Source: Sedimentisphaerales bacterium
Lineage (GTDB): Bacteria > Planctomycetota > Phycisphaerae > Sedimentisphaerales > SM23-30
Reading direction: 5' to 3'
DNA length: 40,572 nt
Assembly: GCA_016934515.1 (NCBI GenBank)
Contig: JAFGSR010000013.1
Coordinates: 1-40,572 of the forward strand
Below the pieces are notes generated by a model. That model was not told where the DNA came from. It did not search any database and saw only the letters and a program-made list of their open reading frames with translations. Of this stretch, positions 1 to 40,572 are shown one piece after another. How positions within the stretch are numbered: position 1 is the stretch's first letter; each line of letters starts with the position of its first letter. The position numbers and the translations under genes were made by a program.

Positions 1-120
1 GACGATTTTTATTACATTGCCGGAAGTTCGAGAGATTTTCAACGCTCAGCATCGCTGCCTGAGCAAACTTTTGACGCAGGCGTCAAGCTTCGGCAAACAA
101 ATATCATTACAAGCCTGTAA
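1..120 (+). CDS. 3' end of a truncated ORF (39 aa visible, unknown product)
   Basis: Frame 1 is open from base 1 to TAA at 118-120: DDFYYIAGSSRDFQRSASLPEQTFDAGVKLRQTNIITSL*. Start lies outside the window; no family recognised. Confidence 0.4.
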   Translation, partial: DDFYYIAGSSRDFQRSASLPEQTFDAGVKLRQTNIITSL

Positions 121-647
121 GTACATTTTTAATAAAGATTTACATATTTGATAATTTCGCAGAGACTTTGTTTTTGCTTCTCTTTAAACGTAATTGTAAT
201 GCCTTGAAAATTAAAGGTTTATATAAAATACTATTAACATAAGCATTTTTTTAAAGGATATTTTATTCGCTCGCAAGGTATAAAATGATGTATATACTTA
301 TTAATCAATTATTTAGGAAGTATATTAGACATTTATCTGGAAAATATTTTAAAATTGTCAAAATCCCCGTTTTTTATACTGATATTGGTGTTTTTGTTTT
401 AGTTTTACAATAAGCTCTGGAATAAGAAATCAAATGTAAAAAACTTATTTTTTAATATCAGGTAGTGCTGTTTGGCTGGGAGGGGACAGCAACAGAGTGT
501 ACGAGAATATCTTTCTTCAACAATAAATCTGTTACTTGCTGATATTTCAGTATGGCTTAAATTTCCTCGATGCTACTCGCTTAATTATTAACCGATCACC
601 TAAAGTCTGCCACCTGAGGACTTAGACTGAGGACTTAAACTGTCGAC

Positions 648-1667
648 TTAAATCTTGCGGTCAACTGCTTCAGCTACCCGGCGGGCTTTGATCATCAACT
701 GCTGAAAATGCGGAATATCGAGTTGTTGAGCGGCATCGGTCATGGCGTGTTCCGGGTCCGGATGCACCTCAATCAGCAAACCATCCGCACCGCCGGCAAT
801 CGCGGCCAGGCTCATCGACTCCACCATGTAAGCGTGTCCGGTACCATGCGTTGGATCGACCACAATCGGCAAATGGCTTACCCGCTTGACCGCCGGCACC
901 ATCGACAAAGCCAGGGTGTTGCGACAATACTGCTCGAAAGTTCTGATACCCCGCTCACACAAAATTACTTTCGAACTGCCGGCATTGATAATGTATTCGG
1001 CGGCCAACAGAAACTCTTCCAAAGTCGCGCTCATGCCCCGCTTGAGCAGAACGGGTTTTCCCTGGGCACCTACGGTGTTAAGCAACATAAAATTCTGCAT
1101 ATTGCGTGCGCCCACCTGCAACACATCGGCGTATCGGGCAACCAGATCAACATGGGTAACCGTCAACACCTCGGTAACCACCGCCAAACCGGTCTGTTCG
1201 CGAGCCTCGGCCAGATATTCCAGACCCTTTTCCGCCAATCCCTGAAAACTGTAAGGGCTGGTCCGCGGCTTGAACGCCCCACCGCGCAAACCCACTCCAC
1301 CGGCCTCCTTGACCGCGTGGGCCACCTCCAGCAACTGACTGCGGTCCTCAACGCTGCACGGTCCGGCAATCACCCCAAAACCGGTCCCGCCGATCTGCGC
1401 ACCGCCGGGCTGCAATTCCACAATAGTTTTTTCCTGTTTGACCTCCCGGCTGGCAACCTTGTAAGGACTCAAAATCGGCACAATCTTTTCCACCCCCGGC
1501 AGATTTTCCAGGGCACCCTTATCGACCATCCGCTTATCGCCCACCGCCGCTACTACCGTGCGGTTGGTGCCGTAAATCACGTGGCTGGTCAGCCCCATCT
1601 CCTCGACCATTTGCACCACATGGTTCAACTGGTCATCCGTGCGATCTGCTGACATTACAACTATCAT
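648..1667 (-). CDS. aroF: 3-deoxy-7-phosphoheptulonate (DAHP) synthase, AroF/AroA(G)-type with N-terminal regulatory domain
   Basis: 339 aa; motifs GVIAGPCSVED, LRGGAFKPRTSPYSFQG, LLKRGMSATLEE, VDPTHGTGH, GLLIEVHPDPEHAMTDAAQQL typical of the family. Confidence 0.95.
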   Translation of the reverse strand: MIVVMSADRTDDQLNHVVQMVEEMGLTSHVIYGTNRTVVAAVGDKRMVDKGALENLPGVEKIVPILSPYKVASREVKQEKTIVELQPGGAQIGGTGFGVIAGPCSVEDRSQLLEVAHAVKEAGGVGLRGGAFKPRTSPYSFQGLAEKGLEYLAEAREQTGLAVVTEVLTVTHVDLVARYADVLQVGARNMQNFMLLNTVGAQGKPVLLKRGMSATLEEFLLAAEYIINAGSSKVILCERGIRTFEQYCRNTLALSMVPAVKRVSHLPIVVDPTHGTGHAYMVESMSLAAIAGGADGLLIEVHPDPEHAMTDAAQQLDIPHFQQLMIKARRVAEAVDRKI

Positions 1668-1767
1668 TCTCTATATCCTTAATCCAGATAAACTGGAAAA
1701 TCTAAGCACTAAATCCAAAATCCTAAACAAATTCGAATTACCAAAATTCAAAATTCAAAACAAAAAA

Positions 1768-1792
1768 CAGCATGGGCTAAAGCCCATCCTAC
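1768..1792 (+). repeat. Extragenic palindromic repeat, copy 1 (cagcatgggctaaagcccatcctac)
   Basis: 25 bp identical to 29462-29486; core ATGGGCTAAAGCCCAT is an inverted repeat. Confidence 0.8.
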
Positions 1793-1809
1793 GAAACCTA
1801 CGAAACCAG

Positions 1810-3084
1810 CTAATGTGCGGTAATTTTCTCCTTACCCTGCATGTAAGGACGCAAGGCAACCGGAATCGTAATTGTGCCGTCCGCCTCCTGATACAACTCC
1901 ATCAACGGAATTAATATCCGCGGTGAGGCAACCACCGTATTGTTCATCGAAATGCAGTAATGCACTTTGCGATCCTCGTCGCGATAACGCAAATTCAAAC
2001 GGCGGGTCTGAAAATCCAGCAGATTACTGGCCGAATGCGTCTCACAATACCCCTGGCGGCTGGGCATGTAAGTTTCGATGTCGTACATGCGGTATTTAGC
2101 CATTCCCATGTCCCCGGTGCAAATTTCCAGCACCCGATAAGGCAACTCCAGCATCTGCATAAGCTCCTCGGAGTTTTGCAGGATGTGCTGATGCCATTTT
2201 TCCGCCTCATCCAGGTCGTTTTTACAAACGATCACCTGTTCGACCTTTTCGAACTGATGGATGCGGTACAAACCATAAGTGTCCTTGCCGGCGGCACCAG
2301 CTTCACGGCGAAAACAAAGCGACTGGGCGACATATTTTTTGGGCAGGTCCGCCTCATCCAAAATCTCATTCATGTGCAGGCTCGTAACCGGCACTTCGGC
2401 GGTGCCCACCAGGAACAATTCATCCCTGGGCACTTCGTAAACCTGGCTGCGACCTTCCGGGAACCAGCCGGTGCCCAGGAAGGTTTCTTCCCGCGTCAAC
2501 ACCGGCACCGTCAGCGGCTCAAACCCCTTGGCCACCATCTGTTCATGCGCCAGCCGCAAAACCGCCTGATGCAAAAGCGCCCCGTCACCCTTCAACAGGT
2601 AATTCCGCGCACCGGACATTTTCACGCCGCGTTCCATATCCACGATCCCCAGGTTGGTTCCCAGGGTGATGTGGTCTTTCGGTTCAAAATCAAACTCACG
2701 CACCTTGCCCCAGCGTCGAACCTCGACATTACCCGACTCGTCCGGTCCCACCGGTGCGTCCGGATGAACCGGCAGCGGCATGTTGAGCAGCAACTCATGC
2801 AATTGCGGCTCCAACTGAGCAACCTCATCTGTCAGAGCCTTCTCCTGATTCTTTAATTGAGCCATCCGCTCGATAGCTTGGTCCCGCTGGTCGGCGTCCT
2901 TCATTTTGGCAATTGCCTTGCCGGTCTGGTTCTTTTCCGTAGCAATTTCCTGAAGCTCACGCTTCAACTGCAACTGCCGGGCATCCAGACGCAGCAATTC
3001 ATCCACATCGACACCGCAGCCCTTCTGTTGACAGGCCGTTTTGTACAATTCCGGGGTCTCTCGTAATTTCTTAATATCTATCAT
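1810..3084 (-). CDS. serS: Seryl-tRNA synthetase
   Basis: MIDIKKLRETPELYKTACQQKG start, coiled-coil tRNA-binding arm, class II motifs (FRREAGAAGKDTYGLYRIHQFEKVEQ; SASNLLDFQTRRLNLRYR; NNTVVASPRILIPLMELYQEADGTITIPVALRPYM). Confidence 0.97.
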   Translation of the reverse strand: MIDIKKLRETPELYKTACQQKGCGVDVDELLRLDARQLQLKRELQEIATEKNQTGKAIAKMKDADQRDQAIERMAQLKNQEKALTDEVAQLEPQLHELLLNMPLPVHPDAPVGPDESGNVEVRRWGKVREFDFEPKDHITLGTNLGIVDMERGVKMSGARNYLLKGDGALLHQAVLRLAHEQMVAKGFEPLTVPVLTREETFLGTGWFPEGRSQVYEVPRDELFLVGTAEVPVTSLHMNEILDEADLPKKYVAQSLCFRREAGAAGKDTYGLYRIHQFEKVEQVIVCKNDLDEAEKWHQHILQNSEELMQMLELPYRVLEICTGDMGMAKYRMYDIETYMPSRQGYCETHSASNLLDFQTRRLNLRYRDEDRKVHYCISMNNTVVASPRILIPLMELYQEADGTITIPVALRPYMQGKEKITAH

Positions 3085-3273
3085 AGTCCGGTGAAATTAC
3101 GCCAATCCAGGCCAAAAAGCAAGTTTTTAATTCTTCCCCCGTTCGATTGAATCGATTAATCCACCCCCCGGTTCCTGCCCAATGCATCTAACCGGATTAA
3201 TTATTAGAGACCCTGACAAAATGCGTTAAAAATAGCAATAATGGCCCTTTTGTCAATTCAAACACTTATTTTG

Positions 3274-4677
3274 TTAGAGTGAATTAATCTTTTTCTCTAA
3301 TTGGCTCGGTACCGACTTGATGCCTTCCTGGTGCTGCTGAACCAGCTTGTTGATCTGGGCCAGCACCTCCGGATGATCCTGGGCAACATCGAACTTTTCC
3401 GCCGGGTCGTGGTCCAGATGAAACAACAAAGGCGGATCGTGCTCTTTTCGGTCGTTTTTGTAGCCGGACTGGGTAATATAATGAGCCTTCCAGGGTCCTT
3501 GCCTCACTGCGAACAATTTTTCCCCACGGTAATAAAACATCTCCTGCCGCTTACCTGCCCCATCGCCCAGCAACATCCCAGCCATGCTCACGCCGTCAAT
3601 TACCCGGTCCCGGGGCAAATCCACCCCGGCCAAATCCAAAAACGTCGCAAAAATATCCATCGTGCCGGCCAATTCTCGATTAACAGTCCCGGCCTTAACT
3701 CGTCCAGGCCACCAGGCCAGGCCGGGCTCCCGCATGCCCCCTTCCCAGGTGCTGCCCTTGCCGCCCCGGAGTAAGCCCGCCGAACCGCCGTGTAATTTTT
3801 TCGTCAGCCACGGACCGTTATCACTGGTAAACATCACGAGCGTATTTTCGGCTAGGTTTAATCGCCGCAGCGTATCCATAATTTTGCCTACGCTCCAATC
3901 CAGTTCTTCAACAACATCGCCATAAAGCCCCCGCCGACTTGTGTCCTTAAATTTATCCGAGGCAAACAACGGAACATGCGGAAAAGAGTGAGCCATATAC
4001 AAAAAAAACGGTTCTGTGCGGTGTTGTTCAATAAACGCCTTGGCCTTGGCGGTGTAACGTCGGGTCAAGGTTTGCTGCTGCACCGGCTGCTCAATTATCT
4101 TTTCGCCTTCCATCAAAATGCTGGGTTTCATGTCGTTGCTGTAAGGGATGCCGTAATAGCTGTCGAATCCCCGACGAGTTGGCAAAAACTCCGGCAAATG
4201 GCCCAGATGCCATTTACCAATACAACCAGTTGCATAATCCTTACTCTTCAATGCCCCGGCGATTGTAATTTCCTCAGCAGGCAGCCCCCCCGCTGAATTC
4301 GGGAACAGCACCCGTCGTTTGTTACTGCACATGCCATTACGGATGGGTAACCGCCCGGTCATCAGAGCCGCCCGGCTCGGCGTGCAAACCGACGCAGCTG
4401 AATAAAATTGGGTAAACTTCATCCCCTCGGCCGCCATCCGATCCAGATTCGGTGTTGAAATTGTCGGATGACCAAAACAACCCGCATCACCATAACCCAT
4501 GTCATCCGCGAAAATCACTACAAAATTCGGCTGTTTCTGTCGTTGTCGCCCTGCCGTTCCGAAGGAGTTCTTCGACTTATCATTGACACAGCCGGGCACA
4601 TTCCCCATCAATCCCGCCAGCCCAGCCCCACCCAAACCAAAACGCGCAGACTTTTTCAAAAATTCTCGACGATTCAT
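3274..4677 (-). CDS. Sulfatase (arylsulfatase-type, Cys-type fGly site) with Tat-like signal
   Basis: VVIFADDMGYGDAGCFGHP metal site; CTPSRAALMTGR (CxPxR) sulfatase signature; GKWHLG. RREFLKK twin-Arg start favours the ATG at 4677 over the longer track ORF start (4746). Confidence 0.93.
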   Translation of the reverse strand: MNRREFLKKSARFGLGGAGLAGLMGNVPGCVNDKSKNSFGTAGRQRQKQPNFVVIFADDMGYGDAGCFGHPTISTPNLDRMAAEGMKFTQFYSAASVCTPSRAALMTGRLPIRNGMCSNKRRVLFPNSAGGLPAEEITIAGALKSKDYATGCIGKWHLGHLPEFLPTRRGFDSYYGIPYSNDMKPSILMEGEKIIEQPVQQQTLTRRYTAKAKAFIEQHRTEPFFLYMAHSFPHVPLFASDKFKDTSRRGLYGDVVEELDWSVGKIMDTLRRLNLAENTLVMFTSDNGPWLTKKLHGGSAGLLRGGKGSTWEGGMREPGLAWWPGRVKAGTVNRELAGTMDIFATFLDLAGVDLPRDRVIDGVSMAGMLLGDGAGKRQEMFYYRGEKLFAVRQGPWKAHYITQSGYKNDRKEHDPPLLFHLDHDPAEKFDVAQDHPEVLAQINKLVQQHQEGIKSVPSQLEKKINSL

Positions 4678-4767
4678 GCAACACCTCGCTTGTATATAAT
4701 TTTGGGTGCTAAATTTTCCTAATGGTTCGAATTGTGCAGCTATCAATAAAATCCTGTTGGTTTTCGA

Positions 4768-5805
4768 TTAGCGCAAAGTGAAATAACCGTGCCCGATCAG
4801 GTCGTAAACCTGCTCTTCGACAATTTGCATCTCTGCCTGGGCAAAAATTTCGCGCCACTGCTGCGCCGTGCCGATCTGCTGATTGCTCAACTGATGAAAC
4901 AAATGGTGCTCCAGCGATGCCGTTGGGTGTTTTTTCAGCCAGGCCTGATCCTGCAAACAAAACTCCCCCACCACAAACATCGTCCCGGCGAATCGCTCTT
5001 TCAATCCCTTCAACAAGTTCACTAACTGCTCCGGCTGTTGTATATATTCATGAAAAGTATCGCAGGCCGTTACGCAGTCAACGCCCTGCACCTCGCTCGG
5101 CAACTCCGGCAAATCGAACATGTCTCCCGTCTGCGCCGTCAATCTACCGCCGCAATCATCCCGGCTCAATTGCTTCAGACAAAAATCCACCATTTCCTGC
5201 GAACAATCAATCCCATGCCCGCGAATCTGCTCATCCATCCCGCAGAGCCCCCGCAAAAAAGCCATATCGCCGCAACCCAGATCCAGCACCATCCGTCGGC
5301 GGTGCTCGATCACCATCCGCCGCATCACTGGATAAGGTAACTGCTCACAGAGCCGCCCACTACCAATGCCCACGTAAGTAATGTTGCGGGTCAGATCACG
5401 TCCGTATTTTTTTCGACCAGCCAGCAAATCGCCCAGATTGCCAAAACAAGGCTCATAAGCCCACAACAACTCCACCATCCCCCGGGGCTCGGCCATCAAC
5501 ACCTTACCCTCCGGGGCCAGGCTCACTCGGTCACCCTGCTGGTGCAAAAAACCGATGCCGTCCAGATATTCCACCACCGCCGCCAAAACTTCCGGTTCAC
5601 ACGAATGGTCGCGGGCAAATTCGCTTTGCAGCACTTGGCCTTTCTGCTCCAACTCGTCCAGAAAACCACAATCCAGCAATGCCCACCAACTGCTGCAGGC
5701 CGCGTAGCCTCGTACCGTCTTGAGGCCCTGCTCATGATGCTTCTTCATCCGCGCCGCCCGGCGCAGCCCCAACAAACGTATTACTCTTAGAATTTGTCTC
5801 AGCAT
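4768..5805 (-). CDS. Class I SAM-dependent methyltransferase with N-terminal winged-helix-like region
   Basis: MVLDLGCGDMAFLRGL (SAM-binding motif I), GHGIDCSQEMVDFC, GVDCVTACDTFHEY; N-terminal region resembles the dimerisation/winged-helix domain of small-molecule methyltransferases. Confidence 0.8.
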   Translation of the reverse strand: MLRQILRVIRLLGLRRAARMKKHHEQGLKTVRGYAACSSWWALLDCGFLDELEQKGQVLQSEFARDHSCEPEVLAAVVEYLDGIGFLHQQGDRVSLAPEGKVLMAEPRGMVELLWAYEPCFGNLGDLLAGRKKYGRDLTRNITYVGIGSGRLCEQLPYPVMRRMVIEHRRRMVLDLGCGDMAFLRGLCGMDEQIRGHGIDCSQEMVDFCLKQLSRDDCGGRLTAQTGDMFDLPELPSEVQGVDCVTACDTFHEYIQQPEQLVNLLKGLKERFAGTMFVVGEFCLQDQAWLKKHPTASLEHHLFHQLSNQQIGTAQQWREIFAQAEMQIVEEQVYDLIGHGYFTLR

Positions 5806-7484
5806 TAATCCAAATCTTTCGGCTCATTATACAAATAACGATGTTTAAATTGTTCTCGTCGGCCGCCCCTGGCCCGGAGCAACTGTTCATCACGTTTGAT
5901 CAGGAAGCCGCTCGGCACCTGCCGAATGTCCAGTTTCCCCAGTCGCCCGCTTTCCTGTTTCGCATCATATTCAATATTGCTCATTTGCAAGCGACGATCA
6001 ATAAGTTCAGCCAGATGGCGCAGATCACCCTGCGGCAACGCCGCGGCCGCGGCCGACTCAAAATAAAACCGATACCTTGGCGGATCATCCCATTGCGGCA
6101 TCATCACAAAAGTATCGATTCGGATAGCCAGATCGTCCGATGCCCGATGCACCGCCTCAACCACCTGCCTTTCCGTCAGTTTTTCCCCGGTAATACTGCT
6201 GCTATGCGCCCCCTTGGACAAAAACTCCACCACCGGCGTTTCTTTTACAAAATCCACTACCCGAACCAGATCCCCGATGTTATAGCGATACAAACCCGCC
6301 CAGTTGGTCAAAAATATATAATAGCATTTGCCTTTTTCGAGTTGACAGCCCTGCAGCGGCGTTACGCCTTCATCAATAATTTTTCTGCTATCAACATCGG
6401 CAATGCTATCCATTTCTTCCTGAGGCACAAATTCATAGAAGTTGCTCGTAATATCCAGCACGCCTGCGGCGGTGTTGTCCTCGAGCGGAATGCTCATCCG
6501 CCCCTCGCTGGCCAATAGCCCGATGTCCCTGATCGGTACCGCCCCGTAATACTCCAGCAGCCGCGGCATATACATCCCCAGCGTACCGCCGGTCCAGTTG
6601 GCCAGGAAAGATAAATCCCAGAAATCCCTCGGCAAAAGCCGGCCTTCATCCCGCAAAATCTCCTCCAGTTGCCCCGCCCGCCCCGGACGCTTGGGTAATC
6701 TGCCCCGCAACTTATTGCGTAATGACCGGGAAACCGAAACTTTTTCATCCAACGTGCCATCATGCACATCCCGAATCAGCCGATCAGCTTCACGTTCGGC
6801 CGTTTGAGCCAGCGTCAAAGCCGTGCTCGGATTGGCCGTGCTGATAAATGCCACATCTTCGATTATCGCCAAACGCATAATCGTATAATACTTGTCCGCA
6901 GCATTTTCAATCTCCGCAACTTCGCAAGGCGTTACATAATACTTCCGCACAATATAACGCTGATGCTGGGCCAGCATCCCCGAAATCGCCCCGCACGGAA
7001 TCCCGCTTTCCGTCACCTGCTCACGGGCCGAACTGGTAACCTGCAAAATCTTGCGCAAATAACTGCCCGGATGATCCGATATCGCCTTGATCCCCCAAAT
7101 ATCCCAGCCTCGCCGATAATTTTCCAGAAATTTCTTCGTAACCGGAATAAACTTCGCCGCTGAAGTTGTCCCGCTGGTAAGGGCGAACATCAAAATTTTC
7201 TGATCACCGCCAAACAACGCACTCGTCTGCCCCCGCTTGCACTTTTCTATATAAGGCTCAACATAAGAATAGTTACTCAGGGGAACCGACTTGACAAAAT
7301 CGTCGTAATTGCTAATTTTGTCAAAACCATGCTGTCGGCCGAATTCACTCGACTCGTTAGCAGACAAAATCTGCTTCAACAACTGAGCCTGCACCTCACG
7401 ACAACAATCAAGTTTCTTTTCAAATTGTCTTAGACGACGCGCTGTCGCCTTTGATACCCAAAACCCTATCAGCTTACTTATCAT
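5805..7484 (-). CDS. GH3-family (auxin-responsive promoter family) acyl-adenylating / amido-synthetase-like protein
   Basis: 559 aa; FALTSGTTSAAKFIPVTKKF, LLASEGRMSIPLE, NWAGLYRYNIGDLVRVVDF, GEKLTERQVVEAVHRA are GH3-family motifs. Confidence 0.9.
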   Translation of the reverse strand: MISKLIGFWVSKATARRLRQFEKKLDCCREVQAQLLKQILSANESSEFGRQHGFDKISNYDDFVKSVPLSNYSYVEPYIEKCKRGQTSALFGGDQKILMFALTSGTTSAAKFIPVTKKFLENYRRGWDIWGIKAISDHPGSYLRKILQVTSSAREQVTESGIPCGAISGMLAQHQRYIVRKYYVTPCEVAEIENAADKYYTIMRLAIIEDVAFISTANPSTALTLAQTAEREADRLIRDVHDGTLDEKVSVSRSLRNKLRGRLPKRPGRAGQLEEILRDEGRLLPRDFWDLSFLANWTGGTLGMYMPRLLEYYGAVPIRDIGLLASEGRMSIPLEDNTAAGVLDITSNFYEFVPQEEMDSIADVDSRKIIDEGVTPLQGCQLEKGKCYYIFLTNWAGLYRYNIGDLVRVVDFVKETPVVEFLSKGAHSSSITGEKLTERQVVEAVHRASDDLAIRIDTFVMMPQWDDPPRYRFYFESAAAAALPQGDLRHLAELIDRRLQMSNIEYDAKQESGRLGKLDIRQVPSGFLIKRDEQLLRARGGRREQFKHRYLYNEPKDLD

Positions 7485-7590
7485 TGCTCAAGTTACCAGC
7501 TTTCGCTGGACCGGATTCGCCGCGATCCACAGGAAATTTCGACGCTCCCGTTGGTCGCTACGGCTTTCGGAAACAGCGAAATACAAAATC

Positions 7591-8940
7591 CTATACATTC
7601 AACTTATCCCCAACCGGCACAAGTTTTCCCGACTTCTTTCCGACTGTACCAGTTTGCTCTGCCAAACTGGTTTTCCCCGATGCACAGAATGTTCCCGCCG
7701 AACCGGATTTTCCGGTCGCCTTGTTGCTGCGGCAATCCGTATTACAATTGGCCGCAAAAAATTGCCGCGCCGCCTGCAATTCTTCCTGGGCCACCGCCCG
7801 GGGCTTACCGCCGGACCCACCAACTCCAAGATACTTATTAAAAAACTCCACCGATCGCGTTTTATAAAGCTCCGGCTCCTGCACCACCGATTGATTGTGT
7901 CCGGCCTGCGGCACTACCCACAAATAATGTGGTTCATGCGACAATTTATAAAAAGTTTCCGCTTGCTCGAACATTATCATCGAGTCCTTTCGGCCGTGAA
8001 TAAAAAACAACGCTTGATTACGCAAATGACCTACCGACTTACGCAACGACGGAAAACGACACCTAAAACGCACTCGCGCAAACTTCAACAAAAGCCAGCG
8101 CAAAAAATGCCAAAATGCCGGACGATGGTTCTCGTAAACAAAACGTACCCGCGCGAAAATGTGAACCCATTTCTGCATTGACCATTCCACCGTCGTGTCG
8201 GTCGAATATGCCCCATCCGACAACACCGCTTTGATCCCGCAATCGTCCGGCATCTGCGCCACCGCCATCAATGCCGCCCCTGCTCCCCGCGAAATACCGA
8301 ACAAACCGATATTCACATCTAAACCACGCGCTTCCAGTTCCGATTTAACAAAAGCCAAAGCTCCCTGACAATCAGAAATCTCCTTATCCGTGCACCACAG
8401 CCGAGGCTGATAACCATTTAAACTGCTGCTGCTCCCGTGCGAACGAAAATCAAACGAAAAAATATCAAACCCCGCCTCCAGCAGACCGCGACAATAACGC
8501 ATGCAACTGTACATGTCCGAGCCATATTCATGACAAAAAACAATCACGCCGCGACTCTGAGCAGATACATACCCACTATGGAAATCCTCCCTAATCCAAT
8601 CATTTACCGAGCTTTCCCGTGGAAATTGCCCCCGCACACCGAAATCGCCTGATTCTATCCGACTACCTTTCTCGCCCCGGAGTATCGTCGGACTCAAAAA
8701 CATCCCCCGCAACAGCGTCCCGTCAAAAGCGCGAAAATTAACCTGCTCACCTTGGAGCCGCTCATAATCTATCGGCCCCATCATCGGCGGCAAAGGCGTG
8801 TCCCGCACAATATTCAGCATCAGCCGGACATACTTACTCAGCAACGCCGCCACCGACAAAACCGCCAGCAACAACGCCGCCGAAATCAGCATACCCCAGT
8901 TATCCATAATTGAATCAAACATGATCGCCAACCAGAACAA
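7591..8940 (-). CDS. Alpha/beta hydrolase, N-terminal membrane anchor
   Basis: Nucleophile elbow GLFGISRGAGAAL, YGSDMYSCMRYCRGLLEAGFDIFSFDFRSHGSS, FIHGRKDSMI, AGHNQS; N-terminal hydrophobic segment; low-complexity C-terminal tail. Confidence 0.85.
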   Translation of the reverse strand: MFWLAIMFDSIMDNWGMLISAALLLAVLSVAALLSKYVRLMLNIVRDTPLPPMMGPIDYERLQGEQVNFRAFDGTLLRGMFLSPTILRGEKGSRIESGDFGVRGQFPRESSVNDWIREDFHSGYVSAQSRGVIVFCHEYGSDMYSCMRYCRGLLEAGFDIFSFDFRSHGSSSSLNGYQPRLWCTDKEISDCQGALAFVKSELEARGLDVNIGLFGISRGAGAALMAVAQMPDDCGIKAVLSDGAYSTDTTVEWSMQKWVHIFARVRFVYENHRPAFWHFLRWLLLKFARVRFRCRFPSLRKSVGHLRNQALFFIHGRKDSMIMFEQAETFYKLSHEPHYLWVVPQAGHNQSVVQEPELYKTRSVEFFNKYLGVGGSGGKPRAVAQEELQAARQFFAANCNTDCRSNKATGKSGSAGTFCASGKTSLAEQTGTVGKKSGKLVPVGDKLNV

Positions 8941-8966
8941 GAGTCACCCGGTCAGAACGAAACTTG

Positions 8967-10292
8967 CTATCCAGCATATTTTTGCAATATTACCGTGTTA
9001 TTCTGGCCCCCAAATCCAAAGGAATTAGACATAACAACATCCACTTTGGCTTTGCGAGGAACGTTCGGTACATAATCCAGATCCAACTCCGGGTCCGGAT
9101 TTTCCAGATTAATCGTCTGCGGCAAAATCTGATCCCGAATCGCCAGCACACAAGTAATAAACTCCACCACACCTGCCGCCGCAATCAAATGCCCCAGCAT
9201 GCTTTTGACGCTGCTGACCGGAATCTTATACGCCTGCCCGCCAAAAACGGCCTTGATTACTAAAGTCTCAATGGAATCATTCTCGCGGGTCCCTGTGCCG
9301 TGCGAACTGATATAATCAATGTCAGTCAGCCCCATCCCCGCGTCCGCCAAAGCCAGTTTCACCGCACTGATACCGCCGCGACCTTCTTCATGCTGATCCG
9401 TAATCCGAAACGCATCGGCTGTACTGCCGTAGCCCACAATTTCGGCCAGAATCTTCGCGCCGCGGGCCTGAGCACTTTCCAGACTTTCCAAAATTACCGC
9501 CCCGGCACCCTCGGACAATACAAATCCATCCCGATCCCGCTCAAAAGGCCGCGACGCACCCTTGGGATTGTCGTTACGCGTCGATAAAGCTGTCAAACGA
9601 TTGAATCCCGTAAGACCCAGGGGATGAATCATCGAATGCGTTCCGCCGGCCAACATAACGTCCGCATCACCGTTGCGAATCAACTCCAACGCCTGACCAA
9701 TCGCCTGGGTACTGGCTGCACAAGCCGTCAAACAACTCAGACAAGGACCACGCAACTTGAACAACTGCGACAGATGGGCGCCCGGCATGTTCGGCTCCTG
9801 CTCCAGTTCTCGCACCTTATCCATCCGCGACAAAGCAACCTGAGACCATTTCGACCAGTTAACATCCTTAGCTTCACTATCCCAGCCTTCCACTAACGCT
9901 GCTATAAATTGCTCAAAATCCAACGGTCCTTCACCAGCTCCCAGATAAATCCCCACCCGATCCGCAGCCGGCACCGATGGACCCGAGTTCTGCCCATCCA
10001 GATTGTCCGGTAATCCCGCCTGACGCCAAGCCTGCAACGCCGCCCCAATCATGAATCCGCTGTTGCGACCCGACAACCTGTGGCTCTCAACCACCTCTGC
10101 CGGCACCGCCGCCATCGGATCATAATCCCGAACCTGGCCCGAAAACTGCGTCGGAAAGGTACTGGCGTCAAACAAATCGGTCTTGGCAACACCGCTGTTG
10201 CCTGCCAAAATGCTCTGCCACATCTGCTCAACATCCGCACCCAAAGGCGTTACCACGCCCATCCCGGTTATCACTACTCGACGACATTCCAT
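8967..10292 (-). CDS. Beta-ketoacyl-ACP synthase (FabF/KS-alpha-like), catalytically complete
   Basis: Active-site Cys in LTACAASTQAIGQA, His in SSHGTGTREND, K/H in SVKSMLGHLIAAAG, SNSFGFGGQN. Confidence 0.93.
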   Translation of the reverse strand: MECRRVVITGMGVVTPLGADVEQMWQSILAGNSGVAKTDLFDASTFPTQFSGQVRDYDPMAAVPAEVVESHRLSGRNSGFMIGAALQAWRQAGLPDNLDGQNSGPSVPAADRVGIYLGAGEGPLDFEQFIAALVEGWDSEAKDVNWSKWSQVALSRMDKVRELEQEPNMPGAHLSQLFKLRGPCLSCLTACAASTQAIGQALELIRNGDADVMLAGGTHSMIHPLGLTGFNRLTALSTRNDNPKGASRPFERDRDGFVLSEGAGAVILESLESAQARGAKILAEIVGYGSTADAFRITDQHEEGRGGISAVKLALADAGMGLTDIDYISSHGTGTRENDSIETLVIKAVFGGQAYKIPVSSVKSMLGHLIAAAGVVEFITCVLAIRDQILPQTINLENPDPELDLDYVPNVPRKAKVDVVMSNSFGFGGQNNTVILQKYAG

Positions 10293-10355
10293 CTGGACCT
10301 CTTATATTTATCGCTTTTTCGTTTACGTTGTTTTCAAGCAAAACTTCACTGATTT

Positions 10356-11681
10356 TCACTCAGAAAACTTGCTTAACGACATAGCCGCGGTCTGACCGCC
10401 GTACGTATAACTGCTGCACACGGCATTTTGCATTGCCACCTGCCGCACTTCATCGCCGCCCAGCTTTAACCCGCATTCAACCAAAGGCTTTTCACAATTC
10501 ACCATCGGGGCCACCTTGCCATCGGTCAGCGCCAGCACCGTCGAAACAAAATCGATTGCCGCCGCTCCCGCCCCACAATTGCCCACCCGGCTTTTGGTAA
10601 CCTGAACCTCAAGCTCCCGGGCATGATCGCCAAAGGCATTCACAATCGCTCTGGCTTCAGCCTGATCGTCACTCAGAACTCCCAAACCGTGCGGCACCAG
10701 CAAATCAACCTGATCAGGCGAAAGACCACCACCCTGCAAAGCCTTTTCAATCGCAATCGTTATCCCCCGGGCATTAGGTTCAGGTGTAACAAAATCATCA
10801 CTGAAATTACAAGACACTCCAAAACCGGTTATCTCCGCGTAAATCTTCGCTCCCCGGCTTCGAGCTTGCTCCAACTCCTCCAGCACCACAATCCCGCCCC
10901 CTTCGCCCAGTACCGTACCATCCGCTTCCTGGTCAAAAGGCCGACAAGATTCTTTCGGTCGATCGTTATATTTCGTACTCAACCGGCCTTGCAAACTCTG
11001 ACGAACCAGACTCAACGGATTTATCTTGCATTCCGCACCGCCGGCCACCATCACGTCCGCCCGATCCCGCTTAATCGTCAGATACGCTTCACCAATCGAC
11101 AGCAAACCCGAAATTTCCGCACAGGTAATCGAATTGTTCGGCCCCTGAAAATCATGAATAATACTCACGTGGCAGCCCAGCATATTCGGCAAATACTTCA
11201 ACAGCCACAACGGCGTCAATTGTTCCATCCCCTCGCCGCCCCACTTGCTTAGACTGAACTTGCCATCCTCGATAGCGTGTTCCACCGCCGAGCCTAATTC
11301 CACCAGGTCACAACAGATCAGCCCGGCACCGATAATCACTCCGCTACGCGTCGGTTCTATCCCAACCGCTTCGCCATCATTTACCGTTCCTCTGGTCTTC
11401 AGCCCCGCGTCCCGAACAGCTCCGTCCGCCGCAACCACCGCCAGTTCAATATCTCGCGACATCAACTTGGTCGCTTTACGATGAAACTTGGGTACCAGCT
11501 TGTTAACCTTGATTTCGCCCACTTCCCCCCCCACCTGACAGCCAAACTCAACCGGATCAAATCCACCAATCCGATCGATCCCTACTGCCCCGGCCAGCAT
11601 CCCCTGCCAGAAAGCGTCCCGGTCATTGCCCAGTGCCGAACTTATTCCCAGTCCCGTTACTACTACTCGACGATCTGCCAT
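10356..11681 (-). CDS. Beta-ketoacyl synthase homologue with degenerate active site (chain-length-factor/KS-beta-like)
   Basis: KS fold motifs (MVAGGAECKINPLS, GTVLGEGGGIVVLEE) but the catalytic Cys position is Glu (GPNNSITCAEISG) and the second His is Asn (TKSRVGNCGAG). Confidence 0.88.
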   Translation of the reverse strand: MADRRVVVTGLGISSALGNDRDAFWQGMLAGAVGIDRIGGFDPVEFGCQVGGEVGEIKVNKLVPKFHRKATKLMSRDIELAVVAADGAVRDAGLKTRGTVNDGEAVGIEPTRSGVIIGAGLICCDLVELGSAVEHAIEDGKFSLSKWGGEGMEQLTPLWLLKYLPNMLGCHVSIIHDFQGPNNSITCAEISGLLSIGEAYLTIKRDRADVMVAGGAECKINPLSLVRQSLQGRLSTKYNDRPKESCRPFDQEADGTVLGEGGGIVVLEELEQARSRGAKIYAEITGFGVSCNFSDDFVTPEPNARGITIAIEKALQGGGLSPDQVDLLVPHGLGVLSDDQAEARAIVNAFGDHARELEVQVTKSRVGNCGAGAAAIDFVSTVLALTDGKVAPMVNCEKPLVECGLKLGGDEVRQVAMQNAVCSSYTYGGQTAAMSLSKFSE

Positions 11682-11757
11682 GATTTCTCACTAGATTTCA
11701 AAAAAGCCTGATTATTTTTTAGGCCGCAAATATCAAAATTGCCGCGTTCAGCCGCAA

Positions 11758-12240
11758 TCATTCTTTGGCGCTGTCCACCTTGTAGCCCCGCAACAAATCC
11801 ATAAACTGATCATTATCAAACACAAAATTCTCTTCCGGAAATTCCATCCCGCCCATATTCTGATCGATGTGACTGAACATCAATCCGATCTCCGCCAACA
11901 ATTCATCTCCGCGGGTAATGCGCCCGCTTATCGTCGCCGCCTCGGCGGCCAGGTTCTCCACCGTCGCCTCCAGCCGCAACTGATCCCCCGGACGAGCCTC
12001 CATGTAAAAAATCGCCTTGTTCACCTTGGCCAGAATCACCTTCTCCTTAAAATCCCGCGCCTCTCCCACCAGTATCCCGCTCGTCTGGGCCATCGCCTCG
12101 ATCAGCAACGGCGCCGGCATCACCGGATATCCCGGAAAATGATCGTGCAGGTGCTCCTCTGCCATGCTCACGTTCTTGATCGATACCGCGCGCTTGCCCG
12201 ACTCAAACTCCACAAACTTATCTATCCATATCCAACGCAC
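11758..12240 (-). CDS. FabZ/FabA-like (hotdog) 3-hydroxyacyl-ACP dehydratase
   Basis: HLHDHFPGYPVMPAPLLIEAMAQTSGIL hotdog active-site motif. Confidence 0.88.
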   Translation of the reverse strand: MRWIWIDKFVEFESGKRAVSIKNVSMAEEHLHDHFPGYPVMPAPLLIEAMAQTSGILVGEARDFKEKVILAKVNKAIFYMEARPGDQLRLEATVENLAAEAATISGRITRGDELLAEIGLMFSHIDQNMGGMEFPEENFVFDNDQFMDLLRGYKVDSAKE

Positions 12241-12375
12241 TTAGCAACCTCAATCCGCAGCTTGTTAATCTTACAGAACCGCAAAATAACTCCCCCGCGC
12301 AGCACCAAACCTCGGCGCAGCCAAATCAGCAGATACCAGGTTAAAACCTGACACCCCAAACCGGCAAAAGCATGT

Positions 12376-12798
12376 TTAGCTATTCACTTTGCCTTCGATA
12401 TAGTTAATTATGGATTTAACCTGGAACAAATCCGGAATCTTATTCAGATCAGGATCTTTCTCGAACTCTGTAAAATCGACGTGAGGCATCGAACTCTTCA
12501 ACTGAGCCACACCCACTTCGGTCAGTTTGCCGTCGCTTACCAGATCAGGGTTGTTTTGCAGATTCTCTGCCGGAAACAACTCTTCCCGGGGAATCTTAAT
12601 CCCAAACGACTTCTCCAGTTGAAACACAATATCCAGAAAATCAATGCTCTCCGCACCCAGGTCGCCCATCAAGGTCGCGCCTTCCGATATCTCATCGTCA
12701 TCAACTCCCAGGGCTTCAACCAGAATTTCACTTACCTTGTCGTATATTTCCTCACGACTCATCGACATAATTGCTTTACCTCCAGCTAATCTTGACAC
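12376..12798 (-). CDS. Acyl carrier protein, elongated atypical form
   Basis: MSREEIYDKVSEILVEALGVDDDEISEGATLMGDLGAESIDFLDIVFQLEKSFGIKIP; predicted phosphopantetheine Ser in GAESID; extra segment of about 40 aa before the last helix. Likely start is one of the internal Met codons (MSMSREE). Confidence 0.92.
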   Translation of the reverse strand: MSRLAGGKAIMSMSREEIYDKVSEILVEALGVDDDEISEGATLMGDLGAESIDFLDIVFQLEKSFGIKIPREELFPAENLQNNPDLVSDGKLTEVGVAQLKSSMPHVDFTEFEKDPDLNKIPDLFQVKSIINYIEGKVNS

Positions 12799-13301
12799 GC
12801 ACCTACCAGTTTGGCACGATGTTTCATTTCAATAATTATTCGCTCGTCAACTTCCGCCCAGTCGGCGTTTTGTTCCGACAAATTAAAATGCTTCAATTTC
12901 AGCCGGGCTTCTACCGTCGGCGTATCGTCAACATAACCGCTACCCACAAAGCTGCTTTCGCCGGCTTCAATTTTTTTGGCCACCAGTTCCATCCGCAATA
13001 TATTGCCCGGCTTGACAAAACTCTTGTATTTTATATTCCGCGCTTCCCGCATAACAATCACACTCTGGGAAAAATTATTGGTCACTCGAACCAGCATCGC
13101 CGCGGATTGTACCAATGCTTCGAGCATCATCACCCCCGGCAGCACCGGGAACGTCGGAAAATGATCCGCCAGATATTCCTCCCCCAGCGACAAAGCCTTC
13201 ACCGACGAGATCTTCTCACCCGGCACCAGTTCCGTCACTTTATCCAGTAATATAAATCGCATTTGTTCTCCCGCCGCCATCCTTACTCTGGCGACCATCA
13301 C
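12786..13301 (-). CDS. FabZ/FabA-like (hotdog) 3-hydroxyacyl-ACP dehydratase
   Basis: EEYLADHFPTFPVLPGVMMLEALVQSAAMLV hotdog active-site motif. Confidence 0.87.
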   Translation of the reverse strand: MMVARVRMAAGEQMRFILLDKVTELVPGEKISSVKALSLGEEYLADHFPTFPVLPGVMMLEALVQSAAMLVRVTNNFSQSVIVMREARNIKYKSFVKPGNILRMELVAKKIEAGESSFVGSGYVDDTPTVEARLKLKHFNLSEQNADWAEVDERIIIEMKHRAKLVGACQD

Positions 13302-13432
13302 GGCTATATTTAACGACTCAACAGCCTTTTGTCAATTGGCTGCTTATTCACCCCGAATAATCACAGCCGGGCTGGAACATATCAATATCAAGATGATTTG
13401 TCAATCCAACAAAACCAACCGAGTTTGTCCGA

Positions 13433-14539
13433 TCAAACCAGCGAAATCAGACGCTCAATTCCCTTGGCGATCATTTCATCACTGGTTGCGTAACTGAGCC
13501 TGAAATGACTGTCCTGTTCCGAAAACACCGATCCCGGTATCACCAGCACGTCATTTTTAATCGCTTTTTCCACAAAAGCCGTCGCGTCGCCGCCCGGAGC
13601 CGCTACAAATGCGTAAAACGCCCCTTCCAGCTTGACCAAATCGAATTTATCCTTCAATCCGTCATAAATCATATCCCGTTTTCGATGGTAATCCGCAATA
13701 TGACCCGAAATATCACATTGCAAAGCTGCCATCGTCGCCAACTGAAACGGATGCGGAGCACACACAAACGTGTACTGCTGCAACGTCGCCATCGCATCGG
13801 CCAAACCTGACAAATGCTCCGGAACCGCCACATAACCCAGCCGCCACCCCGGCACCCCGTAACACTTCGAAAAACTCCGCATTACCATCGTATTTTCGTA
13901 GTAATGACCGATGCTGTCCGCTTGCCCGTCATAAGTAAATTCCCGGTAGATCTCATCCGAAAGCACCAACAAATCCCTTCGCTGGGCAAATCCCGCAATC
14001 TCTTTCAATCGCTCAGTCTGGTACAAAACACCCGTCGGATTCGCCGGCGAATTAACAAAAAGCACCTTGCTCTTAGCGTCCGCCGCCTTGTCCAGCCGCT
14101 CACAGGTCAATCCAAAATCCGGATAAGTGTTCACAAACTGACATTTCCCCCCGTTCAGATTCACCAGGTGACGATAACTCACAAAGTAAGGATCCGGAAT
14201 CAGCACACCATCCCCGGCATTCACCGTCGCCATTAACGACAACGTCAACGCCCCGCTCAATCCGCAGGTAATTAACACCGATGGATTCGACCAGCCAAAT
14301 TCCCGGCTGATTCGCCCGGCCAACTCCTCGCGCAACTGGGCCAAACCTGACGTAACCGTGTAGCCCGACTTATCCGATTCAATCGCCTCAATCGCGGCAC
14401 GCTTCATCTCGGCTGGAGCACCAAAATCCGGCTCTCCAATACTGAAGTTCACCGGGTCTTTCATCGTCGCCGCCATCTGCCATATCCGGCGTATGCCCGA
14501 CGCTTCTATACAATCCAATCTCTCCGCGATGTAATCCAT
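13433..14539 (-). CDS. PLP-dependent class I/II aminotransferase (aspartate aminotransferase-like)
   Basis: NSPANPTGVLY, LVLSDEIYREFTYDG, MRSFSKCYGVPGWRLGY (PLP Lys), HFRLSYATSDE. Confidence 0.93.
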   Translation of the reverse strand: MDYIAERLDCIEASGIRRIWQMAATMKDPVNFSIGEPDFGAPAEMKRAAIEAIESDKSGYTVTSGLAQLREELAGRISREFGWSNPSVLITCGLSGALTLSLMATVNAGDGVLIPDPYFVSYRHLVNLNGGKCQFVNTYPDFGLTCERLDKAADAKSKVLFVNSPANPTGVLYQTERLKEIAGFAQRRDLLVLSDEIYREFTYDGQADSIGHYYENTMVMRSFSKCYGVPGWRLGYVAVPEHLSGLADAMATLQQYTFVCAPHPFQLATMAALQCDISGHIADYHRKRDMIYDGLKDKFDLVKLEGAFYAFVAAPGGDATAFVEKAIKNDVLVIPGSVFSEQDSHFRLSYATSDEMIAKGIERLISLV

Positions 14540-14655
14540 GCTTACTTACCCTTGAACTCAGGCTGGAACCGTTTCCAAAACCAAAAAAATCGACGGTTTC
14601 AGTAAACTTATCGACGATTTTTTTAGTTTTAAAATTGCTTTTAATTAGAAGTTGA

Positions 14656-14898
14656 TCATTCAGTTTTCTCGCCGGCTTCAGTTGTTTCAGCAGCGCCTTC
14701 TTCTCCCTCCTTGGCTTTCTTGGTCTTCTTGCCCGCCGCCAGCTTACGATGCGCTACTTTCGGCAATCCAAACACGCTGTCTTTGTCTTCACTCCAAAGC
14801 TCTTCATCCGCCAGCTTTTCCAAACGCTCTACACGCTTTAAAACATTGCGATGACGAGTTAACGCGTCACGTGACTTTAATGAACGGTCTAACGACAT
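14656..14898 (-). CDS. PVC-type small basic protein
   Basis: 80 aa; MSLDRSLKSRDALTRHRNVLKRVERLEKL matches the chlamydial/verrucomicrobial/planctomycetal small basic protein family as I know it; acidic C-terminal tail. Confidence 0.75.
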   Translation of the reverse strand: MSLDRSLKSRDALTRHRNVLKRVERLEKLADEELWSEDKDSVFGLPKVAHRKLAAGKKTKKAKEGEEGAAETTEAGEKTE

Positions 14899-14968
14899 TC
14901 AAATTTCTCCTAAACAACAATATTCTTCAAATTAATTTACAAATTCAACAAAACAACCGATTCAACAT

Positions 14969-15000
14969 GTCATGCCCGACTTGATCGGGCATCCAGTCTT
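14969..15000 (+). repeat. Extragenic palindrome (tgtcatgcccgacttgatcgggcatccagtctt)
   Basis: 8-bp perfect stem ATGCCCGA/TCGGGCAT with 5-nt loop CTTGA (14972-14992), intergenic. Confidence 0.7.
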
Positions 15001-15048
15001 AAAAACACACCGTGAACTTCATGCAATTCATGATTAATAAAACAAAAA

Positions 15049-15077
15049 CTCTCTGTGCTCTCTGTGAGCTCTGTGGC
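15049..15077 (+). repeat. Short tandem repeat, about 9-bp period (ctctctgtg ctctctgtg ag ctctgtggc)
   Basis: Two exact CTCTCTGTG units followed by a diverged third unit, intergenic. Confidence 0.65.
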
Positions 15078-15127
15078 AATTCTTTTTGCTTTTTGCGGCT
15101 TTTTAATTCTCATCAAATCAACTTGCT

Positions 15128-16324
15128 TCAACGTCCGACTTTTCCCGTTATCGACTCATCCTTCACCGGAAAAGCCGACGAAAAAGTGCTCGGATTAAAC
15201 GGCGTAGCGCCTCGGGGCTTTTCACTGTTGTATTTAGCTCCTAACTCCTTAACCTTAGCTTTTAGCTCACTCAGCTTGGCATCGCTGCTGCTCGAAGCTG
15301 AATAACCCGAATACAGCACCCATCGACTGCTCTGTTTGCCTATTCCGGTCATAATCCCTTTTTTATTAAAATATTCCTGCACCGCTACCAGATCACGCTG
15401 ATTAGTCGATCCGCACAAAATCAACCGCCAACCACCGTTTTGCGTCGTAACTCCTGGTGCAGTCCGGCCGGCACCGCCGGCCGGTGTATTCGTAGCAGCA
15501 CGGGTGGTTCCGCTTCCCGTTGCGGCTCCCGGCGAAGTTGCAACTCCCGACCCGCCCGGAAGCGCGCTCTCATAACGAGCACCGCTTCGGCCCGAATCTG
15601 ACCCAACAGCACGATTGCCCGAACCTGCTCCCGACGCCGTATCCTTCGTACCCGGCCGATCCCAAACGTCCGGACGCGCCGGAACCGAACCCAAATCCGC
15701 CGTTGATCCATCACCGCCTTGCCCTGTACCGCCCGGGCCCGCTGCAGAACTATCTATCAAACCGGCCTGATTCATAGCCGCGTTTTTCCCGCTATGCTGG
15801 CCAATACGATATATTACACCCATCACAAACAACAAACCCAGCAACACCACGCATCCCACCCATAATGGAAAAAGCAGACTGATTTTCCGGTCTTCCATAC
15901 CAAAAGAAAATTCTTTTGCCTCCTCATCTTTCGCCTGGGCCGATTGGTCTTCCAAACCCAAATTACCCAATCGCTTGCCGAACGCCATGCCACTCGGGGT
16001 CGATACCTTCGCTCCAACACCCGAAATCGCCGACGAATCAGCCAAAACTGGCTGCTTCTCAACCTGCTGACCGGCCTGCCCCGACGTTGAACCGGGCTGC
16101 TCAACTTGCACCTTAGCTGGCTGCTTTACCGTCTGCGGTATAAATGGCTTACCCGATACCGTCTTCGGCACCGCTATCGCCTGGACTCCCGCACGCATCG
16201 GTTCGGTCTTTCTTTTCTGGCCATAAAACCACTTCGGCGTCTCTATTGAACCTCGACCATCTGGCTTTAACGGCCCCTTTCCTATCAATTCATACAACGC
16301 CGGTTTGTCTTTTTTGCCTGCCAT
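15128..16324 (-). CDS. Single-pass membrane protein with low-complexity Gly/Ser/Ala linker and C-terminal SPOR-like domain
   Basis: TM segment ISLLFPLWVGCVVLLGLLFVMGVIY; repetitive GS-rich linker; C-terminal GGWRLILCGSTNQRDLVAVQEYFNKKGIMTGIGKQSSRWVLYSGYSASSSSDAKLSELKAKVKELG is SPOR-like. Confidence 0.65.
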   Translation of the reverse strand: MAGKKDKPALYELIGKGPLKPDGRGSIETPKWFYGQKRKTEPMRAGVQAIAVPKTVSGKPFIPQTVKQPAKVQVEQPGSTSGQAGQQVEKQPVLADSSAISGVGAKVSTPSGMAFGKRLGNLGLEDQSAQAKDEEAKEFSFGMEDRKISLLFPLWVGCVVLLGLLFVMGVIYRIGQHSGKNAAMNQAGLIDSSAAGPGGTGQGGDGSTADLGSVPARPDVWDRPGTKDTASGAGSGNRAVGSDSGRSGARYESALPGGSGVATSPGAATGSGTTRAATNTPAGGAGRTAPGVTTQNGGWRLILCGSTNQRDLVAVQEYFNKKGIMTGIGKQSSRWVLYSGYSASSSSDAKLSELKAKVKELGAKYNSEKPRGATPFNPSTFSSAFPVKDESITGKVGR

Positions 16325-16701
16325 TTTGAGCTTCCTTTCTCGCCGCCAGGCGCAAACACCGTCATTAAAACACCTTACATCTCTTACTATCTAAAAAATC
16401 CTACGTCGGGATATATACAGACTCTCCGCACATACTTACATAACAGCCATGTTTAATAGCAGATTTCTACGACAATTGCAATGGTTTTCCCCCTTTTTGA
16501 CATTTATTTTAATCCCGCAATAATATTTATCACTTACCATAATTTTACTATCAACCTTGATAATGACATTTTTTACTTGACAATCCCCCTTATCTTCAAT
16601 AGGTTCCCTCAATTACGGTGTTTTCTTGTTCATGTCGGACCGATTCCGGCACTGGAAAACTAAGACTTTTAAGTGCCTGTTATTAAGTAGGTTAGGATAT
16701 T

Positions 16702-16884
16702 ATGCTCCCGGTAAAAAAAACCTCAAAATGCCGCACCCGCACCCGTCGCAGTCATCACGCTGTCAAACCGGTCAATTACTCCATCTGCAAAAATTGCAAC
16801 AATGCTAAATTGCCCCATGCCGTCTGCGGAAGCTGTGGGTACGTTAATCCCAATTTAAAACTGGATCTAGGCAAGGAAAGCTGA
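16702..16884 (+). CDS. rpmF: 50S ribosomal protein L32
   Basis: 60 aa; CRTRTRRSHHAVKPVNYSICKNCNNAKLPHAVCGSCGYVNPN with zinc-binding Cys pairs; directly upstream of plsX as usual. Confidence 0.9.
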   Translation: MLPVKKTSKCRTRTRRSHHAVKPVNYSICKNCNNAKLPHAVCGSCGYVNPNLKLDLGKES

Positions 16885-16907
16885 CCTTCCTTAGGTAGGA
16901 TTATCCA

Positions 16908-17903
16908 ATGCGTATTGCTCTCGATGCCATGGGCGGCGATAATGCTCCTCAAGCCATTATTGCCGGGGCCTTGGATTCTATTGACGATCTCAACGGTGAT
17001 CAACTGGTCCTTTTTGGCGATGAGAATCAGATTCTTGAGTGTTTGGGACCACCAAAACGCTGGCAGGATCACATCTCCGTCGTTCATGCCCCAGAGGTCG
17101 TCGCTATGGACGATGCCCCCGTTGATGCCGTCCGAAAAAAACGCAAAAGCTCCATGGCCCTCATGACCAAAGCCGTCGCAAACGGCGAGGTGGACGCCAC
17201 TATCAGTGCCGGAAACACCGGTGCCTTTGTCGCCGTCAGCCAAATGAGACTCAGAAACCTGCCCGGGGTCCTCAGGCCCGGCATCCTGGTCGTTTTTCCC
17301 ACTTTCGCCGGCCCCGTCATTCTTTGCGACGTCGGGGCCAACATCGCCCCCAAGCCCGCTCACATGCACCAGTACGCTCAGATGGCCACCATCTACGCCC
17401 GCGATGTCGTCGGCATCGAAAATCCCACCGTCGGACTGGTCAGTATCGGACAGGAAGACGCCAAGGGTAATGAACTCGTAAAAAAAGTCAATCACTTGCT
17501 CCGCGAGGACCGGCACATTAATTTCATCGGCAATGTCGAAACTCGCGACTTCCTCAATCGCCCTGCTGACGCTGTCATCTGCGACGGCTTCGTCGGCAAC
17601 ATCGTTCTAAAACTCACCGAGGGACTCGCCGAAGGTCTCTTCAAAGCCATTAAGTTGGAAATCGCCAAAGAAAATCCCGAACTGCTCGAAAAACTACAAC
17701 CCGCCATTGACCGCCTCTATTCGAGGCACGATTACAACGAATATGGCGCTGCTCCCCTGCTCGGTGTTGACGGAACCTGCATGATCTGTCACGGCTCCAG
17801 CGACGCCCGGGCCATCAAAAACGCCATATTGAAAACCCAAAAACAACTCCGACTCGGCATCAATGATAAAATCGTTAATGAAGTTAAAAACAAAACCTCT
17901 TAA
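16908..17903 (+). CDS. plsX: Phosphate acyltransferase PlsX
   Basis: MRIALDAMGGDNAPQAIIAGAL start; SAGNTGAFVA; LCDVGANIAPKP; FIGNVETRDFLNRPADAVICDGFVGNIVLKLTEG. Confidence 0.96.
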   Translation: MRIALDAMGGDNAPQAIIAGALDSIDDLNGDQLVLFGDENQILECLGPPKRWQDHISVVHAPEVVAMDDAPVDAVRKKRKSSMALMTKAVANGEVDATISAGNTGAFVAVSQMRLRNLPGVLRPGILVVFPTFAGPVILCDVGANIAPKPAHMHQYAQMATIYARDVVGIENPTVGLVSIGQEDAKGNELVKKVNHLLREDRHINFIGNVETRDFLNRPADAVICDGFVGNIVLKLTEGLAEGLFKAIKLEIAKENPELLEKLQPAIDRLYSRHDYNEYGAAPLLGVDGTCMICHGSSDARAIKNAILKTQKQLRLGINDKIVNEVKNKTS

Positions 17904-18009
17904 AGCCCCTGACAAAAAACACCAAAATCTTAATTCAAACTTTTGCTGTTTATGAATATTTTTGTTAGTGGTATAAATTTTCATCACATTTAATAGAGAT
18001 AACAAAACC

Positions 18010-19029
18010 ATGACAAGTGCGGTCCAGGGTGATTTCTTAACTACAAAAAGACGTTCTGTTATTGTTGGCACCGGCAGCGCCGTCCCGGACAAAATCCTGG
18101 ACAACCACGACCTCGAAAAAATCGTCGACACTTCCGACGATTGGATCACCGTCCGCACCGGCATCAAACAACGACGCATTATCTCCGACGGCGAAAGCAC
18201 CGCCACCCTCTCCATCAAAGCCGCTCGACAGGCCCTCGACCGCGCCGGAATCGACGCCCAGGACCTCGACCTCATCATCTGCGCCACCATCACCCCGGAA
18301 ATGGTCTTCCCCGCCACCGCCTGCTTCATCCAGGAAGGCCTCGGTAACAAAACCTGCTGTGCCTTCGACCTTACCGCCGCCTGCAGCGGTTTCACTTACG
18401 CCATGGGTGTCGCCGCTTCTATCATCGCCGCCGGACAGGCCGATACCGCTCTGATCATCGGCGCCGAAACACTTTCCACCATCACCGATTACACCGACCG
18501 CGGCAGTTGCATCCTCTTTGGCGACGGCGCCGGCGCCGCCATTCTAAAAGCCACCACCAACACCGACCGCGGCTTACTCTACAACAGCCTGCACGCCGAC
18601 GGTAGCGAATGGGAAACACTCAGTTGCCGGGCCTATGGCAGCCGCTACCCGGTGGGCAGCAAACTTGAATCCGATAAAATGATTTACATGGACATCCGCG
18701 GCCGCGAAACCTATCAAACCGCCGTCCGCAGAATCGTCGAACTCATCAAAGAAACTTACATACAATGTAACATCAACAACGATGACATCAAAAGAATCAT
18801 CCCACACCAGATGAACATGCGTATCATCGAATCCGTCGTCAAACGACTAAAACTCCCCGCAGATAAAATGTTCGTCAACATCGACAAATACGGAAACACC
18901 TCCGCCGCTTCCATTGCCATCGCTCTGGACGAAGCCATTCAGACCGGCTGCGTCGGACCCGGTGACCTGGTTATCCTCGTCGCTTTCGGCGGCGGACTGA
19001 CCTGGGGCGTTAACCTGATTCGTTTATAG
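18010..19029 (+). CDS. fabH: Beta-ketoacyl-ACP synthase III
   Basis: GTGSAVPDKILDNHDLEKIVDTSDDWITVRTGIKQRR; FDLTAACSGFTYA (Cys); PHQMN (His); NTSAASIAIALDEA (Asn). Confidence 0.95.
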   Translation: MTSAVQGDFLTTKRRSVIVGTGSAVPDKILDNHDLEKIVDTSDDWITVRTGIKQRRIISDGESTATLSIKAARQALDRAGIDAQDLDLIICATITPEMVFPATACFIQEGLGNKTCCAFDLTAACSGFTYAMGVAASIIAAGQADTALIIGAETLSTITDYTDRGSCILFGDGAGAAILKATTNTDRGLLYNSLHADGSEWETLSCRAYGSRYPVGSKLESDKMIYMDIRGRETYQTAVRRIVELIKETYIQCNINNDDIKRIIPHQMNMRIIESVVKRLKLPADKMFVNIDKYGNTSAASIAIALDEAIQTGCVGPGDLVILVAFGGGLTWGVNLIRL

Positions 19030-19168
19030 TTTTATTTGACAATTATCGTCAGCTGACTCTCAGGCAACGAAACCTAAATAAAGGGGCCAAAATCGGCCAA
19101 TAGCAGATACTCTGGCTCAACCGGATGGCTGTTACCTAAAAATAAAATTTTTGCTGAGGACTAAAAAA

Positions 19169-20128
19169 GTGAAAACCGTATTCATGTTTCCCGGACAAGG
19201 CGCCCAACAGATGGGCATGGGCTCTGACCTGGTAAAGGCCGACACCGAAATCGCTGATCTCTACCGAAAAGCCAACGAAATCGTCGGTTACGATCTCGCC
19301 AAAATCTGCTTCGAAGGACCTGCCGAACGCCTCGACACCACCGAAATCGCCCAACCCGCCATCTTCGTCACCTCCGCCGCCTGCCTAAAAATCCTCCGCG
19401 ACGGCAAAGCCGGCCCCCAACTCGCCGACATCCAGCCCCACGCCTGCATCGGCCTGAGTCTCGGTGAATACACCGCCCTCTACGCTGCCGGGGCCCTTTC
19501 CTTCGAAGAAGGCCTAAAACTCGTACAGATTCGCGGCAAAAGCATGCAGGCCGCCGCCAACGCTCAATCCGGCACCATGGTATCCATACTCGGAGCTTCA
19601 CCCGAACAGGCTCAGCAACTTTGCGACGCCGTCCTGGCTGACGCTCTCACAGAAGCAGACGGTTCAGACCCTCTGCTCGTACCCGTTAATTTCAACTGCC
19701 CCGGACAAATCGTCCTCAGCGGCTCCATCAACGCCTGTCAAGCCGCCGCCGACCGTGCCGAACAGTTCGGCGCCACCAAAGCTATCGTCCTCCGCGTCGC
19801 CGGTGCCTTCCACACCAAAATGATGGAACCCGCCGCCCAAAATCTCGGCCAAGCCCTCAAACAGTGCTCCTTCACACCCTTCAACTGCCCCGTCATCGCC
19901 AACGCCGACGCCGAACCTTACAAATCCACTGACCAAATCCCCCAAAAACTCCTCAAACAGCTCGTCAGCCCCGTCCTCTGGCAACCCACCCTCGATAAAC
20001 TCCTCGACGACGGCGTTGACACCTTCGTTGAAATCGGACCCGGCAGAGTCCTCACCGGACTGGCAAAAAAAACCGCCCGCGCCCGAAAAGCAAAACCAAA
20101 CTTAATCACCGTTAACGGCCCCGAATAA
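19169..20128 (+). CDS. fabD: Malonyl CoA-ACP transacylase
   Basis: MFPGQGAQQMGMG; IGLSLGEYTALYAAG; VAGAFHTKMM; GPGRVLTGLAKK. GTG at 19169 with upstream 'tgagga' is the likely start rather than the track start at 19151. Confidence 0.94.
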   Translation: MKTVFMFPGQGAQQMGMGSDLVKADTEIADLYRKANEIVGYDLAKICFEGPAERLDTTEIAQPAIFVTSAACLKILRDGKAGPQLADIQPHACIGLSLGEYTALYAAGALSFEEGLKLVQIRGKSMQAAANAQSGTMVSILGASPEQAQQLCDAVLADALTEADGSDPLLVPVNFNCPGQIVLSGSINACQAAADRAEQFGATKAIVLRVAGAFHTKMMEPAAQNLGQALKQCSFTPFNCPVIANADAEPYKSTDQIPQKLLKQLVSPVLWQPTLDKLLDDGVDTFVEIGPGRVLTGLAKKTARARKAKPNLITVNGPE

Positions 20129-20149
20129 CAAAAAAAAGGGAGATACATA

Positions 20150-20893
20150 ATGTCTGAAAAACGCCTGGCAATCGTAACCGGAGGCGCCCGTGGTATCGGT
20201 CGCGCCATCGTCCATGAGCTCATCAAACAGGGACGCAAGGTTGCCGCCCTCGACGTCAACGAAGAACGACTCAACGAACTCGCCGACCTGGCCAAAAATC
20301 AGTGGAAAACCGATGACGTCATCACCCTCAAAATCGACATCACCAATTCCAAAGCACTCACCCAGGCCATCGAAAATCTCGCCGAAGAACACGGCGGCAT
20401 CGGCATCCTCGTCAACAACGCCGGCATCACCCGTGACGGCCTGCTGCTAACCATGTCCGACGAGGATTTCGATCTCGTCATCGACATCAACCTCAAAGCC
20501 GCCTTCGTCGCCACCCGCGCCGCCGCCAAATCCATGATGCGCAATCGCTGGGGACGCATCATCAACATCGCCAGTGTCGCCGGGGTCATGGGTAACGCTG
20601 GGCAGACCAATTACGCCGCCAGCAAAGCCGGTCTCATCGGCATGGCCAAAACCGTCGGCCGAGAACTCGCCAAACGCAATGTCACCGCCAATTGCATCGC
20701 TCCCGGATTCATCGTCACCGAAATGACCGATGTCCTGCCCGACAAGGTCAAAGAAGGCGTCAAACAGATCGTTCCCATGCAAAAACTCGGCCAGGTCGAG
20801 GATGTCGCCTCCGCCGTAGCCTTCCTCGCTTCTGATGCCGCCGGATACGTCACCGGTCAGGTAATCTGCGTCGATGGCGGCATGGCTATGTAA
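20150..20893 (+). CDS. fabG: 3-oxoacyl-ACP reductase
   Basis: VTGGARGIGRAIVHEL; NNAGITRD; INIASVAGVMGNAGQTNYAASKAG; PGFIVTEMT; GQVICVDGGMAM. Confidence 0.96.
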   Translation: MSEKRLAIVTGGARGIGRAIVHELIKQGRKVAALDVNEERLNELADLAKNQWKTDDVITLKIDITNSKALTQAIENLAEEHGGIGILVNNAGITRDGLLLTMSDEDFDLVIDINLKAAFVATRAAAKSMMRNRWGRIINIASVAGVMGNAGQTNYAASKAGLIGMAKTVGRELAKRNVTANCIAPGFIVTEMTDVLPDKVKEGVKQIVPMQKLGQVEDVASAVAFLASDAAGYVTGQVICVDGGMAM

Positions 20894-20935
20894 TTCAGCA
20901 TCTTTGCCTAGTCAACTTTCGCTGCTTCAATTGCC

Positions 20936-20955
20936 CTCTAACAGGGTCGTTAGAG
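20936..20955 (+). repeat. Inverted repeat downstream of fabG
   Basis: CTCTAAC-agggtc-GTTAGAG, perfect 7-bp stem. Confidence 0.45.
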
Positions 20956-20993
20956 CGGTTTGAAATTATATCGTCTTTCGAGCTTCGTCATTC

Positions 20994-21025
20994 TCAAACT
21001 GGCCATCGCTCAGTTTGAATTTTTT
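20994..21025 (+). terminator. Possible rho-independent terminator after fabG
   Basis: TCAAACTG-gccatcgct-CAGTTTGA, 8-bp stem followed by A + TTTTTT; stem GC is modest. Confidence 0.55.
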
Positions 21026-21185
21026 ATACATTTCCGCTCAATATCGAACTTACTTTTTGAGAACTCCCCGCCAATAGCCGATAATATATTTATGGAATTT
21101 CCGCGAATCTGACCCAAAAATGTTGCTAAAAATGCGAAATTGGCCAAAAACCTCTAATCAGCAACAAAAATAAGGACCCGCAGTT

Positions 21186-22352
21186 GTGAACGAACCTGAT
21201 AGAAACATCGACAAAAAATCCCGGGTAACCGTTGTTATACCAACCTATAACGCAGCGGATTATATCGGCGCTGCCATCCAGAGCGCCCTGCAGCAGTCTT
21301 TTGAGGATTTTGAACTGCTCGTCCTCGATAATGTCTCCACCGACAACACCGCTGATATTGTCGCTCGTTTCAACGATCCTCGCCTGCATTACCGGACCAA
21401 TGAACAAAATATCGGGTTTTTAGGGAACGCCAACCTCGGTCTCTCACTGGCCCGCGGGGAGTATTTAACCTACCTCGGTGCCGATGATATCTGGGAAAAG
21501 GACTTTCTCCTCCAGGCCGTCGCCCTGATGGACAACAATCAGGAACTGAGCTTCGTCCACGGGTCAGCACTCTGGATCGACGAAAAAAGCCAACCCTTTG
21601 GCGGCACCGACGATCGCTGGCAGCTTATCACCGACGGAAACAAAGCCTTCGTTGACACCTTCCGCTACGGCTTCTGTTTCTCCACCATGCTCATGCGCAC
21701 CGAAACCGCCCAACGCATCGGTCCACTGCCCCAGGACTGGGGTGATCTGGCCGATACCTGGCTTTTTCTACGCATGGCACTGGAAGGCGATGTCGGGTAT
21801 CTTTTTCAGACCCTGGTTCTCTATCGCGTGCACAAGGAAAGCCTATCCCTCGCCTGGTATAAAAACGGTAAACTCTTCCTTAGGCATCTGGAATTGGCCC
21901 GCGAAGTTTTTAACTGGGAACGCTCTCGGCAGGTCGGCGTCGATCGGCATAAACGCAAAGGCTTACGCGCCGTCGCTCTTCAATCGGTTACCATGATGCC
22001 CATTATCAGAAATGACGGTTCCCGCCGAGCACTTTTGAAAACTCTGGCCGGAATCGTCGCTCAGGTACCCGAAGTGTTGTTTTTTCCCCGAACCTGGCTC
22101 AGAGTCGCCTTTGGGATGCTGCCCCGAAAATGGATCTTCGCTTTACGCAATTTCAAACACCGACGCTGGCAACAGGCTCAGCTAAAAATACAAAACCAAC
22201 AAAAAAATAACCATTGCCCCATCCCGACCAACTCCTCCCTAAACACCCTCATCCCCACTGGTTTCAGCCAAACCACTTCCTGCCCGACCAACTCCTGCTC
22301 ATGCAGCTCCTGTCTCGGCAACCCCGCTCCGGATAACTCCAGTCAAAATTAA
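21186..22352 (+). CDS. Glycosyltransferase family 2
   Basis: VTVVIPTYNAADYIGAAIQSALQQSFEDFELLVLDNVSTDNTADIV; YLTYLGADDIWEKDFL. C-terminal Asn/Ser/Pro/Cys-rich tail. Confidence 0.92.
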   Translation: MNEPDRNIDKKSRVTVVIPTYNAADYIGAAIQSALQQSFEDFELLVLDNVSTDNTADIVARFNDPRLHYRTNEQNIGFLGNANLGLSLARGEYLTYLGADDIWEKDFLLQAVALMDNNQELSFVHGSALWIDEKSQPFGGTDDRWQLITDGNKAFVDTFRYGFCFSTMLMRTETAQRIGPLPQDWGDLADTWLFLRMALEGDVGYLFQTLVLYRVHKESLSLAWYKNGKLFLRHLELAREVFNWERSRQVGVDRHKRKGLRAVALQSVTMMPIIRNDGSRRALLKTLAGIVAQVPEVLFFPRTWLRVAFGMLPRKWIFALRNFKHRRWQQAQLKIQNQQKNNHCPIPTNSSLNTLIPTGFSQTTSCPTNSCSCSSCLGNPAPDNSSQN

Positions 22353-22362
22353 GGCTCCTTGC

Positions 22363-23694
22363 ATGGCTGACCGAACCGCAAAAAATTTCCTGCTGGTTAC
22401 CGCCACTCGAATATCGCTTTGGGGTTTGTGGTTCCTGGCTCTTATCCTGATCTATCGCAATCTGGATAAAAACGGCGTCGGACTTTACACAATTTGCTGG
22501 GCCATCATTAAAGTCATGTGGTCCTGCCTGGGTGATCCGCTCGACCTGGCAGTTTTACGCCGGGTACCTATTTATCTCCGCTCCGATCGACCGCGGGCAC
22601 TTAGCATTATCCGTTCGGCTTTTCTGGCCAGAATTGCTTTTGGGGCCGCCGCCTTCGTGACAATTTTGCTGCTCTCGGACAATCTCTCTATCTGGTTTAT
22701 GGATGGAACTGATCCGGGAATATTATTTATTCTCACCGGCTTCGGGGTTATCGGCGATCTGCTGGGCCGGTCGGTCTTGAATTATTTCCAGGCCAACGAG
22801 TTCTTCGGACGCTACGTAATCATCGAAGCCGTTGTTCAGATCGGGCGCTTCCTCTTGATCGTTGTTCTCGCCTCCACTGATACTTTAAACGTACAAAACG
22901 CCGTGGGCAGCTATGTTGTGATGGGGTATGTGGGCTTCTTGGTCGGGGCAGCTATGTTACCCCGAGATGTGTTCGGTAAATCTCTGGCCCATCGGGCGGA
23001 CATGCTCGAAATCTTCCATTACAGCAAATGGATGATCACCGGAATGGTAATTGCCGCTTTGTATGAGAGAATGGATGTGCTGATGATAGGCTTCTTCTAT
23101 TCCAACGCCGAGGTCGGTATCTATCAAGCGGCTTTCCAACTGGCCATGCTGCCCGAACTGCTCATCTGGTGCCTGGCAACCATCTTTTATCCTCGCGTAG
23201 TCGATCTATATCGAACCGGTAAGTTTCTCCACTGGGTCAAAAACTATCTAAAACTCGCTATTCCTCTCGCCGCAATCATCGTTACCGCTGCCTTCCTCTT
23301 GGGAAATATCGTTATCACGTTGATTTATAAAGGACAATTCCCCGAATCCGTTCAACCTTTTTTCCTGCTCGTAACCGGCATGTTTATTTGGCTGATCCTC
23401 ACCCCCCTGCCCATGGCTCTGCTGGCCCTGGTAACGCCCAAAAAAATCGTAGCAATTACCTCGGTCCAATTCGTTTTGATGTTTGGCGGCGGTTTGCTGC
23501 TGATCGGACAGTTCAGTTTTATCGGGGCCGCTTATTTGATTTTGTCCGTTCGGGTATTGATCGGAATCGTTATCTTTATCCTCGCCTGGAAGGTTGCCAA
23601 AACCAAAAATCTTGTTAAAATCGACGAATCAACTGTCCTGCCTGAAAATCCTGAACTGGACAGGCAAAACACCATTCTGGAGCAGGCACTTTGA
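22363..23694 (+). CDS. Polysaccharide biosynthesis flippase (Wzx-like, MOP superfamily)
   Basis: 443 aa, about 12-14 hydrophobic segments; RYVIIEAVVQIGRFLLIV; YSNAEVGIYQAAFQLAMLPELLIW pattern. Confidence 0.85.
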   Translation: MADRTAKNFLLVTATRISLWGLWFLALILIYRNLDKNGVGLYTICWAIIKVMWSCLGDPLDLAVLRRVPIYLRSDRPRALSIIRSAFLARIAFGAAAFVTILLLSDNLSIWFMDGTDPGILFILTGFGVIGDLLGRSVLNYFQANEFFGRYVIIEAVVQIGRFLLIVVLASTDTLNVQNAVGSYVVMGYVGFLVGAAMLPRDVFGKSLAHRADMLEIFHYSKWMITGMVIAALYERMDVLMIGFFYSNAEVGIYQAAFQLAMLPELLIWCLATIFYPRVVDLYRTGKFLHWVKNYLKLAIPLAAIIVTAAFLLGNIVITLIYKGQFPESVQPFFLLVTGMFIWLILTPLPMALLALVTPKKIVAITSVQFVLMFGGGLLLIGQFSFIGAAYLILSVRVLIGIVIFILAWKVAKTKNLVKIDESTVLPENPELDRQNTILEQAL

Positions 23695-25157
23695 ACCTTA
23701 AGAAAAAAATCCTGTTCGTCGCAATTGCCTTTACCTTACTGGTGGGGCTGCTCTACTCCCTCCAGGGCGTCAAGGGACTCGCCCTTATCGCCGGTCTGAT
23801 TTTCGCCGCCTACATCTTCAAGCATCCCTTAATAGGGTGTGTCTTGCTGATCTTTTCCGGCACCTGTTTTCAGATTATCGGCAGCTCACACATGACCGGA
23901 CTGCCTCTGAGCCTGCCCAAAATTTTCGGCATTCTCACCCTGGGCAGTTTCATTTATTATTGCTACCGCAATAAACCCGCTTTGACTTATTCGCCTCAGA
24001 TGGCCGCCCTGGGAATCTTCGCCCTGGTCTTTATAGCCTCGGCATTAATTCAGCCCGATAAAGCTAATTCCATGATCGGATTAGCGAAATTCTTCCAGTT
24101 GTATTTATTTTATTTTTTGATCAGTAATCTGGGCGGCATAAACAAAAAATCTTTGTTGATACTTTGCGGAGCCCTGACCATCGCCATCGGAATCTGCGGA
24201 CTGATCGGAGTTATGGAACATTTCTTGCCTGGATTGTCCATCGAATCCGATGATCCCCGACTGGGCCAGGGCGCAATCGGTGCCATTATGGACCGCGAAT
24301 CCATCGCTTCCGGAGACATCAAACGCATCACCGGCGGTCTAGCCGACGCCAACTGGCTCGCTTACACCATCGCCACCGTCCTGCCTCTGACAGTTTTCTG
24401 GTGGCGAAATTTCACCCGGCTCTCTTACCGACTCGTAACCTTCTCTATCATTATTCTGCAATGCCTGGGGATGGTGCTCGCCTATACCCGCGCCGGCATG
24501 CTCGGACTGGGAGTCGCGGTTCTGGTTTTGATAAAAAAGAAACTAATACCCATCGCACCCATGCTGGTTCTGGTGGCTCTCGGTACTTTGGTAGCGCTGG
24601 TTTGGCAGCCGGAAGGTTTTACCGAACGAATTTTTTCAACAAAATATCTCAAAGAAGGCAGCACACCCATGCGCCGGGACCTCTTCAACGCCGCGATTCG
24701 CATGGCCAAAGAAAAACCAATCTTCGGTTACGGCTATGGCAGATTCGGCTACGAATTCATGGATCGCCTTAATACCGATATGCGCATGAGACTCGGAGCC
24801 ATGGGCGCCGATCTCGCTAATGCCATCGAACGCGGCCAGGAACAGGTCCACAACATCGGCGCCCATAGTATGTATCTGGAAGTTGTTGTAGAATATGGTA
24901 TTGTGGGTTTAATCCCTTTTATGGCTTTTTTATGGTTTGTGCTAAAGGATTTGATGCTCGTCCAAAAATTCGGCAATCAATGGCAGGTTGACTTGGCAAT
25001 TTGTTTGTTTGCCGGCGCTATAGCCTTTTATATCTGTGCGTTGTTCGGACACGCAAAAACATTGAAGTGCCTTTGGATTGTTGCCGGCCTGGCAGCGGCA
25101 CTCAGAAGAGTTACCTTTGAAAGCGAAACGCTCGATGCTGACTTCGATGAAGATTAA
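23691..25157 (+). CDS. O-antigen ligase / polymerase-like membrane protein (WaaL/Wzy-like)
   Basis: Polytopic; LGMVLAYTRAGMLGLGVAVLVLI and HSMYLEVVVEYGIVGLIPFMAFLW signature regions. TTG start overlaps the preceding stop (TTGA). Confidence 0.85.
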   Translation: MNLKKKILFVAIAFTLLVGLLYSLQGVKGLALIAGLIFAAYIFKHPLIGCVLLIFSGTCFQIIGSSHMTGLPLSLPKIFGILTLGSFIYYCYRNKPALTYSPQMAALGIFALVFIASALIQPDKANSMIGLAKFFQLYLFYFLISNLGGINKKSLLILCGALTIAIGICGLIGVMEHFLPGLSIESDDPRLGQGAIGAIMDRESIASGDIKRITGGLADANWLAYTIATVLPLTVFWWRNFTRLSYRLVTFSIIILQCLGMVLAYTRAGMLGLGVAVLVLIKKKLIPIAPMLVLVALGTLVALVWQPEGFTERIFSTKYLKEGSTPMRRDLFNAAIRMAKEKPIFGYGYGRFGYEFMDRLNTDMRMRLGAMGADLANAIERGQEQVHNIGAHSMYLEVVVEYGIVGLIPFMAFLWFVLKDLMLVQKFGNQWQVDLAICLFAGAIAFYICALFGHAKTLKCLWIVAGLAAALRRVTFESETLDADFDED

Positions 25158-25179
25158 TCTTTTAACAATCTTAATTTTG

Positions 25180-25208
25180 TAGGGTGGGTAACAAGTTACC
25201 CACGCGGT
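25180..25208 (+). repeat. Extragenic palindrome (gtagggtgggtaacaagttacccacgcgg)
   Basis: Perfect 9-bp stem GTGGGTAAC/GTTACCCAC (25184-25203), 2-nt centre. Confidence 0.75.
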
Positions 25209-25215
25209 TATTGGT

Positions 25216-25342
25216 GATTCACCGTGTCCATTATTGGGGCCAAAAACGAGACGCTAAATAGCCACTTATGCAGACTCACCGTATCCATTAATGATACCGA
25301 AAATGAACGCCGAAATGGGCCGAAAACGAGGCGCTAAATAGC
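25216..25342 (+). repeat. Two-copy imperfect direct repeat (gaYtcaccgtRtccatta ... ggccRaaaacgagRcgctaaatagc)
   Basis: Copy A 25216-25262 and copy B 25273-25342 share both end blocks; copy B has an extra internal segment. Confidence 0.7.
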
Positions 25343-25538
25343 AGTTTTGTCCTTTAAGATAGGTAAGATGTAACGATTATAACGGGCCAAAAATGCGACA
25401 AACGAAAAATTTGTTAAAATTTAGCTTAGAAAACTGTGTGGTTTTTGATGATTTTTAACGAAAGTTACTCCATACTTAGCGGTTTTTTGCAGAAAGTTGG
25501 GAGTAAAAAAAATGGCCTGTCGCGCTTTTGGACCGGTT

Positions 25539-25554
25539 AGTTACACGTGAAACA
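25539..25554 (+). promoter_or_regulatory. parS: Candidate ParB-binding parS site (agttacacgtgaaaca)
   Basis: Matches 14 of 15 specified positions of the widespread chromosomal parS consensus TGTTNCACGTGAAACA; overlaps the putative start of the next ORF. Confidence 0.6.
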
Positions 25555-26701
25555 AATGAAAATTCTCAAAAATATATTACTGCTCAAGGGCAATTACGGC
25601 CAGACTGGCGGACCGGAAACCCTGCTCAATACCATTTTATGCGAGTTGGATCGTGATAATTTCAGCCCAACTCTCGTTCAACTCGAAAAAGCCGGAGTGC
25701 CCCGCGCGGAGGTTTTTTGCGATGAGCGTTGGAACAGTATTCGACAAGTGCTTTACTGGAAAGGAATTGCAGGTTCCTATTTCGCAGCCCGGCAGTTGGC
25801 TCATCTGGCCCAGGCCCAAAAGGCTGATCTGATACACACCCACGACATGCGGGCAAATTTGCTGGGGTATCTGTTTCCCATGCGGCGGGTGCCCTGGATT
25901 GGCCAGGTGCACGGCTGGCTGGGACACACCCACAGCGGCCGATGGCGGTTTTACGAGGGCGTGGACAGCAGAATCATTCGAAAGGCCGATCTGGTGCTGG
26001 TGGGCTCGACAGCGGCTCTTGACGAAGTGAGAAACAGCGGTGTGGAGCGTGTGGAGATGGTGCCCAATGCGGTGCCCGTGCCGGCAGAAGGGGCATACGA
26101 AGAAAAGGGGCGGCAAATCAGGGAAAAAATCGGAGCAGGGCCGGGGACGGTGGTGATTGGTATGGCGGGTCGGATTCATCCGGGGAAAGGGCAGAAATAT
26201 TTGATTGATGCGTTGAAGTTGCTGGTTGATAAAGATCGGCAGATATTCGGATTAATAGCAGGTGAAGGGCCGGACCTGGAAGCTATTCGACAACAGGCGA
26301 AAGATTTGGGGATTGCGGAGAAGGTTGAGATTCCCGGTTATTGTGAAGATGTGCTGGAGTATGCATCAGCGATGGATGTTTTCGTGGTGCCGTCGCTGAA
26401 GGAGAGTTTGCCGTTGACGGCATTGGAAGCGATGTCGATTGGTAAGCCGATTGTGGCGAGCAAGGTTGGTGATCTGCCGTTGGTGGTTGCTGAGGGAGAA
26501 AATGGATTGCTGGTGGAGCCGGGCAGTGCGGAGGAATTGGCGGCGGCGTTGGACAAGTTAGTGGGCAACGAACAATTGCGACGGGGGATGGGTGTTCGGT
26601 CGCGAGAGACAATTGTGAAGGATTACTCGGGGCAGGCGATGACGCGTAAGTTAGAAAATGTTTACATTCGCGTAATGGATGAATATGGTAACCATGAGTA
26701 G
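25547..26701 (+). CDS. Glycosyltransferase family 4
   Basis: GPETLLNTILCEL; GMAGRIHPGKGQKYLIDAL; VFVVPSLKESLPLTALEAMSIGKPIVASKVGDLPLVV. GTG 25547 or ATG 25556 start. Confidence 0.93.
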   Translation: MKQMKILKNILLLKGNYGQTGGPETLLNTILCELDRDNFSPTLVQLEKAGVPRAEVFCDERWNSIRQVLYWKGIAGSYFAARQLAHLAQAQKADLIHTHDMRANLLGYLFPMRRVPWIGQVHGWLGHTHSGRWRFYEGVDSRIIRKADLVLVGSTAALDEVRNSGVERVEMVPNAVPVPAEGAYEEKGRQIREKIGAGPGTVVIGMAGRIHPGKGQKYLIDALKLLVDKDRQIFGLIAGEGPDLEAIRQQAKDLGIAEKVEIPGYCEDVLEYASAMDVFVVPSLKESLPLTALEAMSIGKPIVASKVGDLPLVVAEGENGLLVEPGSAEELAAALDKLVGNEQLRRGMGVRSRETIVKDYSGQAMTRKLENVYIRVMDEYGNHE

Positions 26702-27869
26702 TAAGCGAAAAAACATTCTGTATATTCAACCGAATTCGGAGGTGGGCGGTTCGGACATTGCGCTGCTGCGTCTGGTGGAGTCTTTGGACAAGGAGCGTTA
26801 TTGTCCGACGGTGTTGTTGCCGGGTAACGGGCCGTTGGTTGATTTGTTGAAGGGGACGGGCAGCCGAGTGGAATTTCTGGAGATGCTGCAGTTGCGGACG
26901 CTGCCGGATGTGGATTATCAGTTTGGTTATCTGGGTAAATTCTGGCCGACGGTGCGGCAAATTGCGCGATTAATTAAGCGGGATAATATCGATCTGGTAC
27001 ATACTAATTCATTGTTCAGTTTGTATGGTGCATGGGCGGCGTGGCTGAGCGGTTGTGCGCATCTGTGGCATGTGCGTGAGATACCGCCGGCGGTTCCGGT
27101 GGCCAAGCGGATTTTCGGTAAGCTGGTTTTGAAATTGTCCACGCGGGTGGTGGTTATGACTGGTGCGTGTCATCAAGGTTTGTTTGCTGACATGGCAGTT
27201 CCGAACGGCAAGGTGGTTTCGCTGACAGACGGATTGGATTTGAATCGGTGGCGGGTTGATATCAGTGGGGAGCGGATTCGGCGGGAGTTGTCGATTGGTC
27301 CGGAGGTGCCGCTGGTAGGATTTGTGGCACGGCTGGACCCGTGGAAGGGACTGGATGTTTTCTTGAAAGCGGCGGCGATTGTGGCAAAGCAGCATGATGA
27401 TGCGCGGTTCCTGGTATCGGGCGGGGCGCCGGAGGGATACGAGAATTACGAGAAGGAAATGCAACAATTGGCGGTTGATCTGGGGCTTGAGGGAAAGGTG
27501 CAATTTCTGGGTTGGCGTTACCGGATGGATGATATTCTGGAAGTGATGTCGGCGCTGTCGGTGTTCAGCCACACATCGATAAGTCCGGAGCCATTTGGAT
27601 TGGTGTTGATCGAAGCGATGTCGGCGGCGCGGCCGGTGGTAGCGGCGGCGGCAGGTGGGCCGTTGGAAATTGTTAAGGACGGTGAGACGGGATTTTTGAC
27701 GGAGCCGGGCAACGCGGAAGCACACGGTGAGGCGTTGTGCAAGCTGATAGCTGACGAACAATTGCGAAAGCAGATGGGCAAGGCGGGACGGGAAAGGGTG
27801 GAGCAGTGTTATTCGATGGAAGTGTTTGCTCGGAATTTGGATGAGATTTATGAAGGGATTTTTCAATGA
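26694..27869 (+). CDS. Glycosyltransferase family 4
   Basis: EVGGSDIALLRLVESL; GFVARLDPWKGLDVFLKAA; EPFGLVLIEAMSAARPVVAAAAGGPLEIV. ATG 26694 preferred over the track start at 26679. Confidence 0.93.
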   Translation: MSSKRKNILYIQPNSEVGGSDIALLRLVESLDKERYCPTVLLPGNGPLVDLLKGTGSRVEFLEMLQLRTLPDVDYQFGYLGKFWPTVRQIARLIKRDNIDLVHTNSLFSLYGAWAAWLSGCAHLWHVREIPPAVPVAKRIFGKLVLKLSTRVVVMTGACHQGLFADMAVPNGKVVSLTDGLDLNRWRVDISGERIRRELSIGPEVPLVGFVARLDPWKGLDVFLKAAAIVAKQHDDARFLVSGGAPEGYENYEKEMQQLAVDLGLEGKVQFLGWRYRMDDILEVMSALSVFSHTSISPEPFGLVLIEAMSAARPVVAAAAGGPLEIVKDGETGFLTEPGNAEAHGEALCKLIADEQLRKQMGKAGRERVEQCYSMEVFARNLDEIYEGIFQ

Positions 27870-27900
27870 CGAATGACGAAAAGGTGGCGGCAGAGCAGTA

Positions 27901-28749
27901 ATGGAACAGAATAACATAGACTTATCGGTGGTGATTGTTAGTCACGGGCATGAGGGGTTGTTGGGGGATTGTGTTGGGTCACTGTTGGGTGGGCTGGAAG
28001 GGCTGAAGGCGGAGATTCTGGTATTGGATAATCTGGGTGGTCAGGCAGTCGAAGCGGTGGTGAGCGGGATCGATGCGCGGGTGAATTGTTTTGGTAATGC
28101 AGAGCCTCAAAGCCTGTCTCAAAATGTAAACGAGATGGCGGCAAAGTCGCGAGGGAAATTTTTGTTGATGTTGAATCCCGATACGGTTTATCAGTCGGGA
28201 GCGTTGAAAGATGCGTTAGCTTATCTGGAAAGTGATACGAAGACGGGGATACTGGGGTGTAGGCTGTTGAATATGGATGGAACGGTGCAGCCGAGTTGTC
28301 GACAGTTCCCGACGTTGCCGGTGGTGATGTTACGGGGATTTGGCGTGGATCGCTGGCCCTGGCGGCCAAGGTTTTACCGCAAAAGAGTGATGGATACGTT
28401 AGATTATGATAAGCAGCAACTGGTGGACTGGATTTTTGGGGCGTTTATTTTGGTGAGGCGGGAAGAGTATTTGCGATTAGGAGGGATGGACCAGGGGTAT
28501 CGGCTGTATTATGAGGATGTGGATTTGTGTTATCGGTATCGCAAGGCGGGATTGCGAACCGGATATTTTCCCGGAGTAAGTTTTATGCACAAGCACATGC
28601 GGACCAGTGCGAAAGTGCCGTTCGGTCGTCATTGGCGGTGGCACGTCAGTAGTGTGATGCGTTATTTTCGGGAGCAGGGGTACTGGTTTCGTCCGGGTTT
28701 CAGCAGTGATAAATTTTCTTTGACAGGATTACAGGATTGTCATGATTAA
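27901..28749 (+). CDS. Glycosyltransferase family 2 (rhamnosyltransferase-like)
   Basis: LSVVIVSHGHEGLLGDCVGSLL; MLNPDTVYQSGAL; LVDWIFGAFILVRREEYLRLGGMDQGYRLYYEDVDLCYRYRKAG. Confidence 0.9.
   Translation: MEQNNIDLSVVIVSHGHEGLLGDCVGSLLGGLEGLKAEILVLDNLGGQAVEAVVSGIDARVNCFGNAEPQSLSQNVNEMAAKSRGKFLLMLNPDTVYQSGALKDALAYLESDTKTGILGCRLLNMDGTVQPSCRQFPTLPVVMLRGFGVDRWPWRPRFYRKRVMDTLDYDKQQLVDWIFGAFILVRREEYLRLGGMDQGYRLYYEDVDLCYRYRKAGLRTGYFPGVSFMHKHMRTSAKVPFGRHWRWHVSSVMRYFREQGYWFRPGFSSDKFSLTGLQDCHD
28720..28748 (+). repeat. Repeat-like segment with two GACAGGATT/ACAGGATT units at the GT2/Nudix junction
   Basis: ttgacaggattacaggattgtcatgatta: tandem ACAGGATT units, flanked by TGACA...TGTCA. Confidence 0.5.
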
Positions 28750-29362
28750 CAACAAGAAGGAAAAAGTGAAAAACAATATCTATAAGATGCTCGATGAAAT
28801 AAGGGCGATTGCCCAGACAGGATTGAATTATACTCAGAACAACTACGATAGAGAGCGATACGGACGTCTGCTTAATCTTGCCTCAGAGCAATATGAACAA
28901 CTCTGTGAGATACCATCCGGACAAATAAAAGAACGTTTTTGTCAGGAACTTGGTTATATAACACCAAAGGTAGGGTTATCGGCTTCCATATTCAATCAAG
29001 AAGGCCATCAATTATTGGTTAGAAGAACAGACGATCTCACCTGGTGCTTACCTTGCGGCTGGGCAGAGGTCGGCGAAACTCCTCAAGAGTCTTTAGGAAG
29101 AGAAGTTTTGGAAGAAACAGGGCTAACCGTTGAAGTACGAGATCAAATCCGCCTTTGGACAAGGATGCCCGGCGAATTCAACTTACCTCACACCTCATAT
29201 CATTTGCAGTTTTACTGTGTTGTTATCGGTGGAGATATTCGCGAATCTCATGAGACAACGGATATCGGTTATTATGATATCTCAAAAATAAAACCCTGGC
29301 ACCTTGATCATGAGATTAAGGCAACAGTTGCTCATAATTTTTGGATACAAGGGCTAATGTAA
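28742..29362 (+). CDS. NUDIX hydrolase
   Basis: Nudix box GWAEVGETPQESLGREVLEETGL matches Gx5Ex7REUxEExGU; helical N-terminal domain. Confidence 0.93.
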   Translation: MINNKKEKVKNNIYKMLDEIRAIAQTGLNYTQNNYDRERYGRLLNLASEQYEQLCEIPSGQIKERFCQELGYITPKVGLSASIFNQEGHQLLVRRTDDLTWCLPCGWAEVGETPQESLGREVLEETGLTVEVRDQIRLWTRMPGEFNLPHTSYHLQFYCVVIGGDIRESHETTDIGYYDISKIKPWHLDHEIKATVAHNFWIQGLM

Positions 29363-29386
29363 AGTGGACGTCAGAACCGTTCTGTG

Positions 29387-29410
29387 GTCCCTGTGGGGCT
29401 TAGCAGGGAC
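29387..29410 (+). repeat. Inverted repeat (hairpin) downstream of the Nudix gene
   Basis: GTCCCTG-tggggcttag-CAGGGAC, perfect 7-bp stem. Confidence 0.55.
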
Positions 29411-29461
29411 AGATAGTTGAGGAAACGAAACGAATGAAAAGATTGAATTTGACAGAACAAT

Positions 29462-29486
29462 CAGCATGGGCTAAAGCCCATCCTAC
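29462..29486 (+). repeat. Extragenic palindromic repeat, copy 2 (cagcatgggctaaagcccatcctac)
   Basis: 25 bp identical, same orientation, to 1768-1792. Confidence 0.8.
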
Positions 29487-29519
29487 AGCTACCAGCTTCA
29501 ACAGCAGTGAGGGGGCCTA

Positions 29520-30407
29520 TTGATGTCATTGCGATATTTGGCAAAGCGGATGTTGAAACTGGCGTTGCTGGGTCTGGTTGGGGTCCGATCGGTGAGGGGA
29601 GTTGCGGTACTGGCTTATCATTCAGTCGATAAGAGCGGATCGTGGTTATCGATTTCGCCGGAACAGTTTCGAGAGCATTTGCAATGGCTTAAAGATCATC
29701 AGTGGGAAGGATTGACGATTGAGCAATATTTATCCCGACTGGATGGAAAGCCGGGAGCAAATGGGGCAGCTAAGGAAGTTCTAATTACCTTTGACGACGG
29801 CTATGAGAATTTTTTAACCAATGCGGTTCCGGTGCTCAAGGAGATGGGATTTCCGGCGACGGTGTTTGTGGTAACGGATCTGGTGGGCAAGAGAGCGGAA
29901 TGGTACGAGAAGGAACGGAAAAATATTGAACAATTTGTAGATGGAATGAGTTTTCCGGCAGAAGATCGCCTGGTTCTTGATGATATAATTAATCATTTTA
30001 GTCAAGAACGATTGATGGACTGGGAGCAGTTGGCCCAGTTGAAGGAATACAATATTGACGTGGAAAGCCACAGCAGTTCGCACCAGTTTTTGAGTAAGCT
30101 GTCGCCGGCGGAGTTATCGACGGAGTTGGAGCGGTCGCAAAGCGTATTTCAGGAGAAGCTGGGACGTACGAGCCGGATAATATGTTATCCCTATGGGGAT
30201 TACAGCAGCGAGGTGGGCAAGGCAGCAGAAGCAGCAGGATTTGAGGCTGGTTTCATAGTTAGTCTGTCAGGCGACAAAGGTGCAAATTGGCGATTCAAGT
30301 TAGGGCGGGTTGGGATTAACGGTTTTTTTTCAAAATTTGATCTAAGGTTCGCACTTTCGCGAGCGGCGGTGTTGCACCAAAGAATTCGCCGGTGGTTATT
30401 CAGGTAA
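29520..30407 (+). CDS. Polysaccharide deacetylase (NodB-homology, CE4-like)
   Basis: VLAYHSVDKSGSWLSISPEQFREHLQWL; EVLITFDDGYENFLTNAVPVLKEMGFPATVFVVTDLVG; DVESHSSSHQFLSKLS; ICYPYGDYSSEV. Confidence 0.93.
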   Translation: MMSLRYLAKRMLKLALLGLVGVRSVRGVAVLAYHSVDKSGSWLSISPEQFREHLQWLKDHQWEGLTIEQYLSRLDGKPGANGAAKEVLITFDDGYENFLTNAVPVLKEMGFPATVFVVTDLVGKRAEWYEKERKNIEQFVDGMSFPAEDRLVLDDIINHFSQERLMDWEQLAQLKEYNIDVESHSSSHQFLSKLSPAELSTELERSQSVFQEKLGRTSRIICYPYGDYSSEVGKAAEAAGFEAGFIVSLSGDKGANWRFKLGRVGINGFFSKFDLRFALSRAAVLHQRIRRWLFR

Positions 30408-30694
30408 GAACTACCAAAATCCCAGTAGGGCATTGGGGGCATCAGGGGGAAATCAGCAAAGATGTCAGGATATTGCTTGATTGGGGCGATAATTTTCAAA
30501 AAAAACCAAGAAAAATTAATGTTTTTTGAATTAATTTTTTCAATTCTATGAAGTGATAATTCCTGAAGAAGTGATAATGTAATATCCTGCCAGTTCAAGA
30601 TTTAAGGGGGTCAATGCGAATGGTACATTTACCATAAGTGCAATCTGCAAAAGAACTTGGGGGCGATTTAGGTCCGATAAATAAAAAGGGTGGG

Positions 30695-30723
30695 TTGCTC
30701 TGTAAGTCCTTAAAACATATAAT
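30695..30723 (+). promoter_or_regulatory. Sigma70-like promoter
   Basis: TTGCTC - 17 nt - TATAAT (exact -10), upstream of the structured leader and the 30953 ORF. Confidence 0.5.
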
Positions 30724-30766
30724 AGACATATAGTTAGTAAGTGTAACTGACAGGAGAAGACTCGCT

Positions 30767-30814
30767 GGCTTGCGAAACCTCATACGGGCAGATCTGCTCT
30801 GGTTTCGCGAAGTC
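30767..30814 (+). ncRNA. Candidate structured 5' leader element
   Basis: GGCTTGCGAAACC pairs with GGTTTCGCGAAGTC (about 13 bp, one bulge, one wobble), enclosing a second hairpin GGGCA-GATC-TGCTC. Confidence 0.4.
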
Positions 30815-30952
30815 ATGGAAGGTTGAAAACTAATCCTTTCGGTTTAACTCAGTAAAATTATTGCTTTGTGCAATATGGCTTGGTGTTTGTCTGGATTTTT
30901 TTTGTGTATCTGGAAATGCAGCAGGCGTTGCCGGGCATATTAAAGATTAAAT

Positions 30953-31639
30953 ATGAGTCAATCAAATAGTTTGACCGTTGTGCTGGGTCCATGCACTAAC
31001 TTAGCCAGGGCTTTGTTGAAGTTGCCCTGGGCCAGAAGTCAAGAGTTACTGCTGGTCGGTCTGGACGGTGCTGAAAAAGCAAAGTTAAAAAAAGAGTATC
31101 CGGGCGCGATAGTTTTCGCATTGGAAGAGATGGTCGCTTACGCTCCGGAGAAGAAATATAAAATTGTTAATATATGCTGCTGTGCGATGGGTATGATCCA
31201 TCCGCGGGAAGTAAACTGGGATAAGGACCTTAGAGAGGCGAGGAGAGATCTTGCCGTATTAGACAAGCTGTTGCAGAGCTATTCACAAGCGTCAGTGCAT
31301 GTGATTTTTGTCTGCTCGGTATTGGCCTTATCGGTAAATTCCAAGGGCAGAAGTGGATATTACGCCGGTTGGAAGCATATACTATCCAGAGTGGTACAGG
31401 CAAAAGTTGAAGTCGTGCCGGGTAGCAGGTTTTCGGTGTTGTATCCGGGCCGGCTTACGAGAAAGAGAAGCATATTAAAACCGGTTTCTCTGCTGTATAG
31501 CAGTTACCATTCGGTAGCTAAGAAACTGGCTAAAATAATAATAAAGGGAGAAAGTTGTCGCAGGATAATCGGCTACGACGGACGTATCTGGTTAATGTTG
31601 CGAGGCGTGGCGACAGGGATGTTGTCCATGCGAATATGA
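30953..31639 (+). CDS. SDR-like / NAD(P)-binding protein of the EPS locus
   Basis: 228 aa; Rossmann-like N-terminus, VHVIFVCSVLALSVNSKGRSGYYAGWKHILSRVV carries Ser and YxxxK like SDRs. Confidence 0.55.
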   Translation: MSQSNSLTVVLGPCTNLARALLKLPWARSQELLLVGLDGAEKAKLKKEYPGAIVFALEEMVAYAPEKKYKIVNICCCAMGMIHPREVNWDKDLREARRDLAVLDKLLQSYSQASVHVIFVCSVLALSVNSKGRSGYYAGWKHILSRVVQAKVEVVPGSRFSVLYPGRLTRKRSILKPVSLLYSSYHSVAKKLAKIIIKGESCRRIIGYDGRIWLMLRGVATGMLSMRI

Positions 31640-31694
31640 GTAACAGGGATGGTTGAGCGCAAACTTCGGAGTTGGCGTTTGAGGTATAATAGTT

Positions 31695-32498
31695 ATGGAC
31701 GTGAATAAAAGGGTATTCGATATAGTGGTATGCTCGCTAGCGGCGGTATTGTGGCTGCCGGTGTTGTTTTTGTGTTCGCTGCTGGTTTTGCTGTGTTGCG
31801 GTCGGCCGATTTTTTATGTGTCAAAGCGACGGATTTACCTGCATAAGACACGGAGAATTGTCAAATTTCGAACGATGGTACGTAACGCGGAGAAAATTGC
31901 TAACCGCCAGACAATACCGGTTGCGGATCAGCGTTTTTTGAATATTGATTTTGATTCGCCGCTATACACGAGGCTGGGTCGGATTTTTGAGAAGGTGTGC
32001 ATAACGGAGTTGCCGCAGTTGGTACATGTGCTGACGGGTAAAATGACGCTGGTGGGTAATCGGCCTTTACCGGAAAGTGTTATCGAATCGATTAAGGAAG
32101 AATATCCATACATGGAGCGTCGGTTTTCGTCGCGATGCGGGATGACGGGACCGGTTCAGTTGATCGGGCGGGACAATATTCCGGACCATATCAGGCTGCA
32201 CCTGGAAATCAGCTATAGCCGAATCTGCCGGGAAGCCTATTCTGCGCGTTTGGATTTTATGCTGCTGCTGTACACGGTTCTGATCGGTTTGCGTCTGGTC
32301 AGGTCGTTCCAGCCCCGTGAAGTGGAGAGCATGATGCGACGTTACGCAAATCGCGACAAAGTGGCTCATGGTGCATTGACGGTGAATGGTTTTGGTCAGA
32401 GGGCTGAATTACCGTCCAACATGGTAGCAGCAGTTACAAGGCTCAACTATGATGCAGTAGCAAGCCGAGGCCAGGCGTCGGTAGCGGCAGCGATGTAA
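31695..32498 (+). CDS. Bacterial sugar transferase (initiating phosphoglycosyltransferase-like)
   Basis: Single N-terminal hydrophobic segment; KTRRIVKFRTMVRNAE; ITELPQLVHVLTGKMTLVGNRPLP; CGMTGPVQL. Confidence 0.88.
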   Translation: MDVNKRVFDIVVCSLAAVLWLPVLFLCSLLVLLCCGRPIFYVSKRRIYLHKTRRIVKFRTMVRNAEKIANRQTIPVADQRFLNIDFDSPLYTRLGRIFEKVCITELPQLVHVLTGKMTLVGNRPLPESVIESIKEEYPYMERRFSSRCGMTGPVQLIGRDNIPDHIRLHLEISYSRICREAYSARLDFMLLLYTVLIGLRLVRSFQPREVESMMRRYANRDKVAHGALTVNGFGQRAELPSNMVAAVTRLNYDAVASRGQASVAAAM

Positions 32499-32652
32499 AG
32501 TTAAAGCGGTCGATCAACGTAAGTGCACTATGTGGATTTTTCGTGGTTAATCCTGTTCGACGCATTTTTGTCGAGCAGGAATTTCATGGTCAGGGATTTT
32601 TGTGTTGATACCTTGATGTCGATTTCGCTAATTATTCCGTAGGAGCAAAAAG

Positions 32653-33774
32653 GTGCAGCGTTTTATCGTGATAACAATTCTGTGTTTTTTTGTGGCGGCG
32701 GTGTTGGGCTGGGATGAAATTGTCGGCATAATTGCAGAGGGCGGGTCGGAATCAAGTACAGTTGAGCAGCAGCCGGGGGCGGAGATGGAGCCGGGGGAGA
32801 AGGCACAGGGTAAGTGGTCGATATGGACGCGTCAGTTAGCTCCGTCGTTTTCGGGGCAATATTCGGTAGCATCGGATCCATCTATTGTCCGTGATGGTGA
32901 TATTTATCGAATGTATCACACGGGTCTGGATGTGAAGACACTGCGGACGATTATTTGTGAGGCCACTTCGAAAGACGGTCTTTCATGGGAGTACGTTCCG
33001 ACCGGGGAAGAATATAAGGGGATGGTGCTTCAGGGTCGCAGCGGCAAATATGATGAGAACCTGGAAAGCTGCTACGTTATCAAGAGGGACGATGAGTACC
33101 TGATGTATTTTTCGGGATATCGGGACAAAGGTGATCCGCCGCTGGAACTGAAAGGCTTTCCGGCGGCGTTGTTTTTGGCCAAGTCAACAGATGGGGTGAA
33201 TTTCAAGCGGGTATCAGATAAGGCGATTCTGAAACCGACCAATGGCTGGTATGATAACGATGCGATCTATAGCCCGACGGTTATCGAGTACAACGATGAG
33301 TTGGTGATGATTTACGTGGGGCATTGCTACACAAAGTATCATAAGATTAAATCTCCGGGTGTATATCTGCTGGCGGCGACGAGTAAAGACGGGGTGAAAT
33401 GGAAGAAAGAATCCACACCGGTCATGCGTCCCGGAGGGGAGTTGAAGTGGATGCAAGAAGGAGGTGCCGAGCCGGATTTGGTGAAAGGACCGGACGGTAA
33501 GTATTATCTTTTCTTTACGGGCTTGTATAAGGAAGAACGTGTAATTGGAGTAGCGTGGGGGGATAGTCCCTTTGGGCCGTGGGAGATCAATCCGAATCCG
33601 ATCATCAAGCCGGGCAAGAAGGGCAGTTTCGATGAGCATCAAGTTCTGGCACCGTTTGTGATAATTGAAGGGGACAAGGTGCGGATGTGGTATTTAGGTG
33701 CGAACAAGAAAGAGCAGTTGGCGACTGGTTATGCTGAGTCAAAGTGGCCGCTGTTTCGAGAGAAGAAGCCGTAA
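32653..33774 (+). CDS. Secreted five-bladed beta-propeller glycosidase-like protein (GH43/GH32/GH130-like fold)
   Basis: N-terminal signal; repeated blades SDPSIVRDGDIYRMYHTGLD, YSPTVIEYNDELVMIYVGH, AEPDLVKGPDGKYYLFFTGLY, LAPFVIIEGDKVRMWYLGA. Confidence 0.75.
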   Translation: MQRFIVITILCFFVAAVLGWDEIVGIIAEGGSESSTVEQQPGAEMEPGEKAQGKWSIWTRQLAPSFSGQYSVASDPSIVRDGDIYRMYHTGLDVKTLRTIICEATSKDGLSWEYVPTGEEYKGMVLQGRSGKYDENLESCYVIKRDDEYLMYFSGYRDKGDPPLELKGFPAALFLAKSTDGVNFKRVSDKAILKPTNGWYDNDAIYSPTVIEYNDELVMIYVGHCYTKYHKIKSPGVYLLAATSKDGVKWKKESTPVMRPGGELKWMQEGGAEPDLVKGPDGKYYLFFTGLYKEERVIGVAWGDSPFGPWEINPNPIIKPGKKGSFDEHQVLAPFVIIEGDKVRMWYLGANKKEQLATGYAESKWPLFREKKP

Positions 33775-33800
33775 TCTGCGAAAAATGAGAGCAAAAAAAT

Positions 33801-33840
33801 AAAAACAGCAGCTTGAGTTAATCAAGGAGTTGCTGTTTTT
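33801..33840. terminator. Bidirectional rho-independent terminator between convergent genes
   Basis: AAAAACAGCA...TGCTGTTTTT, 10-bp stem with internal CTTGA-gttaa-TCAAG stem; A-tract and T-tract on either side. Confidence 0.85.
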
Positions 33841-35003
33841 TAGAACTCGATATTCCAGCCGACAGCAGAAGAGACTTTGTCAGGTAAGACAGCCCAGCGG
33901 ATTTTTTGATCTCTGGCGGCCTGGGTGTAACTTTTAATTTGCTGCAGAGAAAACTCAGCAATCTCAGCGGGGTTGCCCTGATAATAATGTTTGTACCAGT
34001 TGACGGTATGTTCGATGGTTTCGTGGATATTCCAGGCGGGCAGCCAATTTAAGTGATGAATGGCTTTTGAGCAATCCACGGTCAAAGTCTGAGTTTCGGG
34101 GCAATCGCAAGCATCCGGGGCGATAACAGTGGTATTGGAGGGGCCCCAGCGGAATTGAATCATTTGAACAATCTGACCAACGGTTACTTCATGGATTTCG
34201 GTAGAGCCGATGTTCCAGGAAGTTTCGAACTGTTTTGAGTTCTGAAGAGCGAGCAATCTGCCGAGCCAGAGATAACCGCTGAGGGAAGCGAGGACATACT
34301 GCCAGGGACGAACGGCCTTGGGGCACCTGAGGTGGATATCATGGCCGCTATGGAGCGACCGAATAATATCGGGGATCAAACGGTACTTGGCCCAGTCGCC
34401 GCCGCCAATGACGTTACCGGCCCGAACCGACGCCAGAGACAAATTACCGGTCGGTTCAGCTGCACTTAAAAAACGTTGGCTCTGGTAAGTTGCCACGACC
34501 AGTTCGGCGCAAGCTTTGCTGGTGGAATATAAATCGGCGCCATGGCCCAGATCGTCGGTTTCACGATAAGCCCAAGGCCAGTTTTTGTTTCGATAGCACT
34601 TGTCGCTGTTGGCGACAACGGCGAATCTGGTGTTTTCGCAGCAGCGGGCGGCTTCGAGGACATTTACGGTGCCCATGACGTTGGTGGCTACGGTGCGCCG
34701 GGGATTTTTGTAAGATTCATAAACAATGGGCTGGGCGGCCATATGAAAGACGAGGTCGGGGCGGCAGGCGGTGAATATGCTTTGCAGGCGGTCAAAATCC
34801 AGGATGTCAGCCTGATGGTTCTTGATGCGATTTTCGATTTGGCAAGCTGTGTAAAAATCCGGATCGGAGACCCTTCCGAGTGAACAACCTACCACTTCGG
34901 CGCCGAGATGGCTAAGCCAGAGAGAGAGCCAAGAACCTTTAAAGCCGGTGTGTCCGGTTACAAGCACCTTTTTATCGCGGTAAAAATTATCAAATGCATC
35001 CAT
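33840..35003 (-). CDS. rfbG: CDP-glucose 4,6-dehydratase (paralogue B)
   Basis: KKVLVTGHTGFKGSWLSLWL; FHMAAQPIV; NSDKCYRN; DLYSTSKACAELV; RAGNVIGGGDWAKYRLIPDIIRSL; RPWQYVLASLSGYLWL. Confidence 0.88.
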   Translation of the reverse strand: MDAFDNFYRDKKVLVTGHTGFKGSWLSLWLSHLGAEVVGCSLGRVSDPDFYTACQIENRIKNHQADILDFDRLQSIFTACRPDLVFHMAAQPIVYESYKNPRRTVATNVMGTVNVLEAARCCENTRFAVVANSDKCYRNKNWPWAYRETDDLGHGADLYSTSKACAELVVATYQSQRFLSAAEPTGNLSLASVRAGNVIGGGDWAKYRLIPDIIRSLHSGHDIHLRCPKAVRPWQYVLASLSGYLWLGRLLALQNSKQFETSWNIGSTEIHEVTVGQIVQMIQFRWGPSNTTVIAPDACDCPETQTLTVDCSKAIHHLNWLPAWNIHETIEHTVNWYKHYYQGNPAEIAEFSLQQIKSYTQAARDQKIRWAVLPDKVSSAVGWNIEF

Positions 35004-35004
35004 T

Positions 35005-36120
35005 TTATTGAGCCCAAGAGATTTCGGCGGCTTGAGCTGCAGTTGAGTAGCTCTGAATCTGTTCGAGAGTAATTTGGCACATTTCAGGCGGATGCCCCCG
35101 GTAAAAGCCTTTGTACCAGATTACTATAGCTTCGATAGTCTGATCAATATCCCAGGTGGGCCACCATTTCAGGAAATGGTGGGCTTTGCTGCTGTCCACA
35201 TGGAGTACCATAGCTTCGGATTTTTGAGGGTCGGGTTCAATAACGAGTTTTGCTTTGGAATCGGGCCAGATTTTTAGAATTCGTTGAACGATTTCACCAA
35301 CGGTAATCATGCGTGGGGCATCAGGTCCAAAATTCCACCCGGAGCAATATACTTTTGGATTTTCCTGGATGATCGCCCCGAGCCAGAGATAACCGCTGAG
35401 AGCTTCCAGGACGTGTTGCCAGGGCCTGGTGGCGTCGGGGTAGCGAATTATGACATCCTGGTCCGAAGAAATTGCGCGGACGACATCGGGGACCAAGCGA
35501 TATGGAGCCCAGTCGCCGCCGCCGATTACATTTCCGGCCCGGGCAGTGGCCACGGCCATTTCGCTGTGGGGCTGGATGATTTGTCGAAAGCGATCTTCCT
35601 GATAAGTTGCGGCCACCAGTTCGGCGCAGGCTTTGCTGGCACTGTAAGCTTCGTGCCCCCCGAGCTGATCGATTTCACGATAGCCCCACTCCCATCCGGT
35701 GTCATGATAGCATTTGTCGCTGGTAACAACAATGACGGACTTAACGGATTTGCAATAGCGGGCGGCTTCGAGGACGTTGACAGTTCCCATGATATTTATA
35801 TCAAAAGTATCGCGGGGTTTCTGGAAAGCCAACCGGACGATGGGCTGGGCAGCCAAGTGGAAGATTATTTCCGGTTGGTTTTCCTGCAAAACCTTAGATA
35901 ATTTCTCAAAATCCCGAATATCGCCGCGCATATCGATAATACCATCGGTCAAATGGCAGACGGTGAAGAAATTGGGATTAGTATCGGGATCGAGAGAGTA
36001 ACCGATAATTTCGGCGCCGAGATATTTGAGCCAGCAGAGAAGCCAGGATCCCTTAAAACCGGTGTGTCCGGTAACCAAAACTTTTTTTCCCTGGTAGTAA
36101 TTTTTGAAAGCGTTTTTCAC
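35005..36120 (-). CDS. rfbG: CDP-glucose 4,6-dehydratase (paralogue A)
   Basis: KKVLVTGHTGFKGSWLLCWL; FHLAAQPIVR; TSDKCYHDTGWEWGYREIDQLGGHEAYSASKACAELV; RAGNVIGGGDWAPYRLVPDVVRAI; RPWQHVLEALSGYLWL. Confidence 0.92.
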   Translation of the reverse strand: MKNAFKNYYQGKKVLVTGHTGFKGSWLLCWLKYLGAEIIGYSLDPDTNPNFFTVCHLTDGIIDMRGDIRDFEKLSKVLQENQPEIIFHLAAQPIVRLAFQKPRDTFDINIMGTVNVLEAARYCKSVKSVIVVTSDKCYHDTGWEWGYREIDQLGGHEAYSASKACAELVAATYQEDRFRQIIQPHSEMAVATARAGNVIGGGDWAPYRLVPDVVRAISSDQDVIIRYPDATRPWQHVLEALSGYLWLGAIIQENPKVYCSGWNFGPDAPRMITVGEIVQRILKIWPDSKAKLVIEPDPQKSEAMVLHVDSSKAHHFLKWWPTWDIDQTIEAIVIWYKGFYRGHPPEMCQITLEQIQSYSTAAQAAEISWAQ

Positions 36121-37229
36121 TTAACCTGTTCTCCTAAAACCAACTGATTGCTATGTTTGAGATACCAGTCGATGGTTTCCTGAAGTCCCTGTTCCAAAGT
36201 AAATCGCGGCTGCCAGCCTAGTTGTTTTCGGATTTTTTCTGAACTTGGTTTGATTTGCGATATTTCTGCGGAGCCGTTATGGACAATTTCATAACCCAGT
36301 TGGTCCTGTTGCATTAAGTGTAAAATTATTTTCACTAAATCCAAAGTGGTGACGCAACTCATGCTGCTGACCTGAAACACCTGGCCGGTCACATCGCCGG
36401 ATTGCAGATATTTCCCCAGCAGCAGCAGGGCTTCGACGGCATCGTGAATGTAAAGATAATCCCGAACGCTTTGACCATTTCCGCGGATTTGAGGTTTGGT
36501 GTTCTTTAAGACATTGAGAACCGTACCGGGGATAATTCGCCTGAAATTCATATCTCCGGGACCATATAGATTGCTGAAACGAAGAGTCCCAACCGGCATA
36601 TTATAAGTTCGGCAGTAACTTTTACCGATTAATTCGGCACAGGCTTTTGAAACTTCGTAGGGATAGGCACCAGCCAGGGGAGCAGATTCGTCAAAAGTTT
36701 CGTCAGTTGTTTCACCCGAGACACTGACGGTGGAGGCCAGAACAAAGGCGGATGCGGGGCTGGTTTGGTGAAAAGCCTCGAGCAGATTCCAGGTTCCGGC
36801 GATATTGACTTCAAAGGTTGCTCTTGGATCTTCCTGGGCAACGGTTACTTGCGACTGAGCCGCCAGGTGAAACAAAATATCGAAGTTTCCGTCGGCGGCC
36901 AGATCACGAACAAACTGCCAGTTACGGATGTCCCCCTCGACAAGCTCAGTCCGCTTGCTGAGATCGTATTGTTGAAAGAGGACTGATTCGGAAGCATTTT
37001 TTTCGGAGAGGACGGTTACGGCAGCACCCATATCGCAGAGCAACCGGCTAAGCCAACTACCTATGAAACCGGCCCCCCCGGTAATCAAGACGTTTTTATC
37101 GTACCAGAAGTTTGAATCTGCTTTAGTTTTGTTTTGGTCGCTGTTCATGTTTATTCGTTCTGACAAAGTGCGTTTCGATGAGAATAAAAGCCAGCAGTCA
37201 ATATTCCTGAGGCATTTAGTCAGAAGCAC
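36117..37229 (-). CDS. NAD-dependent epimerase/dehydratase (extended SDR, nucleotide-sugar)
   Basis: KNVLITGGAGFIGSWLSRLL; FHLAAQSQVTVAQEDPRATFEVNIAGTWNLLEA; YPYEVSKACAELIGKSY; RFSNLYGPGDMNFRRIIPG. Confidence 0.9.
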   Translation of the reverse strand: MLLTKCLRNIDCWLLFSSKRTLSERINMNSDQNKTKADSNFWYDKNVLITGGAGFIGSWLSRLLCDMGAAVTVLSEKNASESVLFQQYDLSKRTELVEGDIRNWQFVRDLAADGNFDILFHLAAQSQVTVAQEDPRATFEVNIAGTWNLLEAFHQTSPASAFVLASTVSVSGETTDETFDESAPLAGAYPYEVSKACAELIGKSYCRTYNMPVGTLRFSNLYGPGDMNFRRIIPGTVLNVLKNTKPQIRGNGQSVRDYLYIHDAVEALLLLGKYLQSGDVTGQVFQVSSMSCVTTLDLVKIILHLMQQDQLGYEIVHNGSAEISQIKPSSEKIRKQLGWQPRFTLEQGLQETIDWYLKHSNQLVLGEQVK

Positions 37230-38039
37230 TTAAAGTTCAGCAATCCAGGGGGCTTGGTTGGAAGTCCAGAGTTTGTTTAAGTGGAGATAATCTTTGTAGG
37301 TATCCAGGCATTGCCAAAAACCCTCGTGACGATACATATGAAGTTCGCCGTCGGCGACCAGTTTTTCCATGGGATCGCGTTCCAGGATGCAATCGTCGGT
37401 ATTGTCCAGGTAATTGAAAAATTCCCGGCGGAAGACAAAAAAGCCACCGTTAATCAACGAGGACACTTTGGGCTTTTCGGCGAAACTGGTTACTATATTG
37501 CTATCGCCATCGGCTATCAGTTCGCCAAACTGGGAAGCAGAACGAGCACCGGTTACGGTGCCGATTTTGCCATGGGCCAGGTGGAAATTGTACAATTCAC
37601 CGACATGCACATCCGCCACGCCGTCGGCGTAAGTTACCATGAAGTTTTCGGTATCGATGTATTTTTCAATCCGTTTGATTCTGCTGCCGGTCAAGGTTGT
37701 CGGACCGGTTTCGGCGAAGGTAATTTGCCAGTCCATATTGGGGATTTCATCGTTAAATTCCACGTGTCCGGTGCCCATGTTCATGGTGTAATCGCGAACC
37801 TGCATTTCGTATTTATCGAAATATTCCTTGATCATCGAACCTTTGTAACCCAGGCAAAGAATGAAGCGTTTGAAGCCATGCTTGAGATAGATGTTCATTA
37901 CGTGCCAGAGAATAGGAAATTCGCCGATATTAATCAGGGCTTTGGGTCGATACTGGGTTTCTTCGCGAAATCGGGTACCCTCGCCGCCACATAATATCAC
38001 TACAGGCACATTATCCGGTTTGGTAATTGCTGCTGCCAT
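37230..38039 (-). CDS. rfbF: Glucose-1-phosphate cytidylyltransferase
   Basis: VVILCGGEGTRFREETQYRPKALINIGEFPILWHVMNIY; YKGSMIKEYF; VTYADGVADV; INGGFFVFRREFFNYL. Confidence 0.94.
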   Translation of the reverse strand: MAAAITKPDNVPVVILCGGEGTRFREETQYRPKALINIGEFPILWHVMNIYLKHGFKRFILCLGYKGSMIKEYFDKYEMQVRDYTMNMGTGHVEFNDEIPNMDWQITFAETGPTTLTGSRIKRIEKYIDTENFMVTYADGVADVHVGELYNFHLAHGKIGTVTGARSASQFGELIADGDSNIVTSFAEKPKVSSLINGGFFVFRREFFNYLDNTDDCILERDPMEKLVADGELHMYRHEGFWQCLDTYKDYLHLNKLWTSNQAPWIAEL

Positions 38040-38041
38040 TA

Positions 38042-38680
38042 TTATTTTCTTCCTACACCAGGCAAATATCGTCCGCTACGGTTCATGATCGCCCCGACAA
38101 AATTTGCCCCGGCAGCGGACATTTGTTCGCGCAGATATTCCAGATGATCCATTCGGGTTTTGTCCGATTCCACGACTACGAGCACGGCGTCCACTTCGGC
38201 GGCGAGGGTTTTGGCATCCGGATAACTGGTTACGGGAGCCGAGTCCCACAAAATATAATCGAACTCCTGCTGAACCCTCTGGGCCAGGATTTTGAGATCG
38301 CGGGTGTGTGCGGTCCAGAAGCCGGGACCATTGCCGGCTTTGCCGGCGGGAAGCAGAAAAACATTCTTCAGACCTGGCAAGGCATGGTAATCCGGGCGGT
38401 TTTTGGTGTCCCACTCACACAAACCCGGAGAGAGTTCCACTCCCAATAAATTGTGCAGTTGTGGATTTCGGACGTTGGCATCGACGAGCAAAATTCGTTC
38501 GTCCTCATTTTCAGCCAAAGACAACCCCAAACAGGCGGTAATGGTCGTGGTCCCGGCCTGGGCGGAAGGGGCAGTAATCAGAATGCTTCGAGCCGATTTT
38601 TGGTTGTGCAGTTCACCGCAGACACGTCTCATTTCCTCCATTACTTTTGGGGGCAACTCACCTAGTAATTTATTTTTCAT
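38042..38680 (-). CDS. CpsD/CapB-like BY-kinase family ATPase, degenerate P-loop
   Basis: SILITAPSAQAGTTTITACLGLSLAE; RILLVDANVRNPQLHNLLGVELSPGLCEW; FDYILWDSAPV; AVLVVVESDKTR. Confidence 0.82.
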   Translation of the reverse strand: MKNKLLGELPPKVMEEMRRVCGELHNQKSARSILITAPSAQAGTTTITACLGLSLAENEDERILLVDANVRNPQLHNLLGVELSPGLCEWDTKNRPDYHALPGLKNVFLLPAGKAGNGPGFWTAHTRDLKILAQRVQQEFDYILWDSAPVTSYPDAKTLAAEVDAVLVVVESDKTRMDHLEYLREQMSAAGANFVGAIMNRSGRYLPGVGRK

Positions 38681-40257
38681 AATTTCTTGTCCTCTGGTAT
38701 TCTAGCCAATACCGGCACCTCTAAAATATTCATTACGTCTTGACGCATCCTGACTGCCGGTCGCAAACCGTCAATAATAAATATCAGAGCGATTGAACCA
38801 CCCAGTCCGATAATTATTGCTCCAATGAAACAGAGCTTAAGTGAAGGAGAAACCGGCCTCAGGGAAGAAGAAGGGGGCGCGATAACAGAAATATTCAAGA
38901 TTTTTGCCAGGTCCATGGCTTCGGAAATACGGGCCTCTTCGACATTGTCGGTGTATAACGAGTAATCGATCTCCAGGCGGGCAATTTCTCTGTCAAGTCG
39001 TCTTGATTCGACGCCGAGCGATTCGAGTTTGTCCAGTTCCTGCTGAATAATAAGCAGTTGTTTGTTGCCCTCGACCAGTTGAGCCTGCAAACTGGCTTGT
39101 TCGCTGGTTTTGGTTAGCAATATCTGTTGCACCTTAAGCAGTTGTTCATTTTGACACATCACTGTTGAGGCAACTAAATATTCAGGCTTTGACTGGAGGG
39201 CCACTGAGGTATCGTTAATCTGTCGCTGAAGATCAAGAATGGTTCGGTTGTCTTCCTGGAATTTTTTGGCCTGAGCCTGCTTTTCAAATTCCAGATCAAC
39301 CAGGATTGACGCCAGCTTTTCGCGTACCGGATTACGTTTATCTTCACGAGTTTTCAGTTGTTCAGCCGGCATCAACTTGGCCTGAGCTGTCAACTGAGCA
39401 ATTTCGGCATCCAGACCGGCGACAATAACCTCCATCTGTACCTGCTGCGAGCGGATTTCCTTGGCCCAATTGAGCAACAAATTACGCTGTTCAGGAATAG
39501 ACCAGATTCCGTGGGATTCCTTGAAATTAGCCAGTGTGGTCTCGGACTGCCGAAGCCGATCGAGCAGTGATTTAGATTCTTCCTGGAAAAACTCCTTGGC
39601 TTTTGGTGTTGTATGCGCTTTCAGGTGGCTTTCCTGATATAACTCCAGAAATTTTGCTAAAATCTCTTCACCGGCATCGGGATCTGTTGTGCGCATTCTG
39701 ATTTCAATAACATCCGATTTTCGAATTGGTTCGATCTCGACGCTGCTTTGCAAAGTCATAACAACCCGTTCCAGGTTGGTCAATTCCCGCCTGAAGCCCA
39801 GGGTAACCAGAGCTTGGCCGAGAGTTTTCCGAACAGTCATATAAGCGCGTCGGGCCTTTTGCTTGACCTTTTTGAAAAAAGTATCCGCAACCGGCTCGCC
39901 AAAAAAGTAATCTTCTCCGAAATAATTAACCAACTCAGTCCATAAATGTCGGTTTTTCATGATTTCAATTTCTGAAGTGATATCTTCGGGCCGTTTGCTC
40001 GCGGGCATCACCACGGCGTTGCCTACCGTGGCAGGAGCGGTCATTTCCCGACCGAACTTAATAAAAACACTGGTGCTGACTTCGTATTTTGGGTCAAGGA
40101 TCAGTAAAACACAGAACATCGCCAGCAATACCAAAATTGTGCTGGTTATAATAAATTTCCTGTGCTGTATAAGTACCGGCAAAAACCGGCCTATTCCCGG
40201 CAACTTCATTGTTACAATTGGTTTCGACTCGGATTTCTTCATCAGTCGATTCTCCAT
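38677..40257 (-). CDS. Wzz/GumC-type chain-length determinant protein
   Basis: Two terminal TM segments, long coiled-coil middle (LLDRLRQSETTLANFKESHG...), SVIAPPSSSLRPVSPSLKLCFIGAIIIGLGGSIALIFIIDGLRP. Confidence 0.88.
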   Translation of the reverse strand: MENRLMKKSESKPIVTMKLPGIGRFLPVLIQHRKFIITSTILVLLAMFCVLLILDPKYEVSTSVFIKFGREMTAPATVGNAVVMPASKRPEDITSEIEIMKNRHLWTELVNYFGEDYFFGEPVADTFFKKVKQKARRAYMTVRKTLGQALVTLGFRRELTNLERVVMTLQSSVEIEPIRKSDVIEIRMRTTDPDAGEEILAKFLELYQESHLKAHTTPKAKEFFQEESKSLLDRLRQSETTLANFKESHGIWSIPEQRNLLLNWAKEIRSQQVQMEVIVAGLDAEIAQLTAQAKLMPAEQLKTREDKRNPVREKLASILVDLEFEKQAQAKKFQEDNRTILDLQRQINDTSVALQSKPEYLVASTVMCQNEQLLKVQQILLTKTSEQASLQAQLVEGNKQLLIIQQELDKLESLGVESRRLDREIARLEIDYSLYTDNVEEARISEAMDLAKILNISVIAPPSSSLRPVSPSLKLCFIGAIIIGLGGSIALIFIIDGLRPAVRMRQDVMNILEVPVLARIPEDKKL

Positions 40258-40572
40258 AATAAAGCTTTATAATTTCCAGCAAAGCTTCCTCAATCCATGC
40301 AACTGTAAGTGATAATCCCACAATAACCTAAGTCCGCTGCTCATGAATTATCAGCATTGTTGCAAACATAATATTTGAGGTCTTTTACTCGGTTACGGAA
40401 CGATTTGTTGAATAGAGCTATATCAACCATGATTTTTTTTAAGTTTATCTGGGGCCTTTTAAAAAGTCTAATACCAGTATAATAAATTTTAGGTTCTCAT
40501 CGGAAAAAGTTGGTAAATAATTCATCGTTTTGACTGTAACACCTTTGAGTTTAACGCTTTAGGCCTCCGGCA

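Follow-up and report, generated by a model that had tools for sequence, protein, structure and literature searches.

The window, by which we mean the whole analysed stretch of 40,572 nucleotides from a Sedimentisphaerales bacterium (contig JAFGSR010000013.1 of assembly GCA_016934515.1), carries a minus-strand operon of ketosynthase-type and tailoring genes. Eight open reading frames proposed by a first-pass annotation were confirmed in position and strand, and their families agree with the Pfam and NCBIfam assignments (Table 1). These genes fall into two layers: a conserved core in the order DH1-ACP-DH2-CLF-KS, and an add-on 3′ of KS consisting of a membrane-anchored α/β hydrolase, a GH3 protein and a methyltransferase (MT). 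GH3 and MT abut as annotated, with a 1-nt overlap at 5805 (TAATG). The overlap reported between ACP and the first dehydratase stems from the choice of start codon: DH1 stops at 12788-12786, and the most likely start of ACP is ATG 12768, which has a GGAGGT motif upstream and matches the position at which homologous ACPs likewise begin. The unit reaches further upstream than the eight genes, to an aminotransferase that the first reading had missed. A consensus scan for promoters in the region returned 23 matches against 13.4 expected. A sulfatase gene (3274-4746) was considered as a cluster member and rejected, being absent between MT and serS in locus L109 and absent after MT in locus L111.

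Table 1. Genes and features of the extended unit and the primary FabG gene in the window.
Feature	Coordinates	Strand	Description
AT	13433..14539	-	Class I PLP aminotransferase (Pfam Aminotran_1_2); the extended unit begins with this gene
Promoter-like TTGACA-17-TATGTT with TG, upstream of DH1	13376..13404	-	Consensus scan; weak evidence
DH1	12786..13262	-	FabZ-like hotdog dehydratase; FabA-like domain 57 bits; preferred start is an ATG within an ORF open from 13301
ACP	12376..12768	-	PP-binding 43 bits; ATG 12768 preferred over GTG 12798
DH2	11758..12240	-	Second FabZ-like dehydratase; FabA-like domain 55 bits
CLF	10356..11681	-	Full-length KS paralogue without nucleophile
KS	8967..10292	-	Ketosynthase, catalytic residues intact; FabF model 458 bits
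HYD	7591..8940	-	Membrane-anchored α/β hydrolase; Hydrolase_4
GH3	5805..7484	-	Adenylate-forming acyl-acid amido synthetase; Pfam GH3 N, M and C domains
MT	4768..5805	-	SAM methyltransferase, α-keto-acid C-methyltransferase group
FabG of the primary FASII set	20150..20893	+	Pfam

The KS of the window retains an intact Cys191-His331-Lys363-His368 set, and the catalytic residues are kept in all 76 KS sequences. CLF carries Glu189 at the Cys position and Asn368 at that of the second His; Glu or Asp (once Asn) occupies the Cys position in 83 of 83 sequences. The catalytic His of DH1 (71/71) and the phosphopantetheine Ser of ACP (75/75) are invariant, while DH2 keeps its Glu in 80/80 and its His in 67/81 sequences. 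The ACP also has a long insert ahead of its final helix.

Phylogenetic analysis placed KS and CLF as sister clades, neither falling within that of primary FabF (UFBoot 96-99 for the FabF clade), and both proteins missed the FabF equivalog cut-off of 493.75 bits (KS, 457.8; CLF, 321.3). The primary FabF and FabZ are separate genes of the same genome, located on contigs C4 and C114; on these genes and the KS tree a duplicate primary FAS was rejected. The pair is thus distinct from primary FabF, as the first-pass annotation had proposed; the check named there, KS phylogeny combined with gene neighbourhood, gave KS-type proteins outside the FabF clade and conserved neighbours.

The five-gene arrangement is conserved far beyond chance. 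Of 80 named Phycisphaerae/Planctomycetota loci, 65 contain the complete five-gene core, and contig ends cut several of the remainder; the core is conserved throughout the class Phycisphaerae. Given this distribution and the position of KS and CLF outside FabF, the core represents a lineage-wide second fatty-acid/polyketide line and not a rare cluster. The initial view of the locus as a special cluster therefore does not hold for the core, and only the hydrolase-GH3-methyltransferase(-aminotransferase) part is lineage-specific. Most core loci have serS as the next gene and no GH3. The G121 genome, from another Planctomycetota family, has an operon DH1-ACP-DH2-KS without CLF, and its CLF-type genes lie elsewhere.

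The reported absence of a dedicated ketoreductase (KR) was confirmed for the operon of the window and not for two relatives, L084 and L103, in which a FabG homologue lies between DH1 and ACP. An unsaturated or polyene-like product had been suggested from this absence. Since the relatives' operons hold FabG, and a rhizobial very-long-chain fatty acid locus also lacks a KR, the missing gene is uninformative on this point. Because the operon encodes no ketoreductase, the FabG of the primary FASII set is likely lent to the core line.

An adjacent catalytic KS and full-length Cys-less CLF, as in highly reducing KS-CLF type II PKS, are present. With these polyene KS-CLF systems, of which ishigamide (Iga11-Iga12) is an example, the core shares a discrete KS, a full-length CLF without Cys, an ACP and dehydratases, but it differs in the missing KR and in KS and CLF forming their own planctomycete clades. 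Its near-universal presence in the class is also unlike that of a secondary-metabolite cluster. When plasmids were searched with KS and CLF, most matches were FabF and Streptomyces KS genes; one Streptomyces plasmid locus has the gene order ACP-KR-DH-KS-DH-KS.

In the add-on, the hydrolase has an esterase/lipase fold, a transmembrane segment (16-34) and a conserved Ser217-Asp319-His348 triad. The GH3 protein contains the full domain set (PF03321, PF23571 and PF23572) and scored 116 bits against JAR1. Its nucleotide-binding motifs TSGTTSAAK, SE and YRYNIGD are present, with key residues conserved in 5/5 sequences, and the domains and motifs support its earlier designation as a likely amide-forming enzyme. 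Of 397 Phycisphaerae genomes, 130 encode both GH3 and the hydrolase, 257 encode neither, and 10 are discordant (7 and 3 with just one of the two); these are raw genome counts, uncorrected for phylogeny. The two genes are adjacent in 67 cases, with the hydrolase upstream. KS stands next to the hydrolase, alone or followed by GH3, in several families (f1, f110, f111 and f112), and a genome of another family (G055) has GH3-MT after KS. Partial arrangements also occur: L084 has GH3-MT without the hydrolase, and in L134 and L298 KS adjoins the hydrolase without an adjacent GH3. In many genomes GH3 and the hydrolase lie apart from the core, and the acyl chain on which they act may therefore sometimes be something other than the core product.

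By sequence, MT groups with the α-keto-acid C-methyltransferases MppJ, MrsA and SgvM, and this is its predicted activity. Its best solved relatives are a 2-ketoarginine MT and MppJ, with SgvM also related; it scored 112 bits against the 2-ketoarginine model, whose cut-off is 425. MppJ and MrsA are its top fold matches (AlphaFold model of mean pLDDT 69). The metal ligands H252 and H304 are invariant, align with the His residues of MppJ and MrsA, and are spaced by 52 residues, as are H244 and H296 of SgvM. Acyl tailoring, the role first suggested for MT, is not the best reading, since the nearest solved relatives methylate α-keto acids. The superfamily also takes in O-methyltransferases.

Every locus in which MT was found (that of the window, L109, L111 and L084) also has the aminotransferase, the core and GH3. 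The aminotransferase keeps Lys225, Asp195, Tyr198 and Arg347 in 8/8 sequences and lies next to DH1 in L084, L109, L110, L111, L113, L114 and L295, the last of which has no MT. MppJ, the 2-ketoarginine MT MrsA, SgvM and ApyS share with the present MT the domain layout, the fold, the two metal-ligand His with their 52-residue spacing and an aminotransferase in the operon, as their biochemistry needs; the difference is that MT here is linked to a KS/CLF line and GH3. Its kinship with these enzymes and the presence of both His suggest that the aminotransferase and MT make a β-methyl amino acid.

We favour, with moderate confidence, the reading that planctomycetes have conserved a secondary type II FAS/PKS line and that in this lineage an amide-forming release module has been added to it. 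In such a pathway, KS and CLF would act as a heterodimer to extend an ACP-bound chain, the borrowed FabG would reduce it, and DH1 and DH2 would dehydrate it, leaving units unsaturated or partly reduced unless a housekeeping enoyl reductase acts. The characterised GH3 enzyme OlsH uses a free fatty acid and ATP and needs neither ACP nor CoA (PMC12493201); for this reason, the ACP-bound chain would require a releasing enzyme, and the membrane-anchored hydrolase could release it as an acyl acid. GH3 would then adenylate this acid with ATP and couple it to an amino acid through the latter's amino group. The aminotransferase and MT may supply a β-C-methyl amino acid by converting an amino acid to its α-keto acid, C-methylating it and re-aminating it, and the predicted product would be an N-acyl-(β-methyl)amino acid lipid. 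In the little-known bacteria of water and sediment that carry it, the operon probably serves to make a lipid-amino-acid compound. More tentatively, we propose that this is a new aminolipid route, combining a KS-CLF chain, hydrolase release and GH3 ligation to a β-methylated amino acid from the same operon.

By analogy, the add-on could instead work like the OlsH-OlsG-OlsI pathway of Singulisphaera acidiphila, a reading that we consider unlikely. GH3 would use a 3-hydroxy acid made by the core to N-acylate an amino acid, the hydrolase would act as an O-acyltransferase adding a second acyl chain, and MT would N-methylate the head group. The three-enzyme make-up, a GH3, a SAM methyltransferase and an α/β hydrolase in one planctomycete operon, equals that of Sinac_1599-1601, in which OlsH uses free fatty acid and ATP to make an N-acyl amino acid and the α/β hydrolase OlsI is a demonstrated O-acyltransferase (PMC12493201). 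The coupling of hydrolase and GH3 in the present genomes and the membrane anchor of the hydrolase, which suits a lipid acyltransferase, are also consistent with it. However, the GH3 protein scored 101.8 bits against an OlsH cut-off of 620, is 28% identical to OlsH over the N-terminal part and falls in a separate clade. The hydrolase gave no phmmer or hmmsearch match to OlsI (hhalign probability 9.7), and MT (345 aa) gave none to OlsG (192 aa; BLASTP E 1.3), while the relatives of MT methylate the carbon of α-keto acids and not amines. With the cut-off missed, a different clade and non-homologous partner proteins, OlsH membership was rejected. The Ols operon also differs in having no KS/CLF/ACP/DH core, and no hydrolase was seen in the OlsH-like GH3 neighbourhoods of other genomes.

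It is rather doubtful that the core makes a structural fatty acid of the membrane or outer membrane, with the GH3 part merely lying beside it in one lineage. The class-wide core, mostly followed by serS without GH3, fits such a role. The rhizobial very-long-chain locus AcpXL-FabZ-FabF2-FabF1 likewise combines a dedicated ACP, a dehydratase and two KS genes without a KR (PMC11901934), and every member of a five-protein KS paralogue group in Planctopirus limnophila is essential (PMC10632474), in keeping with a structural lipid. Against it stand the absence of Cys from one of the two KS paralogues, the recurrent KS-hydrolase(-GH3) adjacency in four families, and GH3-MT following KS in G055. The rhizobial locus (acpXL-fabZXL-fabF2XL-fabF1XL-adhXL-lpxXL) moreover has a single dehydratase and adds alcohol dehydrogenase and lipid A acyltransferase genes, and Pfam scans of neighbouring ORFs revealed neither adh nor lpxXL homologues.

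That the locus is of the aryl-polyene or ladderane type, or simply a duplicated primary FAS, is highly improbable: the gene types KS, CLF, ACP, DH and MT overlap with those of aryl-polyene and ladderane loci, a partial resemblance already recognised in the first-pass annotation, but the KS groups with neither aryl-polyene nor anammox KS proteins (anammox KS pairs lie elsewhere in the tree), and primary FabF and FabZ are located elsewhere. Aryl-polyene membership was rejected on this tree and on the full-length CLF (441 aa; the aryl-polyene CLF, ApeC, is about half a KS, at 240 aa in E. coli CFT073), and the operon has one ACP and no KR, MMPL transporter or acyltransferase, as against two ACPs in the E. 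coli locus; ladderane membership was rejected on the tree and because the ORFs scanned include no radical SAM or phytoene-desaturase-like gene.

If the proposed release and ligation are correct, no other line of the type II PKS/FAS kind would be known before it to use a GH3 ligase for release; our literature search found no KS-CLF together with GH3, and the literature searched gave no description of GH3 release in a highly reducing type II PKS. Besides plant hormone conjugation and ornithine lipids, it would give GH3 enzymes a third context, and it would predict a lipid-amino-acid class in sediment and water bacteria that are abundant and chemically almost unknown. The hydrolase-GH3 pair is kept in about one-third of the Phycisphaerae genomes examined. 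The proposal further offers a testable role, linked to the hydrolase-GH3 system, for the planctomycete Cys-less ketosynthase paralogues, described as unexplained in 2009, when paralogues without Cys163 were noted in Rhodopirellula baltica (PMC2649909). The R. baltica protein NP_866153 carries Glu163, His298, Lys328 and Asn333 (PMC2649909), the same residue pattern as the CLF of the window.

The eight genes that the first-pass annotation had named were all found on the minus strand of the window, which comes from a 4.5 Mb draft genome. The overlap it had claimed between the acyl carrier protein (ACP) and the first FabZ-like dehydratase (DH1) disappears once the ACP start is set at the ATG at 12768, with GGAGGT ahead of it. 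We also counted the aminotransferase upstream of DH1 as part of the unit, since it lies ahead of DH1 in seven relatives. The best-supported reading of these genes is a predicted N-acyl amino acid, whose acyl chain would be built by the ketosynthase (KS) and its paralogue without the active-site Cys (CLF).

The suggested KS phylogeny was reconstructed with 80 proteins, including E. coli FabF, FabF of genomes G000, G057 and G127, the E. coli aryl-polyene KS, NodE and anammox KS pairs. KS and CLF formed sister clades, separate from the primary FabF clade, in which all four of these FabF proteins fell, as well as from the aryl-polyene, NodE and anammox proteins; deeper branches had low support (54–60), so the exact placement of KS and CLF relative to the outgroups is tentative. 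The host genome's own FabF and FabZ are located away from the cluster. The catalytic triad is conserved in all KS sequences (76/76), while CLF carries Glu (77 sequences), Asp (5) or Asn (1) at the Cys position. R. baltica NP_866153 shares the Glu163/Asn333 pattern of this CLF (PMC2649909). In P. limnophila, a five-member KS paralogue group is described as essential throughout (PMC10632474).

Among the 80 named loci that a class-level search recovered, 65 held every gene of the five-gene core (DH1, ACP, second dehydratase DH2, CLF and KS), mostly with serS as the next gene. The core is also known from other families, and G055 and G031 have FabG inserted after DH1. Genome G121 has DH1-ACP-DH2-KS in the operon and CLF-type genes elsewhere. 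Family f18 (L092, L093, L095, L096) carries DH1-ACP-DH2-KS-KS in tandem with the triad intact in both KS, which may represent the state before loss of the CLF cysteine.

The main rival explanation is an aminolipid like that of the Singulisphaera acidiphila ornithine-lipid (Ols) operon, with the hydrolase acting as an O-acyltransferase. Judged from sequence, the cluster shares the Ols make-up, but the component families differ. GH3 has the full set of GH3 domains and motifs and scored 116 bits against plant JAR1, as compared to 101.8 bits against the OlsH model (cut-off 620). The Ols proteins used for comparison came from genome G873, consistent with S. acidiphila (526-aa GH3, published motif TSGTTQGATK). 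GH3 was 28% identical to this OlsH in the N-terminal part only, and sequence comparison found no similarity of the hydrolase to OlsI or of the methyltransferase to OlsG.

Downstream of KS lie a predicted membrane-anchored alpha/beta hydrolase, GH3 and the methyltransferase, in this order. The KS-hydrolase-GH3 order recurs in L109, L111, L184, L285, L288, L295, L302 and L318; L134 and L298 have KS-hydrolase without adjoining GH3, and L263, L266, L289 and L292 hydrolase-GH3 without adjoining KS. Among 397 Phycisphaerae genomes, GH3 and the hydrolase co-occur in 130, with GH3 alone in 7, the hydrolase alone in 3 and neither in 257 (Fisher 1e-91, computed as if genomes were without shared ancestry; the pattern covers 13 families), and 67 pairs adjoin on the same strand with the hydrolase upstream. 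In a second rival explanation, the core would make a structural lipid with which GH3 is unconnected.

For the N-acyl amino acid, the methyltransferase bears on the amino acid part. Among proteins of solved structure it is closest to 2-ketoarginine methyltransferase and MppJ; its NCBIfam neighbors are 2-ketoarginine methyltransferase and ApyS, and a fold search with a model of pLDDT 69 placed MppJ and MrsA on top. Both ApyS and MppJ act on an alpha-keto acid, which they methylate at its beta carbon (PMC11117315); SgvM does this too, with a metal bound via H244 and H296 (PMC10502145). H252 and H304, with the same spacing, are invariant in the four-locus methyltransferase group, found only at loci carrying aminotransferase, core and GH3. 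Together with the retained PLP residues of the aminotransferase, these relationships suggest a beta-methyl amino acid as the product of the two enzymes.

Positions of the aminotransferase and of further features in the window and in relative loci
Feature	Sequence	Positions	Remark
Aminotransferase	window	13433-14539	part of unit
ACP	window	12376-12768	insert ahead of the last helix, conserved among core-family ACPs and outside the matches to solved ACPs found
Conserved protein without Pfam match	window	15128-16324	upstream of aminotransferase; also in closest relatives L109-L111, L113, L114, L295
Arylsulfatase	window	3274-4746	21 bp downstream of methyltransferase, same strand; beta-propeller proteins instead in L109 and L111
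Amino acid permease	L134	5057-7201	between aminotransferase and DH1; would fit an amino acid substrate
DUF362/4Fe-4S protein	L084	12031-13128	after core operon; distant relative with operon FabG
DUF362/4Fe-4S protein	L103	7011-8135	after core operon; distant relative with operon FabG
Surface-polysaccharide cluster	window	21186-40257	after primary PlsX-FabH-FabD-FabG genes
GC-skew sign flip	window	20001-28000	near 25-27 kb, about -0.25 to +0.40

The surface-polysaccharide cluster contains glycosyltransferases, a flippase, an O-antigen ligase, a polysaccharide deacetylase, a bacterial sugar transferase and Wzz. The coding strand switches at about 16.6 kb, and the GC-skew flip could mark an origin, a terminus, an acquired segment or an assembly join.
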